Shown here: piece by piece, positions 1 to 64,000 of the stretch
How positions within the stretch are numbered: the stretch's first letter is position 1
How the letters are laid out: each line of letters begins with the position of its first letter
NCBI GenBank assembly: GCA_018000995.1
Contig: JAGNIU010000004.1
Span: forward strand, 62,001-126,000
DNA from: Bacteroidia bacterium
GTDB taxonomy: Bacteria > Bacteroidota > Bacteroidia > B-17B0 > Aurantibacillaceae
Direction: 5' to 3'
Length of the DNA stretch: 64,000 nucleotides
The notes under the pieces: model-generated
What the model was told of the DNA's origin: nothing
The model's database searches: none
The model's input: the letters and a program-made list of their open reading frames with translations, nothing else
Position numbers and translations under genes: made by a program

Positions 1-1
1 G

Positions 2-457
2 TCCCGAATTTTAGTCGTATGCCTCGGTAACATTTGTCGTTCCCCTTTAGCAGAAGGCATTTTATTACACCTCGTTAACGAAAAGAATCTAGCCCTTACA
101 ATTGATTCAGCCGGAACATCCGATTATCATATTGGTGAAGCGCCTGATGCAAGAACAACTTCTAATGCTAAAAAACACAATATAGATTTATCACCTTTAC
201 GAGCGCGACAATTTGTTGTGGAAGATTTTGATTTGTTTGATAAAATTTATGTGATGGATAAAAGCAATTTGCAAAATGTTTTGAAGTTGGCGCGTAATGA
301 AGAGGATAAACAAAAAGTAGATTTATTTTTAAACATTTCGCATCCAAATGGAAATATGGAAGTACCAGATCCTTATTTTGGTGGTGAAGCCGGTTTCGAA
401 AATGTGTTTCAAATGGTTTGGGAGGCCTCGAAAAAATTAGTGCATTCGATAAAATAA
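2..457 (+). CDS. Low-molecular-weight protein tyrosine phosphatase (5' end cut by window)
   Basis: Cytosolic phosphatase that removes phosphate from tyrosine residues (or arginine in some relatives) through a cysteinyl-phosphate intermediate. The reading frame is open from base 2 and begins S-R-I-L-V-V-C-L-G-N-I-C-R-S-P; the C-x5-R-S loop (Cys codon at 20, Arg codon at 38) is the family P-loop and normally sits within the first 15-20 residues, so only a few residues are missing upstream. The general-acid segment V-P-D-P-Y-F-G lies near the C-terminus, as expected. An internal ATG at 218 is too late to be the start because it would remove the active site. In Bacteroidota such enzymes can be free-standing or tied to capsule export; no partner is visible here. 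Confidence 0.93.
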   Translation, partial: SRILVVCLGNICRSPLAEGILLHLVNEKNLALTIDSAGTSDYHIGEAPDARTTSNAKKHNIDLSPLRARQFVVEDFDLFDKIYVMDKSNLQNVLKLARNEEDKQKVDLFLNISHPNGNMEVPDPYFGGEAGFENVFQMVWEASKKLVHSIK

Positions 458-461
458 AATG

Positions 462-540
462 GAACGCTGATGACGCAGATCTCTATGATTAGATATGATT
501 TAATCTGCGTAAATCGTAATAATCAGCGTTATCTGCGTTC
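462..540. repeat. Palindromic intergenic repeat, family A
   Basis: About 79 bases bounded by GAACGC and its inverted copy GCGTTC, with internal CGCAGAT / ATCTGCG and CTGAT / ATCAG inverted pairs. It fills nearly the whole gap between two convergent genes and may double as a transcription terminator. It resembles short interspersed palindromes that I recall from many Bacteroidota genomes; only one copy is in this window. Confidence 0.55.
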
Positions 541-547
541 TATAATA

Positions 548-1819
548 TCAATAACCGTACTTCTCTTTCCAACGTTGTTTTAAAAAAGCGCGCAATTCAT
601 TTTCGCGGGGATTGTTGTTGGGATTGTAAAATAATTTTCCGGAGAGTTGTGTTGGTAAAAATTCTAAATCAATAAAATTATTTTCGTGAGCGTGGGCGTA
701 TTGATAATCCTTTCCGTAATCTAAATTCTTCATCAACTTAGTTGGCGCGTTTCTTAAATGTAAAGGCACAGGTAAATCTCCTGTTTGCCGAACAGCAGCA
801 ATTGCATCATCAATCGCTAAATAAGCTGCGTTACTTTTTGCGGAACAAGCTAAATAAGTTGCGGTTTGTGATAATACAATTCTGCCTTCAGGCATTCCAA
901 TTACATTTACCGCCTGAAAACAATTATTGGCAATCACTAATGCTGTTGGATTTGCATTTCCAATATCTTCACTCGCTAAAATCAACATTCGTCGTGCAAT
1001 AAATAAGGGATCTTCCCCACCCTCTAACATTCTTGCTAACCAATACACGGCTCCATTTGGATCGGAGCCTCGCATCGATTTTATAAATGCAGAAATAATA
1101 TCGTAATGTTGCTCTCCGTTTTTATCGTACAGCGCCAAATTATTTTGAATACATTTTAAAACGAATTCATTAGTTACAACAACATCATTAGTTGTAGTTG
1201 AATTCACAACAATTTCTAAAGCATTCAATAATTTTCTGGCATCACCACCCGAAACTCTGAACAAAGCTTCTGTTTCTTTTAAATCAATTTTCTTTTTGCT
1301 CAGAAATTCATCTTTTTCAATCGCATTTTTTACAATATCTAATAAATGCTGTTCTTCTAAATGTTTTAAAACATAAATCTGACAACGTGATAATAAAGCG
1401 GGAATAACTTCAAAACTCGGATTTTCAGTAGTTGCGCCAATCAAAGTCACAATTCCTTTTTCCACAGCTCCTAATAATGAATCCTGCTGCGATTTACTGA
1501 AGCGGTGAATCTCATCAATAAACAAAACAGGTTTATCTTGTGTAAATAAATTATTTTGTTGCGCTTTTTCAATCACTTCCCTAACATCTTTCACACCCGA
1601 ATTAATAGCGCTTAATGCATAAAATGGTCGTTTTAATGCTTGAGAAATTATTAATGCTAATGTAGTTTTACCAACACCGGGTGGTCCCCATAAAATAAGT
1701 GATGGCAACAAATTTTGAGAAATAGCATTACGCAAAGCCGTGCCTTCACCAATTATGTGCTCTTGGCCAGTATAACTGTTCAAATCTTTTGGCCTCACCC
1801 TCTCGGCTAATGGTTGCAT
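548..1819 (-). CDS. rarA: Replication-associated recombination protein A (AAA+ ATPase)
   Basis: RarA/MgsA, a tetrameric AAA+ clamp-loader-like ATPase acting at stalled replication forks. Visible in order: the N-terminal signature Q-P-L-A-E-R-V-R-P, Walker [10 protein letters not shown], Walker [10 protein letters not shown], sensor G-A-T-T-E-N-P-S-F, and the C-terminal MgsA-type helical region with M-R-G-S-D-P-N-G-A and [12 protein letters not shown] chose the ATG at 1819, directly before Q-P-L-A-E-R; the frame stays open to an ATG at 1870, but the extra 17 residues are basic, unlike the family, and would leave only 15 bases to the divergent gene. Length from 1819 is about 423 residues, normal for the family. 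Confidence 0.93.
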
Positions 1820-1885
1820 GTTAGCTTTTTTAACTTTTAATTTGTAGGTAAAAGTATTACATTTACCCATATATAAATAACAATT

Positions 1886-2371
1886 ATGTCAACAAAAAAC
1901 GCACTTAAATTTTTATTTGTCACCGCTATAGTGGTATTGTTTGTTAATGCAACTTTAAAAGAAAAAGATCCATTAGGTAAGCGTGTTTATAATGTCATTC
2001 ACATTGAAGTGAAAGATGGTGTAAATGGTAAAAAAGGTGCAACCGACGAATTAGAGTTTAAAGACGGAAGACTTTTTAGCACCTATTTATTTGATAAGTT
2101 TGAATACAAATGGTTAAAGTACAAGGTAAACAAAGACTCAACCTATATTGATGAAACTGAAACTGAGATTTCCTATTTTGAAGTAGAATGCAGTTACACT
2201 GATGACAAAGACCAAACTTTTATCATGAAATGTGTAATTGATAATTTTGATATTGACGGTGAGATTAAAATCACAAAAAATGATAAGTTGAAAAAGATGT
2301 TTGTGTTTAATGGTAAAGAGAAATACTCGAAACCTAAAAAGAAGAAAGAGGATAAAGACAAGGATAAATAA
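1886..2371 (+). CDS. Hypothetical membrane-anchored or secreted protein
   Basis: Not recognised. 161 residues. The N-terminus has a hydrophobic stretch (residues about 8-23, F-L-F-V-T-A-I-V-V-L-F-V) that could be a signal peptide or single anchor. The middle is rich in charged residues and alternating beta-type sequence. The last 15 residues are almost all Lys, Asp and Glu. It is transcribed divergently from rarA and is followed after 49 bases by a lipoprotein msrA on the same strand, so the two may share a promoter. No catalytic motif is visible. Confidence 0.75.
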   Translation: MSTKNALKFLFVTAIVVLFVNATLKEKDPLGKRVYNVIHIEVKDGVNGKKGATDELEFKDGRLFSTYLFDKFEYKWLKYKVNKDSTYIDETETEISYFEVECSYTDDKDQTFIMKCVIDNFDIDGEIKITKNDKLKKMFVFNGKEKYSKPKKKKEDKDKDK

Positions 2372-2420
2372 TTGTAAGGATTGGATTTTCTGTTCGTCTG
2401 TATATTAAAACCAATACAGT

Positions 2421-3077
2421 ATGAATTTAAAACTTAAATATTCGGTAGCTGTAACATTGTTTACAGCTATTTTTTTTACTGCATGCGGACAAAAACCGGC
2501 AACAAAACAGATTTCAACCATGGAGACAAAATCAAATACAGGAACAATAGACACCGCGACATTTGGAGCGGGTTGCTTTTGGTGTGTAGAAGCCGTTTTT
2601 CAGCGCCTTGATGGAGTTATTAAAGTAGAATCGGGTTATTCGGGGGGACATGTAAAAAATCCTGCTTATCGCGAAGTTTGTAACGGAACAACCGGTCACG
2701 CCGAAGTTTGTCAGATTACTTACGACAAAAGTAAAATTGGATTTAAAGATTTGTTAGAAGTGTTTTGGAAAACCCACGATCCTACTACATTGAATGCTCA
2801 GGGTAACGACCACGGCACCCAATATCGTTCGGCCGTTTTTTATCATAATGCTGAACAAAAAGAGTTAGCTGAAAAATATAAAGCTGAATTAAATAAATCA
2901 GGGGCTTGGGAAAATCCTGTTGTAACTGAGGTTTCGCCTTATATCTCTTTTTACATTGCAGATGATTATCATCAGAATTATTTTAATCAAAATGGTGGCG
3001 AACCTTATTGTCGCTTTGTAATACAACCCAAGGTTGAAAAATTTGAGAAAGTGTTTAAAGATAAAATGAAGAAATAA
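2421..3077 (+). CDS. msrA: Peptide-methionine (S)-S-oxide reductase, lipoprotein form
   Basis: Reduces methionine-S-sulfoxide in damaged proteins. The catalytic motif G-C-F-W-C is at residues 51-55 (nucleophile Cys52), followed by S-G-Y-S-G-G and the substrate-contacting W-K-T-H-D-P-T-T and D-H-G-T-Q-Y-R-S segments typical of MsrA. Unlike cytosolic MsrA it begins with a hydrophobic leader ending F-T-A-C-G (lipobox Cys22), so it should be a lipoprotein acting in the periplasm or at the outer membrane. About 25 residues of low-complexity linker separate the lipobox and the enzyme. A clear rho-independent terminator follows. Confidence 0.96.
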   Translation: MNLKLKYSVAVTLFTAIFFTACGQKPATKQISTMETKSNTGTIDTATFGAGCFWCVEAVFQRLDGVIKVESGYSGGHVKNPAYREVCNGTTGHAEVCQITYDKSKIGFKDLLEVFWKTHDPTTLNAQGNDHGTQYRSAVFYHNAEQKELAEKYKAELNKSGAWENPVVTEVSPYISFYIADDYHQNYFNQNGGEPYCRFVIQPKVEKFEKVFKDKMKK

Positions 3078-3080
3078 AAA

Positions 3081-3109
3081 AAAGCCCCTGAATAATTCGG
3101 GGGCTTTTT
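3081..3109. terminator. Bidirectional rho-independent terminator
   Basis: Stem A-G-C-C-C-C-T-G-A-A / T-T-C-G-G-G-G-G-C-T with a three-base loop, A-run before and T-run after. It lies between the convergent msrA and the SRPBCC protein and can serve both. Confidence 0.85.
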
Positions 3110-3127
3110 AATTACAAAAGGTTTTTA

Positions 3128-4150
3128 TTATTTATTGCCTGGTAAAACGTAATAAATATTCGTTAACCATTTAGCGGTATCTTTTTCTGTCATTGGGTCT
3201 GTTACATATTCCTCAACAACATAACTCTGCATCGGTAAATTTTTCTCTTTCATATATGTATCCATAGCAATATGTGCATTCATACTGTTAGCCGGAGAAC
3301 CATAATATTCGATATGCAAAACTTTAGAGGCCGGAACAGAAATACTTTCCCAACCTTTCGCTTTAGTTCCTGATGACACACACATTACAGCCGCACAATC
3401 AGTTTCATGATTTTCTTCATCCCATTTGTAATAAATTGTAGTCGGTGACATTGTCGGCTGAATTTTATCTTTTTCCAAGTCTGCCATAATCTTTGGCCAA
3501 TTTTCTCCTAAAAACTCGGTTAGTTTTACCAAGTTGTCGTCTGTTTTTATTGTAGCGCGTTTACCAACAAAAGTTTTTGCAGTCCAATCTATTTCTTTTA
3601 CTTCATAATTAGCAGCAGTTGGAGCGGCCGGCATACTTTCAATTGCTTTTTTTAATTTAGCTAATCCACTTTCAAAATCTGCACCCATCATTTTATCCAT
3701 ATTCATGAATAACATAATAGCTCTACTCATAAAAGCAAAGTCCATTTGAATTCCCCAAGTAACATTTGTACCTGCCTCTTTACCATTAACCACGAAGAAT
3801 GTTTTTGAATCACCCATTCCTTCGAAAGTTAGTTTTTGAAGTAAAGTGTCGCCACTCACACCTGTAATTTGTAAAGTTCCGGTTCCCACTTCATCATTAC
3901 CAACCCAAGAGTAACCGTATCCGGGCTGACCCATTTCACCTAAATAAGTTACTTTCATTTGAGGGTCTCTTTCTGACCATGGCGACCATTGTTCCTGAAA
4001 GAATTTAAGATCAGCCATTTTTGCTTTTACCACATCCACTGACGCGGTAATGTTAGTTGATCGAACCACAGTTGCGTCCTTAGGACCAACTAAACAAAGA
4101 ATAAGGTAGATGACTGTTAAGCCAATAATTACGTATAAAACTTTTTTCAT
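3128..4150 (-). CDS. SRPBCC family / GyrI-like effector-binding domain protein
   Basis: About 340 residues. It starts M-K-K-V-L-Y-V-I-I-G-L with one N-terminal membrane segment (residues about 3-20). Residues about 30-185 look like an SRPBCC (polyketide cyclase-type) lipid- or ligand-binding fold (W-S-P-W-S-E-R-D-P, then T-Y-L-G-E-M-G-Q-P-G-Y-G-Y-S-W-V-G-N-D-E). The C-terminal 150 residues match a GyrI-like/AraC effector-binding domain (F-V-G-K-R-A-T-I, Y-Y-K-W-D, H-I-E-Y-Y-G). This pairing is common in Bacteroidota membrane-anchored proteins of unknown role; ligand sequestration or sensing is inference. An upstream in-frame start at 4243 was rejected because it would overlap the divergent thioesterase gene and adds a non-signal-like 31 residues. 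Confidence 0.82.
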   Translation of the reverse strand: MKKVLYVIIGLTVIYLILCLVGPKDATVVRSTNITASVDVVKAKMADLKFFQEQWSPWSERDPQMKVTYLGEMGQPGYGYSWVGNDEVGTGTLQITGVSGDTLLQKLTFEGMGDSKTFFVVNGKEAGTNVTWGIQMDFAFMSRAIMLFMNMDKMMGADFESGLAKLKKAIESMPAAPTAANYEVKEIDWTAKTFVGKRATIKTDDNLVKLTEFLGENWPKIMADLEKDKIQPTMSPTTIYYKWDEENHETDCAAVMCVSSGTKAKGWESISVPASKVLHIEYYGSPANSMNAHIAMDTYMKEKNLPMQSYVVEEYVTDPMTEKDTAKWLTNIYYVLPGNK

Positions 4151-4201
4151 TTTTTTTAGTTTAAATTTATGGTTTAAAGATATAAAAAATAGATACTGTT
4201 T

Positions 4202-4630
4202 ATGGAAAATAACTTGATTGAAAAATATATTGCTAATAACCACTTTGGGAAATTACTGGGGATGGATTTTAAAATTATAAGTGATGGGAATGTTGAGTAT
4301 TATTTAACTATTAGCAAAAATCATTTAGCTACTCCAAATTCTGCACATGGCGGAGTAATTTCGTCGCTTGTTGATGCTGCTTTAGGCGTGGCAGGATTAA
4401 GTATGGTTTATAAAGAAAATAAAGTCGTAAGTACCGTTGAATATAAAACCAATTTTATGAATCCGGCCTTGTTAAACGATGAACTTAAGGCTGTGGCAAA
4501 AGTTGAACAAAGAGGAAAAAGAATATTAATTATTAGTTGCGATGTTTTTGCCACAAATCGTAATAATACAATAATTGCTAAGGCTATTGGTACTTTTAAT
4601 GCTTACGACGCCGTAAAAGCAGGATATTAA
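4202..4630 (+). CDS. PaaI-family hotdog thioesterase
   Basis: 142-residue single hotdog domain. The helix motif H-G-G-V-I-S-S-L-V-D-A-A-L-G is the PaaI/4HBT signature, with His-Gly-Gly starting the central helix and Asp as a likely catalytic residue; N-S-A before it and the strand V-S-T-V-E-Y-K-T-N-F after it fit. It should hydrolyse an acyl-CoA (aryl or medium-chain) in the cytosol as a tetramer. It is divergent from the SRPBCC protein and stands alone, so the substrate cannot be read from context. Confidence 0.88.
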   Translation: MENNLIEKYIANNHFGKLLGMDFKIISDGNVEYYLTISKNHLATPNSAHGGVISSLVDAALGVAGLSMVYKENKVVSTVEYKTNFMNPALLNDELKAVAKVEQRGKRILIISCDVFATNRNNTIIAKAIGTFNAYDAVKAGY

Positions 4631-4710
4631 AGGGTTTATTAACAATTTAGTTTTAATTTATTGACTGAAAATGTAAAAAAAACAAGCAATATTTAAATAC
4701 CTTTATTTTT

Positions 4711-5256
4711 ATGACTAAAAGTATTTATTTTTTGGCGCTATTTATACTATCCATCAGCATAAAAGCCCAAACACTTACTCTTACAGAGCTTATAGCGTCA
4801 CCAAGAACCCAATCTAGCGTTTTTGGGGATAAACTAACCGCCAAAAAATGGGAACAACATGGTTATGAAGTAAACAAAGACAGTGGATTTGTAAGATTAA
4901 CCTGGATGATAAAAAATAATTACAACGATCTTAAATCCTACTTCCAATATTACCAATCGGATGCTGATAGCGTAGAAAATTATACCATTTATCAGTTTTC
5001 TGACCGTGATGCTTTCAACTCTTATAAATCTGATTTAAAGAAATTGGGATATAAATTACAAAAAGAGAAAAAGAAAAAAGGTAAGAAGAAAGAAAAGAAT
5101 AAATACAAAGACAAAGAAGAACTTTATTTAGCAGATAAAAATTCGTCATTGCTTAGCCTTAAAGAGGTTTTTTTATTGGGATTCAATACTTTTTTAGTGA
5201 CCTCTTACAATTCAAAATCGCGCGTTGCGAAAAATATTTTGGAAGACGAAAAATAA
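4711..5256 (+). CDS. Secreted protein of unknown function, tandem paralogue 1
   Basis: Not recognised. 181 residues with a signal peptide ending around S-I-K-A-Q (residue 20). It is a clear paralogue of the next gene: both have the signal peptide followed by Q-T-L and E-L-I, then F-V-R-x-T-W, N-x-Y-x-D-L-K-S-Y, E-N-x-x-I-Y-Q-F-S, Y-K-S-D-L-K and G-Y-K-L, then a lysine-rich stretch, then a C-terminal segment with E-V-F, G-x-N-T-F and S-Y. The lysine-rich insert (residues about 108-132) looks disordered. The two genes are 9 bases apart and surely co-transcribed. Periplasmic or outer-surface location is inferred from the signal peptide. Confidence 0.82.
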   Translation: MTKSIYFLALFILSISIKAQTLTLTELIASPRTQSSVFGDKLTAKKWEQHGYEVNKDSGFVRLTWMIKNNYNDLKSYFQYYQSDADSVENYTIYQFSDRDAFNSYKSDLKKLGYKLQKEKKKKGKKKEKNKYKDKEELYLADKNSSLLSLKEVFLLGFNTFLVTSYNSKSRVAKNILEDEK

Positions 5257-5265
5257 CGAGCTGAA

Positions 5266-5820
5266 TTGAAAACCAAACATTTTATAATTATCGTATCTGT
5301 TTTTGTAAGCTTATTTAGCAAGGCGCAAACTTTAAGCGCTGATGAGCTTATTTACTTTCCTCACCAGGATCCTGACACTATAACCCAGCAATTAGTTGCA
5401 AAAGGTTGGGAAGCCAGTAACATTGAATTTATTACCGATAGTAATTTTGTTAGAAGAACTTGGGCAGTAAAAAATAAATATGATGATTTGAAGTCGTATT
5501 TAATTTTATACGAATACACCAGTGATACTTCAGAAAATCATATTATTTATCAGTTTTCCAGCCGACAAACCTTTCAGGGGTATAAAAGTGATTTAAAAAC
5601 GAAAGGCTATAAATTATTAGTTGAGAAGAAAAACAAAAAGAGAAGCAGGAAGAAAGATAAAGATATGGTTAAAGAAGTAGATGAAGCTTTTTATTCAGAC
5701 AAAAAAACATCTATCATTAACATAAGCGAAGTGTTTTTTTATGGTATGAATACGTTTATGATTCACTCCTATAAAACGCATTCAGCTCTAGGAAAAAATC
5801 TATTGCAGGACAGGCCTTAG
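5266..5820 (+). CDS. Secreted protein of unknown function, tandem paralogue 2
   Basis: Second member of the tandem pair, 184 residues, starting at TTG (5266) because no ATG precedes the signal peptide M-K-T-K-H-F-I-I-I-V-S-V-F ... S-K-A-Q. It carries the same conserved blocks as its neighbour and the same lysine/arginine-rich insert (K-K-R-S-R-K-K-D-K-D), with divergent linkers. The stop codon overlaps the convergent ABM-domain gene by 4 bases, so there is no room for a terminator hairpin. Confidence 0.82.
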   Translation: MKTKHFIIIVSVFVSLFSKAQTLSADELIYFPHQDPDTITQQLVAKGWEASNIEFITDSNFVRRTWAVKNKYDDLKSYLILYEYTSDTSENHIIYQFSSRQTFQGYKSDLKTKGYKLLVEKKNKKRSRKKDKDMVKEVDEAFYSDKKTSIINISEVFFYGMNTFMIHSYKTHSALGKNLLQDRP

Positions 5821-6107
5821 AATTTCAGTTCATCAACCGACCAAGCCTGAGGTTTTTCGTTAAAGAGTACTTTCGTTTTACTCCAAACACCGGCAAACAA
5901 TTCCGAATCACGGTAAGCGTTCAAAGAATCTTCGTTATCCCAAATACTATAAGTAAAGAAAACGTTATTATGAAGTTTATCTTGTAACAACTCAACATGT
6001 GAACAACCCTTAAAACCTGCTATCAGTTTCCAGTTAGTTTTAAAAATGGCTTTAAAATCTTCCACCTTATCAGGCTGAAAAGACATTTTTACAATACGCT
6101 TAATCAT
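5817..6107 (-). CDS. ABM-domain (antibiotic biosynthesis monooxygenase-like) protein
   Basis: 96 residues forming one dimeric alpha-beta barrel (ABM) domain: I-K-R-I-V-K-M-S-F-Q-P at the first strand, G-C-S-H-V-E-L-L-Q-D in the second, F-T-Y-S-I-W-D-N-E-D-S-L-N-A-Y-R in the third strand and helix. Such proteins act as small cofactor-free monooxygenases, haem-degrading enzymes or have no known activity; nothing here discriminates. Its start overlaps the end of the upstream SAM-hydrolase gene by 8 bases, so the two are translationally coupled. Confidence 0.85.
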   Translation of the reverse strand: MIKRIVKMSFQPDKVEDFKAIFKTNWKLIAGFKGCSHVELLQDKLHNNVFFTYSIWDNEDSLNAYRDSELFAGVWSKTKVLFNEKPQAWSVDELKF

Positions 6108-6918
6108 TAAATTCTATAATTAAATTAAAATCGAAACTCCGCCCTACTTCGCGTGGGTACAACATTTTATAAGCCGATTTACCATTTAAGGCAATCTCTA
6201 AATATCCAAAACCATTAAACATAGCTAAGGCGTCCCCTACTTTTACGTCATCATAGGTCTCAGATATTTTACTAATGCGTGCGCCGGGCAACACAATACT
6301 GAACTTACGTTTGCCTAATGTCTTATAAAATTCATCCTTGGTAATATTGGTAATTATATTTCCAAAATCATCAATGTAAATAGATTTTCCTTTTAAATTA
6401 TCAGGTGTAGAAAAACTTGAAAACTGATAAGCTCTATAATAATCAGCCGTTTCCATACCAATATCTTTCAACTCTTTTCCGGCACTAATTTGAGCAGCCG
6501 CATCAACAAAAACATCCTTAATGAAAAAATTATGTTGGGTAGGACTATCATAATACAACTGATACACCTTCTCGTTAAAACCTTCATCCAGTAAAGTGAT
6601 TAATCCGTTATCGGGACAAATAATAAATTGATTTTTGTATTTAGTCACCAAATAACGGCTATTATCAACGTTATGGTTATTGTTCATGGCTTTAAAACCT
6701 AGAATAAACTTTACACCGACAAGATGAATGCTATTATCGGGAAAAAAGCCAATTGAGTTCTTTAATATAAATGCAGCATCTGAAATATTATTATCTTTGA
6801 TATCGCAGCTTAAATCAATAATTTGAACGTTATTTACTTTTTGTAACAAGCAAGCCTTAACGATGGCTAAATAAGGATCGCGGTAGCCCAAATCGGTTGT
6901 TAAGGTTACAATTGGCAT
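6100..6918 (-). CDS. SAM hydroxide adenosyltransferase (DUF62, SAM hydrolase)
   Basis: 272 residues. The N-terminus T-L-T-T-D-L-G-Y-R-D-P-Y contains the conserved Asp pair of the DUF62/fluorinase superfamily, and H-L-V-G-V, I-C-P-D-N-G-L-I-T and the C-terminal I-Y-I-D-D-F-G-N-I-I-T-N-I blocks follow in order. Most bacterial members split S-adenosylmethionine with hydroxide into adenosine and methionine; only rare marine actinobacterial members are halogenases, so hydrolase is the sensible call. It is divergent from phoH, a pairing I recall from many Bacteroidota. Confidence 0.88.
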   Translation of the reverse strand: MPIVTLTTDLGYRDPYLAIVKACLLQKVNNVQIIDLSCDIKDNNISDAAFILKNSIGFFPDNSIHLVGVKFILGFKAMNNNHNVDNSRYLVTKYKNQFIICPDNGLITLLDEGFNEKVYQLYYDSPTQHNFFIKDVFVDAAAQISAGKELKDIGMETADYYRAYQFSSFSTPDNLKGKSIYIDDFGNIITNITKDEFYKTLGKRKFSIVLPGARISKISETYDDVKVGDALAMFNGFGYLEIALNGKSAYKMLYPREVGRSFDFNLIIEFND

Positions 6919-7013
6919 AAACAGTGTAGCTCAAAAGTAAAGATTATTAAGAGTGCGTTTTTTATATAATTCAAGATTGATTAACAGCTTTATAAACATT
7001 TAATTTTAAAATT

Positions 7014-7955
7014 TTGTCAGAGAAAGTAATAGTATTAGATAGTGTTGAACCGGTTGAGATATACGGTGTTAATGATGTTAAGCTAAACATAATTAAGAAG
7101 CACTTTGGTAAACTAAAAATAGTTGCCAGAGGCTACAGCATTAAAGTTTTAGGAGACGATAACGAAATTAAACACTTCGAGAAAAAATTAAATCTCCTTA
7201 TTGAATATTATCACAAAAATGGTTTACTAACCGATAAGGTTATCGATCGTTTATTAGGTCCTAATGGCGATGAAATAATTGAAACCTCCGAATTACAAAA
7301 CGATATTATTTTATTTGGTAATAACGGATTAGTAGTTAAAGCCAAAACCGAAAATCAACGCCGTATGGTCTCTTCAATGGCCAAAAACGATATGATTTTT
7401 GCAATCGGTCCGGCCGGAACGGGAAAAACTTACACAGCTGTTGCCTTAGCGGTTCGTGCACTTAAAAACAAAGAAGTAAGAAGAATTATTTTAACTCGTC
7501 CCGCGGTTGAAGCAGGAGAAAATTTAGGTTTTTTACCCGGCGATTTAAAAGAGAAACTCGATCCATACATGCAACCACTTTATGATGCATTATCAGATAT
7601 GATTCCTGCCGATAAATTGGAACAACATATTGAAAACCGCGTGATTCAAATTGCACCATTAGCGTTTATGCGTGGACGAACTCTTGATAACGCTTTTGTT
7701 ATTTTGGATGAGGCGCAAAACACAACTGAGAGCCAAATGAAAATGTTCCTAACCCGAATGGGAAATAGTGCAAAATTTATAATTACCGGCGATGTAACTC
7801 AAATTGATTTACCTTCAAAACAACCTTCAGGATTATTGCAAGCTATCAAATACCTGAAAAAAGTTGAAGGCATCGATTTTATTGAATTAGACAGCCGCGA
7901 TGTGATTCGTCACCGACTTGTAAGTGCAATTATTCAAAGTTATGAAGGCAACTAA
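7014..7955 (+). CDS. PhoH family ATPase
   Basis: 313-residue PhoH-like P-loop ATPase/putative RNA helicase-associated protein. There is an N-terminal KH-like region (residues about 1-110), Walker A G-P-A-G-T-G-K-T, Walker B V-I-L-D-E-A-Q-N, and the family blocks R-P-A-V-E-A-G-E-x-L-G-F-L-P-G-D and T-G-D-V-T-Q-I-D-L-P. The start is TTG at 7014 (M-S-E-K-V-I-V-L); the next in-frame start lies well inside the conserved N-terminus. No Shine-Dalgarno is visible, in line with weak SD use in this phylum. It probably acts in RNA metabolism together with YbeY-type factors, which are not in the window. Confidence 0.94.
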   Translation: MSEKVIVLDSVEPVEIYGVNDVKLNIIKKHFGKLKIVARGYSIKVLGDDNEIKHFEKKLNLLIEYYHKNGLLTDKVIDRLLGPNGDEIIETSELQNDIILFGNNGLVVKAKTENQRRMVSSMAKNDMIFAIGPAGTGKTYTAVALAVRALKNKEVRRIILTRPAVEAGENLGFLPGDLKEKLDPYMQPLYDALSDMIPADKLEQHIENRVIQIAPLAFMRGRTLDNAFVILDEAQNTTESQMKMFLTRMGNSAKFIITGDVTQIDLPSKQPSGLLQAIKYLKKVEGIDFIELDSRDVIRHRLVSAIIQSYEGN

Positions 7956-7986
7956 AAAATATTTACTTTTATAGGGTAAACGTATT

Positions 7987-8568
7987 ATGAAAGATTTCAT
8001 TAAAAGCAGAATAAAAGCATCAGCAGATCTTAAAACATCCTTGTTAAGTAACGATGCCATCTTAACTACTATTAATTCTGTTGTTACAGATATTATTGAG
8101 TGTTATAAAAAAGACGGTAAAGTGCTTTGGGCCGGAAACGGTGGAAGCGCTGCCGATGCACAACATTTAGCAGCTGAACTAAGCGGTAGATTTTATTACG
8201 ATCGCCCTCCTTTATTTTCAGAAGCATTACATGTTAATACAAGTTACACAACAGCTGTAGCAAACGATTATAGTTACGATGAAATTTACGCGCGACTAAC
8301 CAGAGCAATGGGACGAAAAGGTGATGTATTAATTGGTATGTCGACCAGTGGAAACTCAGGCAACGTTGTTAAAGCTTTGGAAGTTGCCAATCAATTGGGA
8401 ATTATCACAGTTGGATTTACAGGAGAAACCGGTGGAAAAATGGCTGGCTTGTGTAAACACTTAGTAAATATTCCATCAAAAGATACACCACGTATTCAGG
8501 AATGTCACATGGTAATTGGCCATACTATTTGTGAGTTGGTTGAGATTAACTTGTTCCCTAAAAAATAA
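7987..8568 (+). CDS. gmhA: Sedoheptulose-7-phosphate isomerase (SIS domain)
   Basis: 193 residues, one SIS domain. The motif A-G-N-G-G-S-A-A-D-A-Q-H-L-A-A-E-L-S-G-R-F is the GmhA signature, and G-M-S-T-S-G-N-S-x-N-V and the C-terminal I-Q-E-C-H-M-x-x-G-H (zinc-binding His/Glu) also match. It converts sedoheptulose 7-phosphate to D-glycero-D-manno-heptose 7-phosphate, the first step to nucleotide-activated heptose. Its stop codon is followed at once by the start of the nucleotidyltransferase, so genes 7987-10602 form one operon. Only 31 bases separate it from phoH. Confidence 0.94.
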   Translation: MKDFIKSRIKASADLKTSLLSNDAILTTINSVVTDIIECYKKDGKVLWAGNGGSAADAQHLAAELSGRFYYDRPPLFSEALHVNTSYTTAVANDYSYDEIYARLTRAMGRKGDVLIGMSTSGNSGNVVKALEVANQLGIITVGFTGETGGKMAGLCKHLVNIPSKDTPRIQECHMVIGHTICELVEINLFPKK

Positions 8569-9342
8569 GTGACTTCATTGATAACCGAAGCCATCATATT
8601 AGCAGGAGGATTCGGAACACGCTTACAAAGTGTTGTCTCCGATTTACCGAAACCAATGGCACCTGTTAACGGAATTCCTTTTCTAGATTATCAGTTATTG
8701 TATTTAAAAAACTTCGGAATTAAAAAAGTGATTTTGTCGGTTGGTCATTTACACGAAAAAATAATTTCTCATTATAAAAATAATTTTAATGGCGTCGAAA
8801 TAGATTACGCTATTGAAACTTCTCCTTTAGGAACCGGTGGTGGAATAAGAATAGCACTTGAGAAATGCAAATCAAATTCAGTTTTAGTTTTAAATGGGGA
8901 TTCTTTTTTTGATGTTGACTTAACTTCATTTTTCAATCTCCACACAAAAGCAAATGCTGATTGTTCTTTAGCCTTACGCAAAGTTGAAAACGCCTCCCGT
9001 TATGGAACAGTACATTTTTCATCAGTTGCCCCAAGCTTTGATACTTTAAATAAAAGTGATGATGCTCCAATTGGCATGTCGAGAATAAATTCTTTTCAGG
9101 AAAAAAATTCAGAACCTAAACCGGGTTTAATTAATGGAGGGGTTTATTTATTGAATAAGGATACTTATTTACAAGCAACTGAAACAAATAAAAACTTCTC
9201 GATTGAAAAAGATTTCTTTGAAAAGAAAATTGATGAATTAAATATATTTGGTTTTGAATACAAGGGATATTTTATAGATATTGGCATACCCGAAGATTAC
9301 ACTAAAGCACAAGATGACTTTAAAGGATTTAAATATAAATAA
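8569..9342 (+). CDS. Heptose-1-phosphate nucleotidyltransferase (HddC-like)
   Basis: 257 residues. The N-terminus I-I-L-A-G-G-F-G-T-R-L and L-P-K-P-M-A-P-V is the sugar-phosphate nucleotidyltransferase signature, with L-N-G-D-S-F-F-D-V-D carrying the metal-binding Asp. Context with gmhA and a GmhB-like phosphatase suggests GDP-D-glycero-alpha-D-manno-heptose formation (HddC role), but this fold alone does not fix the nucleotide or sugar. The start could be GTG at 8569, directly abutting the gmhA stop, or TTG at 8578 (giving M-I-T-E-A-I-I-L-A-G-G); both lack an ATG. Confidence 0.85.
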   Translation: MTSLITEAIILAGGFGTRLQSVVSDLPKPMAPVNGIPFLDYQLLYLKNFGIKKVILSVGHLHEKIISHYKNNFNGVEIDYAIETSPLGTGGGIRIALEKCKSNSVLVLNGDSFFDVDLTSFFNLHTKANADCSLALRKVENASRYGTVHFSSVAPSFDTLNKSDDAPIGMSRINSFQEKNSEPKPGLINGGVYLLNKDTYLQATETNKNFSIEKDFFEKKIDELNIFGFEYKGYFIDIGIPEDYTKAQDDFKGFKYK

Positions 9343-9856
9343 AAGCTGGACTTTGTTTTTAGACCGCGATGGCGTTATCAATAAAAAATTGGATAACGAC
9401 TACGTGAAGCATTGGATGGATTTTGAATTTATTGATGGTGTTTTAGATGCTATGAAAATATTGAACGGTAAATTCGGAACGATTGTTGTGGTCACTAATC
9501 AACAAGGCATTGGAAAAGGATTATACAGAACAGAAGATTTAGAACTCATACACAAAAACATGTTGTATGAGATTGATTATTTAGGTGGGAGAATTGACAA
9601 AGTGTATTTCTCTCCGTTTTTGAACTCCGTTAATCACCCTACCCGCAAACCTGGAACAGGAATGGGACTCGAAGCAAAAAAAGATTTTCCAGCAATAGAT
9701 TTTTCAAAATCAATAATTGTTGGTGATAGTATAACTGATATGCAGTTTGGTCGCGCTTTAGGAATGAAAACTGTTTTTATTTCGGAGGAAGAAAAAAAAG
9801 ATGAGAATATTGATTTTAATTTTCCATCATTAGTTGAATTTAGTTTGAATTTATAG
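9314..9856 (+). CDS. gmhB: D-glycero-D-manno-heptose 1,7-bisphosphate phosphatase-like HAD protein
   Basis: 180 residues, HAD-IIIA class. Motif I is F-L-D-R-D-G-V-I-N-K-K (nucleophile Asp in D-R-D), motif II V-V-T-N-Q-Q-G-I-G-K-G, motif III/IV R-K-P-G-T-G-M and I-V-G-D-S-I-T-D-M. This arrangement is that of GmhB, which removes the 7-phosphate from heptose bisphosphate. The ATG at 9314 lies inside the end of the preceding gene (29-base overlap); a TTG at 9281 would extend it without added conservation. The zinc-binding Cys/His loop that E. coli GmhB carries between motifs II and III is absent: the segment S-P-F-L-N-S-V-N-H-P-T has a single His and no Cys. Confidence 0.85.
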   Translation: MTLKDLNINKSWTLFLDRDGVINKKLDNDYVKHWMDFEFIDGVLDAMKILNGKFGTIVVVTNQQGIGKGLYRTEDLELIHKNMLYEIDYLGGRIDKVYFSPFLNSVNHPTRKPGTGMGLEAKKDFPAIDFSKSIIVGDSITDMQFGRALGMKTVFISEEEKKDENIDFNFPSLVEFSLNL

Positions 9857-9858
9857 AA

Positions 9859-10602
9859 TTGAAAATATCCATCATAACCGTAACCTACAACAGTGCTTCA
9901 ACTATTGAACAAACCATTCAATCGGTTTTAAATCAATCGTATACTAATATTGAATATATTATTATTGACGGTGTTTCTACAGATGGAACTTTAGATATTT
10001 TAAACAGATATAAATCACAACTCCATAAAATTGTTTCTGAAAAAGATAAAGGTATTTACGACGCGCTTAACAAAGGAATTGATTTAGCTACCGGCGATGT
10101 GATTGGTATTTTACATTCAGATGATTTTTACATGAATTCGAATGTTATTGAAAATGTAGCCAATTCATTTAATCAAAACCAATGCGATGCTCTTTATGCG
10201 AACTTATATTATGTAGATAAAGATGATACTAATAGAATAAAACGTAAATGGGATTCCGGTAATTATTCTGAAGGCGCTTTTTTAAATGGATGGATGCCAC
10301 CCCACCCGACTTTCTTTGTAAAAAAAGAAATCTACAACAAGTATGGCAAGTTCGATTTGCAATTTACTTCGGCAGCAGATTACGAATTAATGTTGCGATT
10401 CATTCATAAAAACAAGATCAAATTAGCTTACTTAAATGAATTCATTGTAAAAATGCGTGTTGGTGGCAAAAGTAATGTAACAGTTAAAAATCGCGTCACG
10501 GCTAATTTCGAAGACCGTAAAGCTTGGGAAGTAAACGGACTTAAACCCCGTTTTTATACTTTGTATTTAAAACCTTTTCGAAAAATATTTCAATTCTTTT
10601 AA
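9859..10602 (+). CDS. Family 2 glycosyltransferase (WcaE-like)
   Basis: 247 residues, cytosolic GT-A fold. N-terminal I-S-I-I-T-V-T-Y-N-S-A, then D-G-V-S-T-D-G-T, then S-E-K-D-K-G-I-Y-D-A-L-N-K-G (the WcaE/AmsE-type S-D-x-D-x-G-I-Y-D-A-M-N-K-G block) and the H-S-D-D-F metal-binding motif. It starts at TTG 2 bases after the phosphatase stop and ends the heptose operon, so it may transfer heptose or another sugar to a surface glycan. A strong terminator follows. The acceptor is unknown. Confidence 0.9.
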   Translation: MKISIITVTYNSASTIEQTIQSVLNQSYTNIEYIIIDGVSTDGTLDILNRYKSQLHKIVSEKDKGIYDALNKGIDLATGDVIGILHSDDFYMNSNVIENVANSFNQNQCDALYANLYYVDKDDTNRIKRKWDSGNYSEGAFLNGWMPPHPTFFVKKEIYNKYGKFDLQFTSAADYELMLRFIHKNKIKLAYLNEFIVKMRVGGKSNVTVKNRVTANFEDRKAWEVNGLKPRFYTLYLKPFRKIFQFF

Positions 10603-10612
10603 ATAAAAAAAA

Positions 10613-10638
10613 GGCGAAGATAAATCTTCGCCTTTTTT
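10613..10638. terminator. Bidirectional rho-independent terminator
   Basis: Perfect 9-bp stem GGCGAAGAT / ATCTTCGCC with AA loop, A-run before and T-run after, between the convergent glycosyltransferase and giant adhesin genes. Confidence 0.9.
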
Positions 10639-10655
10639 AATTAATTTCAGTTTTC

Positions 10656-13600
10656 TTATCTAAATAAACTTACCGGACCATTCTTTTCGTATTCCTTACC
10701 ATCAAAACCTGTTGCTTTAATAAAGTAGAAGTAAGTTCCGTTAGAAGCTTTTTGCCCATTACTTGTAACTCCATCCCATGATGCTTTCGCTCCGCTGAAA
10801 TCATACATTGGTTGTCCCCAACGGTTAAATATTTTTAAAGTAATTTCTTTCACACCGGTTGATGTAATAGTGAACACATCATTTATATTATCATCATTAG
10901 GGGTAAATACGTTTGGAACCTCAATACTAAATCCATCTTCCACAACAATAATTATTGATGCTGTATCCGAACATAAACCGGATGATGCTATCATGGTTAT
11001 AGTGTATGTTCCCCAACCATAAGTTGAAGATGTACCTGCGGTAGTTGTAAGTGTTGTTGTACTTCCGTTACCAAAATTCCAACTGAAAGTATTAGCGTTA
11101 GTACTTGTATTACCAAAGTTTACAGTTAAAGGCGCAAAACCGGTTACAACATCAGAAGAAATGGATGCGGTTGGTACAGCATTAATAACATCAACAGTAC
11201 TTGTAGCACTACAACCTGTTGTTGGATTTGTTACTGTTAATGTATATGTACCAGCCACGTTTACAATTGGTGTCGCGGTATTAGAACCAGAAATAATTCC
11301 GGGACCAACCCATGCATAATTAACACCAGGGTCGGTTGAATTACCGTTTAAAGTAACTGTTGTAGTAAGTCCACCACAAGGAATATTTGCATTAGCACCT
11401 GCGCTCACATTCGGTAAAACACTGCTGTTTGTAACTGTATATTGAGTTGCTACTGAACATCCATTAACTGCATCTGTTACAACAACTGTATAAATTCCTG
11501 CTGTTGAAACTGAAATAGTTTGTGTAGTTGCTGTTGTACTCCATGCATAAGTAATACCGGTGCTTGGTGTCGTTGTTGCATCCAGAGTTACAGCAGTATT
11601 AGTCGGTAAACAACCAATACCAATTGAAGATGTTGCAGTAACTGTAACTGTAGGCACAACTGTGTTTCCATTAACAGTGACTGTTGCTGTACTTGCGCAA
11701 CCATTTACAGGGTCAATCATTGAAACTGTATAGGTGCCGCTTTGATTTACGGTTACGCTTGAATTATTTGCTGAACCAACAATTCCTGTTCCTGTCCAAG
11801 TATAAGTTAATCCTGTACTTGGTGTATAAGTAGGATTAATATCTACACTTGTGCTTGAGCAAGAAATATTTACAATTGCAGAAGTAGTTGCTGTAGGAAC
11901 CACAGTATTATTTGTAACAGGAATAGTAGCCGTTATCGTACAACCGTTAGCAGCTGTAATTAAACAAGAATATGTTCCCGCCGCAGTAAATGTTGGTGTT
12001 GTTGTATTACTACCTGAACTAATACCTGAAGCCGGCGACCAAGAATAAGATGCAATAGCAACTGTTCCTGTTGGCGTTAATGTAAGACTAGGAGTAGTTG
12101 AAAGGCAAGTAATACTTAAGTTAGGAGAGCTTAAAGTTACGTTTGGTGAATTAACATCCGCAACCATTGTTGCAGTTGTAACAGCAGCAGAACAACCATT
12201 AGTAGCAGTTGCAACAACACTATAAACACCAGGCCCAGAAATACTAGCTGTAGGAGTATTAGAGCCACTTAAGATATTACCCGTTCCAGGAGCCGTCCAA
12301 CTGTATGTTGTACCACTGCCAGTTGAACCAACAATAATTTGAGTGGTTGGAGTTGCACAAGATAAAGTAAATGATGAAGGAGTAACGGTTACCGAACCCG
12401 GAACAGTAGTATTTGAAGCTACAGAAATTGTTCCAATACCCACACAACCATTCGTTGTATTTGTAACAGTAACATTATATGTACCACCTAAACTTGATGT
12501 AACTGTTGCTAATGTATTTGAAGTAACAATACCTGGTCCCGACCAATTATAAGTATAAGATCCCGCTCCAACGTTTGTTGTTAAAGTAGATGTAGGATTT
12601 GTACAGGTAATAATTGTTGAAGACGTTGTAGTTGGAGTAACAGCAGCATTATTTGCTGTGATGCTATTTGTAATTACCGAAGTACAACCGTTTAAAGTAT
12701 TGGTTAAAGTTAATGTATAAACACCACCTTGATTTACATTTATGGTTGGTGTATTAGCAGCACCAACAATTCCAGGACCACTCCACGTATATGTGGCAGG
12801 AGAAGTTGTTGTTGTTCCAATAACTTGTACGCTTGTTGAAATACAAGTAATAGTTCCTGTATTTGATAAAGTTGCTGTTGGAATTCCTGCATTAGGTACA
12901 ACCGTTGCAACCTGAGGCGCACTTTGACAACCGTTAGCAGGATTTGTTGCTATATATGTATAGTTACCGGCAGCACAAGCTGAGGCTGTGTAAGAATTGG
13001 GGCCTGCACAAACACCACCCGTCCAAACAACAGTACAAGTACTTGGATTGGCGCTTCCGATTAATTGAACCGAAGGTGTTGCACAAGTAATAGTTTGAGT
13101 TCCTACAGGAGTTGTTGTAGGAATAATGGTGTTATTTCCAACTGAAGCAGAAACAGAATTAGTACAACCGTTAACAGAGTTAGTTACTGTTAAGGTATAA
13201 TTTCCTACCTGATTTACACTTGCGTTTTGATTATTCGCAGAACCAACAATACCTGGTCCAGACCATGTATAAGTTACACCGGAGCCTGGATTACCATTTA
13301 AAGTAATAGTTGGATTTGCACAAGTAATTGTAGAAGGAGCTGTAATCGAAGGACTAGGCAGCGTTGTATTAGTTGATGCAGTGACAACTGACTGTGTTGA
13401 ACAACCGTTAGTTGGATTTTGCACTAAAACAGTATAAGTTCCTCCACCCGATCCTGTTGTATTTTGATTATTAACACCACCCGTAATTGAACTTCCACCT
13501 GGTGCTGTCCATGTATAAGTCATACCACTAGGACCTGATGTTAAAGAAACGGCCGGTGAACTACAAGTAACTAAACCAGTTACTCCCGCAGTTGTTGTTG

Positions 13601-16028
13601 GCGCAACAGTATTGACTAATGCAGCAACCGTTGCTATGTTTGTACAGCCATTAACAGCATTAGTTACTCGAACAGTATAGGTTCCGGCTCCGGAGCCCGT
13701 AGTATTTTGATTATTAACACCACCCGTTATTGAGCTTCCGCCAGGTGCAGTCCATGTATATGTTAAGCCCGCGGGATTAGATGTTAAGTTGATAACGCTG
13801 TTAGTACAAGTTACAGAAGCAGATGTTCCGGCAGTCGGTGCAGGAACAGTTGTATTAACAAGAGCCGCTACCGTTGCAATATTTGTACATCCATTTACAG
13901 CATCAGTAACGCGCACGGTATATGTTCCTGCTCCGGAACCTGTAGTGTTTTGATTATTGACACCACCCGTTATTGAGCTTCCGCCAGGTGCAGTCCAAGT
14001 GTACGTTAGTCCACCAGTTGAAGATGTTAAGTTTATTGAATTGTTGGTACAAGTTATAGAATTGGAAGTTCCCGCGGTATTCACAGGAACCGTTGTGTTT
14101 TGACTAACAACAACTGTTGCTGGAGCCGAATTACATGCGGCAACATTCACTATTAAAGTAAATGTACCTGGAGTGTTGACAGTTGGATTTTGACTGGTTG
14201 GAGTTGTTATTGTACCCGGACCACTCCATGAATAAGTTCCTCCACCTGTACCATTAAGTACAGTTGTGGTTTGAATACAAGTTAAATTACGTGTCGTTCC
14301 TGCATTTGCAGTTGGTATTGCAACTACGGTTACAGGTCTGCTTGCAGTGGCAGTAATTCCACAAGCATCCGTGACTATTGCGTACAAATTGACGACCCCA
14401 GCTGTAGGGAAATTAATACTGGGCGAATTACCTGTGCCGACGGAAGGTATACCTGTAGGACTAAAACTCCAATTAATATTATAAGCAGGAACTCCGTATT
14501 GAACACCGTTAGAAGTAGCGGTTATGTTACTTCCTGCACAAACCGATGTTGAAGATAAAGAAAAAGGAGTAACAACGTTTGTAAATTCAACTGTACGACC
14601 ATCTAATGTCATTGTCCACGGACTGTTAGCTCCGATACATGTACCACTACATCCGGCAGCGCCAAAGCAGCTTCTAAAAAATTGCATTGTAAATGGAACT
14701 GAAACAGGTGCGCAAGAAGGAGCTGGCATACAAGTACGTACATCATTCCAAATAGAAATATTATTCCCCGTACAAGTTCCTCCACCAACAGCATTACAAT
14801 ACCAATAAAAACCGGTAGCACTTGGGCTCGTACAAGCGCCGGTTGTATATTTTACCGCACCGTCTTGTAACCAACATGTACCATTAGCTATATAGTTAAA
14901 AGACCAGCTTGCATTCGTTAATGTGGTATTAGCCGGAGTGTTTACTGATAAGTTATAATTACATGAGTTTGTAAAACCGCAAGAAGCATTATACATTGAA
15001 CCCGTAATTGAAGCTTGAGCCAATGTATTAGAGCTTGACACTAGAGGGTCAATAATTACATTTCCTTTTCCGATATGAGTTTGAATCCAACTTACAGGAA
15101 CAATTACACTCAATTTATTACCTGCAATTGAATAGTTCATTAAGGTATTATCTGCTTTGGTACCGTTTTCAGGATAAGCATTTGCTTCACCAATTTCAAG
15201 AACTGTTTCATTATTATTTATTAAGTTAATTGCTGATTTAGAAACAGAAGCCGAACCACCATTCTCGAATTTAAAGAAAGAACCTAATGGAAGAGTAAAA
15301 TCATCTTTAAAAACTAAATTCTTATAATTCGGGTTTTGAACACTTTTAATTATGAAATTAGTTTTTACAGAACCACGATTAACTATCATCTGTGCATCAA
15401 TTCCAGGAAAAACATTCTTTATATACATGCCATCATCACCTACAGTATAATCACTCCAATTTGGTAAAGCAATTAACTCTTCTGTTCCATTTTCATCTGA
15501 ACCAAATAGTTTCCAGTTATTAAAATCAATTTGTCCCGATGGCGTTTTGATGTACGATTTTTTTACAATGGTATTAAAACCTACCGGATCAAATTGGTTA
15601 CTTGCTTCGTAAATTCCATTTCCTTTATCTGCCAAACGATGATCAACAGTTACCCACTCGCCATTAACTTTATAGTGAAGAGCTGTTAATGATTTCTGAA
15701 TTTTAATTTCTGAAGGCGCTTTTGGATTAACAAAAAGGCGTTGATCGACTTCACGTTTATTTAATACTTCAACAAAACCATTGTAGGCTGCATTAAAAGG
15801 AAGTGCACCAAATTCAGGGTGATTTGTTTTTTCAGCATTATACCTTGCGTAATCCTTTTCTTGTTTTTCAGTTTTTGAAAAAGATGCCAGATTACCTTTT
15901 GTTACCTGCATTTGGTAACTTTTCATACCATCAGAACCAATATTTTGCCCGATTAAAGACGAACTTAAAAGCAATAAGCTTAAATAATTGATTTTAAATG
16001 ATTTAAACAAGTTTAGTTGAGTCGACAT
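10656..16028 (-). CDS. Giant Ig-repeat surface adhesin 1 with gliding-motility (T9SS type B) C-terminal domain
   Basis: 1790 residues, exported and probably anchored or released by T9SS. The N-terminus has a signal peptide (hydrophobic L-S-L-L-L-L-S-S-S-L-I-G-Q). Residues about 30-480 are a unique N-terminal region without obvious repeats. Then come 13 Ig-like modules of about 80 residues, each opening with a T-C-x-x-x or related Cys strand and containing Y-x-W-x-x-P-G; modules 2-4 are almost identical. A PKD-like domain (G-F-A-P-L-T-V-N-F, F-S-W-N-F-G-N-G) precedes the final 90 residues with N-V-F-T-P-N-D-D-N-I-N-D-V-F, F-N-R-W-G-Q and S-N-G-T-Y-F-Y-F, the CHU_C-type domain (TIGR04131). It is a paralogue of the upstream gene. 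A SprB-like adhesion or gliding role is inference. Confidence 0.92.
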   Translation of the reverse strand: MSTQLNLFKSFKINYLSLLLLSSSLIGQNIGSDGMKSYQMQVTKGNLASFSKTEKQEKDYARYNAEKTNHPEFGALPFNAAYNGFVEVLNKREVDQRLFVNPKAPSEIKIQKSLTALHYKVNGEWVTVDHRLADKGNGIYEASNQFDPVGFNTIVKKSYIKTPSGQIDFNNWKLFGSDENGTEELIALPNWSDYTVGDDGMYIKNVFPGIDAQMIVNRGSVKTNFIIKSVQNPNYKNLVFKDDFTLPLGSFFKFENGGSASVSKSAINLINNNETVLEIGEANAYPENGTKADNTLMNYSIAGNKLSVIVPVSWIQTHIGKGNVIIDPLVSSSNTLAQASITGSMYNASCGFTNSCNYNLSVNTPANTTLTNASWSFNYIANGTCWLQDGAVKYTTGACTSPSATGFYWYCNAVGGGTCTGNNISIWNDVRTCMPAPSCAPVSVPFTMQFFRSCFGAAGCSGTCIGANSPWTMTLDGRTVEFTNVVTPFSLSSTSVCAGSNITATSNGVQYGVPAYNINWSFSPTGIPSVGTGNSPSINFPTAGVVNLYAIVTDACGITATASRPVTVVAIPTANAGTTRNLTCIQTTTVLNGTGGGTYSWSGPGTITTPTSQNPTVNTPGTFTLIVNVAACNSAPATVVVSQNTTVPVNTAGTSNSITCTNNSINLTSSTGGLTYTWTAPGGSSITGGVNNQNTTGSGAGTYTVRVTDAVNGCTNIATVAALVNTTVPAPTAGTSASVTCTNSVINLTSNPAGLTYTWTAPGGSSITGGVNNQNTTGSGAGTYTVRVTNAVNGCTNIATVAALVNTVAPTTTAGVTGLVTCSSPAVSLTSGPSGMTYTWTAPGGSSITGGVNNQNTTGSGGGTYTVLVQNPTNGCSTQSVVTASTNTTLPSPSITAPSTITCANPTITLNGNPGSGVTYTWSGPGIVGSANNQNASVNQVGNYTLTVTNSVNGCTNSVSASVGNNTIIPTTTPVGTQTITCATPSVQLIGSANPSTCTVVWTGGVCAGPNSYTASACAAGNYTYIATNPANGCQSAPQVATVVPNAGIPTATLSNTGTITCISTSVQVIGTTTTSPATYTWSGPGIVGAANTPTINVNQGGVYTLTLTNTLNGCTSVITNSITANNAAVTPTTTSSTIITCTNPTSTLTTNVGAGSYTYNWSGPGIVTSNTLATVTSSLGGTYNVTVTNTTNGCVGIGTISVASNTTVPGSVTVTPSSFTLSCATPTTQIIVGSTGSGTTYSWTAPGTGNILSGSNTPTASISGPGVYSVVATATNGCSAAVTTATMVADVNSPNVTLSSPNLSITCLSTTPSLTLTPTGTVAIASYSWSPASGISSGSNTTTPTFTAAGTYSCLITAANGCTITATIPVTNNTVVPTATTSAIVNISCSSTSVDINPTYTPSTGLTYTWTGTGIVGSANNSSVTVNQSGTYTVSMIDPVNGCASTATVTVNGNTVVPTVTVTATSSIGIGCLPTNTAVTLDATTTPSTGITYAWSTTATTQTISVSTAGIYTVVVTDAVNGCSVATQYTVTNSSVLPNVSAGANANIPCGGLTTTVTLNGNSTDPGVNYAWVGPGIISGSNTATPIVNVAGTYTLTVTNPTTGCSATSTVDVINAVPTASISSDVVTGFAPLTVNFGNTSTNANTFSWNFGNGSTTTLTTTAGTSSTYGWGTYTITMIASSGLCSDTASIIIVVEDGFSIEVPNVFTPNDDNINDVFTITSTGVKEITLKIFNRWGQPMYDFSGAKASWDGVTSNGQKASNGTYFYFIKATGFDGKEYEKNGPVSLFR
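13450..14010. repeat. Near-identical Ig-module repeats in adhesin 1
   Basis: Three consecutive copies of an approximately 240-base unit. Each contains an almost identical stretch encoding T-W-T-A-P-G-G-S-S-I-T-G-G-V-N-N-Q-N-T-T; these stretches start at about 13454, 13698 and 13939. Their similarity far exceeds that of the other modules, which points to recent duplication or gene conversion. Confidence 0.75.
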
Positions 16029-16076
16029 TAGTTTAGGTTTTGGTACCCTAAAATTAACAAAAATTGTACCAAAAAC

Positions 16077-16104
16077 AAAAAGGCGGGATAATTCCCGCCT
16101 TTTT
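16077..16104 (-). terminator. Rho-independent terminator after adhesin 2
   Basis: 8-bp stem AGGCGGGA / TCCCGCCT with TAAT loop, flanked by A4 and T4 runs that extend the stem. It lies in the 96-base gap between the two adhesin genes, so adhesin 1 must have its own promoter in the roughly 45 remaining bases. Confidence 0.85.
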
Positions 16105-16124
16105 GTTAATATATTGTCAATTAA

Positions 16125-19100
16125 CTACCTATAAAGCCCTAAAGATCCGTTTTTCTTAACCGGTTCTTTAGTGGAATCGAATCCGGTTGCTATAACAAAG
16201 TAGAAATAAGTACCATCAGTTGCTTTCTCACCATTACTTGTAATACCATCCCAAGCAGCTTTAGCGCCTGTGAAATCATACATTAACTGGCCCCAACGGT
16301 TAAATACCTGCAATTGGATTTCCTTCACACCTGTAGATTTAATTGTGAATACATCATTCACATTGTCATCATTTGGTGTAAATACGTTTGGTATTTCAAT
16401 GCTAAATCCATCTTCAATAGTAATAAAGGCATAAGCTGTATCAGTACATAAACCACTTGATGCAATCATCATTACAGTATAAGAACCTGCAACACTATAA
16501 GTATTAGAAGGAGATGTTGTTGATGAACCGTTTCCATCACCAAACGTCCAAGTAAATACAGTTGCACTTGGCGAACTTAAGTTTGTGAAGTTTACAACTT
16601 GTGGAGCGAAACCCGTTGTTACGTCTGGTGTGAACGATGCAGTTGGAACACCATTAATAAGAGTAACTGTACTTGTTGATGTACAACCCGTTGTTGGATT
16701 TGTAACGGTTAAAATATAAGTACCCGGTTGATCAACAACTGGTGTAGATGTATTGGAACCTGAAACAATACTTGGGCCAGTCCATGAAAAAGTAACACCA
16801 GGATCAGGAGAACCACCATTTAAAGTTGCAGTTGAAGCACCACAAGGTATAACTGAGTTAGCTACAGAAGTTGCTGTTGGTACGGTTGTATTATTGTCAA
16901 CTGTATACGTAACCGAAGTAGTACAACTTGTTGCAGGATCTGTAATAGTTACTGTATAAACTCCAGCTGTACTTACCAAAATAGTAGGTGTTGTTGCTGA
17001 TGTATTCCAATTATAAGAAACGTTTGTTGGTGTTGCGTTAGCTGTTAAAACATTTGTACTGTTTGTTGGAGAACATCCTAATCCAACTGATGAAGTTGAA
17101 CTAACATTTAATAAAGGCGGGATAGTTGTTCCAACCACTATTACAGTTAATGAATTTGAAGTGCAACCTGTAACAGTATTTGTAACAATAACACTATAAG
17201 TACCGTTCTGATTAACTGCAACACTACTTCCAGTTGTGCTTCCAACAATACCAGGACCACTCCATACAAAAGTGATATCGGTTGTTGGTGTATAAACCGG
17301 AGAAATAATTGCGGTAGGATTTGAACAACTTAAAGGACTTGCAGTAGCAGTACCCGCTACAAAAGTTGGCGAGTTAGTTGCACTTAATACAGTAACGATA
17401 GCATTTGATTGACAACCGTTAGTCGCGGTAATTACACCTGTGTAAGTACCGGCAGTTGTAAATGTTACAACGCTTCCTGTTGCAGAACCAGAGATACCAG
17501 AAGCCGGAGTCCAAGAATAAGAACCAATACCAACTGTAGAAGTAATATTTACACTAACCGTTGGATTTGCAGTTAAACAAGTAATACTTGGACTTGAATT
17601 ACTTAAAACAAATGTAGGCGCTAAGGTGTTAGGTGATACTGCTGCAATTGCAGCCGCAGCCGAACAACCGTTAGTACCAGTTACAACAACACTGTAATTA
17701 CCAGGACCATTAATGCCGGCTGTTGCAGAAGTAGCGCCGCTAATAATAGCTCCGGTAGCAGGTGCAATCCAAGAATAAGTTGAGGCTCCAACCGCAGTTG
17801 CGGTTAAAGCAGTAGTTGGTGTAGCACATGATAAAGTAAATGATGCAGGGTTAATAGAAACACCGGTTGGAACATTAGTACTTGAAGTAACACTCAAGGT
17901 TGCAGTTCCAACACAACCATTTGTGGTATTAGTAACAGTTACATTATAAGTTCCACCTAAACTTGATGTTGCACTTGATAATGTATTTGTTCCAACAATT
18001 CCGGGACCAGACCAATTATAAGTATAAGTACCTGCTCCTACAGTAGCTGTCATGTTAACAGTAGTTGTATTACAAGTTATAGTACTAGATGCTGCAGTTG
18101 TAGGCGTAACAGCTGCGTTATCATTGGTTACACTATTAGTGATAACCGAAACGCAACCATTTAAAAGATTTGTTAATGTTAAAGTATAAACACCGCCCAT
18201 ATTTACGTTGATTGTAGGTGTGCTGCTTCCTGAAACTATTCCTGGACCAGACCATGTGTATGTTACAGGAGAAGCTGTAGTTGTTGCTACAACTTGTGCT
18301 GAGGTATTGATACATGTGATAGTGCCTGTATTAGCTAAAGTTGCAGTTGGGAAATTTGAGTTGGAAACAACAGTAAATACTGCTGCTGCACTCGAACAAC
18401 CATTCGCCGGATTCGTTACAGTCATTGAATATTGACCAGGAGAACATGCAGAAGCCGTATAAGAAGTTGCGCCTGCACAAACACCACCTGTCCAAACTAC
18501 AGTACATGAGCTTGGACTTGCGCTGCCAATTAAATTTACCGAAGGTGTTGCACAAGTAATAGAAACTGAACCACTACCCAAAGCATTTGGCGGTGTTGTA
18601 TTTGTTCCTACAACAGCAACAGCAGAACTAGTACAGCTATTTGCTGTGTTTGTAACAACTAAAGTATAATTTCCGGAAATAACAACATTTACAGTTTGTG
18701 TATTTGCAGGGCCTACGATTCCGGTTCCCAACCAAGAGTATAAAACACCTGAACTTGGGTTACCTGTAATATTAACTGAGGAAGTAGAACATGTTAAGGA
18801 TTGAGATGCAATTGCTGTTTGAGTTGGCGCTGTTGTATTTGTATTTGCTACAATCACAGCTGTCGGTGCTGAACAACCGTTAGTGCCAGTAACAATAACC
18901 GAATAAGTTCCTCCACCTGAACCGGTAGCGCTTGATGAAGTGCCACCAGAAGTGATGGAAGAGCCAGCCGGAGCAGTCCATGAATAAGTTAATCCCGTTG
19001 GAGTTACTCCTAAGTTAATTGCAGTAGAAGCACACGTTACTGTACCTGAAGTATTAGCAGAAATTCCTGTTGGAGCAACTGTATTAAATCCTACTGCTGC

Positions 19101-21251
19101 AGTAGCTTGAGCAGTACAACCATTAACTGAACTTTGATAAACTACTGTGTATGTACCAGCACCAGAACCAGTAGTGTTTTGATTATTTACACCACCGGTA
19201 ATTGAACCTCCTCCCGGAGCGGTCCATGTATAAGTACCACCACCTGTAGGAGAGCTATTTAAACTAACAGTACTTGTTGAACAAGTTACTGAGCCTGTTG
19301 CTGAAGCACCTACACCTGTAGGAGTTGTTGTATTAATTAATGCAGCTACAGTTGCAATGTTAGTACAACCATTTACTGCATCAGTAACTCTTACAGTATA
19401 AGTTCCTGCACCAGAACCTGTAGTATTTTGACTATTAACACCACCTGTTATTGAACTTCCACCCGGAGCTGTCCAAGTATAAGTAACACCTGAAGATGGT
19501 GTTGAGGTTAAAGTTATAGCAGTGTTATTACAAGTAATAGAACCAGATGTGCCTGCAGTTGGCGACGGGTTTACTGTATTTACTAAAGCTGCAACAGTAG
19601 CTTGCGCTGTACAACCATTAACTGCACTTTGTACACGAATTGTATATGTTCCAGCCCCTGAACCTGTAGTATTTTGATTATTGACACCTCCTGTAATTGA
19701 ACCCCCTCCTGGAGCAGTCCATGTATAAGTAACACCTGTTAAAGTGGTTGTTAAATTAATTGATGTATTGTTACAAGTTATAGAACCACTAGTTAAAGCA
19801 TTTAATCCTGCAGGTGCAACCGTATTTACATTGGCTGCAATTGTTGTATTTGTTGAACATCCATTCGCAGGATTTACAACTCGCACTGTATAAGTGCCTG
19901 GACCAGTCGCAGTAGTTGATTGAGAGTTTACACCTCCTGTTATTGAACTTCCACCCGGTGCAGTCCAAGTATAAGTCATACCAGCCGGTAAAGAACCTAA
20001 GCTAATTGCATTATTGGTACAAGTAATAGAACCGGTTGTAGAAACTGTTGGACTTGGAGCTACAGTATTGAAACCAACAGCAACCGTACTGGTTAATGAT
20101 GAACAAACACCTGAATTAACTGTTAAAGAATAAACTCCAGCAGTACCAACAGTAGGTGTTGCAGTTGTTCCGCCTCCTACTATACCTGGACCGCTCCAAC
20201 TATAAGTTCCGCCACCGGAACCGGCGAGAACTGTTGTAATATTGACACAAGTTAAAGATTGCGTGGATCCTGCATTTGCCACAGGAAGAGCGTTAACAGT
20301 TATTGTATTTGTAGTTGCATTACCACAAGTTGGAGTTATACCTACAGTGTAAGTAACAGGATATGTACCTGCACCAACTATTGAAGGACAAAAAGAAGTA
20401 CTTGAAACTCCAAGTGGTGCTGTAAAAGTTCCTCCTGCTGTTCCTGTAATTTGCGGAGGTAAATTTACACAAGGTCCGTTTGCACACATTGCAGTTGGAG
20501 TTGTCCAAGAAGAATTATAAGGATTTGTAATTGATATGGTTCTGGTTTGAACAATTGAACAACCATTTTGACTATTGAAAGAATAAGTAATTGTATAAAC
20601 ACCTTGAGCCATCTGATAGGTATCCAAATACATATCACCCGTATTTGCATTATAAGAAGCTGTTGGAGCTACTGCGGGAGAAACTGTATAGCCAGCTAAT
20701 CCGATTGCTGAGTTGGCAGGGATTGTAACAGTTTGACAACCTCCGGCTGTTCCGTTATTCCAAACACCACTTGCTAAAGGAGTACTATTATAACAACTGG
20801 CAACTGTATAGTTCATATTTCCTGCAATGTTTGTATTACATAAATTGTAACCATGAGATTGCGCAGGATCCATAAAAAACAAAGAAAATGTATATGTACT
20901 TGAGCTTGGTACAAAAGTATAACACGGTACAGGGAATGAATTACACAAACTAATAATCGGATTGTTTGTCCCTTGCCCAATTGCAATTGAGTTATTCGTT
21001 GCTGCATTTGCATTAGTTAAACCAACAATAATTCGGATACAAGGACTCGTACCTTGGTTACCCACAGCAAATTGGGTTGGACTAATATTAATTAAGTTTG
21101 CATAAGTACAAGAAATTACTGCTGACATGGCAGCACCTGTATTTGCATCGTAAACACCTAAACTTGGTGTTAAACAAGTCATTTGTGCGTTACCATTCCT
21201 AACAGAAAGTAATAAAGCAAAAAATAATGCGATTTTGTATATGTTTTTCAT
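16125..21251 (-). CDS. Giant Ig-repeat surface adhesin 2 with gliding-motility (T9SS type B) C-terminal domain
   Basis: 1708 residues. Signal peptide at the N-terminus (K-I-A-L-F-F-A-L-L-L-S-V-R-N-G-N-A-Q), a roughly 320-residue region unlike that of adhesin 1, then 15 Ig-like modules, a PKD-like domain (F-A-P-Q-V-V-N-F-T-N, F-T-W-T-F-G-D-G-N) and the same C-terminal domain (N-V-F-T-P-N-D-D-N-V-N-D-V-F, F-N-R-W-G-Q). Its last eight modules align one to one with those of adhesin 1, including the unusual module with C-T-V-V-W-T-G-G-V-C-A-G. It begins 8 bases after a small secreted-protein gene, with which it forms an operon. Cell-surface adhesion or gliding is inferred from the C-terminal domain. 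Confidence 0.92.
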   Translation of the reverse strand: MKNIYKIALFFALLLSVRNGNAQMTCLTPSLGVYDANTGAAMSAVISCTYANLINISPTQFAVGNQGTSPCIRIIVGLTNANAATNNSIAIGQGTNNPIISLCNSFPVPCYTFVPSSSTYTFSLFFMDPAQSHGYNLCNTNIAGNMNYTVASCYNSTPLASGVWNNGTAGGCQTVTIPANSAIGLAGYTVSPAVAPTASYNANTGDMYLDTYQMAQGVYTITYSFNSQNGCSIVQTRTISITNPYNSSWTTPTAMCANGPCVNLPPQITGTAGGTFTAPLGVSSTSFCPSIVGAGTYPVTYTVGITPTCGNATTNTITVNALPVANAGSTQSLTCVNITTVLAGSGGGTYSWSGPGIVGGGTTATPTVGTAGVYSLTVNSGVCSSLTSTVAVGFNTVAPSPTVSTTGSITCTNNAISLGSLPAGMTYTWTAPGGSSITGGVNSQSTTATGPGTYTVRVVNPANGCSTNTTIAANVNTVAPAGLNALTSGSITCNNTSINLTTTLTGVTYTWTAPGGGSITGGVNNQNTTGSGAGTYTIRVQSAVNGCTAQATVAALVNTVNPSPTAGTSGSITCNNTAITLTSTPSSGVTYTWTAPGGSSITGGVNSQNTTGSGAGTYTVRVTDAVNGCTNIATVAALINTTTPTGVGASATGSVTCSTSTVSLNSSPTGGGTYTWTAPGGGSITGGVNNQNTTGSGAGTYTVVYQSSVNGCTAQATAAVGFNTVAPTGISANTSGTVTCASTAINLGVTPTGLTYSWTAPAGSSITSGGTSSSATGSGGGTYSVIVTGTNGCSAPTAVIVANTNTTAPTQTAIASQSLTCSTSSVNITGNPSSGVLYSWLGTGIVGPANTQTVNVVISGNYTLVVTNTANSCTSSAVAVVGTNTTPPNALGSGSVSITCATPSVNLIGSASPSSCTVVWTGGVCAGATSYTASACSPGQYSMTVTNPANGCSSAAAVFTVVSNSNFPTATLANTGTITCINTSAQVVATTTASPVTYTWSGPGIVSGSSTPTINVNMGGVYTLTLTNLLNGCVSVITNSVTNDNAAVTPTTAASSTITCNTTTVNMTATVGAGTYTYNWSGPGIVGTNTLSSATSSLGGTYNVTVTNTTNGCVGTATLSVTSSTNVPTGVSINPASFTLSCATPTTALTATAVGASTYSWIAPATGAIISGATSATAGINGPGNYSVVVTGTNGCSAAAAIAAVSPNTLAPTFVLSNSSPSITCLTANPTVSVNITSTVGIGSYSWTPASGISGSATGSVVTFTTAGTYTGVITATNGCQSNAIVTVLSATNSPTFVAGTATASPLSCSNPTAIISPVYTPTTDITFVWSGPGIVGSTTGSSVAVNQNGTYSVIVTNTVTGCTSNSLTVIVVGTTIPPLLNVSSTSSVGLGCSPTNSTNVLTANATPTNVSYNWNTSATTPTILVSTAGVYTVTITDPATSCTTSVTYTVDNNTTVPTATSVANSVIPCGASTATLNGGSPDPGVTFSWTGPSIVSGSNTSTPVVDQPGTYILTVTNPTTGCTSTSTVTLINGVPTASFTPDVTTGFAPQVVNFTNLSSPSATVFTWTFGDGNGSSTTSPSNTYSVAGSYTVMMIASSGLCTDTAYAFITIEDGFSIEIPNVFTPNDDNVNDVFTIKSTGVKEIQLQVFNRWGQLMYDFTGAKAAWDGITSNGEKATDGTYFYFVIATGFDSTKEPVKKNGSLGLYR
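19160..19980. repeat. Near-identical Ig-module repeats in adhesin 2
   Basis: Four successive units of about 245 bases, with the shared T-W-T-A-P-G-G-G/S-S-I-T-G-G-V-N-coding stretch starting at about 19168, 19418, 19664 and 19906. They are close at DNA level to the repeats around 13450-14010 in the neighbouring gene, so the two loci could recombine. Confidence 0.72.
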
Positions 21252-21259
21252 AGCAGGAA

Positions 21260-21619
21260 TTATTCTGTAATTAATGAATTTTTATTTTCCGGTTTTAATA
21301 CATTTTTGTTCTTCGAAATCCACTCATTAAGAGTTTTTACATATTCAGATTTTGAAGTGAAACCTGTTGATTTCGGAGTTTCAGCCGGAATAACATTTCC
21401 AATGAAATAAGACTTTAACGTTTCGTCATAACCAAAATAAGAAGAGGTTTGAGAGAGCTGAGCCTGATTATTTTTTGTCATATCATCATGTCGCTTCTTA
21501 AATTCCAAATATTTTGGATCATTTAAAGGTTCCGGTTTAACGTTTTTTTCAACGGCAGCTTGTCCAAATGAAAGTTGCGTGAAAAGACACATGATTGAGA
21601 AAAGAAATAGTTTTTTCAT
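21260..21619 (-). CDS. Small secreted protein upstream of adhesin 2
   Basis: Not recognised. 119 residues with a signal peptide ending at about S-F-G-Q (residue 20). The mature part is hydrophilic (K-K-R-H-D-D-M-T-K-N-N-Q, K-S-E-Y-V-K-T-L-N-E-W-I-S-K-N) with no Cys outside the leader and no recognisable domain. It is separated from adhesin 2 by 8 bases and is first in that operon; a chaperone, adaptor or export partner is possible, but nothing in the sequence proves it. Confidence 0.78.
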   Translation of the reverse strand: MKKLFLFSIMCLFTQLSFGQAAVEKNVKPEPLNDPKYLEFKKRHDDMTKNNQAQLSQTSSYFGYDETLKSYFIGNVIPAETPKSTGFTSKSEYVKTLNEWISKNKNVLKPENKNSLITE

Positions 21620-21739
21620 GGTTTGAATAAATTTCGACTAAGATAATAAAAAACATGTAGAATTGGTCGAATAGAAAAACAATTTAAATATTGATAATCA
21701 AATACTTATATTGAAAATCACCTAAATTGTTTTAACTCG

Positions 21740-23656
21740 CTACCAACGGGTTTTATAGTACTTTACCTCAAGATTAGTAACGAAATCCGACACGCTTTGA
21801 TTGGCAGGATTAATTTTGAGAGCTTCCTTGTAATACCGTATGCTGTTTAACGTGTCTTTTGTTTCAAAATAGGTCTTTCCTAATAACACATTAAATAACT
21901 CAGAACTCGGATTCTCTTTCAACTTAACTTTAAAAAAGTTTATCCCAATATTTGGGTTTGTTCTAGTATACAAATCCTGTAATACCTCATATGGTACCGT
22001 AAAGTCTTTTTTCTTGTCGTGTTTAATCGCTAACAACAAATACTTTTCGGCAGTTAACACATCACCTAACCTAAAATAAGCAATTCCCAAATTACAAATC
22101 ACTTCTTTTTTAGTTGTATCACGCTTATAAACCAATTTTAAATAAGGCAATGCTTCAGCTGGATTCCGCTCAAAAGTTAAATACATAAACGATAAATTAT
22201 TATAGCATCCACCACAACTTGAATCGGTTTGAATAGCTTTTTTCAACAACAATTCCGCTTCTCTTATTTTTCTTACTTTATCTTCATCTTTTATCAATTG
22301 CGCCTTCTTCGGATCACTAATATTAATTATCAACTGACTCGTTGTTAAAAGCGAAAGTTTAACGGATTCGGGATACTTTTTTACGTCGGTTTCAAACAGA
22401 ACTGTTTTACTTTTCCATTCTTTGTTTCTTACCACAATTGTATAAGCAAACAAAACAAAAATCAAAGCAGGAATTGCCTTTTGGTATGGTTTAAGATCCG
22501 AATATGTAATTGATTTTTTTGGAATGGCTTTGTAATAAAACAAAAAATAAACAGCAATTAAACTAAAACCGATTGAAGCAAAAAATGCAAACCGATCCGC
22601 TACTATACCAGGTGCCGGTATTAATAAATTCAAATACATGGATAATGATAAACCAAAAAACGCAATACCATACCAAAGTAAATCAGCCTTTTTAAAACGT
22701 GTAAAAAACACATAAGCCATAGCACCAAAACCACCTAATCCCAACAAAGCAAACACCGAAGTAAATGAATATACAGCAATTGTATTGTACCCGTAATACG
22801 AAGCCATTTTACTTGGAAAAATCAACATCTTAATATAAAACCCTAGTGAATTTAATGCGGCCGATATTTTTAATGACAGTGTTTTTTCAAAAAACAATGG
22901 ACTTTCAAAATAATTAAATGTACGTACCTGAGAGACTGATTTATCGATTAAGAAATGCTTCGTGACTTTATAGGAATAATATGAAACAAAAATTAATACA
23001 ACTGTTAGTACAATAAATTTTACATTTAGTTTGCCTAGTTTATATAACACCAAAGGCACAATTATAGCAAATGGAATAACATCAAACTTGCTCAAAAAAG
23101 CCAAACCAAAACACAAAAACGCAAACAACATAAAAAACCATTTTTTGCTTTCGGCAAACTTTGTAATATTTATAAATCCAAGCGCAGAAAATATAAAACA
23201 TAATAAAATATCCCTGTTCTTTAAACTAGCCACTACTTCAGCGTGTATTGGTAATACTGCAAAAATTACTACTCCAAAAAATAAAATAAAAGGCGGATAA
23301 TCTTTAAATAACAAATTAAAAAGCCGCAACAATAATAGTAGACAAGCCGCATACAATAAAATATTTACCAAGTGGCTAACAACTAAATTCTCTCCAAAAA
23401 ATTGATGCTGTAAAGCAAAAGAAACCTTTACAATTGGCCGGTATTCGTAATTATTCCCGCTTTCATCATTTACATGATATGTTCTGAAAATGCGGGGAAT
23501 TGATTTTATTCCTTTAGAAGTAATGTTTTCCGGGCCCGTTACAAATTCATCATCTAATGCATAACCATTAGTTAATGTGTTTCCGTATAACAGAAAAGCA
23601 ATTAAAACAAGAATTAATCCGTAGTTATTTTTATTGAATATTTTTTTGAGTGCCAT
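21740..23656 (-). CDS. Multi-spanning GT-C type glycosyltransferase-like protein with C-terminal TPR repeats
   Basis: 638 residues. About ten hydrophobic segments fill residues 12-410; the first extracytoplasmic loop has Y-A-L-D-D-E-F, the paired acidic motif expected of GT-C/PMT-type transferases that use a polyprenyl-phosphate sugar. Residues about 450-630 are TPR repeats (L-L-K-K-A-I-Q-T-D-S-S-C-G-G-C-Y-N-N-L, A-L-P-Y-L-K-L-V-Y-K, I-R-Y-Y-K-E-A-L-K-I-N-P). The overall plan resembles TMTC-type O-mannosyltransferases. Substrate and acceptor are unknown. It lies 29 bases downstream of the acyl-CoA dehydrogenase on the same strand. Confidence 0.8.
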   Translation of the reverse strand: MALKKIFNKNNYGLILVLIAFLLYGNTLTNGYALDDEFVTGPENITSKGIKSIPRIFRTYHVNDESGNNYEYRPIVKVSFALQHQFFGENLVVSHLVNILLYAACLLLLLRLFNLLFKDYPPFILFFGVVIFAVLPIHAEVVASLKNRDILLCFIFSALGFINITKFAESKKWFFMLFAFLCFGLAFLSKFDVIPFAIIVPLVLYKLGKLNVKFIVLTVVLIFVSYYSYKVTKHFLIDKSVSQVRTFNYFESPLFFEKTLSLKISAALNSLGFYIKMLIFPSKMASYYGYNTIAVYSFTSVFALLGLGGFGAMAYVFFTRFKKADLLWYGIAFFGLSLSMYLNLLIPAPGIVADRFAFFASIGFSLIAVYFLFYYKAIPKKSITYSDLKPYQKAIPALIFVLFAYTIVVRNKEWKSKTVLFETDVKKYPESVKLSLLTTSQLIINISDPKKAQLIKDEDKVRKIREAELLLKKAIQTDSSCGGCYNNLSFMYLTFERNPAEALPYLKLVYKRDTTKKEVICNLGIAYFRLGDVLTAEKYLLLAIKHDKKKDFTVPYEVLQDLYTRTNPNIGINFFKVKLKENPSSELFNVLLGKTYFETKDTLNSIRYYKEALKINPANQSVSDFVTNLEVKYYKTRW

Positions 23657-23685
23657 ACAATTTCAGAAAGAACAAAGATAAAAAT

Positions 23686-24831
23686 TTACACGTCGGCCGA
23701 AATAATATTACGTTGAATAGCCGAAGTTCCAGAATACAATAACGAGGCGAAACTATCTCTGTATTCACGCTCAATTCCGGTTTCGATTAAATAGCCATAA
23801 GCGCCATAAATTTCCTGTAATTGCTTAATAGCATTCACTACATGTTCCGAAACAAAAAGTTTTGCAATTGAAGCACGCGTTAAAGCATTTTTAGGCTTTG
23901 TGTCAATGGCATAAGCAGCATCATACACTAAATTTTTTCCTGCATTTAAAATTGTTTTAATATCTGCGATTTTATGTTGGATGTTTTGAAATTCAAATAA
24001 GTTTTTATTGTTTAGCTTACGTTTTTTAGTAAATAAAACAGCTTTATCTAAAACTCTATCTAATTGTCCAACTAAAAAAGCACTCACCACTACTCTCTCC
24101 CAAATCATACTATTATTAAAAATTTGTCCGCCCGAACCCGGCTTTCCAATCATACAATCTTCATCAATCTCAAAATTATTGAACTTAATATCGCCCATTT
24201 GTGCAGTACGTAAGCCCATTTTATCTTTTACTTTGCTAATTTTAATTTCTTTTGCATCTGTTTTAACAATGAAACAAGAAACACCACCAAAAAATCCCTT
24301 TGTTTTGTCTGTTAAAGCATATACCACTAAAACATCAGCAACAGGCGAGTTAGTTATGTATCTTTTTTCTCCATTTATTATATAACTACTGCCTTTTTTT
24401 ACGGCAACTGACGACATATTGTAAACATCAGAACCGGCATTGTATTCAGTAATGGCATTAGCTGCAATCCACTGACCGGAAGCCATTTTTTTAAGGTACT
24501 TGTTTTTTTGTTCTTCACTTCCATAGAATGATAATGGAGAAACACAGGCTATTAAATGAGCGATAGAAGAAAAAATCATTCCATTATTTTCACAACCATA
24601 AGCTAAAGCTTCGTAAGCTACGCAGGTTTTAAGAGCGGAAAAACCTTTTCCTCCAAAACTTTCATCAGCCACCAAACCATGCATACCATGCTTTGAGAAA
24701 TGATTCCATAAACTCCTGTCAAAAAAATTATTTTTATCCTGTTCCATCATATCCTTTACGGGAAATGATTTTCCAACTTCATGAAAAGTATTGTAAATGG
24801 TTTTGTAGTTTTTTAATACGCCTAAAATCAT
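23686..24831 (-). CDS. Acyl-CoA dehydrogenase family flavoprotein (isovaleryl/long-chain type active site)
   Basis: 381 residues with the usual three-domain plan: helical N-terminus, FAD-binding middle (A-I-T-E-Y-N-A-G-S-D, Y-I-T-N-S, M-G-L-R-T-A-Q), helical C-terminus ending G-A-Y-G-Y-L-I-E-T-G-I-E-R-E-Y-R-D and Y-S-G-T-S-A-I-Q-R. The usual catalytic Glu in Y-E-G-T-S is Ser367 here. A Glu-Arg at 245 (I-W-E-R-V-V-V-S) occupies the place of the catalytic Glu of isovaleryl-CoA and long-chain acyl-CoA dehydrogenases, so the enzyme is probably active. It is divergent from a KASIII/ACP operon, and an acyl-carrier-bound substrate is an attractive guess. Confidence 0.88.
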   Translation of the reverse strand: MILGVLKNYKTIYNTFHEVGKSFPVKDMMEQDKNNFFDRSLWNHFSKHGMHGLVADESFGGKGFSALKTCVAYEALAYGCENNGMIFSSIAHLIACVSPLSFYGSEEQKNKYLKKMASGQWIAANAITEYNAGSDVYNMSSVAVKKGSSYIINGEKRYITNSPVADVLVVYALTDKTKGFFGGVSCFIVKTDAKEIKISKVKDKMGLRTAQMGDIKFNNFEIDEDCMIGKPGSGGQIFNNSMIWERVVVSAFLVGQLDRVLDKAVLFTKKRKLNNKNLFEFQNIQHKIADIKTILNAGKNLVYDAAYAIDTKPKNALTRASIAKLFVSEHVVNAIKQLQEIYGAYGYLIETGIEREYRDSFASLLYSGTSAIQRNIISADV

Positions 24832-24965
24832 ACTGTATTAACGTTTAATCTTATAAAAATAGCATAATTAAACTAATAATGCTTTTTAATTGAAAACTAA
24901 TTTTAATCAGTTTAACAATGCATTATTTTATAGCTAATTTACATTTTTTTGTACATTTATAGTCT

Positions 24966-25952
24966 ATGGGCCTTTTTATCGATAAAATTCGCATTCACCT
25001 TCCGGAAGAGGTTTTATCGAACACTCAACTTGCCAAGGAATTTAACATTACTGAAGCTGAAATTTTAAAGAGAACCGGAATAGAAAAACGTTATTTGGCG
25101 GCTAAAAACGAAACTGCTTCTGATTTGGCTTTTGTTGCTGCAAAAAAAATACTCGCTTCTGATCCGGATTTAAGTAGTAAAATTGATTTCCTTATTTTCT
25201 GTTCCGATTGCTTCGATTATATTGCCCCTGCTACTTCTTGCATTTTACAAGACCGATTAAAATTACCACAAACTACCGCTTGCATCGATTTACCGTATGG
25301 CTGCTCTGGTTTTGTTTATGGTTTAGGAATTGCCAACGGACTTTTACATAGCGGCATGGCTAAAACAATTTTATTCTTAACCTGTGATTCATCTACCAAA
25401 ACTTTAAATCCTAAGAACTTTGAGCAACGCAGTTTATTTAGCGATGGTGCTGCAGCTATTTTGTTGAGTAAAAATGATTCAACTCCTGCCAATAACTTTG
25501 TGTTTGGAACGGATGGTAGTGGCGCGCATGATTTATATATTGAAGGAAGCGCTTTTAGAACACCCTTAGATGAAAATTTTAAAAAAGAAAGTTGTGTTCC
25601 TTACGGCGAAATGGTTATGAATGGCGCTAATATTTTTTCGTTCGCACTTAAAATAGTGCCGACATTAATAAACGACGCTCTAAAAAAATGCAATTTAACT
25701 TTTGAAGATATAGATTTGTTTATTTTTCATCAGGCTAATGGTTTTATTTTGGAAACTTTGCGCCGCAAAATGAACATTCCAAAAGAAAAATTTTATACTA
25801 ACATAAAGGATTACGGAAATACTGTGGCCTCCACAATTCCTATAGCACTTTACACCGCCGAGCAGGAAAAAGTTCTTAAAAAAGGTATGAAAGTATTGAT
25901 AGCCGGCTTCGGCGTTGGAAATAGTTGGGCGGCAACTGTAATAAATTACTAA
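24966..25952 (+). CDS. 3-oxoacyl-ACP synthase III-like condensing enzyme, copy 1
   Basis: 328 residues with full KASIII (FabH-type) catalytic triad: Cys113 in Y-G-C-S-G-F-V-Y-G, His255 in F-H-Q-A-N, Asn285 in Y-G-N-T-V-A-S-T, and the C-terminal G-F-G-V-G glycine loop. It condenses an acyl-CoA primer with malonyl-ACP or, in specialised relatives, moves an acyl group. First gene of a six-gene operon with overlapping reading frames. Clearly different in sequence from copy 2, with which it shares the operon, so it is not the housekeeping fabH duplicated recently. An AT-rich 134-base region separates it from the divergent dehydrogenase. Confidence 0.92.
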   Translation: MGLFIDKIRIHLPEEVLSNTQLAKEFNITEAEILKRTGIEKRYLAAKNETASDLAFVAAKKILASDPDLSSKIDFLIFCSDCFDYIAPATSCILQDRLKLPQTTACIDLPYGCSGFVYGLGIANGLLHSGMAKTILFLTCDSSTKTLNPKNFEQRSLFSDGAAAILLSKNDSTPANNFVFGTDGSGAHDLYIEGSAFRTPLDENFKKESCVPYGEMVMNGANIFSFALKIVPTLINDALKKCNLTFEDIDLFIFHQANGFILETLRRKMNIPKEKFYTNIKDYGNTVASTIPIALYTAEQEKVLKKGMKVLIAGFGVGNSWAATVINY

Positions 25953-25960
25953 ATTTGAAT

Positions 25961-26197
25961 ATGCTTTTAGATGAATTTGTAAATAAACTGGAATCTGAAT
26001 TTGAAGATATGCCTAAAGGCACTTTAAAAGCTGATACTGATTACCGGAGTATAAAAGGTTGGAGCAGCATGCATGCCCTAATCATTATCGCTTTTATTGA
26101 TATTACGTTCAACATCACTTTAAATGGTACCGATTTAAAATCTACAAAAACCGTTAGTGATTTGTATAATTTGGTTCAACAAAAAAAATCAGCTTGA
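25961..26197 (+). CDS. Acyl carrier protein between two KASIII genes
   Basis: 78 residues from the ATG at 25961; the frame is open further upstream, inside the KASIII gene, but that extension has no ACP similarity. The phosphopantetheine site is G-W-S-S-M-H-A-L with Ser36 as the likely attachment residue; the Asp normally before it (D-S-L) is replaced by Ser. Helix I is acidic (E-S-E-F-E-D-M). It lies 8 bases after KASIII copy 1 and overlaps copy 2 by four bases, so it should carry the acyl chain for these two enzymes. Confidence 0.88.
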   Translation: MLLDEFVNKLESEFEDMPKGTLKADTDYRSIKGWSSMHALIIIAFIDITFNITLNGTDLKSTKTVSDLYNLVQQKKSA

Positions 26198-27249
26198 GTA
26201 CTTTTAAAACATCTCACGTAGCTATTAAAGGCATTGTATCTTGTGTGCCTAAAGAAGTAAAAAGCACTTTTGATTATTCGTATTTAAAACCTGAAGAACA
26301 AGAGTTGTTCTACAAAACTGTTGGTATTAAAGAACGCCGTGTGGCCAATGATAAAATTACCTGTAGCGATTTATGTCAGCAAGCCGCTGAATATTTATTC
26401 AACAACAACATTACCAAACCTGAGAATATTGATTTAATAGTTTTCGTTTCACAATCGCCCGACTATTTCTTACCATCCACTGCGGTCATTCTTCAAGATA
26501 AATTAAAATTAAAAAAAACAACATTAGCTTTTGATGTGACTTTAGGTTGCAGCGGTTATGTTTACGGATTAAGCATTGTTTCTAATTTTTTGCAAAGCGG
26601 ACAATTTAAACAAGCCTTATTGTTGTGTGGTGATAAATCTACCATTTCAACTTACGAAGAAGATAAAAGCGCCTACCCTTTATTTGGCGATGCTGGCACT
26701 GCTACTTTATTGGAATATGATTCTACAGCGCAAGACATGAATTTTGCTTTAAATAGCGATGGCAGTGGTAAAAACGCTATTATTATCGAACATGGTCATT
26801 CACGTCATCCTTACTCTGCTGAATCGGATATCATTACTGAATTAGAACCAGGCGTTAAGCGTGCCAAAAAACATTTAGCATTAAACGGGCAAGATATTTT
26901 TACGTTTGCTTTAAAAGAAGTAACTCCTAATGTTAATGAAACACTTCAATCAGCGAATAAAACTATTGCTGATATTGATTATTTCGTGATGCATCAAGCT
27001 AACAAACTAATTAACGAAACTGTCCGCAAAAAATTAGGAATTGATAAAGAAAAGTACCCTTATTCAATAGAACTTTTCGGAAATACGAGCTCAGCATCAA
27101 TACCTTTAACTATGTGTTACGCTTTAGAGTCTAAATTATTAAAAGAAAGTTTAAATTTGTTATTGTGCGGATTTGGCGTTGGATTATCATGGGGAAGTGT
27201 AATTTTAAGAACCAACCAACTTAAATGCGCCAAATTAATTGAGTTATGA
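26194..27249 (+). CDS. 3-oxoacyl-ACP synthase III-like condensing enzyme, copy 2
   Basis: 351 residues, starting at TTG in a TTGA overlap with the ACP stop. The triad is complete: Cys119 in L-G-C-S-G-Y-V-Y-G, His267 in M-H-Q-A-N, Asn297 in F-G-N-T-S-S-A-S. It ends G-F-G-V-G-L-S-W-G and has about 12 extra C-terminal residues running into the next gene (ATGA overlap). With two active-looking KASIII enzymes on one ACP, successive condensations or primer/extender division of labour are possible. Confidence 0.91.
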   Translation: MSTFKTSHVAIKGIVSCVPKEVKSTFDYSYLKPEEQELFYKTVGIKERRVANDKITCSDLCQQAAEYLFNNNITKPENIDLIVFVSQSPDYFLPSTAVILQDKLKLKKTTLAFDVTLGCSGYVYGLSIVSNFLQSGQFKQALLLCGDKSTISTYEEDKSAYPLFGDAGTATLLEYDSTAQDMNFALNSDGSGKNAIIIEHGHSRHPYSAESDIITELEPGVKRAKKHLALNGQDIFTFALKEVTPNVNETLQSANKTIADIDYFVMHQANKLINETVRKKLGIDKEKYPYSIELFGNTSSASIPLTMCYALESKLLKESLNLLLCGFGVGLSWGSVILRTNQLKCAKLIEL

Positions 27250-27989
27250 TTAGTTTAAAGGATAAAAACATTTTAATTACAGGCGCCTCTTCAGGTATTG
27301 GAGAAGCAACTGCTATTTTATGTGATTCGTTAGGTGCTAATGTAACTTTAACAGGAAGAAATGAATCTGCCTTAACAGAAACATCAAAGAAATTAAAAAA
27401 CAAAACCTCAATTCTTATTGCTGATTTAACGAGTCAAGAACAATTAACTGCATTGGTAACAAAATGCGGTAACCTTGATGGTTTAGTGAATTGCGCAGGA
27501 ATTGTAAAGCCATTACCGGTTAAATATATCCGTCAGAAAAACATTACTGAAATGTTTGATGCTAATTTTTCATCAGCCGTTTTATTGTGTAGCGAATTAA
27601 GTAGCGCCAAAAAATTAAACGAAAAAGCTTCTGTTATTTTTATTTCATCTATTTCTTCTCTTCATCCCTATATCGGCGGTTCATTATACAGCGCTTCAAA
27701 AGCAGCTTTAGAAGCGTTTTGTCGTTCGTTTGCCATTGAGCATGCTAATAAAAAAATAAGGGCGAATGTTATAGCACCCGCTTTAGTAAAGACAAAAATT
27801 TTTACTGAGACTGAGTTAGCAACTTCGGAGGAGGAAATGAAAAATTACGAAGCACAATATCCATTGGGTTTCGGTGAACCCGAAGATGTTGCCAATGCAA
27901 TTGCATTTTTATTATCACCGGCCTCTAAATGGATTACCGGAACTACTTTAAAAATGGATGGCGGACTATTATTAAGCAGCAAAAAATGA
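27246..27989 (+). CDS. SDR family oxidoreductase (FabG-like 3-oxoacyl-ACP reductase)
   Basis: 247 residues, classical short-chain dehydrogenase. NAD(P)-binding T-G-A-S-S-G-I-G, N-C-A-G, catalytic Ser in I-S-S-I-S-S, Tyr-x3-Lys in Y-S-A-S-K-A-A-L, and the C-terminal G-F-G-E-P-E-D-V-A-N-A-I-A-F-L-L-S-P ... T-G-T-T-L-K-M-D-G-G block typical of FabG-type enzymes. In this operon it most likely reduces the 3-oxoacyl-ACP product of the KASIII enzymes to a 3-hydroxyacyl-ACP. Both ends overlap neighbouring genes by four bases (ATGA), so it is translationally coupled. Confidence 0.92.
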   Translation: MISLKDKNILITGASSGIGEATAILCDSLGANVTLTGRNESALTETSKKLKNKTSILIADLTSQEQLTALVTKCGNLDGLVNCAGIVKPLPVKYIRQKNITEMFDANFSSAVLLCSELSSAKKLNEKASVIFISSISSLHPYIGGSLYSASKAALEAFCRSFAIEHANKKIRANVIAPALVKTKIFTETELATSEEEMKNYEAQYPLGFGEPEDVANAIAFLLSPASKWITGTTLKMDGGLLLSSKK

Positions 27990-28915
27990 ACATAGATTAT
28001 TCCATCATAATTCCTGCTTATCATGCAGAAACCAGTATCGAAAAGTTATACGATGCTTTAAAAACTTATTTTACTTCAAGTCAAAAAACATTTGAGGTTA
28101 TTTTTGTGGATGATGCTAGCGCCGATTCTACTTGGAAAGTTTTACAACAACTAAAGCAAACTCATAAAAACGTAAAGATTGTCCGCTTTGCTAAAAATTT
28201 CGGTCAGCATGCTGCCACGCTTTGTGGGTTTTCGTTTGCTAAAGGAAAGTTTGTTATTACAATGGATGATGATATGGAAATTCATCCTGATCAGATTTCA
28301 AAATTGATTGAAGAACAACAAAAAGGAGATTATGATGTTGTTTATGGTGAGTATAAAAAATTAAACCAACCCTTTTTCAGAGGACTATTTACTAAGTTCT
28401 ATAAATTCGGTTCTAAATTAGTGGAAGGTAAAAACAAAGGGAAGGGTTCTCCGTTTCGCCTTATTAAAACAGAATTAGCTCATAAACTTTCGGAAACTCA
28501 TCGCCATTTTGTTTTTATTGACGAATTGTTGTTATGGTACACAGCAAAAATTGAATTTATTCAGGTTAATCCAAATCCAAATTACATCCGTAAAGGTGGG
28601 TATTCTTTAGGAAGTTTATTTAAGATTACGAGTAACGTTGTTATGTTTTCATCGGCCTCACCTTTAAAATTGGTAACTAACCTCGGGATTTCTTTAGCTA
28701 CTATAAACTTTGTAATTGGTTCTTTCTATTTATTGAAGAAAACATTATTTAGAACACCTGTTCCTGGCTATACCTCGATAATTGTAAGTTTATTATTCTC
28801 TACAGGTTTAATTGTTTTAAGCATCGGCATTGTTGCACAATACATAAGTAAAATAATGCAGGACGTAAATAAAAAACCTTCCTACCATATTTCAGAAAAA
28901 TTTGCTGACGATTAA
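27986..28915 (+). CDS. Family 2 glycosyltransferase with two C-terminal membrane helices (DPM/GtrB-like)
   Basis: About 309 residues from the ATG at 27986 (ATGA overlap with the SDR). The GT-A domain opens S-I-I-I-P-A-Y-H-A-E-T-S, has V-D-D-A-S-A-D-S-T, N-F-G-Q-H-A-A, and the metal-binding M-D-D-D-M-E. Two hydrophobic segments (L-G-I-S-L-A-T-I-N-F-V-I-G-S and S-L-L-F-S-T-G-L-I-V-L-S-I-G-I) sit near the C-terminus. This is the plan of enzymes that load a sugar on undecaprenyl phosphate at the inner face of the membrane. It may supply the donor for a GT-C enzyme such as the one at 21740. Confidence 0.9.
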   Translation: MNIDYSIIIPAYHAETSIEKLYDALKTYFTSSQKTFEVIFVDDASADSTWKVLQQLKQTHKNVKIVRFAKNFGQHAATLCGFSFAKGKFVITMDDDMEIHPDQISKLIEEQQKGDYDVVYGEYKKLNQPFFRGLFTKFYKFGSKLVEGKNKGKGSPFRLIKTELAHKLSETHRHFVFIDELLLWYTAKIEFIQVNPNPNYIRKGGYSLGSLFKITSNVVMFSSASPLKLVTNLGISLATINFVIGSFYLLKKTLFRTPVPGYTSIIVSLLFSTGLIVLSIGIVAQYISKIMQDVNKKPSYHISEKFADD

Positions 28916-29519
28916 ACAATACGGCGTAACCTTAACCCGAATAACTTCTAACGACATAGAATTACTTCGGTATTGGCGGAATCAGCAATCCGTAAAAATG
29001 TATATGGATTACAGGGAATACATTAGCCCTAACATGCAGCAAAAGTGGTTCGAATCTGTCAATAACAAATTTAATTACTATTTTATTATTGAATTTGAAG
29101 GTAAAAAAGTGGGATTAATCAACGCCAAAAATTTCAGTTACAAAAATGGTTTTGGCGAAGGCGGTATTTTTATTTGGGACGCTGCTTATATAAATTCATT
29201 TGCCGCAGTATTTAGCACACTTGCCTTATTGAATTTTGTATTTCATAAAGTAAAATTGTGCGAAACTTCACATGCTCGTATATTAAAAGATAACGACAGA
29301 GCCATTCACTACAATCAATTAATTGGGTACAAACTTTCTTCAGGACAAGAAAACGAATACAATCAATTATATGTTTTAACGCTTGAAGATTATTTAAAGA
29401 ATGGCGCTAAACTTAACAAAGCTGCAGAAATGCTGAATAATGGTAATGGAGAACTAACTTTTTCAGGAACTGTGAGTGAAAATAATCTTGACGAAATAAA
29501 TAAACTACTTAAGAATTAA
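28902..29519 (+). CDS. GNAT acyltransferase, PseH-like (amino-sugar N-acyltransferase candidate)
   Basis: 205 residues starting at TTG, overlapping the glycosyltransferase by 14 bases. The N-terminus L-T-R-I-T-S-N-D-I-E-L-L-R-Y-W-R-N-Q-Q-S-V followed by I-S-P-N-M-Q-Q-K-W-F-E-S-V resembles the PseH family, which acetylates nucleotide-linked 4-amino sugars. Residues 160-205 form a polar tail beyond the usual GNAT end. As the last gene of the KASIII/ACP operon, it is the natural candidate to move the finished acyl group from ACP to an amino sugar; that role is inference. Its end overlaps the convergent hydroxylase gene by 11 bases. Confidence 0.82.
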   Translation: MLTIKQYGVTLTRITSNDIELLRYWRNQQSVKMYMDYREYISPNMQQKWFESVNNKFNYYFIIEFEGKKVGLINAKNFSYKNGFGEGGIFIWDAAYINSFAAVFSTLALLNFVFHKVKLCETSHARILKDNDRAIHYNQLIGYKLSSGQENEYNQLYVLTLEDYLKNGAKLNKAAEMLNNGNGELTFSGTVSENNLDEINKLLKN

Positions 29520-30195
29520 ACATTCTGAGAGGGAATTCTCCTTTAGCGAAAGCCTCCAACCACTTTTCTTTCGGTACCATCGACAGTAAAAAAGGATCAT
29601 CCATATTCTCAACTTTATATTTCGAAATTTGTTGTCCTGTATAACCCCAAAGTGGATTGGGAATATCAAACATTAAAACGGCGCGGTTCTCATCCGATTT
29701 ATTCCAGGCCTCATGCTCAAACGAATCGTCAAAAATAATTAGTTTACCTTCTTCCCACTCTTTTGTTTCATCACCTACTCTTAATGCACAATTATGTCCG
29801 GGTGGCACAATTAAAGGCAAATGACAACGCAACACCATTTTAGTATACCCTTTGTGAGGTTGAATATGGGTATGCGGTTTTAAAAAAGAATAATCGCAGG
29901 AAATAATTTCAGGAATGGAATAAATAAGTTCGGCTGTTTTCGGACAAAGTGCGGCGTTACCCGGAAATTTCATGTTAAAGAAAATAAAAGAGAAAACTTT
30001 CCATGCTTTTTTATTCTCAGAACTAACATAATCAGGAAACGTTTCGAGCCATTGATTCTCTCTATCCTTATCTAATAATTCAAGCAATTCATTTTTAATT
30101 ACACTAAAATTCTTTGTAAGGACATCCAAAAAGGGAAAATCCTTTGTATCGTAAAAGAATTTTGGATTCTTGTCGGTTATTTCGTGTTTACTCAA
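29509..30195 (-). CDS. Aspartyl/asparaginyl beta-hydroxylase family dioxygenase (LpxO-related fold)
   Basis: 228 residues, Fe(II)/2-oxoglutarate type. Iron and cosubstrate residues are visible in the order I-Q-P-H-K-G, L-R-C-H-L-P-L, F-D-D-S-F-E-H-E-A-W-N and R-A-V-L-M-F-D, the AspH_beta core. The family includes peptide Asp/Asn hydroxylases and LpxO, which hydroxylates lipid A acyl chains. It ends the Dlt-like operon, 8 bases after the adenylation gene, so hydroxylation of the transferred acyl or amino-acyl group is conceivable. No membrane segment is evident, unlike LpxO. Confidence 0.88.
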   Translation of the reverse strand: MSKHEITDKNPKFFYDTKDFPFLDVLTKNFSVIKNELLELLDKDRENQWLETFPDYVSSENKKAWKVFSFIFFNMKFPGNAALCPKTAELIYSIPEIISCDYSFLKPHTHIQPHKGYTKMVLRCHLPLIVPPGHNCALRVGDETKEWEEGKLIIFDDSFEHEAWNKSDENRAVLMFDIPNPLWGYTGQQISKYKVENMDDPFLLSMVPKEKWLEAFAKGEFPLRMFNS

Positions 30196-30203
30196 TTTTC
30201 TAA

Positions 30204-31640
30204 CTAAATAAAATTTTCTTTCAGTTTTTGAATATCTACTTTATGATTCAAGCTCATCGGGAATTTCTCCATTACTATAATACTATCGGGTAACATATAA
30301 GATGGGAGCTTGCTCAGAATGAAAGTTCGTAGTTGAAGCTCGCTAATTTCAGTTGCACTTTCAACAAAAGCAATAATTTCAATTTTCGGATTATCTATTG
30401 CAATCACTTCGCAATTTGAAATACGTCCAAAATCCATCAATGTATTTTTAATTTCACTTAACTCAATTCTAAACCCGTTACGTTTAATCATGCTGTCCCC
30501 TCTTCCAACAAATTCTAAATTTCCATTAGAAAGTTTTTTCACTTTATCACCGGTATTATAAACTGTTGAGACTTTTAATATCTGAACACCATATTCATCG
30601 ATAGTTGCTTTCATTAAGAGTTTTCCCTTATACGTAAGCTCTGATGATTTATTCAACTTAACATGAGTTGTATAACAAGGTTTACCAATTGGCACATTTA
30701 TATCTTTTGCTTTTACCTTTCCAAAATCAATTTTATGATAAGTACAAACATTAGTTTCAGTTGGTCCGTATAAATTATAGAACGCCGCTTTCTTAAAATG
30801 TTTTTTCAGTTCCTTAACTAAATCATAACTCAGTTGCTCACCTGCAATTAAAATTAATTTCACAAACTTAAAATCGTATTTAGTTAGCTGGCCGGTTTGT
30901 AATAACAATTTTAAATAAGAAGGCGTTGTGTACAAAGCTTCTATTTTATTTACTGAAATGTACTTTGAAAATAATCTTGTATTTGAAATGGAGTTTTGTT
31001 TAGGCAAATACAATTGCTTTTTGGCCGACAAAGGAAAAAACAAATCAAAAACCGATAAATCAAAATTTAACGGGGCGACAGAAACAAACCTTGAAATTTT
31101 ATATTTTAAAAACTCTTTATTACACCACTTTAAAAACGCTGTCATACTATCAGAACAATGAACAATTCCTTTCGGGAAACCGGTAGAGCCTGACGTAAAT
31201 AATATGTAAGCCAAATTTTTAGGGTAAACTCTTGCAGGAAGATTCGTTTTAATAAAAGTATAATCTTCATTAATAATATGTTCTTCGTAAGATGTAACTG
31301 TGTTTAAAACCTCACTGGCTTTTGGTAAATATTTGTTTTCGATAATACACCCTTGTAAACCCGAATGTTTTAAAATAAACTGAATTCGCACGGCAGGCCA
31401 TTCCGGATTAATTGGCAAGTATCCATTTTCCGTATTAAGAATTGCGAAAACAAATGAAACAAGTGCAGTATTCTTATCTCCCCAAACTGCAATTGGCTGG
31501 TTAATTATATGCGGACAAATACTATGTAACCAAGATTTAAATCCATCACACCTTACTTGTAATTCAGAATAATTTATGGTTCTGTTATCTTCATCTAACA
31601 GAAATTCAGTATTGCCACCGGCAATAAGACGTTTGGTAAT
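30204..31640 (-). CDS. Adenylation enzyme, DltA-like, with probable ATT start
   Basis: 478 residues if begun at ATT 31640. Core motifs in order: G-Y-L-P-I-N-P-E-W-P-A (A2), L-F-T-S-G-S-T-G-F-P-K-G (A3), N-F-D-L-S-V-F-D-L (A4, as in DltA), Y-N-L-Y-G-P-T-E-T-N (A5), Y-N-T-G-D-K-V (A7), F-V-G-R-G-D-S-M-I-K-R-N-G-F-R-I-E-L (A8) and a terminal N-H-K-V-D with the A10 lysine. The A4 Asp favours an alpha-amino acid substrate. The first ATG/GTG/TTG in frame is TTG 31418, which would cut into A2 and delete A1. The preceding 74 codons are open and encode recognisable N-terminal sequence (T-I-N-Y-S-E-L, I-A-V-W-G-D-K). ATT overlaps the carrier-protein stop as TAATT. It should charge the adjacent carrier protein. 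Confidence 0.82.
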   Translation of the reverse strand: MTKRLIAGGNTEFLLDEDNRTINYSELQVRCDGFKSWLHSICPHIINQPIAVWGDKNTALVSFVFAILNTENGYLPINPEWPAVRIQFILKHSGLQGCIIENKYLPKASEVLNTVTSYEEHIINEDYTFIKTNLPARVYPKNLAYILFTSGSTGFPKGIVHCSDSMTAFLKWCNKEFLKYKISRFVSVAPLNFDLSVFDLFFPLSAKKQLYLPKQNSISNTRLFSKYISVNKIEALYTTPSYLKLLLQTGQLTKYDFKFVKLILIAGEQLSYDLVKELKKHFKKAAFYNLYGPTETNVCTYHKIDFGKVKAKDINVPIGKPCYTTHVKLNKSSELTYKGKLLMKATIDEYGVQILKVSTVYNTGDKVKKLSNGNLEFVGRGDSMIKRNGFRIELSEIKNTLMDFGRISNCEVIAIDNPKIEIIAFVESATEISELQLRTFILSKLPSYMLPDSIIVMEKFPMSLNHKVDIQKLKENFI

Positions 31641-31897
31641 TATTTTGCTAATTTCTGAGATAAAAATTCGGCTGTTATATTAATAGTATCTAAATTATCT
31701 ACACTTACTTCATGTGCTTCCAACTCAACATTCAATTTTTCTTCTAAATGATTTATTAAGCCTAAAACCACAATAGAATCCAACAACCTAGAACTAATCA
31801 AGGCGGTGTCGTTTGTGAAATCAGCAGGCACATCACCTCTAAATAATTTTTCCGTTACATAATCTCTTACTTCTTTAATAATATCATTCTTATTCAT
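31640..31897 (-). CDS. Acyl/aminoacyl carrier protein, DltC-like
   Basis: 85 residues with phosphopantetheine Ser41 in L-L-D-S-I-V-V-L, the standard D-S-I/L context, and helix I-N-H-L-E-E-K-L after it. Compact, acidic, single domain. It overlaps the upstream MBOAT gene by 8 bases (ATGAATAA) and the following adenylation gene by one base, so the three proteins should be made together. Position and partners make it the equivalent of DltC; the acid it carries is unknown. Confidence 0.88.
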   Translation of the reverse strand: MNKNDIIKEVRDYVTEKLFRGDVPADFTNDTALISSRLLDSIVVLGLINHLEEKLNVELEAHEVSVDNLDTINITAEFLSQKLAK

Positions 31898-34310
31898 AAA
31901 CTTTTACATTTAAAGGTTCATTAATTATTTTAAAAACACCGCCGGCAATAAGTATATGTCCTAAAGTATTTGGGTGCGGATCAACATTGCTTACTGTTAT
32001 TTGCTCTTTAGGATAATTGGAGTAAATGTTTCTAAGCGAAAAAGTTTCGAAACCAGCCTTCTTAGCCAATTCCCGTAAATTGTTTATTTTGCTGTTATCT
32101 ATTATCACTTCATTAGTAGTAGGTAAAAATACCCAAACCGGTTTTATACTATTTGCTTTACAAGTTGCAACCATTTTTTTATAAAGGCTATAAAACAAAT
32201 CGTTTATGAATGGTTTAAGTCTGTATTTAATTTCGAGTGCCGACATTTTCTTTTCTACTCCAGCTTTATCAATCATAAAGTTAGTAAAATCATCGTCAAA
32301 AGTAAATCCCTCTTTTATGAGCCTTGTCACATTGTTTGTTAAGCGCTGCTCTTCACCTGTATGGGAGAATAAAATAGCCATATCAGGCTTAAAATGAAGC
32401 GTCTTATGCTCGAGAACGTGAGCATTTTGGATAGCCGAATACATTGGAACTCCAAAATTAAGAAGCTCGTACTTTTTACCGCTATATTTATTTAGCCATT
32501 CTTCAGCAACACTTTCAAAAACTTCATTGTTATTTACACCGGTGCCCATTTCATAAGATGCGCCTAAAATAGCTATACGGTTTACGTGGCCAGCCTTAAC
32601 TAAATCGTATTCCTTATCCCTTAACCCAAATTTATTTGTGCTGATAATGGTTCCATTAAAATCAATAGCTTGAGAAGGCATTAGTTCCTGTCGCAATACA
32701 GTTTGACTTGCAAAACTTATTTTTGAAAGTGGACTCACGCGCATGTTGCCCTCTTTTCCCATTTTCGAATTGCTGTTGGAAGCCATTAAACGGGTATAAT
32801 ATCCTTCTTCATTACTCTCGTGCTGATTAACTGTTAGGTAATCAGGTGTAAATACCATTTGTAAGAAATTATTTTTTTTAGAATTATGTAAAAAATATAA
32901 ACTCAATAACACAATTGGAAAACCAAATTTAAATATGGAAATAATCTTGTTTTGCTTATCAATACTTGTTGTAATAGCCCTTTTAATAACAATTCCAACA
33001 CAAAACATTAACCAATATATCCCTAAAAAATACAATGCTGTAACAGAGAATTTACTTCCTTGCTTCAATATAAAAAGCACCTCACCAACACTTTCGGTAG
33101 TCCACACGAAAAACAAAAAGTTCATTACTACTTGTACAAACAAAACCGATAACGACAATTTCAGAAACGAAATAAATCCCTTTTCAGTCTTTGGTGTTTC
33201 TTTTAAGGATTTTTCAAATCTATAACCACTATAAAACACAAGGAAGCCTAGCAATAACCAATACAAAACATCCGTCATTTTAAATTTAAAATAGCCGGTT
33301 GACCAATATAATTGATAGAAGTGAAAGAAACATGAGGACATGAAGGTGATGACAATAAGAAGAATTCCTTTTCCGGCAAACTTCGATTTCTTTAACTTAA
33401 AGAAAAGAGGGTAATAAATTATTTTAAGAATGAAATCACGCCAAAAACGATTTACATCTTTCCAATAATCACGAAAGCTAGAAGCAAGAGGAAAGAATCC
33501 AAAAGAAGATGGTAAGCTAATATCAAACATGCTCAAAAAACCAATCGAAAAAATAAATACGCCAACCAATTTAAAAAGTATTACACTTTTACTTAATGCA
33601 AAGAGCATAAAGTCAGACAAATTATTGATTGCATAAATAGAAGGGCTGAAATTTTGGTTTACTACCTTATAGATTACAAATAATAGAAGTCCTGTTACAA
33701 ACTGAGTAATGGCTTTATCGTAATTTGTAAAACCTTCTTTTACATTTCGTCCGTTTAAAAAGTGTTTGTAATCCACAATGGGCATTATTGGAAAAAACAA
33801 TTGTTGGAAAGAGAAAAAGTAGGTCCACGAAGCTGCTTTGTTCTTAATGATGTTATTGTACTTAAATTCATAAAGCACAATAATAGATTTAAACATAAGA
33901 ACAGAAGCTAAAAAAGGAATGATGAAATTTATAGTCCCAAACTGAATTCTGTTACTTTGAATTAAATACATCCCAATAAAAACCAAAAGCATAAATAGCA
34001 ATTTATACATCCATTTTAAACCGGAAATTAGAACAGCAGATATAATGGAAAGAAATGCAAATAAGATAATAGCGTTTATAAAATCAAACACATAAAAACT
34101 TATGGTTAAAAATAATAGTGGGAATATAAACGGTTTAAATTTTAAGTCGATTACTGCATTCATGAAGAATAAAGGCAAGACAACTAAAGACAGATTTAAA
34201 ATATCCTGACCTTTATCGAAACTAATGACTTTAGCGAGAAAAAAAACGACCAGGTAAACAATACCATATATAAAAAGCTTTACCGCTTTATTGTTTATAA
34301 ACTGAGTCAT
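31890..34310 (-). CDS. MBOAT membrane acyltransferase fused to a C-terminal SGNH hydrolase-like domain
   Basis: 806 residues. Residues 1-480 hold a dozen or more membrane helices with MBOAT features: Y-W-K-D-V-N-R-F-W-R-D-F-I-L-K-I-I-Y-Y-P-L at 282-301 and the invariant His330 in F-F-H-F-Y-Q-L-Y-W. After a soluble linker, residues 577-806 form an SGNH domain: Ser585 in I-L-G-A-S-Y-E-M-G (block I, with A instead of D before Ser), N-F-G-V-P (block II), D777 and H779 in D-P-H-P-N (block V). This reads as DltB and a DltD-like SGNH protein in one chain. It would accept an acyl group from the carrier protein and pass it to an extracytoplasmic target. Target and acyl group are unknown. Confidence 0.87.
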   Translation of the reverse strand: MTQFINNKAVKLFIYGIVYLVVFFLAKVISFDKGQDILNLSLVVLPLFFMNAVIDLKFKPFIFPLLFLTISFYVFDFINAIILFAFLSIISAVLISGLKWMYKLLFMLLVFIGMYLIQSNRIQFGTINFIIPFLASVLMFKSIIVLYEFKYNNIIKNKAASWTYFFSFQQLFFPIMPIVDYKHFLNGRNVKEGFTNYDKAITQFVTGLLLFVIYKVVNQNFSPSIYAINNLSDFMLFALSKSVILFKLVGVFIFSIGFLSMFDISLPSSFGFFPLASSFRDYWKDVNRFWRDFILKIIYYPLFFKLKKSKFAGKGILLIVITFMSSCFFHFYQLYWSTGYFKFKMTDVLYWLLLGFLVFYSGYRFEKSLKETPKTEKGFISFLKLSLSVLFVQVVMNFLFFVWTTESVGEVLFILKQGSKFSVTALYFLGIYWLMFCVGIVIKRAITTSIDKQNKIISIFKFGFPIVLLSLYFLHNSKKNNFLQMVFTPDYLTVNQHESNEEGYYTRLMASNSNSKMGKEGNMRVSPLSKISFASQTVLRQELMPSQAIDFNGTIISTNKFGLRDKEYDLVKAGHVNRIAILGASYEMGTGVNNNEVFESVAEEWLNKYSGKKYELLNFGVPMYSAIQNAHVLEHKTLHFKPDMAILFSHTGEEQRLTNNVTRLIKEGFTFDDDFTNFMIDKAGVEKKMSALEIKYRLKPFINDLFYSLYKKMVATCKANSIKPVWVFLPTTNEVIIDNSKINNLRELAKKAGFETFSLRNIYSNYPKEQITVSNVDPHPNTLGHILIAGGVFKIINEPLNVKVYE

Positions 34311-34330
34311 TTTTATAGAAAGGAAATTCT

Positions 34331-34357
34331 TTTGCTAATATATAATTAATACATTTG
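34331..34357 (+). promoter_or_regulatory. Candidate sigma-A promoter of the sulfotransferase operon
   Basis: TTTG at 34331-34334 and a perfect TAnnTTTG element (TACATTTG) at 34350-34357, 24 bases before the ATG. The 15-base spacer is shorter than the usual 19 or so for Bacteroidota, so only the -7 element is convincing. Confidence 0.45.
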
Positions 34358-34381
34358 ATATTGTAATCTTTAATAGCCAAA

Positions 34382-35221
34382 ATGTCAACCGTAAAGAAGC
34401 AATTTCTTTTTGTACACATTCCTAAAACAGCGGGCACATCGTTTGCACTTATTTTAGCCAAACGTTTTAAAGGTTTACGTAAACTTCAGTTTTATTCACC
34501 CAAAGAGCGTGAAAGGTATCCAAAAGTTGAGGCTTCAGAAAAAGAGAATTATGATTTGATTTACGGGCACATTCCTTTTATTGGAAATCAGGGTTTAAAA
34601 AGAGGAATTGAATATTTTACATTTTTCAGAACACCCCGCGAGCGCCTGTTATCTCAATACAAACACATAAAAGGCGACGGCAATCACATTATTAAAAGCA
34701 AAGTTAATGTTGATGAATATTCTTTAAAAGACTTTTTAAAACAAGGCATCGTAAAGAACTTTGATAACTTAATGACACGTTATTTGTCAGGGAATATTAG
34801 TAAAGATTATCTAAAAATTAATAAAGAAGATTTAGAATTAGCTATAAAAAACTTTGATGCGAATTTCAATATTTTTGGTCTGACCGAGAAATTTGATGAA
34901 AGTCTTGTTTTATTATCAGATTATATGAATTGGCCTCCGCTTTTGTATGTGCGCGAGAACAAATCTTCCTTTAAAATAAAACCCGAGGAATTTGATGAAG
35001 AAACTGAGCGTTTAATACAAGCTTGTAATCAATTTGATGATGTTTTATTTAAACATGCCAAAACGAAATTTGACAAATTACTAGAATCGAAAAAAGATTT
35101 TGTAGAGAAAGGCGTAAAAGAATTAAGAGAAGGCAGCGAAAAAAACAGACGCTCTATTTTATTCAAAAACAAAATTAATTTACTTTATGCCTACTGCAGA
35201 CAGGTATTAGCCAGAACATGA
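34382..35221 (+). CDS. Sulfotransferase (family 2-like, PAPS-dependent)
   Basis: 279 residues. The N-terminus F-L-F-V-H-I-P-K-T-A-G-T-S-F is the 5'-phosphosulfate-binding loop of carbohydrate sulfotransferases, and Y-F-T-F-F-R-T-P-R-E-R-L-L-S-Q-Y matches the 3'-phosphate-binding R-x-P-x-x-R segment. No signal peptide, so it acts in the cytosol on a sugar or lipid-linked precursor. First of a three-gene coupled unit (ATGA overlap with the next gene), divergent from the MBOAT operon by 71 bases. The acceptor is unknown. No PAPS-synthesis gene is in the window. Confidence 0.87.
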   Translation: MSTVKKQFLFVHIPKTAGTSFALILAKRFKGLRKLQFYSPKERERYPKVEASEKENYDLIYGHIPFIGNQGLKRGIEYFTFFRTPRERLLSQYKHIKGDGNHIIKSKVNVDEYSLKDFLKQGIVKNFDNLMTRYLSGNISKDYLKINKEDLELAIKNFDANFNIFGLTEKFDESLVLLSDYMNWPPLLYVRENKSSFKIKPEEFDEETERLIQACNQFDDVLFKHAKTKFDKLLESKKDFVEKGVKELREGSEKNRRSILFKNKINLLYAYCRQVLART

Positions 35222-36066
35222 GCGACGAGAAAGTATTGATACCTCCTCCACTTTTTCCTATAAGTAAAAAACGCTTATTGATGCAATACATGCGTTGGTT
35301 ACCGGCTAAATTGGGTTTAATAAATAAAACGGCTTTTCTTTTTCAGATAAAAAAAATCAATCCCGACGATATTTTTCTGGTATCCTTTCCAAAATCAGGT
35401 AATACCTGGTTACGGTTTGTAATTTCATATCTAAAACACGGCACTTCAAAAACAATTACGTTTAATGATTTAGAGTCTTTTGTTCCTGATGTTTATGTAG
35501 CAAAAGATACAATTGATGCTCAGTTAAGCGAACGCATTATAAAAACCCACGATATTTATTTTGAGGGCTATCCCAAGGTAATTTATATTTACCGCGATTA
35601 CAGAGACGCGCTTGTATCCTATTATCATTTTGTGACCTCATATAATCATTTCAAAGGGTCCTTTTCTGAATTTATTAGGAGTAACATTGTTTTAATGCAT
35701 GGCAGTTGGAAACAACATATAAAAGCCATGGAAAAATTTAGAGCGCAACATCCGGATAAAATTTGTGTGTTATCATACGAATCCTTATTAACCGATTTTG
35801 AAGGTAACGTTAAACGTTTGGCAGAGTTTATTGGCGTTAAACAGGCTATTAATTGGGAGGAATTAAAAGCAAAGACTTCATTTAATGAACTTAAAAATAA
35901 CGAAAACGAACATGGTAGTCGGTTTAAGAGTAGTACCAAAAATAATTTTATCCGTCAGGGAAAAGCCGGTACCTGGAAAGACCATTATTCGGAGGAAGAT
36001 TTGAACTATTTATACTCCGATAAAGAATTGGTATCTTTAATGACTAAATTAGGTTACACTATTTAA
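35218..36066 (+). CDS. Sulfotransferase (Sulfotransfer_1 type, PAPS-dependent)
   Basis: 282 residues. 5'-phosphosulfate loop V-S-F-P-K-S-G-N-T-W-L-R, catalytic-type His in K-T-H-D, 3'-phosphate site Y-I-Y-R-D-Y-R-D-A-L-V-S-Y, and C-terminal F-I-R-Q-G-K-A-G-T-W-K-D-H (the R-K-G-x-x-G-D-W-K-D-like loop). It belongs to a different sulfotransferase subfamily from its upstream neighbour, so the pair is not a duplication; two separate sulfation steps are likely. Its stop overlaps the next start as TAATG. Confidence 0.92.
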   Translation: MSDEKVLIPPPLFPISKKRLLMQYMRWLPAKLGLINKTAFLFQIKKINPDDIFLVSFPKSGNTWLRFVISYLKHGTSKTITFNDLESFVPDVYVAKDTIDAQLSERIIKTHDIYFEGYPKVIYIYRDYRDALVSYYHFVTSYNHFKGSFSEFIRSNIVLMHGSWKQHIKAMEKFRAQHPDKICVLSYESLLTDFEGNVKRLAEFIGVKQAINWEELKAKTSFNELKNNENEHGSRFKSSTKNNFIRQGKAGTWKDHYSEEDLNYLYSDKELVSLMTKLGYTI

Positions 36067-37004
36067 TGCTAAGCTTTGCACATATAATTAATGGGGTTTC
36101 CGAACAGGAGAATAAGGAGTTGTATGAAGTTCAGAAACTGACATTAGCTTCTTTTATTAATGCAAATAACTATTCTGAAGGAAGCATAAACATTAAACAA
36201 TACATTTGCTATCATAAAAACCATCACATCAATATTGATTCTTCCTTTCATGCTCTTCCTCAACTTGAAAAAAGCATTTTAGATATAGGGAATTTTAGCA
36301 ACAATAGAGCTTTACCTTTATTAAAAGATATTTTAGAATTGGTGTATAATAATTCTGATGCAGAGTATATTATTTATTCGAATGCTGATATAGGTTTGAT
36401 GCCACAGTTTTATAATGCTATTGTGGATTATATTAAAAGCGGGCACGACGCTATTGTGATTAATCGCAGACGTATAAAAAGCACTTTAAATAAAGCCGAA
36501 GATTTAGATAAAATTTACAGTGAAGTTGGTAAAGATCATATTGGTTATGATATGTTTATTTTTAAAAGAAGTTTATTCCCGAAATTTATTTTAAATAATA
36601 CTTGTATTGGCATTCCTTTTGTAGGAAACGATTTGTTTTACAATTTATTTTGCTTTGCCGAAAAACCGGTATTGCTCACCGACAAACACCTAACTTTTCA
36701 TATTGGTTTAGAATTATTGAAAGATTGGGGAAGTAATGAATTAAAAAAACACAATTACAAAGAATTCAGAAAAACTACAAAAGCTTTATTACCGTATATT
36801 GATATTACAAAGTTTCCCGGGGCGGAATTAAATATTTTTAAACGCCATTTCAAATGGTTAATGAACCCAACTTTAAGTTATTCTGAACTTTGTATTTCGG
36901 ATTTAAAACAATTAGGGAAGAAACGCGATAGAAAAATCTACGACCCTAATTATAAAAAGCAAAGTTATTACGAGTGGTTAATTAAGTATATCAACTTTGA
37001 TTAG
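36066..37004 (+). CDS. Unknown protein, possible GT-A glycosyltransferase
   Basis: 312 residues, not firmly recognised. The segment Y-I-I-Y-S-N-A-D-I-G-L-M-P-Q-F-Y (residues about 100-115) looks like the metal-binding region of a GT-A fold (N-A-D-I-G in place of D-x-D), preceded by a conserved-looking N-N-R-A-L-P-L-L-K. No signal peptide or membrane segment. It is the third gene of the sulfotransferase operon (1-base TAATG overlap), so a role in building or modifying the sulfated glycan is a reasonable guess only. Confidence 0.7.
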   Translation: MLSFAHIINGVSEQENKELYEVQKLTLASFINANNYSEGSINIKQYICYHKNHHINIDSSFHALPQLEKSILDIGNFSNNRALPLLKDILELVYNNSDAEYIIYSNADIGLMPQFYNAIVDYIKSGHDAIVINRRRIKSTLNKAEDLDKIYSEVGKDHIGYDMFIFKRSLFPKFILNNTCIGIPFVGNDLFYNLFCFAEKPVLLTDKHLTFHIGLELLKDWGSNELKKHNYKEFRKTTKALLPYIDITKFPGAELNIFKRHFKWLMNPTLSYSELCISDLKQLGKKRDRKIYDPNYKKQSYYEWLIKYINFD

Positions 37005-37023
37005 GGAGTCTTTTATTCCTATT

Positions 37024-37098
37024 GCCACAAAAGCACTAAAACACAAAACCCCACAAAAAATAGTTTAGTGGGATTTAGAGCTTTTGAGTTTTAGTGGC
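37024..37098. repeat. Palindromic intergenic repeat, family B
   Basis: About 75 bases with ends GCCAC and GTGGC and long imperfect inverted arms (left CACTAAAACACAAAA and right, inverted, CACTAAAACTCAAAAG, then CCCAC / GTGGG). It fills the gap between two convergent genes and could act as a terminator or be an inert mobile remnant. Confidence 0.6.
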
Positions 37099-37103
37099 GA
37101 TAA

Positions 37104-38255
37104 TTAGCAGAATTGTTTCACATCAGCAACGGTAATTTCTTTTCCGCCCAAAATAATTAAACGTTCGATTACATTTCTGAATTCGCGGATATTTCCGGTC
37201 CAATTTCGTTTTTGTAATTCTTTAATAGCATCGTTTGCGATTGTTTTTACAGGAATGCCATTGTCTTCACAAACTAAAGCAAGAAAATGTTTAGCTAATA
37301 ATGGAATATCATCTAATCTGTCGTTTAACGCAGGAACATGAATAGGAATAACGCTTAAACGATGAAATAAATCCTCGCGGAAATTTCCGGCTGCGATTTC
37401 CTTCTTTAAATCTTTATTGGTAGCAGCGATTACGCGTACGTTAACTTTTATCTCTTTATCACCACCTACTCTGCTAATTTTACTTTCTTGCAAAGCACGT
37501 AACACTTTAGCTTGAGCTGAGAGGCTCATATCGCCAATCTCATCTAAAAAAATTGTTCCGCCTTCAGCTTGTTCAAATTTACCCTTGCGCTGAGCTACAG
37601 CGCTTGTAAACGCTCCTTTTTCGTGACCAAACAATTCACTTTCTATTAATTCACTTGGTATGGCAGCGCAGTTTACTTCAATTAATGGTCCTGCCGCCCG
37701 ATTACTTTTTTCATGAAGCCAACGGGCTACTAATTCTTTACCACTTCCGTTGTTTCCGGTGATTAAAACGCGGGCTTCGGTAGGCGCTACCTTTTCAATT
37801 ATATCTTTAATATCTTTCACGGCTTTAGATTCGCCAATGATATCGTAAGTTTTTGAAATTTTCTTTTTTAATTGTTTGGCTTCGGTAACCAATGTGGTTT
37901 TATCTAAAGCATTTCTTACAGTGACTAATAAACGATTCAAATCTATTGGTTTTGCAAGAAAATCAAACGCTCCCTTTTTTACAGCATCAACGGCGGTATC
38001 AATTGTTCCATGTCCACTCATAATAATAAGCGCACTTCCAATATTATTTTCGTTTAATTTGTTTTGAAGTTCGAGTCCATCCATTTTTGGCATTTTGATG
38101 TCACTTAAAATAACATCGTAATTATTTTTTTGTGCCATGGATAATCCTTGAAGTCCGTCTTCCGCTTCATCTACCTCATACTTTTCGAACTCGAGTATTT
38201 CTTTAATACTTCGGCGAATTGCTTTCTCATCATCTATTACAAGTACTTTAGTCAT
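37104..38255 (-). CDS. NtrC-type response regulator lacking a DNA-binding domain
   Basis: 383 residues. The receiver domain (residues 1-120) has the acidic pocket I-D-D-E and phosphoacceptor Asp in I-L-S-D-I-K-M-P. The AAA+ domain (about 135-370) has Walker A G-N-N-G-S-G-K-E, Walker B G-G-T-I-F-L-D-E-I-G-D, and R-N-W-T-G-N-I-R-E-F-R-N. The sigma-54 contact loop reads G-A-F-T-S-A rather than G-A-F-T-G-A. The protein stops right after the AAA+ lid, with no Fis-type helix-turn-helix. It lies 9 bases downstream of ppx, so both are co-transcribed. No cognate kinase is in the window. Confidence 0.9.
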   Translation of the reverse strand: MTKVLVIDDEKAIRRSIKEILEFEKYEVDEAEDGLQGLSMAQKNNYDVILSDIKMPKMDGLELQNKLNENNIGSALIIMSGHGTIDTAVDAVKKGAFDFLAKPIDLNRLLVTVRNALDKTTLVTEAKQLKKKISKTYDIIGESKAVKDIKDIIEKVAPTEARVLITGNNGSGKELVARWLHEKSNRAAGPLIEVNCAAIPSELIESELFGHEKGAFTSAVAQRKGKFEQAEGGTIFLDEIGDMSLSAQAKVLRALQESKISRVGGDKEIKVNVRVIAATNKDLKKEIAAGNFREDLFHRLSVIPIHVPALNDRLDDIPLLAKHFLALVCEDNGIPVKTIANDAIKELQKRNWTGNIREFRNVIERLIILGGKEITVADVKQFC

Positions 38256-38264
38256 GCTGTAAAT

Positions 38265-39185
38265 TTATTTAATATTAAATATAACACCTTCTTTTAAAGA
38301 ATAGGTTGAAACCCTTAGCTTTTTCAAACTGAATTTATTCAAGATATAATTCACAAACAAACACGAAATCACAATCATATCCACCCGCATTTCAATTAAG
38401 CCTTTGGTGTTAAGTCGTTGTTTATAGGTTGAGGCAATGATGGTTTGTGATAAGGGGAAATATTTTTCTAAATCAATGCTATATTCCGTTTTTTTATCGG
38501 ACAAAACTTCCGTGTTATATTCGCCTGCCATCATATCCACAATCGAATCGAAAGCGCCTGATGAGCCTATTAACTCTAAAGGCACATTATTTTTAATTGC
38601 GTCTTGCAAAGGAATTAATTGCTCATCAAAATAACTGAATAGTCTTTCTTTTTCAGCTTCAGTTATTGGATCGGATGGATGAATGAGTTCTAATAAACGT
38701 GCAGCGCCTAACAGAAAACTTTGCTTCCACAAGATAGTATCCTTGTTAGCTATAATAAATTCGGTACTGCCGCCACCAATATCCATAATAAGTGAAAGTT
38801 CGTTGCTCATTTGTACGGCCTTACGGTTACCAAAATAAATGAGTTCAGCTTCACGATTGCCATCTATTACTTCAACCTCAATCCCTGCCTCCGATTTAGC
38901 TTTTTCTACAAAATCTAAACCATTTTCAGCTGTTCGGATAGCAGATGTAGCAAGGGCTACAACCTTTTCTATGTTTTGTTCTTTAATTATTTTTGAATAC
39001 ACTTTTAAAGCCTCTATTCCCCTGCTAAAAGGAACATCAGCAATGAAACCCTTATTAATAGTGCCTTCTCCTAGTTTGACAGGAATACGGTTAGAGGAAA
39101 CTTTTTTGTATCCACCAATATTGTCGGTTTCAACAATAAGGAGATTAAATGTATTAGTACCTAAATCAATGACTGCAATTTTCAT
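38265..39185 (-). CDS. Ppx/GppA family phosphatase (exopolyphosphatase-like)
   Basis: 306 residues, actin-like ATPase fold. Phosphate-binding motifs A-V-I-D-L-G-T-N-T-F-N-L-L and M-D-I-G-G-G-S-T-E-F-I-I, plus A-L-A-T-S-A-I-R-T-A-E-N. It is the short form (about 300 residues), lacking the C-terminal HD-like domain of E. coli Ppx and GppA. It probably hydrolyses polyphosphate or pppGpp in the cytosol. First gene of a two-gene unit with the NtrC-type regulator. Confidence 0.9.
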   Translation of the reverse strand: MKIAVIDLGTNTFNLLIVETDNIGGYKKVSSNRIPVKLGEGTINKGFIADVPFSRGIEALKVYSKIIKEQNIEKVVALATSAIRTAENGLDFVEKAKSEAGIEVEVIDGNREAELIYFGNRKAVQMSNELSLIMDIGGGSTEFIIANKDTILWKQSFLLGAARLLELIHPSDPITEAEKERLFSYFDEQLIPLQDAIKNNVPLELIGSSGAFDSIVDMMAGEYNTEVLSDKKTEYSIDLEKYFPLSQTIIASTYKQRLNTKGLIEMRVDMIVISCLFVNYILNKFSLKKLRVSTYSLKEGVIFNIK

Positions 39186-39273
39186 ATTACTACCCTCTAA
39201 TTTCAGGGTTTTTTTCTAAAAACTAAGCTTCCTGAAACTTTTTAACAATATATGAAATTAATATGTTTTTAGC

Positions 39274-39304
39274 TTGACTTTTACATATTAATAGTCTATT
39301 TTTA
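39274..39304 (+). promoter_or_regulatory. Candidate promoter of the S8 protease gene
   Basis: TTG at 39274-39276 and TATTTTTA at 39297-39304 (one mismatch to TAnnTTTG) with a 20-base spacer, 21 bases before the ATG. Spacing fits the Bacteroidota sigma-A consensus. Confidence 0.45.
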
Positions 39305-39325
39305 ATATTCTAATTTCTAACTAAC

Positions 39326-42300
39326 ATGAAGAAAAATTTATTAATCTGGTTAACTGTTTTTGGTTTGGGCATCATCAACAGCTTTTCACAAACTGCAGTG
39401 CCCGGTTGTGTTGATGGTAAAATATACCTGAAGTACAAACCTAATGCGGTAGTAAAATATAAAAATCCTAATGATATTGATCCGAAAAACTTGCCGGGTA
39501 TGCAAGCTTTAGTTGGAAAATACGGTGTTACTTCTGCCGAAAAACCTTATTGGATGGTAGATGATGACAAAGACCTTCCTCGTATTTATAAAGTGAACTT
39601 CACAAACATTACGAGTGTTGAAGATTTAATACGTGATATCTCTGCAAATCCTTTTGTAGAATATGCCGAGAAAGTACCGGAAATGAAAACGTTTTATACG
39701 CCTAATGATCCAAGCTTTGGAACACAATGGCATTTAAATTTAATCGGAGCTCAAAATGCATGGAACGTATTTAACGGAACTTCTACTGTAGTAGTTGCTG
39801 TTGTTGATAACGCTATTATGCGTACACATCCTGATTTATCAGCTAATATTTATGTTAACGCAGGCGAAATTGCAGGTAACTCAATTGATGATGACGGTAA
39901 TGGTTACGTTGATGACGTAAATGGTTATGACGTTGGCGATAACGATAATAGTGTTTTACCTTTAAACACGTCTTGGTCACACGGTACTCACGTATCAGGA
40001 ATTGTTGGTGCAAGAACTGATAACGCTGTTGGTATTTCAGCAATTGGTTTTAATGTAAAAATTTTACCTGTAAAAGCAACTGCAAATGCTGCGGGTTCGA
40101 ACGCTGTTACTAATGGTTATGGTGGGATTGTTTATGCTGTAAGAACTAAAGCAAGAGTAATTAACTGCTCGTGGGGTGGTACAGTTTCTGCAACTTCTGA
40201 CCAAGCTGTAATTAATTACGCTTGGAGTAAAGGTGTTATTGTAATTGTATCTGCAGGAAATAACGGAAATACCGTAATGGGTTATCCTGCTGCATATACA
40301 AACGCGTATTCTGTTGTTTGTTCAAATGCCACTGACGTTAAATCAGGATTTTCTACATATGGTACTTGGTGTGATATTACTGCACCGGGCGATCCACTTT
40401 ATAGTACTGTTCCTAATACATCTTATGGAAATATGTCAGGTACATCAATGGCATCACCCTTAGTAGCCGGTTTAGCAGGATTAATGCTTTCTAAAAATGG
40501 TTACTTAACACCAACACAAGTTTTAAATTGTATTTCATCCACAGCTGCAAATATTTATACTATTTCAGGTAATAGCGCTTACGCAACACCACCTCGTTTA
40601 GGTGCTGGGCGTATTGATGCTTTTGCTGCTATGACTTGTGCTTCGGTAACTCCGGGAAGCGCTCCAACAGCTGATTTTATTTCTGATAAACAAAATACTT
40701 GTCCGCTAAGCCCAATTAAGTTTACCGATTTATCTACTTTATTTCCTACAGCCTGGAGTTGGACTTTTCAAGCAGGTAGTCCGGCAGTTTCAACTTCTTC
40801 AGCACCTACTGTTAGTTGGACAACTGCAGGAACTTATTCTGTTGGCTTAACTGCTACAAATCCAAATGGAAATGGTACAGTTACTAAAATTGGTTATATC
40901 ACAATTTCAAACCCTACTACTTTACCATTAGTAGAAGGTTTTCAAGGTGCTGCATGGCCTCCTGTAAACTGGGTTAACGATAATAAACTCCAAGATTCCA
41001 TTAAATGGGAACGCGCTACTACTTGTGGCGGTTTTGGTTTAAGTTCAGCTTCACTATTATTTGATAATTATTACGATGACGCTTCGGGAATTAGAGATGG
41101 TTTCCAAATGCCGAAATTAAACATGAGTGCAGTGACTCAAGCTACTTTAGGATTTGATGTAGCTTTTGCCCGTTATGACGCTCAGTATTCCGATACTTTA
41201 GAAGTTCAGTTATCTACTAATTGCGGACAAACATGGACCAGTATTTTTATGAAAGGCGGAACAGCTTTATCAACCGCTCCTGATTTTACAACTAATCTTT
41301 TCGTTCCAACATCTAGCCAGTGGAGAAGAGAGAATATTGTTATCACTTCACTTGCATCAGGACAAGGTAATGTGTTAATGTCGTTTGTAAATCACGGACA
41401 TTATGGTAATGGCATTTACATTGACAACGTGAATATTACTTATTCAACAACAGCCGCCCCTATTGCTAATTATAATACGCCTGCTTCTGTTTGTAGTGGG
41501 GCTACTATGACTTTTACGGATACTTCAACAAACTCACCTACATCGTGGAGTTGGACAATGCCGGGAGCATCTGTAACAACTTCCACGTTACAAAATCCAA
41601 CTGTTACTTATGCAACGGGTGGAGTTTATAGTGCAACCTTAGCTGCAACTAATGCTGTAGGTACAAACACCATTACAAAAACATTTACTATTACCGTTAC
41701 ACCTACTGTAGTTGCAACAGGTACCGCTGCTATTTGTGCCGGATCATCAGCAACTTTAACAGCAAGTGGTGCTACAACTTACACTTGGAATCCGGGAAGT
41801 TTAACAGGAACTTCTGTAGTTGTTACTCCTACTGCTACAACAACCTATTCAATTGTTGGTGCAACAGGATCTTGTTTAGGTAATACTACAAGATTATTAA
41901 CTATTAATCCTAGTCCAACCGTTGCTGTAACATCATCATCTATTTGTGCGGGTGCAACAGCCACACTAACGGCCAGCGGCGCTGCTACTTATAGTTGGAA
42001 TACCGGTTCAACGGCAACAAGTATTAACCCTACTCCTACTATTACAACTAACTATACAGTTGTTGGAACAACGAGTGGTTGTACAAATACAAGAACAACA
42101 TCAGTAATTGTTACACCTAATCCAACTGTATCTGTAAACAACTCTACAATTTGTGCGGGTGGTACTGCAACATTAACTGCAAGTGGTGCTACAACTTATA
42201 GCTGGAGTACAGGTTCAACTGCAACAAGTATTAATCCTACACCTGCTTTAACTACAACTTATAATGTAGTTGGAACAACAAGTGGTTGTACAAATATCAG

Positions 42301-43027
42301 AACAGCTACAGTAACAGTTGCTCCAAACCCAACAGTTGCGGTTAACAGTGCAACAATTTGTGCTGGTAACTCAACTAACTTAACGGCAAGTGGGGCTACA
42401 ACTTATAGCTGGAATACAAGTGCTACAACTTCTTCAATAAGTGTATCACCTACTATTACCACTAACTATACTGTTACAGGTTCAACCGGAAGTTGTGTTA
42501 ATACACGTACAACTTCAGTAACTGTAAATGCTTTACCTAGTTTAACTTTAGCGAGTTCATCTAATACAGCTTGTACAATTTCTTCAGGTGGTATTACTTT
42601 AACTTTAACAGGTACGCCATCAGGTGGTGTTTATTCAGGACCTGGAGTTGTTGGAACTACATTTACTGCACAAACAGCAGCTGGAACTTATACTACAACA
42701 TATTCTTACACTAACTCTACAACAGGTTGTGCTAACTCAACTGTAAAAACAATTACTGTTGCTGTTTGTACAGGTGTTGAAGGTTTAAATATTGACGGTC
42801 AGTTATTGATTTATCCTAACCCTAACAATGGTGTATTTACAATTCAAGCTAATTTTGAAAGTAATTTTGATGTAATGGTTTATAATAACATCGGACAGCT
42901 AGTAAAAGAAGCTAAAGAATTAAATGGCGTAAATCAAATCGATATGAGTGGTTACGCTCAAGGTATTTACAATGTTGTATTAAGAGTAAACGATAATTAC
43001 AAAACCATTAAGATGGTGATTGAGTAG
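39326..43027 (+). CDS. Secreted subtilisin-like (S8) protease with PKD, Ig-like repeats and T9SS type A sorting tail
   Basis: 1233 residues. Signal peptide (residues 1-22, ending S-F-S-Q), propeptide to about 120, S8 domain about 135-440 with Asp161 (V-V-D-N-A-I), His219 (W-S-H-G-T-H-V-S-G), Asn312 (S-A-G-N-N-G) and Ser374 (S-G-T-S-M-A-S-P). The Asp is followed by Asn-Ala rather than the usual Ser/Thr-Gly. Next a PKD domain, a jelly-roll-like region, a second PKD domain, then four Ig-like repeats of about 75 residues (I-C-A-G-x-x-x-x-L-T-A-S-G-A-x-T-Y-x-W) from about 800 to 1080. The tail L-I-Y-P-N-P-N-N-G-V-F ... G-I-Y-N-V-V-L is the type A T9SS sorting domain. It should be a cell-surface or released protease. 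Confidence 0.94.
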   Translation: MKKNLLIWLTVFGLGIINSFSQTAVPGCVDGKIYLKYKPNAVVKYKNPNDIDPKNLPGMQALVGKYGVTSAEKPYWMVDDDKDLPRIYKVNFTNITSVEDLIRDISANPFVEYAEKVPEMKTFYTPNDPSFGTQWHLNLIGAQNAWNVFNGTSTVVVAVVDNAIMRTHPDLSANIYVNAGEIAGNSIDDDGNGYVDDVNGYDVGDNDNSVLPLNTSWSHGTHVSGIVGARTDNAVGISAIGFNVKILPVKATANAAGSNAVTNGYGGIVYAVRTKARVINCSWGGTVSATSDQAVINYAWSKGVIVIVSAGNNGNTVMGYPAAYTNAYSVVCSNATDVKSGFSTYGTWCDITAPGDPLYSTVPNTSYGNMSGTSMASPLVAGLAGLMLSKNGYLTPTQVLNCISSTAANIYTISGNSAYATPPRLGAGRIDAFAAMTCASVTPGSAPTADFISDKQNTCPLSPIKFTDLSTLFPTAWSWTFQAGSPAVSTSSAPTVSWTTAGTYSVGLTATNPNGNGTVTKIGYITISNPTTLPLVEGFQGAAWPPVNWVNDNKLQDSIKWERATTCGGFGLSSASLLFDNYYDDASGIRDGFQMPKLNMSAVTQATLGFDVAFARYDAQYSDTLEVQLSTNCGQTWTSIFMKGGTALSTAPDFTTNLFVPTSSQWRRENIVITSLASGQGNVLMSFVNHGHYGNGIYIDNVNITYSTTAAPIANYNTPASVCSGATMTFTDTSTNSPTSWSWTMPGASVTTSTLQNPTVTYATGGVYSATLAATNAVGTNTITKTFTITVTPTVVATGTAAICAGSSATLTASGATTYTWNPGSLTGTSVVVTPTATTTYSIVGATGSCLGNTTRLLTINPSPTVAVTSSSICAGATATLTASGAATYSWNTGSTATSINPTPTITTNYTVVGTTSGCTNTRTTSVIVTPNPTVSVNNSTICAGGTATLTASGATTYSWSTGSTATSINPTPALTTTYNVVGTTSGCTNIRTATVTVAPNPTVAVNSATICAGNSTNLTASGATTYSWNTSATTSSISVSPTITTNYTVTGSTGSCVNTRTTSVTVNALPSLTLASSSNTACTISSGGITLTLTGTPSGGVYSGPGVVGTTFTAQTAAGTYTTTYSYTNSTTGCANSTVKTITVAVCTGVEGLNIDGQLLIYPNPNNGVFTIQANFESNFDVMVYNNIGQLVKEAKELNGVNQIDMSGYAQGIYNVVLRVNDNYKTIKMVIE

Positions 43028-43044
43028 TCAGAATTAATTCCAAT

Positions 43045-43076
43045 AAAAAAGCCCCGTTAATCAACGGGGCTTTTTT
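43045..43076. terminator. Bidirectional rho-independent terminator
   Basis: Perfect 8-bp stem GCCCCGTT / AACGGGGC with AATC loop, A6 before and T6 after, between the convergent protease and YceI genes. Confidence 0.9.
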
Positions 43077-43094
43077 ATTTATATATCATAAATC

Positions 43095-43649
43095 TTACTT
43101 ATTTACAGGAACAACAATTGTAATAATTGTTTTGTCTTTGTCAGGATGAGCCGGGTCTTTGCTTTTTTTCATGACACCAAAATCAGAAGCGTTAATAGTC
43201 ATAGTACCACTAAAGGTTGCTTTTTCAGCACCATCTTCAGTAAATGAGAACGGGAATTCAATCACTTTAGTTGAATCTTTCATAGTCAAATTTCCTTTGG
43301 CTGTGTAAACACCGTCGGTTATTTTAATTTCGGTTGAGGTAAAAGTAATTTTTGGGAATTTTTCTGCATCAAAGAAATCAGCTTGTAATAAATGGTTATT
43401 CAATTTAGGATCGCCACCATCTATTGTTTTTACATCTATAGATGCTGTTATTTTTGATTGAGTTAAATTAGCTTTATCAAAATCAATTGTTGCAGCTAAA
43501 TTACCAAATGTTCCTCTGTGACCTGGATTGTTTGGTAATTCCCATTTTACAGTACTGGTTTTTTCATCAGCTTTCCAAATCATTGCCATTGTAAAAGCTG
43601 AACTTACTACAGTTGTTGCAGCCAAAATAATAATTAATTGTTTTTTCAT
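43095..43649 (-). CDS. YceI family periplasmic protein
   Basis: 184 residues. Signal-type N-terminus (L-I-I-I-L-A-A-T-T-V-V-S-S-A-F), then the YceI lipocalin-like barrel: S-T-V-K-W-E-L, H-R-G-T-F-G-N-L, A-S-I-D-V-K-T-I-D, L-L-Q-A-D-F-F-D-A-E-K-F-P-K-I-T-F-T-S, and N-A-S-D-F-G-V near the end. YceI proteins bind isoprenoid quinones or similar lipids; the physiological role here is unknown. Stand-alone gene. The 130 bases upstream are AT-rich and hold only a possible promoter. Confidence 0.92.
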   Translation of the reverse strand: MKKQLIIILAATTVVSSAFTMAMIWKADEKTSTVKWELPNNPGHRGTFGNLAATIDFDKANLTQSKITASIDVKTIDGGDPKLNNHLLQADFFDAEKFPKITFTSTEIKITDGVYTAKGNLTMKDSTKVIEFPFSFTEDGAEKATFSGTMTINASDFGVMKKSKDPAHPDKDKTIITIVVPVNK

Positions 43650-43779
43650 GTTAAAGGTATAAGGGTTTAATATTTAAAGATTCAAGAATTAAATATTAAA
43701 AGCAATTATAATTAAAGAGGATACTTTGGTTTTAACCATTTTTCACCTTTTTTGGCTAATTACTTTCAATAGTCATTCA

Positions 43780-43967
43780 TGACCCCCTCCCCGCTAAAGC
43801 GGGACTCCCCCTTAAAAAAGGGGGAGAAATATTTTGTGCATACGAAAGAGATTTCTACTAAGACAATCAGCGATGTAATAATCTCGTGCCAATAAAAGTC
43901 ATTAAGGAAACGTGAAATCTTTCCTCCCCTTACCAAGGGGAGGTGGCGCGAAGCGACGGAGGGGTCA
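43780..43967. repeat. MITE-like element with terminal inverted repeats, family C copy 1 (full length)
   Basis: 188 bases bounded by TGACCCC (left) and GGGGTCA (right). Inside are hairpins CCCGCT/AGCGGG (about 43790-43803), CTCCCCCTT/AAGGGGGAG (about 43805-43827) and, at the right end, CCTCCCCTT/AAGGGGAGG (43923-43942). It holds no coding sequence and ends 4 bases before the stop codon of the E1 gene. The left 50 bases recur at 47459. I recall closely similar CCTCCCCTT-type repeats in many Bacteroidota genomes. The rest of the 43650-43971 gap is plain AT-rich sequence. Confidence 0.75.
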
Positions 43968-43971
43968 AGAA

Positions 43972-45975
43972 CTAATAACTTATAAGAGATTTAAGCTTCG
44001 ACTTAAATCTCTCTTTAGGTAAAAAATTAATTTCTAAATCAGCATTCATTGGCACAGGTGTATCTAAACTTCCTTCACGCATTACAGGAGCATCTAAATA
44101 TTCAAAACAATTTTCAGTAATTAAAGAGGCGATTTCTCCACCTATTCCACCTGTTAAAGTATCTTCGTGCAACACAATTACACGTCCTGTTTTCTTTACC
44201 GATTCAAAAATAGTTTCTGTATCAAGTGGTGCTAAGGTTCTTAAATCAATTAAGTCAGCTTTAATGTTTTCGTTTTCATTCAAAGTTTCTAATGCCCAAT
44301 GAACGCCTAATCCATAACTCACAATGGTAACATCATTTCCTTCACGCAATAATTTTGCTTTCCCAAATGGAATTGTATAATAATCGTCAGGAATAGTTTC
44401 AGTTATACTTCTATACAATCCTTTATGCTCAAAAAACATAACCGGATTCGGATCTTCAAATGCAGTTAACAATAATCCTTTTGCATCCGATGGAAATGCC
44501 GGATAAACAATTTTTAATCCCGGTGTTTTAAAAAACCATGCTTCGTTACTCTGACTATGAAAAGGACCAGCTGCAACACCTGCACCTGTTGGCATACGAA
44601 CAACTACATCGGCGTTTTGTCCCCAACGGTAATGACTCTTTGCTAAATTATTAACGATTTGCGTCATGCCTTCACTGACAAAATCAGCGAATTGCATTTC
44701 AACCATTGCTTTATGTTTGTTTATTGATAAACCAAAACCGGTCCCTAAAATTGCAGATTCACACAAAGGTGTATTTCTTACTCTTCCTTTTCCGAATTCT
44801 TCAACAAAGCCTTCTGTAATTTTAAATACACCGCCGTAATCAGCAATGTCTTGTCCCATTAAAATTAAATTATCGTGTTTGCGCATCGCTAAACGCATGG
44901 CATCAGAAATGGCATCAATTAAACGTTTCTCACTTTTTGCACCATCAACAGGAGTTGTGTCGGTAACAGAAAAAGGTTTATATAATTCAGCTAATTCTTT
45001 TTCTGTATCAGGAGGTGGTAATGTTTCTGCAAAAGCTATTTCTAAATTATCTTCAATTTCTTTTTTAATCTCTGCTCTTAATTTTTCGATTGTGTCTTCT
45101 GTGATTACACCTTCATTAATTAAGAAACGCTCGAAATTATTAACAGGATCTTTTTTACCCCACACCTCAAATAATTCTTTCGGTACATATTTTGTTCCGC
45201 TCGCTTCTTCATGTCCACGCATACGGAACGTAACGCACTCTAAAATTACAGGGCGTGGATTTTCACGAATAGATTCTGCTAAATTTTTAACGGTTTCATA
45301 TACTTTCAATACGTTATTTCCATCAACAGTTACCCCTTCTATTCCATAACCAATTGCTTTATCGGCAAAAGATTTACATCTGAATTGTTCGTTGCTTGGT
45401 GTACTTAATCCATAACCATTATTTTCAATCACAAAAATCACCGGTAAATCCCAAACAGCAGCTGTGTTTATACTCTCGTGAAAATCACCTTCACTTGCAC
45501 CACCATCACCACTAAACACAACCGTAACTTTCTTATCCTTTTTTAATTTATCTGCTAAAGCAATTCCATCGGCAACACCTAACTGCGGACCTAAATGCGA
45601 AATCATCCCGACAATTTTATAGTCTTGTGTACCGAAATGAAAAGAACGATCGCGTCCTTGTGTAAATCCACCGGGCTTACCTTGAAATTGAGAGAACAAA
45701 CGGTTTAAAGGAATTTCTCTTGTTGTGAATACACCTAAGTTGCGGTGCATTGGTAAAATAAATTCATCCTTATTTAAAGCGCTTGCTACACCCACCGAAA
45801 TAGCTTCCTGACCAATTCCGGAAAACCATTTAGCGATGCGGCCTTGACGTAAAAGAAGAAGCATTTTTTCTTCTATCATGCGTGGCTTTAAAATATTTTT
45901 ATAGAGTTTTAAAAGGGTATCATCCTTTTGCTTTTTTCTATCGAATTTTATTGGAGTTTCTGCTGTAATTAACAT
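43972..45975 (-). CDS. 2-oxoacid dehydrogenase E1 component, fused alpha and beta subunits
   Basis: 667 residues. The alpha part (about 1-335) has the thiamine diphosphate motif G-D-G-G-A-S-E-G-D-F-H-E (from 156) ending at N-N-G-Y-G (185-189); the beta part (about 345-667) has M-G-Q-D-I-A-D-Y-G-G-V-F, the P-L-C-E-S-A-I block, and M-P-T-G-A-G-V-A-A-G-P-F-H-S-Q-S. It decarboxylates branched-chain 2-oxoacids or a related substrate and feeds a lipoyl E2. The two subunits, separate in most bacteria, are commonly fused in Bacteroidota. No E2 or E3 gene is adjacent, so it relies on distant loci. Confidence 0.92.
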   Translation of the reverse strand: MLITAETPIKFDRKKQKDDTLLKLYKNILKPRMIEEKMLLLLRQGRIAKWFSGIGQEAISVGVASALNKDEFILPMHRNLGVFTTREIPLNRLFSQFQGKPGGFTQGRDRSFHFGTQDYKIVGMISHLGPQLGVADGIALADKLKKDKKVTVVFSGDGGASEGDFHESINTAAVWDLPVIFVIENNGYGLSTPSNEQFRCKSFADKAIGYGIEGVTVDGNNVLKVYETVKNLAESIRENPRPVILECVTFRMRGHEEASGTKYVPKELFEVWGKKDPVNNFERFLINEGVITEDTIEKLRAEIKKEIEDNLEIAFAETLPPPDTEKELAELYKPFSVTDTTPVDGAKSEKRLIDAISDAMRLAMRKHDNLILMGQDIADYGGVFKITEGFVEEFGKGRVRNTPLCESAILGTGFGLSINKHKAMVEMQFADFVSEGMTQIVNNLAKSHYRWGQNADVVVRMPTGAGVAAGPFHSQSNEAWFFKTPGLKIVYPAFPSDAKGLLLTAFEDPNPVMFFEHKGLYRSITETIPDDYYTIPFGKAKLLREGNDVTIVSYGLGVHWALETLNENENIKADLIDLRTLAPLDTETIFESVKKTGRVIVLHEDTLTGGIGGEIASLITENCFEYLDAPVMREGSLDTPVPMNADLEINFLPKERFKSKLKSLISY

Positions 45976-46153
45976 GGTGTAAAGATAGAAATTGTATTGA
46001 TAATTTTAAATACAGAAAATGAAAGGAAAAGAGGGTTTTTACCTCGATTTTGACTCTATACTGCGATAAAATGATTGTATGAGGTTAATTGATGATTGAA
46101 TAGAAAGAATTATTCGGGTTATAATAGCTATTTTAGAGTTAAAATTTTGTGAT

Positions 46154-47458
46154 ATGATTAAATCTTTACTTACTGTTTCAGCTTTATTAGTTTTAAGTTT
46201 TGAATGTGCTTTTTCTCAAAGCAATAGTTTATCCTTAAATGATTCATTAATTGGCTTTGATGAAAAATCATTAATAGATGCGGCACCCTACAAAGGAATT
46301 ACCGCAGAAGAAATGCCGGTTTATTTATCGGTTCACCAACGCGAATACATAAAACATAAATACAATATTAAATCGGCAGAAGCGCCAAAAGTTGATTATA
46401 GTGAAGTTGCAAAAACTGCAGCTGCTTCTTGTGTAAATGAAGATTTTGAAGAAGGTAGCTTAACCAACCCTACTCCTCCAACATCAATTACTATTACTTC
46501 TTCAAATTCAATTAATGGTTGGACGGTTAATGGTGGTAGCAACTCAAGTTATGGTGCAACAGGAAATTGTACTAATACCTCATTTATTACCGGCGCTCCG
46601 AATGCAGTAATGTTAATTAGTCCCGGTTTTAGTGGGCATATTGACCCTATTATTGGAGCATCTTATCCTATTTGGTCTGTATTTGGAAACACCACTACTG
46701 CTTATGCTCCAGCTGCAGCTGCCAATGGTTTTAATTGTTACGGTGACTGGTTTGTAAGATTAAATAATTCAACACCCGGTTCCAGCGTAAATCAACTTAG
46801 AAAAAACTTTGTAGTAACACCATCCAATGTAATTTTTAATTTTGCATACATAACTGTTGCGATGGGCGGACATTGTTGTTGTGATAATGGTGCCGTTACT
46901 ATTTTGTTTAAAGATTGTTTAGGTAATATGTTAGCTACAGTATCACAATATAGTATTACCTCTCCACCAACATCAGCATGTACCCCTTCAACTAATTGTT
47001 CTAGTCCGAGTACTATAACATCTGTGCCTGCTTCGACTGCCGGATGGTATTATAACAAATGGGCTAACTCATCAATTGATTTAAGTTTATGGATGGGACA
47101 ATGTATAACTGTTCAGGTAACTGCTGTTGATTGTCCTTATAGCGGCCACGCCGGTTACGCCTATTTTGATGCGCAATGTGCGCCGTACATTGTAAACGGA
47201 ATTAACACTTTAGAGAATAAAACTAATTTCAAAATTTACCCTAACCCAACATCCGGTAATTTCAATATTGATATTGCAAAAGATATCATAAATGGAGAAA
47301 TTGAATTAAGAAATATTCTTGGACAAACAGTTCACAAACAAATCGTGAAACAAGGTAATAACTCTATTAAGACAGAAAGTCTTGCAAAAGGCATTTACAA
47401 TTATTCTGTGTTGCAGAATAAGGAAGTTGTTAGTGTTGGGAAAGTGATTATTGAGTAA
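46154..47458 (+). CDS. Secreted protein with T9SS type A sorting domain
   Basis: 434 residues. Signal peptide to about residue 22 (C-A-F-S-Q), a charged pro-like segment, then a Ser/Thr/Gly-rich domain with many Cys (H-C-C-C-D-N-G and others, residues about 95-345) that could be a carbohydrate- or metal-binding jelly roll. The tail F-K-I-Y-P-N-P-T-S-G-N-F ... G-I-Y-N-Y-S-V-L is a type A T9SS sorting domain. No catalytic motif recognised. Its stop codon abuts the family C repeat, which may terminate its transcript. Confidence 0.86.
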   Translation: MIKSLLTVSALLVLSFECAFSQSNSLSLNDSLIGFDEKSLIDAAPYKGITAEEMPVYLSVHQREYIKHKYNIKSAEAPKVDYSEVAKTAAASCVNEDFEEGSLTNPTPPTSITITSSNSINGWTVNGGSNSSYGATGNCTNTSFITGAPNAVMLISPGFSGHIDPIIGASYPIWSVFGNTTTAYAPAAAANGFNCYGDWFVRLNNSTPGSSVNQLRKNFVVTPSNVIFNFAYITVAMGGHCCCDNGAVTILFKDCLGNMLATVSQYSITSPPTSACTPSTNCSSPSTITSVPASTAGWYYNKWANSSIDLSLWMGQCITVQVTAVDCPYSGHAGYAYFDAQCAPYIVNGINTLENKTNFKIYPNPTSGNFNIDIAKDIINGEIELRNILGQTVHKQIVKQGNNSIKTESLAKGIYNYSVLQNKEVVSVGKVIIE

Positions 47459-47510
47459 TGACCCCCTCCCCCGCCAAGGCGGGTACTCCCCCTTAAAAAA
47501 GGGGGAGAAA
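47459..47510. repeat. Family C repeat, copy 2 (left half only)
   Basis: 52 bases closely matching the left end of the element at 43780: TGACCCCCTCC, a CCCGCC/GGCGGG hairpin and a CTCCCCCTT/AAGGGGGAG hairpin. The right half is missing. It sits between convergent genes, and the second hairpin with flanking A and T runs could serve as terminator. Confidence 0.72.
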
Positions 47511-47527
47511 TTTTCCGCTTCCAATAA

Positions 47528-49795
47528 TTAACTTTCTTTGAATTTCAACCAAGTCAGTTCTTTTATTTTAAAACGTAAGCCGGCGTAAATCATTCTACCG
47601 TAAATCGGTCCCCACACCATACTGGCATCAAAATATTTATTGTAAGGTAAATCACTTGCTACAATTGGATTGTTTTGTTTGTAGTTTAGTAAATTTTCTA
47701 CCCCAACATAAATATGAAACTCAGATTTTTTAAGTTTCGCCAAATAAGTTACTTGTCCTAACAAATTAAAAAACTCAGGAGAATATTCTTTTCGTTGATA
47801 CTCTACCGGATTTGAATTTGTGTTTGGTAATCGCTTGGCGCCATTGTACTGTGTTGTAAAATCAAATTGCCAGTGACCACCTTTTGTCTCGTAACTCAAA
47901 TTTATAAAGGCGCGATGCATTGATGTCATTGGTTTTTGTAATAAACCTTGTTTATAGGCAACACGTGTATCCACATAACGGTAAGCAGTTTTTACAAACA
48001 AACGTTTACGCGGCTCCGTATTAAATTCAAATTGTGCTGTGTTTGAATACGAAGGTCCTTTAAGATTATAAATAGAAATTTCCTGAGCGTTATTATCAAT
48101 GTCAATCACCACTTGATTTTCAAAATCGGTACGGTAAGCATCAATCGTTATATAAGCTTCGCGGTAATTTATTTTGAAACGTTGCGTAAAATTTAAACCA
48201 TAATTCCAGCCGGTTTCAGGTTTTAATCCGTAAGGCATTGCTAAATCCGATGGCTGTAAATTCCATTGGCGAGATGATGCCATTAAATAAGCATTATCGG
48301 CAAAAATATTAGCAGTACGTAAAGCTCTTCCTCCGCTTAAACGCAAAACAGTATTTTCAGTAAAAGCATAACGTAAATGCAGACGTGGCGTATAAAACAA
48401 TCCATAATAATTATGATAATCGGCACGAAAACCTGCTACCATATTAAATTTATTTTTACGATTGATGGCTAATTCAGCAAAAGCACCTGCTACTTGTTCA
48501 CGACGGTTAAACTTAAATAATTGAAATTTTTCATCAATATCATCATCCATATAACTCGCGCCAATTTTATATGTGTTATCAGTTGTTTTAATTATACCTT
48601 GAAAAATATAATTAGCGTAAAATGTTTTTTGTAAAGAGTTATAGGTTGTTGTTCCAAAAAAATTATTTTGCTTATGATTTAAGTAAGATAATTGTAAACC
48701 CATACTTGTTCCGGGTTTTTTCTGAATAACATAGCCGGTTTTACTAAACAATTCCCACTTCTCGTTGTTAATTCCAATTAAATAAGGCGCCAAAGTATCT
48801 GAATGCACATGGTGTTTTGAAATTTGTCCACCATTACGTTCATCTTTCAAATAACTAGCACCCCACTTACCTTCGAATCCGGTTTTTGGATTTTCATAAC
48901 TCCATTTTTTCATTACGTTATACTGCCTTCCTGTTGGAATATCAGCGAAACCATCCTTGTTATGATCTTCTGCCAGTGGATTAAAACTTGCATGCGCTAA
49001 CCAATTAGTTGCGAAATTTTTAGTAACAGCTTGTTTAAATTCAACATTATATTCGTTACGCCCATTTTGATTCACGTAACTATTGAACGTAAATTTATCC
49101 ATGGTTGCAGGATCGTGAAGTTCTGTATTAATTTGGCCGGTAAAACTTTCGTAACCATTAACAACAGAACCTGCGCCTTTACTCAACTGAATTGATTTTA
49201 TCCAAGTACCAGGTATAAATGTTAAGCCATAACCATTAGCAAGTCCACGCATATAAGGCATGTTCTCCTTTGTAATTTGCGCGTATTGTCCGGATAAACC
49301 CAACATTTGAATTTGCTTAGTCCCTGAAACAGCATCCGCAAAATTCACATCAATACTTGGATTCGTTTCGAAACTCTCTGATAAATTACAGCAAGCGGCT
49401 TTCATTAAAGAGCGTTCGGTTAATGTTTCAATTTTCATGGCGCTTAAATAAGCTAAATCAGTTCCACTGCTGCGATACTCGATTTCTACCTCATTTAAAT
49501 TTATGCCACTACTTAAAACAACGGTAATTGGTTTTGAAATATCTTTTACAATAACACCTTCGGTTTTGTAACCTGTCAAGCTAAACACAAGCGTGTCCCC
49601 TGTCTTAGCTTGAATAAAAGAGAAATTTCCGGAAGTATCGGTCACCGTAAATTCACCATGTTTTACTTGCACAATAACATTTGGCAAACCACTTGGTTTT
49701 TTCTTTGCATCCAATTCAACTACCCGGCCTTTAAGTTGGGCAATTGAAATGGCGCTAAAGAGTAGTCCCATAAGGGAAAACAATAATTTCTTCAT
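47528..49795 (-). CDS. TonB-dependent outer-membrane receptor, probably for metal
   Basis: 755 residues. Signal peptide, a carboxypeptidase-like regulatory domain (residues about 20-105: L-K-G-R-V-V-E-L, T-D-T-S-G-N-F-S-F, L-V-F-S-L-T-G-Y), a plug domain (about 125-225: S-L-M-K-A-A-C-C-N-L-S-E-S-F, Q-I-Q-M-L-G-L-S-G-Q-Y, G-A-G-S-V-V-N-G-Y-E-S-F-T-G-Q-I-N) and a beta-barrel to the C-terminus. The Cys-Cys in the plug is unusual. It follows an HMA-domain gene by 17 bases and a HYC_CC_PP gene, so copper or another soft metal is the likely cargo. Confidence 0.92.
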   Translation of the reverse strand: MKKLLFSLMGLLFSAISIAQLKGRVVELDAKKKPSGLPNVIVQVKHGEFTVTDTSGNFSFIQAKTGDTLVFSLTGYKTEGVIVKDISKPITVVLSSGINLNEVEIEYRSSGTDLAYLSAMKIETLTERSLMKAACCNLSESFETNPSIDVNFADAVSGTKQIQMLGLSGQYAQITKENMPYMRGLANGYGLTFIPGTWIKSIQLSKGAGSVVNGYESFTGQINTELHDPATMDKFTFNSYVNQNGRNEYNVEFKQAVTKNFATNWLAHASFNPLAEDHNKDGFADIPTGRQYNVMKKWSYENPKTGFEGKWGASYLKDERNGGQISKHHVHSDTLAPYLIGINNEKWELFSKTGYVIQKKPGTSMGLQLSYLNHKQNNFFGTTTYNSLQKTFYANYIFQGIIKTTDNTYKIGASYMDDDIDEKFQLFKFNRREQVAGAFAELAINRKNKFNMVAGFRADYHNYYGLFYTPRLHLRYAFTENTVLRLSGGRALRTANIFADNAYLMASSRQWNLQPSDLAMPYGLKPETGWNYGLNFTQRFKINYREAYITIDAYRTDFENQVVIDIDNNAQEISIYNLKGPSYSNTAQFEFNTEPRKRLFVKTAYRYVDTRVAYKQGLLQKPMTSMHRAFINLSYETKGGHWQFDFTTQYNGAKRLPNTNSNPVEYQRKEYSPEFFNLLGQVTYLAKLKKSEFHIYVGVENLLNYKQNNPIVASDLPYNKYFDASMVWGPIYGRMIYAGLRFKIKELTWLKFKES

Positions 49796-49812
49796 AAAAG
49801 ATTATGCTAAAA

Positions 49813-50160
49813 TTATTTCTTCTCAGTACAAACGTGATCTTTATACTGACAGCAATCCGGCAACTTTTTATAAGCTGCATCATCACCTTTTATATCGCCA
49901 GCATCATAACCTTTTGCAGCAATGGCTTTTTGGATTTGCTCGATAGTAGTTTTCTTGCTATCATAAGTTACGGTGATAACTTTTTTATCAATATCCCATT
50001 TAGAAATTTTTACGCCCTTAATGTCTGCAGCGTTTTCAATACGGGTTTGACACATGTCGCAGTTGCCTTTAACAGTGAATGTTTCAGTTTTAATAGTTGT
50101 GTTTTGACTATATGTGAATACGGATATTAATAATCCGAATACTAAAAAAATATTTTTCAT
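49813..50160 (-). CDS. Secreted heavy-metal-associated (HMA) domain protein
   Basis: 115 residues. Signal peptide to S-Q (about 19), then one HMA domain with metal-binding C-x-x-C in G-N-C-D-M-C-Q-T-R and the strand V-I-T-V-T-Y-D-S-K-K-T-T. The C-terminus A-Y-K-K-L-P-D-C-C-Q-Y-K-D-H-V-C adds three more Cys. Periplasmic metal (Cu-type) binding is likely, perhaps as a metallochaperone for the neighbouring receptor. A second protein with the same C-terminal motif is at 58503. Confidence 0.9.
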   Translation of the reverse strand: MKNIFLVFGLLISVFTYSQNTTIKTETFTVKGNCDMCQTRIENAADIKGVKISKWDIDKKVITVTYDSKKTTIEQIQKAIAAKGYDAGDIKGDDAAYKKLPDCCQYKDHVCTEKK

Positions 50161-50189
50161 TTTGATTTAATTTAATGGTTAAAACGATT

Positions 50190-50243
50190 GTCATTCCGAA
50201 CTCGTTTCGGAATCTTAAGATGCTGAAATAAATTCAGCATGAC
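50190..50243. repeat. Palindromic intergenic repeat, family D
   Basis: 54 bases flanked by GTCAT and ATGAC with two internal hairpins, TTCCGAA/TTTCGGAA and TGCTGAAAT/ATTCAGCA. It lies between the HMA and HYC_CC_PP genes, on a shared transcript, so it may stabilise or attenuate the mRNA. I recall near-identical palindromes in other Bacteroidota. Confidence 0.6.
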
Positions 50244-50250
50244 AGAACCA

Positions 50251-50613
50251 CTAAATTCTTAGAAAAGTTGTGCGGATAATATTGCTGTGTAGCAAATCCG
50301 GAGGCGGGAAAAAATATTTAGAAATAATTAAAGACACTGATTCAATTTTAAAATCGAAAACTGAAGTTGAAACTGAAAATAAATTTAAATCGGCTATTTG
50401 AAAATTAGAGTCGACAACTTTTTTGGTGGTAAAATCGGGAGCATAACGGGCATAAGTATTTTCGTTAGCACAACAATCTGAATCCATATCTTCCTCTTCT
50501 TCTCCACAGCATGAATTGCTTTTCACTAAAAAGCTAACTTTCTCCAACTCACCACCGCAATAATGCATGTAAACAGGAACACCAATGGCGGTTGTTACAT
50601 AAACACAAACCAT
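50251..50613 (-). CDS. HYC_CC_PP family protein
   Basis: 120 residues. The name-giving motifs are visible: H-Y-C-G-G at about 17, C-C-G-E-E-E-E-D after it (plus a further C-C), and F-F-P-P-P-D near the end. The family is found in Bacteroidota beside HMA and TonB-receptor genes and is thought to relate to metal handling. The annotated ATG gives a short leader M-V-C-V-Y-V-T-T-A-I-G; upstream in frame lies I-K-K-Y-L-F-G-L, which looks like the true signal-peptide start but has no ATG, GTG or TTG. Confidence 0.8.
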   Translation of the reverse strand: MVCVYVTTAIGVPVYMHYCGGELEKVSFLVKSNSCCGEEEEDMDSDCCANENTYARYAPDFTTKKVVDSNFQIADLNLFSVSTSVFDFKIESVSLIISKYFFPPPDLLHSNIIRTTFLRI

Positions 50614-50713
50614 TAGTCCGAATAGATATTTCTTGATTGAATTGATGCCTTAAAATTAATGAAAATTTTAAGTGGAAATTGGCTTAATTTTCACATTTTT
50701 GTTAAAAGATTAA

Positions 50714-53567
<2,854 letters not shown>

Positions 53568-53571
<4 letters not shown>

Positions 53572-54092
53572 TCTTTTAATTGCAGTTTCATCATGATATC
53601 CGTTTGTTCATCATTTCCTAAACGAAAAATATGTTTATCGAACTCAACGAACCCATTCTTCTTGTAAAAATTTATAGCTCTTGGGTTCTCTTCCCACACT
53701 CCTAACCAAACGAATTCCGCTTTTTTCTCTTTAGCGACATTAATTGCTTTATCGTAAAGTAATTGTCCAACTTTTTTTCCGTGAAATTCTTTTAAAACAT
53801 AAATTCGTTCAATTTCAAGCGCTCCTTCATCTTTCAATTCTGTTTGTGATTTTCCGAAGTTTAGTTTTAAATAGCCGATCACCCTTTTATCGAGTATTGC
53901 GAAATAGAATTCCGAATTTTTATTTTCAAGTTCGGAGGTCAGTTTCTCTAAAGAAAAACCTTCTTCTAAATACTTGGCCATATTCTCTTTTGTGTTTACT
54001 TCCGAAAATGTTTCAAAAAAAGTTTGGCGGCCAATTTTTTGTAATTGACCAATATCCTGAAGAGTTGCCTTTCTTATAATAATGCTATCCAT
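53568..54092 (-). CDS. GNAT family N-acetyltransferase
   Basis: 174 residues. Acetyl-CoA-binding motif A is present as I-E-R-I-Y-V-L-K-E-F-H-G-K-K-V-G-Q-L-L-Y, followed by V-W-L-G-V-W-E-E-N-P-R-A-I-N-F-Y-K-K-N-G-F. The N-terminal I-R-K-A-T-L-Q-D-I and Q-T-F-F-E-T-F blocks suggest relatives of spermidine/diamine acetyltransferases (PaiA-like), but the substrate is not certain. Confidence 0.92.
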
Positions 54093-54123
54093 AATTATTT
54101 ATGGGTAAAAGGTTCTAAAAACT

Positions 54124-54149
54124 AAAAAAGCTCCAAAAGGAGCTTTTTT
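54124..54149 (-). terminator. Rho-independent terminator downstream of tRNA-Ser
   Basis: Stem AAAAAGCTCC / GGAGCTTTTT with AAAA loop, ten bases 3' of the tRNA on the minus strand and upstream of the GNAT gene. Confidence 0.85.
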
Positions 54150-54158
54150 ATTTACCAG

Positions 54159-54245
54159 CGGTGAGAGTGAGATTCGAACTCACGGTACAGTTTCCCGTAC
54201 GCATGTTTAGCAAACATGTCCTTTCGGCCACTCAGGCATCTCACC
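54159..54245 (-). tRNA. tRNA-Ser (GCT anticodon)
   Basis: 87 nt on the minus strand. Acceptor GGTGAGA/TCTCACC with G discriminator, anticodon stem CATGT/ACATG around loop TTGCTAA (anticodon GCT, reads AGC/AGU), a long class II variable arm (GTACGG/CTGTAC), and T-arm with GTTCGAATC. CCA is not encoded. Confidence 0.96.
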
Positions 54246-54258
54246 AATTTGTGGAGGG

Positions 54259-54289
54259 CAAAGATATTTAATTTTTTGAATTGATAAAA
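54259..54289 (-). promoter_or_regulatory. Promoter of tRNA-Ser
   Basis: On the minus strand a perfect TAnnTTTG element (TATCTTTG, 54266-54259) with TTTT 19 bases upstream (54289-54286). Its end is 13 bases before the tRNA 5' end. Matches the Bacteroidota sigma-A pattern. Confidence 0.65.
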
Positions 54290-54313
54290 GAGTAAAATTG
54301 CTTTTTTGGGAAT

Positions 54314-54808
54314 TTAGCCCTCTAAATACATCTCAATTAAGCCTTCGGGAGCCTTATAAAACAGCTGTTTTTTGGCTTTTACGGCCTTTATTATTAAATC
54401 CTCGCTAAAGGGTAGTAAAATCTCTTTTTCGCCCGAAATAACCCTTAATAATGGGTTAGCCGCGTTACCTTCCAAACCCTCAATCTGCCCTACTTCTCCT
54501 TTAAGCTCATCAATTAAGGTATAGTTTAGGTATTCAAATTCTTTCTCTTTAATGATAAATTTAGATTCCGCTAAAACTTCTTTGTTTTTTAAAGTATTGG
54601 CAGCGTTTATATCATTAATGGTTTCCAGCTTCACTAAATACCCATTTTGGAAGGGTTTAAACTCCTCCACAAAAAAAGGGGCTTGCGAACCACTTTGTTC
54701 AATAAACACAACGTTAACTTTTCCTTTAAAATCGAATTCAGTAAATAAAATTAAATGTCCTTTTAGTCCGTGTGGTTTACTAAAATATCCTATGGGTTTT
54801 AAAGTCAT
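54314..54808 (-). CDS. rimM: Ribosome maturation factor RimM
   Basis: 164 residues. N-terminal RimM domain with I-G-Y-F-S-K-P-H-G-L-K-G and the linker-rich middle N-G-Y-L-V-K-L-E-T-I-N-D-I-N-A-A-N-T-L-K-N-K, then a PRC-barrel (L-I-D-E-L-K-G-E-V-G-Q-I-E-G-L, I-L-L-P-F-S-E-D-L-I). It assists 30S head assembly by binding ribosomal protein S19. In many bacteria rimM lies with rpsP and trmD; here it follows pyrG by three bases. Confidence 0.93.
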   Translation of the reverse strand: MTLKPIGYFSKPHGLKGHLILFTEFDFKGKVNVVFIEQSGSQAPFFVEEFKPFQNGYLVKLETINDINAANTLKNKEVLAESKFIIKEKEFEYLNYTLIDELKGEVGQIEGLEGNAANPLLRVISGEKEILLPFSEDLIIKAVKAKKQLFYKAPEGLIEMYLEG

Positions 54809-54811
54809 TTA

Positions 54812-56470
<1,659 letters not shown>

Positions 56471-58468
56471 TTATATCTTGATTCCTATCACTAAAATATC
56501 ATCAACTTGTTCATAATTGCCTTTCCAGCCTGTATGACTGTTGATAACCTCTGTTTCCTGGGCTTTCATGTCCTTTGAGGAGGCGGATTGCAACAGGGAT
56601 TTGAAGTTTTTAGTCATAAATTTTTTGCCTTCGTTGCCTCCAAACTGATCGGCATAACCATCGGAAGCAATATATAAGCAATCGCCTTTGTTTAGCTTTA
56701 TAGAAAGCTGCTTAAAATCATAGTTATCGGGGGTAAATCCGGCAATAGCTACTTTATCGGCTTTATGCTCGCTTAACACATTATTGGAAATAATATAAAG
56801 AGGACGGTTAGCTGCTGAAAAATCGAGGGTATTAGTTTTATCGTTTATTCGGATAAGTGCAATATCCAAACCATCACGTTGTTTCGATTCGTCGTTGTGC
56901 TGTTTAAGTGCGTTCTTAATTTCAACATTCAGAAACTTTAAAATATCACTTGGTTCGTAAAGTTTTTTCTCGAAAATGGCTTGAATAATTTTATCCATGC
57001 TCACAATACTCATTAAAGCGCCAGGTACACCGTGTCCGGTACAATCGGCAGCAACGCAATAGAAGTAATCACCTACTTTATGAAACCAATAAAAATCGCC
57101 ACTAACTACATCTTTGGGTAAATAATAAATAAAACTTTCAGGATAAATAGTTCTTATCCCATTAATATCGGGCAACAAAGCCATTTGAATACCTTTTGCA
57201 TACTGAATGCTGTGATCAATTTCCTGCTTCTTTTGTAATATAATGGTGTTTTGTTCCTGCAACAATAAATTAGCGGCGTTTTTTTCCTTGTTCTGACGGT
57301 AAAGCAGATATGCAATAACAATAATAATTACGAGCACTACTCCTACTCCTAATAAAACGAAATTATTTTGCTTTGCTTTTAATTGCTGAATCTCGTTAGC
57401 CTGGGTAAGTTGTTTTATATTGGCTTCTTGTTTTTCAATTTCGTAGGAGCTTTTTATATCACTTAAATTTGCTGAGAATAATTGTCTGTTTAAAGTGTCA
57501 TCTAAGGCATCGCTCTTTTTAAAAAACTCATAAGCTTTAACCACATTTCCTTTTTCCTCGTAGCATTCATTTAAACCCGCATACACCAATTGCAACGTAT
57601 TTCTAATTCCATTCCGCATTGAAAATCCTAAGGATCGCTCGTATAAAACTATCGCCTTATCTACATCACCCAAATTCATTTCGTAGCTGGCCATGTTGGC
57701 AGTTGCTAAATAATATGAGGCCGAATCTTCAGTTTCTTTAAGCAAATCCAAATACTTTTGACAATAAAATTTTGCTGATTTATAATCACCAAGTTGCGCC
57801 ATTAAATCGCCAATGTTACCGTAAAAAACACCGGAATTAATTTTAGGGGCGTTAATGCTTTTATAAAAAACCAGTGCTTTATTGTAATAAGAAAGCGCCG
57901 AGTCGAAATGCTGTTTTTTATTTTCTGCAACATGCAGTGCCGAATAATAACCTCCTAAAGCGTTAAACAAACGCGTTATTCCATCCGGATCCTTTAATCG
58001 TTCGAATGTTTTTAAAGATTTGTATAAATAACCAACCTCTTTATAATTTTTTTGTTGCAAACAAATAATCCAACCAATATTGTAAAGTGAATTGGCTATA
58101 CCAACTTCATCTTTAATAGAGTCGTTTAACCTATAAGCTTTAAAGTAATTATCCTGCGCTTTAATATAATCGGTATGATACCAATACGCATCTCCTAAAC
58201 TATTATAAGAATTAATTATACCTTTTAAATAATTTAGTTTTTGAGATAGTTCAAGCGCTGCTTTTGAGTACTTATAAGCGTCCATAAAATTATTTTTATG
58301 GGATATAAAAGCAAGATCATTCAATATCAATACACGAATTGTATCTTCTTTTGATTGACTTAATTTTTCCTGAAGCTTCTTTTTCTTTTCAGAATATTGA
58401 GAATAGCAAATGCCGGAAAAGCTGATACAAAAAATTAAAAGATAGGTTTTTATGTTATGAACTGACAT
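56471..58468 (-). CDS. TPR sensor with SpoIIE/PP2C-type phosphatase output
   Basis: 665 residues. Signal peptide, then a TPR-rich region (about 40-340: Y-N-S-L-G-D-A-Y-W-Y, Y-N-K-A-L-V-F-Y-K, L-Y-E-R-S-L-G-F), a single membrane helix (about 372-392, V-L-L-G-V-G-V-V-L-V-I-I-I-V-I-A-Y), a short coiled coil, and a cytosolic PP2C-type phosphatase (V-V-S-G-D-F-Y-W-F, A-D-C-T-G-H-G-V-P-G-A-L-M-S, Y-I-A-S-D-G-Y-A-D-Q-F-G-G). The D-x-T-G-H-G and S-D-G-x-x-D metal motifs are intact. It probably dephosphorylates an anti-sigma antagonist-type protein in response to a periplasmic signal. Such proteins are abundant in Bacteroidota. Confidence 0.92.
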   Translation of the reverse strand: MSVHNIKTYLLIFCISFSGICYSQYSEKKKKLQEKLSQSKEDTIRVLILNDLAFISHKNNFMDAYKYSKAALELSQKLNYLKGIINSYNSLGDAYWYHTDYIKAQDNYFKAYRLNDSIKDEVGIANSLYNIGWIICLQQKNYKEVGYLYKSLKTFERLKDPDGITRLFNALGGYYSALHVAENKKQHFDSALSYYNKALVFYKSINAPKINSGVFYGNIGDLMAQLGDYKSAKFYCQKYLDLLKETEDSASYYLATANMASYEMNLGDVDKAIVLYERSLGFSMRNGIRNTLQLVYAGLNECYEEKGNVVKAYEFFKKSDALDDTLNRQLFSANLSDIKSSYEIEKQEANIKQLTQANEIQQLKAKQNNFVLLGVGVVLVIIIVIAYLLYRQNKEKNAANLLLQEQNTIILQKKQEIDHSIQYAKGIQMALLPDINGIRTIYPESFIYYLPKDVVSGDFYWFHKVGDYFYCVAADCTGHGVPGALMSIVSMDKIIQAIFEKKLYEPSDILKFLNVEIKNALKQHNDESKQRDGLDIALIRINDKTNTLDFSAANRPLYIISNNVLSEHKADKVAIAGFTPDNYDFKQLSIKLNKGDCLYIASDGYADQFGGNEGKKFMTKNFKSLLQSASSKDMKAQETEVINSHTGWKGNYEQVDDILVIGIKI

Positions 58469-58502
58469 TATAACCTAAAAGTACTAAAAAAAGTGAAACG
58501 GA

Positions 58503-58856
58503 TTATTTTGATTCGAAAGGACGACGGTCGTACTGGCAACAATCAGGCAATTTGTTGTATGCGTAATCATCGGCGTAGAACATTTCGTTATCGTAACCTG
58601 ACTTAGATACGGCTTGTAAAACAGTGGTTAATGTGACAATAGAAGTATCGAGTTTTAAATTTAAAAGTTTTGAATCTTCGTTCCAAATAGCTTCTGAAAC
58701 GCCATCCATTACACAACTTTTTTCGATAGTTACCTTACACTTTTCGCAATTACCCCAAACATGAGCATTTACTTCAATTGCAGGGGCTTTATTACCCGTA
58801 CAAGCGAATACTAAAAGAGAGAGACAAAATATGAAAACGAAAAACAGCTTTTTCAT
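58503..58856 (-). CDS. Secreted or lipoprotein HMA-type metal-binding protein
   Basis: 117 residues. The leader L-S-L-L-V-F-A-C-T-G-N ends in a lipobox Cys, so it is a likely lipoprotein. HMA-like fold with C-x-x-C in G-N-C-E-K-C-K-V-T-I-E-K-S-C. The C-terminus A-Y-N-K-L-P-D-C-C-Q-Y-D-R-R-P closely repeats that of the HMA protein at 49813. It lies in a tight minus-strand run (3 bases from the deacetylase, 34 from the phosphatase). Confidence 0.86.
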   Translation of the reverse strand: MKKLFFVFIFCLSLLVFACTGNKAPAIEVNAHVWGNCEKCKVTIEKSCVMDGVSEAIWNEDSKLLNLKLDTSIVTLTTVLQAVSKSGYDNEMFYADDYAYNKLPDCCQYDRRPFESK

Positions 58857-58859
58857 GAC

Positions 58860-59480
58860 TTATTTAAGAGCTGCAAATTTATAATTTAATTTTAAGAAAT
58901 GTTCTATAGTTTTCGGCAAAGCGTATTTTATTTTCGACTCAGCCTTCACATTATCGTGGAATAAGATGATACTGCCATTTTTAACATTCTTGATAACGTT
59001 CTTAAGACACGCTTCCGGCTTTATCTTTTCGTAGTCGTAAGATATTACATCCCACATAATTATATTGTATCCCCTCTCTAAAAGCTTTCGGTACTGCGAT
59101 TTTTTTAATTGACCATACGGAGGTCGGAACAGCTTTGAGTTAGTAAGCAATTCACACTTTTCAGTATTCGCTAAATAGTCGATTGTTTTAGTCTTAAACC
59201 CTTTTATATGGTTATAAGTATGGTTGCCAACAGCGTGTCCTTCGGCTACAATTCTGTTAAAAACGCTCTTATTCTTCTCGATATTCTCGCCCACACAAAA
59301 AAAAGTAGCTTTAATATTGTAGTGTTTTAATGTATCGAGTACCCATTCGGTTAAACCGGGAATTGGTCCGTCATCAAATGTTAAATGCAATACAGGAGAG
59401 GTGGTTTTAACTTTCCAAACCGCTTTGGGATATAAAAGCCTTAAAGCTTTTTGTGGTTGAAGAATTAATTTGCTTAGCAA
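58860..59480 (-). CDS. Polysaccharide deacetylase (NodB-like)
   Basis: 206 residues, carbohydrate esterase family 4 fold. Motif 1 L-T-F-D-D-G-P with the metal-binding Asp, motif 2 H-T-Y-N-H (G-N-H-T-Y-N-H), motif 3 R-P-P-Y-G, motif 4 W-D-V-I-S-Y-D-Y, motif 5 I-L-F-H-D-N. No signal peptide is obvious, so cytosolic or membrane-associated action on a lipid-linked sugar is possible. Sits 6 bases from the methyltransferase gene. Confidence 0.92.
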   Translation of the reverse strand: MLSKLILQPQKALRLLYPKAVWKVKTTSPVLHLTFDDGPIPGLTEWVLDTLKHYNIKATFFCVGENIEKNKSVFNRIVAEGHAVGNHTYNHIKGFKTKTIDYLANTEKCELLTNSKLFRPPYGQLKKSQYRKLLERGYNIIMWDVISYDYEKIKPEACLKNVIKNVKNGSIILFHDNVKAESKIKYALPKTIEHFLKLNYKFAALK

Positions 59481-59486
59481 TTGAAA

Positions 59487-60248
59487 TTATTTTTCGGCTA
59501 TGTAAAACAAATCGAGGCTTTTATCGTCAACCTCCTTTACGAAGAAATCAGAAGATTTAATTCCCGCTGTTAAATCGTTATTAGAATTCAATAATTTTTT
59601 ACGGTTGCGACGGTTCATGTAATCGTAAGGCACTTGCAAAATTTGTCGTGGTAAAATCCATTGCAAATTAAACACATCGTACTTCATTACTTTATTTACC
59701 GACTCTTTATTCTTTTGGTAATAGTCCATCACCACATCATTGCCATAAACTCCGTTAGTCACAACTGATTTGAAATGTTTCTTCAATAACACAGTTAACT
59801 CTTGAGGTTTGTATTCGCGAATGTGCCATGGATTACGACTTAACGACATGTGTCGGTTGGGAGTTGTAACTATTAACTTGCCGCCCGGTTTTAAAACACG
59901 TGCAATTTCTTTTACATATAAATCATCAGGAACAATGTGCTCAATAACCTGAAAAGTAACTACAAAATCAAAACTATTATCTGCTATACCTTGAAACGGC
60001 GGAACAGTTTGTTGTTTGAATTCAACATTTGGATATGCTTTAAAATCAACATCGCAAATAAACTTATCGATGGTGACAAATTTTGAAACCACAGGTGCAA
60101 TATATTTTACACCATATCCAGAACCTGTTCCGATCTCCAAAACATTTCCGCTTACAATTTTAGCAGCTTCTAAATACGCAAAAATACTACGTTGTAAAAC
60201 GTAATTATCAGAATGATCGGTAGCACTTACTCTCTCAGCGGTTGACAT
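59487..60248 (-). CDS. Class I SAM-dependent methyltransferase
   Basis: 253 residues. SAM-binding motif I V-L-E-I-G-T-G-S-G-Y-G, acidic residue after I-D-K, motif IV F-D-F-V-V-T-F-Q-V-I-E-H, and L-K-P-G-G-K-L-I-V-T-T-P-N-R. The V-I-E-H plus K-P-G-G-x-x-x-x-T-P-N pattern is that of UbiG/Methyltransf_11-type enzymes often found in glycan clusters. Substrate unknown. Eight bases downstream of the DUF2723 gene. Confidence 0.88.
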   Translation of the reverse strand: MSTAERVSATDHSDNYVLQRSIFAYLEAAKIVSGNVLEIGTGSGYGVKYIAPVVSKFVTIDKFICDVDFKAYPNVEFKQQTVPPFQGIADNSFDFVVTFQVIEHIVPDDLYVKEIARVLKPGGKLIVTTPNRHMSLSRNPWHIREYKPQELTVLLKKHFKSVVTNGVYGNDVVMDYYQKNKESVNKVMKYDVFNLQWILPRQILQVPYDYMNRRNRKKLLNSNNDLTAGIKSSDFFVKEVDDKSLDLFYIAEK

Positions 60249-60256
60249 ATCAAAAA

Positions 60257-63200
60257 TTAATTAACCATTGGTTGTGGTTCGCCCTTTGGCATTAACTCTT
60301 CAGCAGGAACAATAGATTGTAATCGGGTCATGAATTCCTTTTCCAAAGCCTCTTGTTTAAACTGTCCTGTTAATCCAACTAAACGGCGCAGAATTTCTTT
60401 ACACTGATTCATTTCTCTGCCAAAAGCAACGCGGTGTGCGCTTTTTTGAGCATTGTAAACTCTTAAATCACCTTCAAAAATATCGAATAGTTTTTTAGCT
60501 AACTCGTTCGCTTTTTTAGTCTCACCCAATTGGTAATAACCTGCCGTAATTGTAAAGATACTTGCATCGTAAGGAACATTTTCGTCAGGCATTTTTTCTA
60601 AACACTTATCCAAAACAGCTTTTGCTTTACTGTTTTTACCTTCAGCAATTAAAGCGTTTGCCAAAATTGACATTTGCATACGAAGGTTTGCAGCCATACG
60701 CATACAGTTTTCGTCAAGATTAACACCCGGCTTATCCATACCACCCCATAAGAATTTCTCCATTATGTTTTTGTACATCACCTCGGTGTTAACACGTCCG
60801 CCACCCATTTCTTCACTTTCGTTTTGTTTAATAGGTACTAGACGGAATGCTAAACCTTCTAATTGGAAATATTTTTCTAATCCGATATAAGCTTCGTTAC
60901 CTGTAGTAACAGCAAAATAAATTGGACGCTTCCAATTATTGTGTGCTAATAAATCTAATACCATTAAATCGTTCTTAGTAATAGCACCGCGACCAATTCT
61001 CCAGCTAATGTTTTTAGCAATACGTCCGGTATCTTTTAAAGAAACAATTTTATTTTTCATTACAGCTGCTGAATCAACAGGTAAATAAAAATCATGAGTA
61101 GGTAAAAAGTCTAAATAACCTCCACCGTATTCAAATTTATTAGCGATATCATCGCTGGATACAAAGTCGATAGCCGATTTAAGATTCATTGGCGCCGGAC
61201 TCTTATCAAATAAATAAACTACTTCGCGTTTACGGGATAATAATTTTTCTTCAGGAATTGTAAATGGTACCGGTGCTGATTCGTAAGCAGCACGGCGCAT
61301 TTGACGGATGTACCAATCGGTTTGTAATAAACTTAAATTACAAACACGAACATCGGTTCTGATGCCTTCCACTTCCTGAGCGTACCAAAGAGGGAATGTA
61401 TCGTTATCACCATTCGTAAATAAAATGGCATTCGGTGCGCATGACTCTAAATAATTTATGGCCACATCACGTGATAAAGTACGAACTGAACGGTTGTGGT
61501 CATCCCAACCACCGGCAGCCATTAAGCTTGGACCAATTAAGCCAATTAATGTTGCTAAGATAGCAGCCATTTTTAAATTCGCTTTCTTACTTAACAAATC
61601 GTATAGGAATAAAACGCCAAAACCAATCCAAATTGCAAATGCATAGAAGGAACCGGAATAAGCATAATCTCGCTCACGTGGTTGGTAAGGTGTTGGATTT
61701 AAGTAAATGATAATTGCTAAACCTGTAAGTAGGAAGAACGAACCTACTACCCATGCACCACCTTTATTATTTTTATAATGGAACCAGAAACCAAGCAATC
61801 CTAAAATAAGAGGAATACCAAAGAAAAAATTCTGAGCCTTATTACTCTTCATGGCATGTGTTTTTAAACTGCTGTCAGAATCTAATAAGAAATCGTCGAA
61901 GCCTTTTATTCCACTTACTGCATTTCCTTCAAGCGTATTGTTACTCATACCTTGAATATCATTTTGTCGGCCCATATAATTCCATAAAAAATAACGGAAG
62001 TACATATACTTAACCTGATAATTAAAGAAGAAACGCATGTTTGCTCCGAATGTTGGTATTTCTATTGATTCAGTCTCACCCGTTTGTTCGTTAGCACGGT
62101 TTACAGTTCTATGATTGTTTGCTACATCACCCCAATAACGGTAAGCTGCTTCGTGGTGACTCTGACTACTCCACATACGAGGGAAAACAGTACAAAACTC
62201 TTCTTCATAAACAGGAATATCCTTTTTGCGATCATCTGCTACTAGATATTTTTTCTGCTCTTCATTTTTTACGTAAATCGGGTCGCCATCTTTAAACTGT
62301 GAATTTGGTTTTGCTGGGGCGTTATAATATTGTCCATAAGCTACAGGCCAGTCACCATACTGCTCGCGTAATAAATACGAAAGCATGTTAGGTGCATTTT
62401 CCGGATCATTTTCATCCATAGGAGGATTAGCTTGTGAGCGGATAACTAAAACAAAGAATGAAGAATAGCCAATTAAAATAGTAGCTAAACTCATCATAAT
62501 TACATTAAGATTATTTGACTTGGACTTAATTTTGCTGATTCCATAAAGAATCGCTCCGAAAGAAAGCGCACGGGTAAACATGGCACCCGGACTAGGAGCT
62601 GCGATAACAACTATAATGGCAAAAGCGATTAAAGAATAGAAACCGATTTTATAATGAGATTCTTTTTTGCTTGTAGTATACATGATAAATCCGGTAAGAG
62701 AAATTATCATTAAACCGAAATAGATGATGGTTCCTGTGCTGAAACCTAAATTTAGAACATTAGTAAAATAAACTTCAGTATCGGAAACAAATTTTACAAT
62801 TTTAGGAATGATTAAAGATTGAACGGTTCCTAAAATTAAAACTGAAATAATACCTGCTATAAAAAAGCTCTTCCAAGTAAATTTGTATTTTTTATAGTAG
62901 TAAATGAAACAAATAGCAGGAATCACCAATAAGTTTAATAAATGGACACCAATAGATAAACCCATTAAGTAAGAAATTAAAACTAACCAACGCATTGCTC
63001 CAATTGGATTAGTATCATCTTCTTCATCCCATTTTAAAATAGCCCAAAATACTATTGCAGTAAAGAAAGAAGACATGGCGTAAACCTCACCTTCAACCGC
63101 CGAGAACCAAAATGAATCAGAAAAAGTATAAGCTAAACCTCCAATTATACCTGCACCAAGCACTGCATATTGTTTCCCTTGAACAAATTCCTCTCCTTTT

Positions 63201-63526
63201 TTAACAATTGCCTTAAATCCTAAGCGCGTAATAGACCAGAATAAAAATAAAATACTGAATGAACTGCATAAAGCAGACATAATATTAATCATCATACCTG
63301 CATTGGCAGGGTCGTTACCACCCATTAAGGCGAAAAAACGACCAATTAACATAAAAAACGGAGCTCCAGGAGGGTGACCAACTTCCAACTTGTAGGCACA
63401 GGCTACATACTCACCGCAATCCCAAAAACTAGCAGTAGGTTCAATGGTTGCGCAATATGTAAATGTAGCAATGGCAAAAACTAGCCATCCAACAAGATTA
63501 TTAAGTTTTTTAAAAGCTGGCGTCAT
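60257..63526 (-). CDS. DUF2723 multi-spanning membrane protein (GT-C type glycosyltransferase-like)
   Basis: 1089 residues. The N-terminus F-A-I-A-T-F-T-Y-C-A-T-I-E-P-T-A-S-F-W-D-C-G-E is the DUF2723 signature, with D-C-G-E in the first outer loop as likely catalytic acidic residues and G-H-P-P-G-A-P-F following. About 12-14 membrane segments run to residue ~660. The middle holds Y-Q-P-R-E-R-D-Y-A-Y and T-N-G-D-N-D-T-F-P-L-W-Y, also family blocks, and the C-terminal third is soluble with a helical, TPR-like region. It is probably a polyprenyl-phosphate-sugar-dependent transferase; acceptor unknown. First gene of a run continuing to the SpoIIE phosphatase. Confidence 0.88.
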   Translation of the reverse strand: MTPAFKKLNNLVGWLVFAIATFTYCATIEPTASFWDCGEYVACAYKLEVGHPPGAPFFMLIGRFFALMGGNDPANAGMMINIMSALCSSFSILFLFWSITRLGFKAIVKKGEEFVQGKQYAVLGAGIIGGLAYTFSDSFWFSAVEGEVYAMSSFFTAIVFWAILKWDEEDDTNPIGAMRWLVLISYLMGLSIGVHLLNLLVIPAICFIYYYKKYKFTWKSFFIAGIISVLILGTVQSLIIPKIVKFVSDTEVYFTNVLNLGFSTGTIIYFGLMIISLTGFIMYTTSKKESHYKIGFYSLIAFAIIVVIAAPSPGAMFTRALSFGAILYGISKIKSKSNNLNVIMMSLATILIGYSSFFVLVIRSQANPPMDENDPENAPNMLSYLLREQYGDWPVAYGQYYNAPAKPNSQFKDGDPIYVKNEEQKKYLVADDRKKDIPVYEEEFCTVFPRMWSSQSHHEAAYRYWGDVANNHRTVNRANEQTGETESIEIPTFGANMRFFFNYQVKYMYFRYFLWNYMGRQNDIQGMSNNTLEGNAVSGIKGFDDFLLDSDSSLKTHAMKSNKAQNFFFGIPLILGLLGFWFHYKNNKGGAWVVGSFFLLTGLAIIIYLNPTPYQPRERDYAYSGSFYAFAIWIGFGVLFLYDLLSKKANLKMAAILATLIGLIGPSLMAAGGWDDHNRSVRTLSRDVAINYLESCAPNAILFTNGDNDTFPLWYAQEVEGIRTDVRVCNLSLLQTDWYIRQMRRAAYESAPVPFTIPEEKLLSRKREVVYLFDKSPAPMNLKSAIDFVSSDDIANKFEYGGGYLDFLPTHDFYLPVDSAAVMKNKIVSLKDTGRIAKNISWRIGRGAITKNDLMVLDLLAHNNWKRPIYFAVTTGNEAYIGLEKYFQLEGLAFRLVPIKQNESEEMGGGRVNTEVMYKNIMEKFLWGGMDKPGVNLDENCMRMAANLRMQMSILANALIAEGKNSKAKAVLDKCLEKMPDENVPYDASIFTITAGYYQLGETKKANELAKKLFDIFEGDLRVYNAQKSAHRVAFGREMNQCKEILRRLVGLTGQFKQEALEKEFMTRLQSIVPAEELMPKGEPQPMVN

Positions 63527-63606
63527 ATATAATTGAGATAAGTTGCGAAGTTAGCAAAATGCCCCGTAAAGGTGTGGTTTTAAGTCTCAAAATTTTTCAA
63601 AATTTA

Positions 63607-63636
63607 TTTGACTTAACCGAAAAATTGTTAATTTTG
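63607..63636 (+). promoter_or_regulatory. Promoter of tRNA-Gln
   Basis: TTTG at 63607-63610 and TAATTTTG (TAnnTTTG) at 63629-63636 with an 18-base spacer, 13 bases before the tRNA. Excellent match to the Bacteroidota sigma-A consensus. Confidence 0.75.
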
Positions 63637-63649
63637 CAGCGCCTCAAAA

Positions 63650-63722
63650 TGTCCGATGGTGTAACTGGCAACACGACTGATTTTGGTTCAGTAGAGTCCA
63701 GGTTCGAAACCTGGTCGGACAA
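63650..63722 (+). tRNA. tRNA-Gln (TTG anticodon)
   Basis: 73 nt. Acceptor TGTCCGA/TCGGACA, anticodon stem ACTGA/TCAGT around loop TTTTGGT (anticodon TTG, reads CAA and by wobble CAG), T-arm CCAGGTTCGAAACCTGG. CCA is not encoded. Confidence 0.95.
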
Positions 63723-63725
63723 CAC

Positions 63726-63753
63726 AAACCCCCACTAATACTGGGGGTTTTTT
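63726..63753 (+). terminator. Rho-independent terminator after tRNA-Gln
   Basis: Stem AAACCCCCA / TGGGGGTTT with a seven-base loop and a following T-run, directly 3' of the tRNA. Confidence 0.88.
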
Positions 63754-63843
63754 GTTTTATTTAATGATTGGGAATTAACGCTGATAAATTCTCCTTTTAT
63801 TTATTGTTATTTTCAGTACTTTTAGCTTGTACTTATAAGATCT

Positions 63844-64000
63844 ATGAAGAAGAAAGCCGGTATATTATTTTCATTAGTTGTTTTACTACACTTTATTTCG
63901 CCTGCCCAAACCTTAAAGTACGAGTTTATCAAAAACTGCCTTACTTATCAAGATATTGAAATCATTACTGATTTAACGGCACGTAATTTCAACTTTGTAG
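63844..64000 (+). CDS. Secreted protein, 3' end beyond the window
   Basis: An ATG at 63844 opens a frame that runs off the window (52 codons). It encodes a clear signal peptide (M-K-K-K-A-G-I-L-F-S-L-V-V-L-L-H-F-I-S-P-A-Q) and the first 30 residues of a mature protein (T-L-K-Y-E-F-I-K-N-C-L-T-Y). The family cannot be told from this fragment. Confidence 0.7.
   Translation, partial: MKKKAGILFSLVVLLHFISPAQTLKYEFIKNCLTYQDIEIITDLTARNFNFV

Follow-up and report, generated by a model that had tools for sequence, protein, structure and literature searches.

A conserved six-gene operon of Bacteroidia with a predicted role in amino sugar acylation, often facing a TMTC-like glycosyltransferase gene

What is made by two ketoacyl synthases, an acyl carrier protein (ACP), a ketoreductase, a glycosyltransferase and an acyltransferase whose genes overlap or nearly touch? 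The question is raised by positions 24966-29519 of the window, a 64,000-nucleotide stretch from a Bacteroidia bacterium (contig JAGNIU010000004.1). The open reading frame (ORF) list and Pfam give the gene order KASIII-ACP-KASIII-SDR-GT2-GNAT (Table 1). An 8-base gap separates KASIII-1 from the ATG of the ACP, for which the ORF list also holds an alternative TTG start at 25925. The following junctions are a TTGA overlap between ACP and KASIII-2, ATGA overlaps between KASIII-2 and SDR and between SDR and GT2, and a 14-base overlap between GT2 and GNAT. The GT2 start is the ATG within its overlap; the ORF list instead starts this gene at 27929. The KASIII catalytic triads are intact and invariant among aligned copies (C113/H255/N285 in 31 copies of KASIII-1 and C119/H267/N297 in 43 copies of KASIII-2). 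Tyr148 and Lys152 of the SDR are kept in 37/37 copies and the DDD motif of the GT2 in 40/40. One transmembrane segment of the GT2 was located by hydropathy and a second was judged by eye. The ACP has no Pfam match; it nonetheless aligns with its relatives, and a W-x-S motif is invariant in 35 aligned copies. ORFs, junction sequences, Pfam matches and alignments all agree with the six-gene layout, intact KASIII residues and junctions described in an earlier sequence-only reading.

Table 1. Coordinates of the operon genes and of neighboring features in the window
Feature	Position	Strand	Basis
Giant T9SS type B protein, possible target (speculative)	16125..21251	-	TIGR04131 53 bits; CHU_C, PKD
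TMTC-like GT-C glycosyltransferase, C-terminal TPR repeats	21740..23656	-	PMT_2 and TPR
KASIII-1 (KAS1 clade), beta-ketoacyl-ACP synthase III-like	24966..25952	+	Pfam ACP_syn_III and ACP_syn_III_C
Dedicated acyl carrier protein, 78 aa	25961..26197, from ATG	+	Alignment with relatives
KASIII-2 (KAS2 clade), beta-ketoacyl-ACP synthase III-like, TTG start	26194..27249	+	Pfam
FabG-like short-chain reductase (SDR)	27246..27989	+	Pfam adh_short_C2 1.5e-49
GT2, ArnC/PgfS (polyprenyl-phosphate) type, hydrophobic C-terminal region	27986..28915	+	Pfam Glycos_transf_2
GNAT-family acyltransferase without CoA pyrophosphate loop	28902..29519	+	Pfam Acetyltransf_3
Asp_Arg_Hydrox (OlsC/LpxO-like) hydroxylase, possible tailoring enzyme	29509..30195	-	Pfam 5.6e-47

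Curated models were used to place the enzymes. KASIII-1 and KASIII-2 score 253.2 and 255.5 bits against NF006829, a beta-ketoacyl-ACP synthase 3 subfamily with a cut-off of 249, and fall below the cut-off of the housekeeping FabH model TIGR00747 (225.9 and 223.1 bits; cut-off 292.1). The fabH gene of this genome adjoins plsX on another contig, and therefore neither operon KASIII is the housekeeping enzyme. The KASIII, ACP and SDR all belong to fatty-acid-type families, as they would if the locus held ordinary genes of fatty-acid or pigment (resorcinol/flexirubin-type) biosynthesis. This alternative is very improbable given the separate fabH, the regular presence of GT2 and GNAT in the operon, and DarB and StlD resorcinol synthase scores in the range of 40-50 bits (at most 44 bits for DarB, cut-off 550, and 50 bits for StlD, cut-off 450). 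Housekeeping fatty-acid synthesis and resorcinol synthesis were rejected on the fabH-plsX location and on DarB/StlD scores far below cut-off. The best NCBIfam models for the GT2 are PgfS (149 bits; cut-off 500) and ArnC (113 bits; cut-off 529), both below threshold.

All six genes, in this order, were found in 29 fetched loci from at least 10 family-level groups of Bacteroidia, with a mean identity per protein of 39-54%. The recurrence of this order indicates that the arrangement is not due to chance. It was seen directly in 24 loci and in five more once the ACP, missed by ORF calling, was read in the KAS1-KAS2 gap; a few of the 29 carry extra genes inserted within the operon. Protein distances correlate in all 15 pairs of the six proteins (r = 0.41-0.76; Mantel 0/2000), a correlation to which shared ancestry contributes. 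With the GNAT as query, matches at E up to 1e-6 were obtained in 78/395 genomes of the class and, at the stricter cut-off of 1e-18, in 3/395 of a phylum-wide sample. The loci fetched from GNAT matches comprise 36 stretches of at most 19 kb, of which 35 contain GT2 and 33 contain KAS2. In two loci with a GT2 and no KAS gene (L125 and L141), a KAS pair lies in another part of the genome; KAS1 is nearly always accompanied by the SDR. This sampling suggests that the operon is frequent in many families of this class and rare in a phylum-wide sample, which may be why it is apparently undescribed; no description was found in the open-licence literature.

The core of the operon has a published counterpart. 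In the Flavobacterium psychrophilum O-antigen, wfpC and wfpE (ketoacyl synthases), wfpD (ACP), wfpF (reductase) and wfpG (PglD-like acyltransferase) are predicted to provide the 3,5-dihydroxyhexanoyl group on Qui2NAc4N (Cisar et al., PMC6519341). The sugar structure is chemically established and the gene assignment is a prediction. The operon matches wfpC-wfpD-wfpE-wfpF in composition and order, and the earlier proposal that KASIII, ACP and ketoreductase form a dedicated line producing a short hydroxyacyl group thus agrees with published work (PMC6519341). The chemistry of that proposal is likely right, and the literature had already foreseen most of it. For the window operon, a C4 or C6 hydroxyacyl is the most plausible product.

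Relatives of the core found with the ACP in Bacteroidota genomes lie in polysaccharide loci with PglC, PglD, DegT and PglF homologues, and these O-antigen-type relatives pair the core with PglD/PglC/PglE/PglF and nucleotide-sugar genes. The window stretch around the operon gave no PglD match and has the GNAT instead. No pglC/E/F or wzy was found at positions 19000-40000, the rest of the window being surveyed by eye from the ORF lists, and the operon and its vicinity lack a sugar-nucleotide gene, a point against the mechanism favored below. In a tree of 107 KASIII sequences, KAS1 and KAS2 form separate well-supported clades, and both contain sequences of the O-antigen and GT2/GNAT types. In KAS1 the GT2/GNAT branch has support (96/84) and includes a same-genus fragment earlier labeled O-antigen (L035); in KAS2 its support is weak (59/53). 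The sequence-only reading had looked to O-antigen loci for the conserved gene order. The order is conserved, as the 29 loci attest, and the O-antigen setting was not borne out: the operon and its nearest relatives lie outside PglD/C/E/F-type loci, carry the GT2 and GNAT, and often face a TMTC-like GT-C gene. The first predictions for the core concerned O-antigen loci, and a widespread acyl-sugar operon is now set apart from them.

These comparisons bear on the earlier view that the acylated amino sugar belongs to LPS or to some other surface polysaccharide, in which case the product would enter the LPS core/O-antigen or lipid A and the GT-C would work on a glycolipid as ArnT does. An acyl core common to O-antigen loci, an ArnC-like GT2, an LpxO/OlsC-like hydroxylase next door, and one PglF-like dehydratase plus a PglC/DegT pair on other contigs would all suit it. 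We consider it unlikely, since no polymerase, flippase or nucleotide-sugar genes lie beside the operon, the GT2/GNAT-type KASIII stand apart from the O-antigen type in the tree (firmly for KAS1, weakly for KAS2), and the GT-C linked to the operon carries both TMTC motifs and TPR repeats.

The distribution of the synthases does not fix which KASIII acts first, because eight GT2/GNAT loci have KAS2 without KAS1 or SDR and some O-antigen loci have KAS1 without KAS2. A hydroxyacyl product does not explain the eight loci, and they count against the favored mechanism. A nested loss of KAS1, KAS2 and SDR (acetoacetyl to hydroxybutyryl to dihydroxyhexanoyl) was considered as proof of the reaction order and dropped, as O-antigen loci contain KAS1 and SDR without KAS2. 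On the acceptor side, a 4-amino sugar nucleotide is conceivable, as the genome encodes a PglF-like dehydratase (C51) together with a PglC/DegT pair (C64). No PseB-type dehydratase is among the reported matches of the genome, in which the one strong PF02719 match is of the 630-residue PglF type, and a pseudaminic-acid route is therefore unlikely. Pseudaminic-acid acetylation was rejected on the missing PseB and on a PseH score below cut-off.

That score is 48.5 bits for the GNAT against the PseH model TIGR03585 (cut-off 93.1). The GNAT had been called PseH-like; Pfam upholds the family and the PseH likeness is weak. The CoA-binding loop [QRK]xxGx[GA] is missing at its column in 41/42 aligned GNATs, comprising all 41 operon-type copies, and the single copy that has it comes from a locus without the KAS module (L160). 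The absence of the loop is compatible with an ACP donor. It is not proof of ACP use, because the loop is also degenerate in MJ1062, the best PDB match of the GNAT. A structure prediction for the GNAT, made from two usable sequences, had a pLDDT of 43.7 and was set aside.

The TMTC-like GT-C gene is separated from the operon in the window by an ACAD gene. A GT-C homologue lies at most 1.5 kb from the operon in 16/40 loci, every one on the opposite strand, and anywhere in the fetched stretch in 19/40; none is in the stretch for 21/40, which counts against the favored mechanism. Twenty-five genomes have 1-9 copies each of TMTC-like genes, a search that gives copy number and not a rate because these genomes were partly chosen for the neighbor. 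Among GT-C relatives (n = 22), 11 match PMT_2 and 10 match TMTC_DUF1736 at E up to 0.1; the window copy has no TMTC_DUF1736 match. The invariant residues are D35-D36 (DD), Y72-R73-P74 (YRP), K190 and R355, which by our reading correspond to TMTC motifs M1, M2, M4 and M7 (PMC7801869). TMTC1-4 are human O-mannosyltransferases for which full-length prokaryotic homologues have been noted (PMC7801869). A PDB profile search with the GT-C domain gave no match, and the open-licence literature yielded neither a description of TMTC-like proteins in Bacteroidota nor a role for the bacterial enzymes. The operon offers bacterial TMTC-like enzymes a concrete partner pathway and a testable donor.

Other neighbors suggest where the product might go. 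Next to the GT-C gene are giant proteins with T9SS type B signals, which are plausible targets. Their adjacency is only suggestive because T9SS giants are common in these genomes; 2/9 other stretches of the same genome also have a giant of the same T9SS cluster. Many of the 40 loci contain AspH-type genes, which are of two kinds, and numerous sulfotransferases occur near relatives. Frequent sulfotransferases, a loop-less GNAT beside a dedicated ACP, an OlsC-like hydroxylase and a neighboring ACP that resembles the OlsHI one could also be accommodated if the GNAT made an N-acyl amine lipid or signal by LuxI/FeeM-like use of acyl-ACP and the GT2 glycosylated it, with no undecaprenyl-linked sugar or protein involved. 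The strict linkage of the GNAT to an ArnC-like GT2 and of the operon to a TMTC-like GT-C makes this improbable.

The mechanism we favor, with about an even chance of being correct, is that the six-gene operon assembles a short hydroxyacyl group on ACP for an N-acylated amino sugar, with undecaprenyl phosphate as the carrier of this sugar and the TMTC-like GT-C as its periplasmic transferase. By homology, the two KASIII would lengthen an acetyl starter on the dedicated ACP with malonyl-derived units, and reduction of the keto groups would fall to the SDR, the chain probably being 3-hydroxybutyryl or 3,5-dihydroxyhexanoyl. The GNAT may then move the acyl group, perhaps directly from ACP, to the amine of a nucleotide- or lipid-linked sugar. 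The GT2, from its homology to ArnC/PgfS, would load the acylated amino sugar onto undecaprenyl phosphate. The acyl chain, the amino-sugar acceptor, the ACP donor and the order of acylation and GT2 action are assigned less firmly than the KASIII, SDR and GT2 chemistry. What the sequences establish directly is which genes are present, that their catalytic residues are intact, that their order is conserved and that the GT-C gene lies close by. After flipping, the divergent GT-C could transfer the sugar to a surface acceptor, with type IX-secreted proteins as a similarly tentative final target. A broader reading, doubtful at present, is an undescribed protein glycosylation system of Bacteroidia: a small polyketide-like line would modify an amino sugar carried on a lipid, the TMTC-like GT-C would deliver it to giant type IX-secreted surface proteins, and sulfotransferases and hydroxylases would provide variable tailoring. 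The acid-building half has already been predicted for the F. psychrophilum O-antigen, and the operon with its TMTC-like neighbor is apparently undescribed in the open literature searched.

Four known systems frame these predictions. The F. psychrophilum genes wfpC-wfpD-wfpE-wfpF encode two KASIII, an ACP and a ketoreductase in the order of the operon, a comparison drawn from the published description rather than from sequence (PMC6519341), and both systems would supply a dedicated acyl group for an amino sugar. By the same description, wfpC-G has a PglD-like acyltransferase, pglC/E/F, fnl and wzy within the O-PS cluster, whereas the operon has a GNAT and GT2, no sugar genes and a TMTC-like neighbor. 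The polyprenyl-phosphate glycosyltransferases ArnC and PgfS share the GT2 fold, DDD motif and hydrophobic C-terminal region with the operon GT2, which differs in falling far below both curated cut-offs and in its linkage to a GNAT. PseH, an N-acetyltransferase that acylates a 4-amino sugar nucleotide, shares the GNAT family and a distant similarity with the operon GNAT; the latter is below the PseH cut-off, lacks the CoA loop, has an extra C-terminal region and occurs in a genome with no PseB-type enzyme among its reported matches. Human TMTC1-4 and their full-length bacterial homologues combine a GT-C domain bearing DD, YRP and further motif residues with C-terminal TPR repeats (PMC7801869), an architecture that the window GT-C shares. 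In contrast to TMTC1-4, the window GT-C neighbors an acyl-sugar operon and its donor is probably not mannose.

A second line of genes with an ACP borders the KASIII-ACP-KASIII-SDR-GT2-GNAT operon and consists of an OlsC/LpxO-like hydroxylase, an amino-acid-type A domain, the ACP and an 806-aa multi-TM protein. The ACP is similar to the ACP of OlsHI, and the multi-TM protein has weak SGNH similarity. In two stretches from the same genus (L122 and L123), an acyl-CoA dehydrogenase gene sits within the counterpart of this line. In-frame homology of the A-domain gene to its L122 relative extends upstream of the listed TTG start, and this extension contains no ATG, GTG or TTG. Upstream homology lacking a start codon indicates either an unusual start or a sequence error.

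Features in and around the second ACP line and elsewhere in the window
Feature	Position	Strand	Basis
Second ACP gene line	29509-34310	-	
A-domain gene, region upstream of listed start	31418-31601	-	In-frame homology to L122 relative
Sulfotransferase genes	34382-36066	+	
Protein without family match	36066-37004	+	Homologues at operon loci
SIS isomerase, nucleotidyltransferase and HAD genes, consecutive	7987-9856	+	

Pfam and NCBIfam searches returned no match for the 36066-37004 protein, and its homologues are present in 11 of the 40 operon loci. Sulfotransferase genes are common around the operon in relatives (L126-L157), and Cupin_8 and Acyl_transf_3 genes are likewise frequent near it in some.

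Three loci in Bacteroidota MAGs (L036-L038) carry ACP-KAS2-SDR-GT2 without the first KASIII gene (KAS1). Radical-SAM-like and AMP-ligase-like genes, judged by eye, neighbor two of these (L037 and L038).

The SIS isomerase/nucleotidyltransferase/HAD row resembles GDP-heptose synthesis.

Follow-up and report, generated by a model that had tools for sequence, protein, structure and literature searches.

The genes encoding an MBOAT–SGNH fusion protein, a carrier protein, a stand-alone ligase and a flavoenzyme on the minus strand of the window—the whole 64,000-nucleotide stretch of the Bacteroidia bacterium contig JAGNIU010000004.1 analysed here—probably form a system for the export of a pyrrole-acyl group and its transfer to an extracytoplasmic acceptor, as judged from sequences and structural models. 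Relatives belonging to at least eight phyla show the order MBOAT–SGNH, carrier, prolyl ligase and prolyl dehydrogenase, with a flavin halogenase frequently coming next. The initial annotation recognised here a Dlt-like set of four tightly packed genes, i.e. those for the fusion protein, the carrier, a DltA-like adenylation enzyme and an AspH-type dioxygenase. These genes are indeed real and closely packed on the minus strand (34310–29509); the set is, however, incomplete without the dehydrogenase encoded at 23686–24831, and the dioxygenase lies outside the conserved set. The Dlt-like plan as such—ligase, carrier, MBOAT and SGNH in a phylum lacking teichoic acids—is supported.

The fusion protein, designated here as MBSG (P0001; 806 residues; 31890–34310, minus strand), has no Pfam match at all, including the MBOAT model PF03062, and PF13813 gives a weak match in just one of 57 relatives. 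Comparison of its AlphaFold model (pLDDT 87) with the PDB nevertheless assigns the DltB fold to residues 31–416 (Z 21.9 to DltB, 8jem), DltB being the closest fold to this half, while residues 518–796 match SGNH proteins; the profile–profile comparison with canonical MBOATs gave 97.6%. Based on these fold and profile–profile matches, MBSG is, judging from its model, a distant and Pfam-negative member of the MBOAT superfamily, so that the presence of both MBOAT and SGNH in one chain, as originally proposed, is confirmed by structure without support from Pfam.

In MBSG, the MBOAT core is followed by two further helices, then by Gly503-Tyr504-Tyr505 and finally by the SGNH domain. His330 of the MBOAT half (codon 33321–33323) as well as both Tyr504 and Tyr505 (codons 32796–32801) are invariant in 96 MBSG sequences, the two tyrosines being missing from 11 stand-alone SGNH relatives. 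The catalytic Ser, Asp and His of SGNH enzymes are all present, Ser585 (codon 32556–32558) being conserved in 96/96 sequences, Asp777 in 88 and His779 (codon 31974–31976) in 94 of them, with the remainder partly gaps. The arrangement parallels that of PatA, in which the MBOAT is accompanied by two extra helices and a tyrosine motif (PMC12148441), and the invariant Gly-Tyr-Tyr between the two halves would most naturally supply the equivalent of the acyl-shuttle tyrosine in DltX and PatA. The FxYxxF motif of canonical MBOAT partners is absent from MBSG, its tyrosine motif reading GYYE; the internal GYY may stand in for the FxYxxF of DltX. It should be noted, that in planctomycetes with split genes the GYYE is carried by the SGNH protein, and it is therefore possible that it belongs to the SGNH domain rather than serving as a shuttle.

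The carrier protein (85 residues; 31640–31897, minus strand), recognised by a weak match to PF00550 and by NCBIfam carrier models, possesses the phosphopantetheine site Asp40-Ser41-Ile42, in agreement with the D-S-I site described previously; Ser41 (codon 31775–31777) is invariant in seven orthologues. Its resemblance to the NCBIfam model ACP_for_OlsHI (1.1e-19) raised a link to ornithine lipids, which was rejected, since the locus of the dehydrogenase from S. acidiphila contains nothing similar; OlsH being a GH3-like enzyme (PMC12493201) also speaks against it. The next gene (30204–31601, minus strand) codes for an AMP-binding enzyme (PF00501, 2.4e-47) with the A4 motif FDLSVFD, as had been noticed. 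Its frame is open up to position 31679 with no ATG, GTG or TTG start where one is needed, but the CTG at 31601 aligns with the TTG start of the ligases of two relatives and is likely the start codon. This alignment, together with the lack of a recognisable slippery heptamer at the junction, makes CTG initiation preferable to a fusion of carrier and ligase by frameshift, which was thus discarded.

The specificity-determining pocket of the ligase, D-L-F-Y-L-A-L-V-C, is identical in eight of nine positions to DLLYLALVC of the L-proline ligase PltF, as taken from the alignment with 6o6e, and the ligase of one relative (L034) agrees with PltF in all nine; the pattern D-[LI]-x-Y-x-A-L-V-C is kept in 44 of the 48 relatives' ligases. 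The code thus predicts L-proline, and the enzyme would be an L-proline-[carrier protein] ligase, i.e. one activating an amino acid, rather than an enzyme restricted to coenzyme A substrates. A search of plasmids with the ligase retrieved only NRPS-like matches with less than 60% identity.

The enzyme that would set the chemistry is encoded 5.4 kb from the ligase, beyond another module, by a gene of the acyl-CoA dehydrogenase family (23686–24831, minus strand); overlooked in the initial annotation, it is predicted from its sequence to be the missing partner of the export genes, an L-prolyl-[carrier protein] dehydrogenase. Its best PDB match is AnaB (4irn, 4.2e-84) and its NCBIfam matches are PigA (1.1e-103) and RedW (7.6e-88), both falling below the curated cut-offs (347 versus 500 and 295 versus 650, respectively). 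The active site resembles that of AnaB, with Glu245 in W-E-R and a serine at the usual Glu376 position (YSGTS, not YEGTS), a signature common to the homologues encoded inside the operon of relatives; the catalytic glutamate is conserved in AnaB and Bmp3, and the trio of carrier, proline ligase and FAD dehydrogenase represents the known route to pyrrolyl thioesters (PMC10849742). The halogenase found near the relatives' cassettes is a flavin halogenase related to PltA, from a family taking in the pyrrolyl-S-carrier halogenases PltA and Mpy16, and the halogenase-like gene of the present genome is located on another contig.

The gene order, rather than being unique to this genome, is conserved across phyla. 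MBSG, carrier, ligase and dehydrogenase occur together in 29 of the 79 MBSG loci, 14 of these 29 also containing the halogenase family, and among 60 relatives the ligase and the prolyl dehydrogenase co-occur in the same six genomes. Of 23 MBSG genomes without a dehydrogenase in the examined stretch, 17 have a prolyl-type one elsewhere. Cultured bacteria possessing the set include Phaeodactylibacter xiamenensis, Lewinella cohaerens, Planktosalinus lacus and Singulisphaera acidiphila. Neither ligase nor dehydrogenase was found in some MBSG loci and genomes, most of them being incomplete MAGs. Roseivirga (L081) serves as an internal control, its ligase having the divergent pocket ALFYCAQVC and its dehydrogenases, among those examined, being of the YEGTS type only.

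Comparison of sequences and structures establishes the protein families, the pocket for proline, the signature of the dehydrogenase, the fold, the residues that do not vary and the conservation of the linkage. The route suggested by these features is a prediction with regard to each of its four activities, to the formation of pyrrole in this organism, to the shuttle tyrosine and to the acceptor. The ligase would activate L-proline with ATP and load it onto the phosphopantetheine of the carrier, and the flavoenzyme would oxidise the prolyl thioester to a carrier-bound pyrrole-2-carboxyl group, the ring of which would in many relatives then be halogenated by the halogenase encoded next door. On the cytoplasmic side, the MBOAT half would take the acyl group from the carrier via His330, pass it through the inner membrane and hand it over to a tyrosine residue, for which Tyr504 and Tyr505 are the most likely candidates. 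The SGNH half (Ser585-Asp777-His779) would finally pick the acyl group up and esterify the extracytoplasmic acceptor, most likely a glycan.

The dioxygenase (29509–30195, minus strand) belongs to the OlsC/LpxO/AspH family of Fe/2-oxoglutarate enzymes (PF05118, 6.4e-47, 159.7 bits versus the curated cut-off of 22.6), as previously assigned. That it is a working part hydroxylating the carrier-bound or transferred acyl group, as its position directly after the ligase in the window and in two relatives (L028 and L122), or after the dehydrogenase in two others (L029 and L030), always on the same strand, could indicate, is nevertheless very unlikely in view of its distribution and the gene order. 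Six relatives have it beside the KAS/ACP/SDR/GT2/GNAT module in loci without any acyl-export genes, it is absent from the genome G001 despite the export genes being present, and its neighbour in L031, L032 and L050 is still the GNAT gene, apart from the export operon. The order MBOAT–SGNH, carrier and adenylation enzyme is conserved well beyond this genome, the dioxygenase not being part of it. In the window, it adjoins the module encoded at 24966–29519 on the plus strand (KAS III, ACP-like, KAS III, SDR, family-2 glycosyltransferase and PseH-like GNAT), the conserved order being KAS-ACP-KAS-SDR-GT-GNAT-AspH, and this module likely makes a short 3-hydroxyacyl group and attaches it to an amino sugar. 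On the other side of the export genes, two sulfotransferases and a GT-A-like protein (GTx) are encoded at 34382–37004 on the plus strand; these often adjoin export genes in Bacteroidota.

As for the group transferred, a true Dlt-type system, the view taken originally, in which a surface polymer receives D-alanine or some other small amino acid, would accord with the DltA-DltC-DltB-DltD plan, the closeness of the MBOAT half to DltB and the good scores of the ligase with DltA family models. It is, however, highly improbable: the pocket residues are those of proline ligases, five of nine differing from DLMTLCTVA of DltA (3dhv; four identical), alanine occupies the position called 301, where DltA (in the alignment) and AlmE (PMC11253843) carry cysteine, and Dlt systems lack a prolyl dehydrogenase, the partner that is conserved here; the D-alanine/DltA specificity was therefore rejected. 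An export of proline itself or of a partly oxidised pyrroline, with the dehydrogenase catalysing a two-electron oxidation or acting elsewhere, seems unlikely. The closest solved structure, AnaB, is reported to catalyse a two-electron oxidation in anatoxin biosynthesis, and some loci have the ligase and carrier with no dehydrogenase in the examined stretch; on the other hand, the best family models, PigA and RedW, are both pyrrole-making, the PltA/Mpy16 halogenase family is co-located in many loci, and most genomes without a local prolyl-type dehydrogenase have one elsewhere. The pyrrolyl or halopyrrolyl group could also be placed on an exported small molecule (a glycolipid or a natural product, for instance) in place of a surface polymer, given that natural-product clusters are known to encode the pyrrole trio, that lipids and peptides can be MBOAT substrates and that some relatives' loci lie near ABC transporters and methyltransferases. 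This is rather doubtful, since envelope polymers are the typical substrates of the SGNH proteins that work with MBOATs (PMC12148441), and the loci contain glycosyltransferases and sulfotransferases with no NRPS/PKS assembly line seen beside the cassette.

There seems to be no earlier description of such a set for the export and transfer of a pyrrole-acyl group, as no MBOAT–SGNH fusion with proline or pyrrole genes and no pyrrole-2-carboxylate on a bacterial glycan were found in the open-access literature. Pyrrole antibiotic biosynthesis and envelope acylation, studied as separate fields, appear to be joined in one conserved system spanning at least eight phyla. If true, a heteroaromatic and sometimes halogenated substituent would join the known surface modifications in both uncultured and cultured lineages, pyrrole-2-carboxylate released by mild base would be the predicted chemical marker, and MBSG would offer a single-chain model for the passage of an acyl group from MBOAT to SGNH through a tyrosine. 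It may tentatively be suggested that, in bacteria of many phyla, an outer glycan is coated with esters of pyrrole-2-carboxyl or chloro/bromo-pyrrole-2-carboxyl groups, which enzymes of the natural-product type would make and a carrier-fed, single-chain MBOAT–shuttle–SGNH enzyme would deliver, i.e. that they possess a halogenated cell surface.

Concerning known systems, Dlt (DltA, DltC, DltB, DltX and DltD) shares with the predicted pathway the ligase-loaded carrier, the membrane transfer by an MBOAT of the DltB fold and the SGNH transfer, whereas here the pocket is for proline instead of D-alanine, a prolyl dehydrogenase is added, MBOAT and SGNH form one chain, no separate DltX was seen among the larger open reading frames, and the hosts are Gram-negative. 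AlmEFG, responsible for lipid A glycylation in Vibrio, also uses a Dlt-like ligase and carrier for a Gram-negative envelope modification, but with glycine and the soluble acyltransferase AlmG and with no MBOAT or SGNH protein known to take part. The PatA/PatB, AlgI/AlgJ/AlgX and WssH/WssI systems have in common with the predicted pathway the MBOAT core, extra helices, tyrosine motif and SGNH transfer to an envelope polymer; they consist, however, of separate proteins with acetyl-CoA and FxYxxF, in contrast to one chain, GYYE and a carrier-protein donor. Fusions of the OatA/OafB type likewise combine in a single chain the passage of an acyl group through the membrane with its transfer by an SGNH domain, their membrane half being AT3 (PF01757) with acetyl-CoA as donor instead of an MBOAT. 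The thiotemplated pyrrole pathways (PltF/PltL/PltE, PigI/PigG/PigA, RedM/O/W, Bmp and AnaB/C/D) share the discrete carrier, the L-proline ligase pocket, the prolyl-carrier dehydrogenase and, with relatives of the present system, the flavin halogenase of the PltA kind; while they feed soluble natural products, the partner here is a membrane MBOAT–SGNH enzyme.

In the window, four minus-strand genes run from 34310 down to 29509, encoding a membrane protein of 806 aa with an SGNH domain at its C-terminus (here MBSG, a fused MBOAT-SGNH protein; 31890–34310), a carrier of 85 aa (31640–31897) whose gene overlaps that of MBSG by 8 bases, an adenylation enzyme (the ligase; 30204–31601) and a PF05118 dioxygenase (AspH; 29509–30195). 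The source genome comprises 3.61 Mb in 77 contigs. Inspection of the ligase reading frame, open to 31679, revealed no ATG, GTG or TTG near its beginning; the likely start is a CTG at 31601, aligning with the TTG of two relatives (loci L029 and L030). Within 31601–31679, in-frame ATA/ATT codons overlapping the carrier stop are kept in four species.

The four genes are present as the initial annotation described them, but they do not form one unit. The adjoining plus-strand block (24966–29519; KAS III, ACP-like, KAS III, SDR, GT2 and GNAT) is kept in members of the family that lack the genes of the proposed acyl-export system (the export genes); in the six loci read it has the same order, with AspH convergent to GNAT at its end, as in the window. 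Since AspH orthologues (at least 50% identity) also occur in many family genomes lacking the export genes, and none was found in the related genome G001 although the export genes are there, the set represents the junction of two modules, AspH belonging with the KAS block. The latter resembles modules making 3-hydroxyacyl groups for amino sugars; judging from the families, its probable product is a short 3-hydroxyacyl group destined for an amino sugar, a group that AspH may hydroxylate. In G002 (L122:2532-5833), carrier, ligase and AspH are kept beside a sulfotransferase, the MBSG gene being missing there. The region 10656–21251 encodes two surface proteins of great length (1790 and 1708 aa), both rich in repeats and ending in C-termini of the gliding type.

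The MBOAT domain of MBSG has no Pfam or NCBIfam match, and a PF03062 search of its genome retrieved six other MBOATs, MBSG not among them; profile comparison with these six gave 97.6% probability. In the AlphaFold model, built from a 57-sequence alignment (mean pLDDT 87.2), residues 31–416 match DltB (8jem; Z 21.9 over 361 residues), PORCN and HHAT ranking lower, and for residues 518–796 the best structural matches are SGNH proteins, CgnD (Z 20.6) ranking ahead of EstA and TesA. W283, H330, Q333, D347, Y504, Y505, N559, R578 and S585 are identical in 96/96 relatives, H779 in nearly all of them. The Y504–Y505 pair follows two helices trailing the DltB-like core, 71–96 residues ahead of the SGNH serine; PatA-type MBOATs have two extra helices, then a Tyr motif carrying the acyl group (PMC12148441). 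The ordinary MBOATs of the genome end in FIYFQF. The GYY motif is absent from the 11 stand-alone SGNH relatives examined, and in Singulisphaera, where MBOAT and SGNH are split, GYYE is found on the SGNH proteins, behind a hydrophobic N-terminal segment; GYYE therefore belongs to the MBSG transferase type. At the S. acidiphila locus (L112:9767-15224), the MBOAT is encoded separately from two SGNH-GYYE proteins, followed by a proline ligase; no adjacent carrier gene was detected, and the dehydrogenase gene is found at another place in this genome.

The ligase had been described as DltA-like, but its pocket is that of proline ligases: D-L-F-Y-L-A-L-V-C aligns with D-L-L-Y-L-A-L-V-C of PltF (6o6e), unlike D-L-M-T-L-C-T-V-A of DltA (3dhv). 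Scored over its core region, the ligase reaches 100 bits against PltF and 74 against DltA, and family models give 237 bits (TIGR01733) and 208 bits (DltA models). The proline pattern is kept in 44 of 48 related ligases, these including a few duplicates from one genome. An instructive exception, Roseivirga (L081:8285-12340), keeps the order carrier, ligase, MBSG, with the pocket ALFYCAQVC; no prolyl-type enzyme was found among the dehydrogenases examined in that genome, and the system may export another amino acid.

In L029 and L030 the operon itself includes an acyl-CoA dehydrogenase gene, placed between those of the ligase and AspH; in L034 it lies side by side with carrier and ligase. The window's homologue of this dehydrogenase (23686–24831, minus strand) has prolyl-ACP dehydrogenase AnaB (4irn; 4.2e-84) as best solved match and PigA and RedW as top family models; Ser (YSGTS) replaces the usual catalytic Glu, and the AnaB-type Glu (WER) is present, a signature common to nearly all relatives' dehydrogenases. 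The established set for making pyrrolyl thioesters consists of a carrier, a proline ligase and a dehydrogenase of this type (PMC10849742). The halogenase of relatives matches, among others, PltA and Mpy16 in the PDB, many family members having WxWxIP; the substrate of PltA is pyrrolyl-carrier (PMC6165268). In the genome from which the window comes, contig C19 carries a homologue (53%, GWLWVIP; L146:9186-10556), a halogenase-like flavoprotein unlinked to the cassette, with neighbours resembling gcpE/ispG and phenylacetate degradation genes.

Scanning the genome collection yielded 79 MBSG loci, covering Bacteroidota (Rhodothermales included), Gemmatimonadota, Verrucomicrobiota, Myxococcota, Acidobacteria, Planctomycetota, Chloroflexota, Krumholzibacteriota and Deltaproteobacteria (in the old sense). 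Carrier, ligase and dehydrogenase occur within the locus stretch in 29 of them, 14 of which also contain the flavin halogenase family; 12 further loci, several at contig ends, have the ligase with no dehydrogenase in reach. A prolyl-type dehydrogenase is encoded elsewhere in 17 of 23 MBSG genomes chosen for having none in reach; in planctomycetes, MBSG and ligase stay together with the dehydrogenase elsewhere. Among 60 relatives of the window's genome, ligase and prolyl dehydrogenase occupy the same 6 genomes, MBSG and the halogenase family each occurring in 5 of these plus G004 (Fisher p 2e-8 and 6e-6, ignoring kinship, all being of one genus). Two to four tandem MBSG genes are seen in L046, L047, L051, L064, L067, L074, L075 and L078, an arrangement that would suit a common carrier pool supplying several transferases, each with its own acceptor.

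Based on families and residues, proline would be loaded on the carrier and oxidised there to pyrrole-2-carboxyl—in relatives also halogenated—which the MBOAT half would pass to a tyrosine, GYYE being, we infer, the candidate acyl shuttle, and the SGNH half would then move the acyl group to an acceptor beyond the inner membrane. A sulfated surface glycan is the acceptor candidate suggested by the glycosyltransferase and sulfotransferase genes adjoining the cassette.

Dlt, the pyrrole trio and MBOAT-SGNH pairs are already known, the arrangements listed being an MBOAT with a separate SGNH, or AT3-SGNH fusions (PMC12148441, 2025). No description of a carrier-fed MBOAT-SGNH single chain tied to pyrrole synthesis was found in the open-access literature searched. 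MBOAT pathways other than Dlt have no carrier (PMC12148441), whereas the MBSG system would be a single MBOAT-SGNH chain fed by one.
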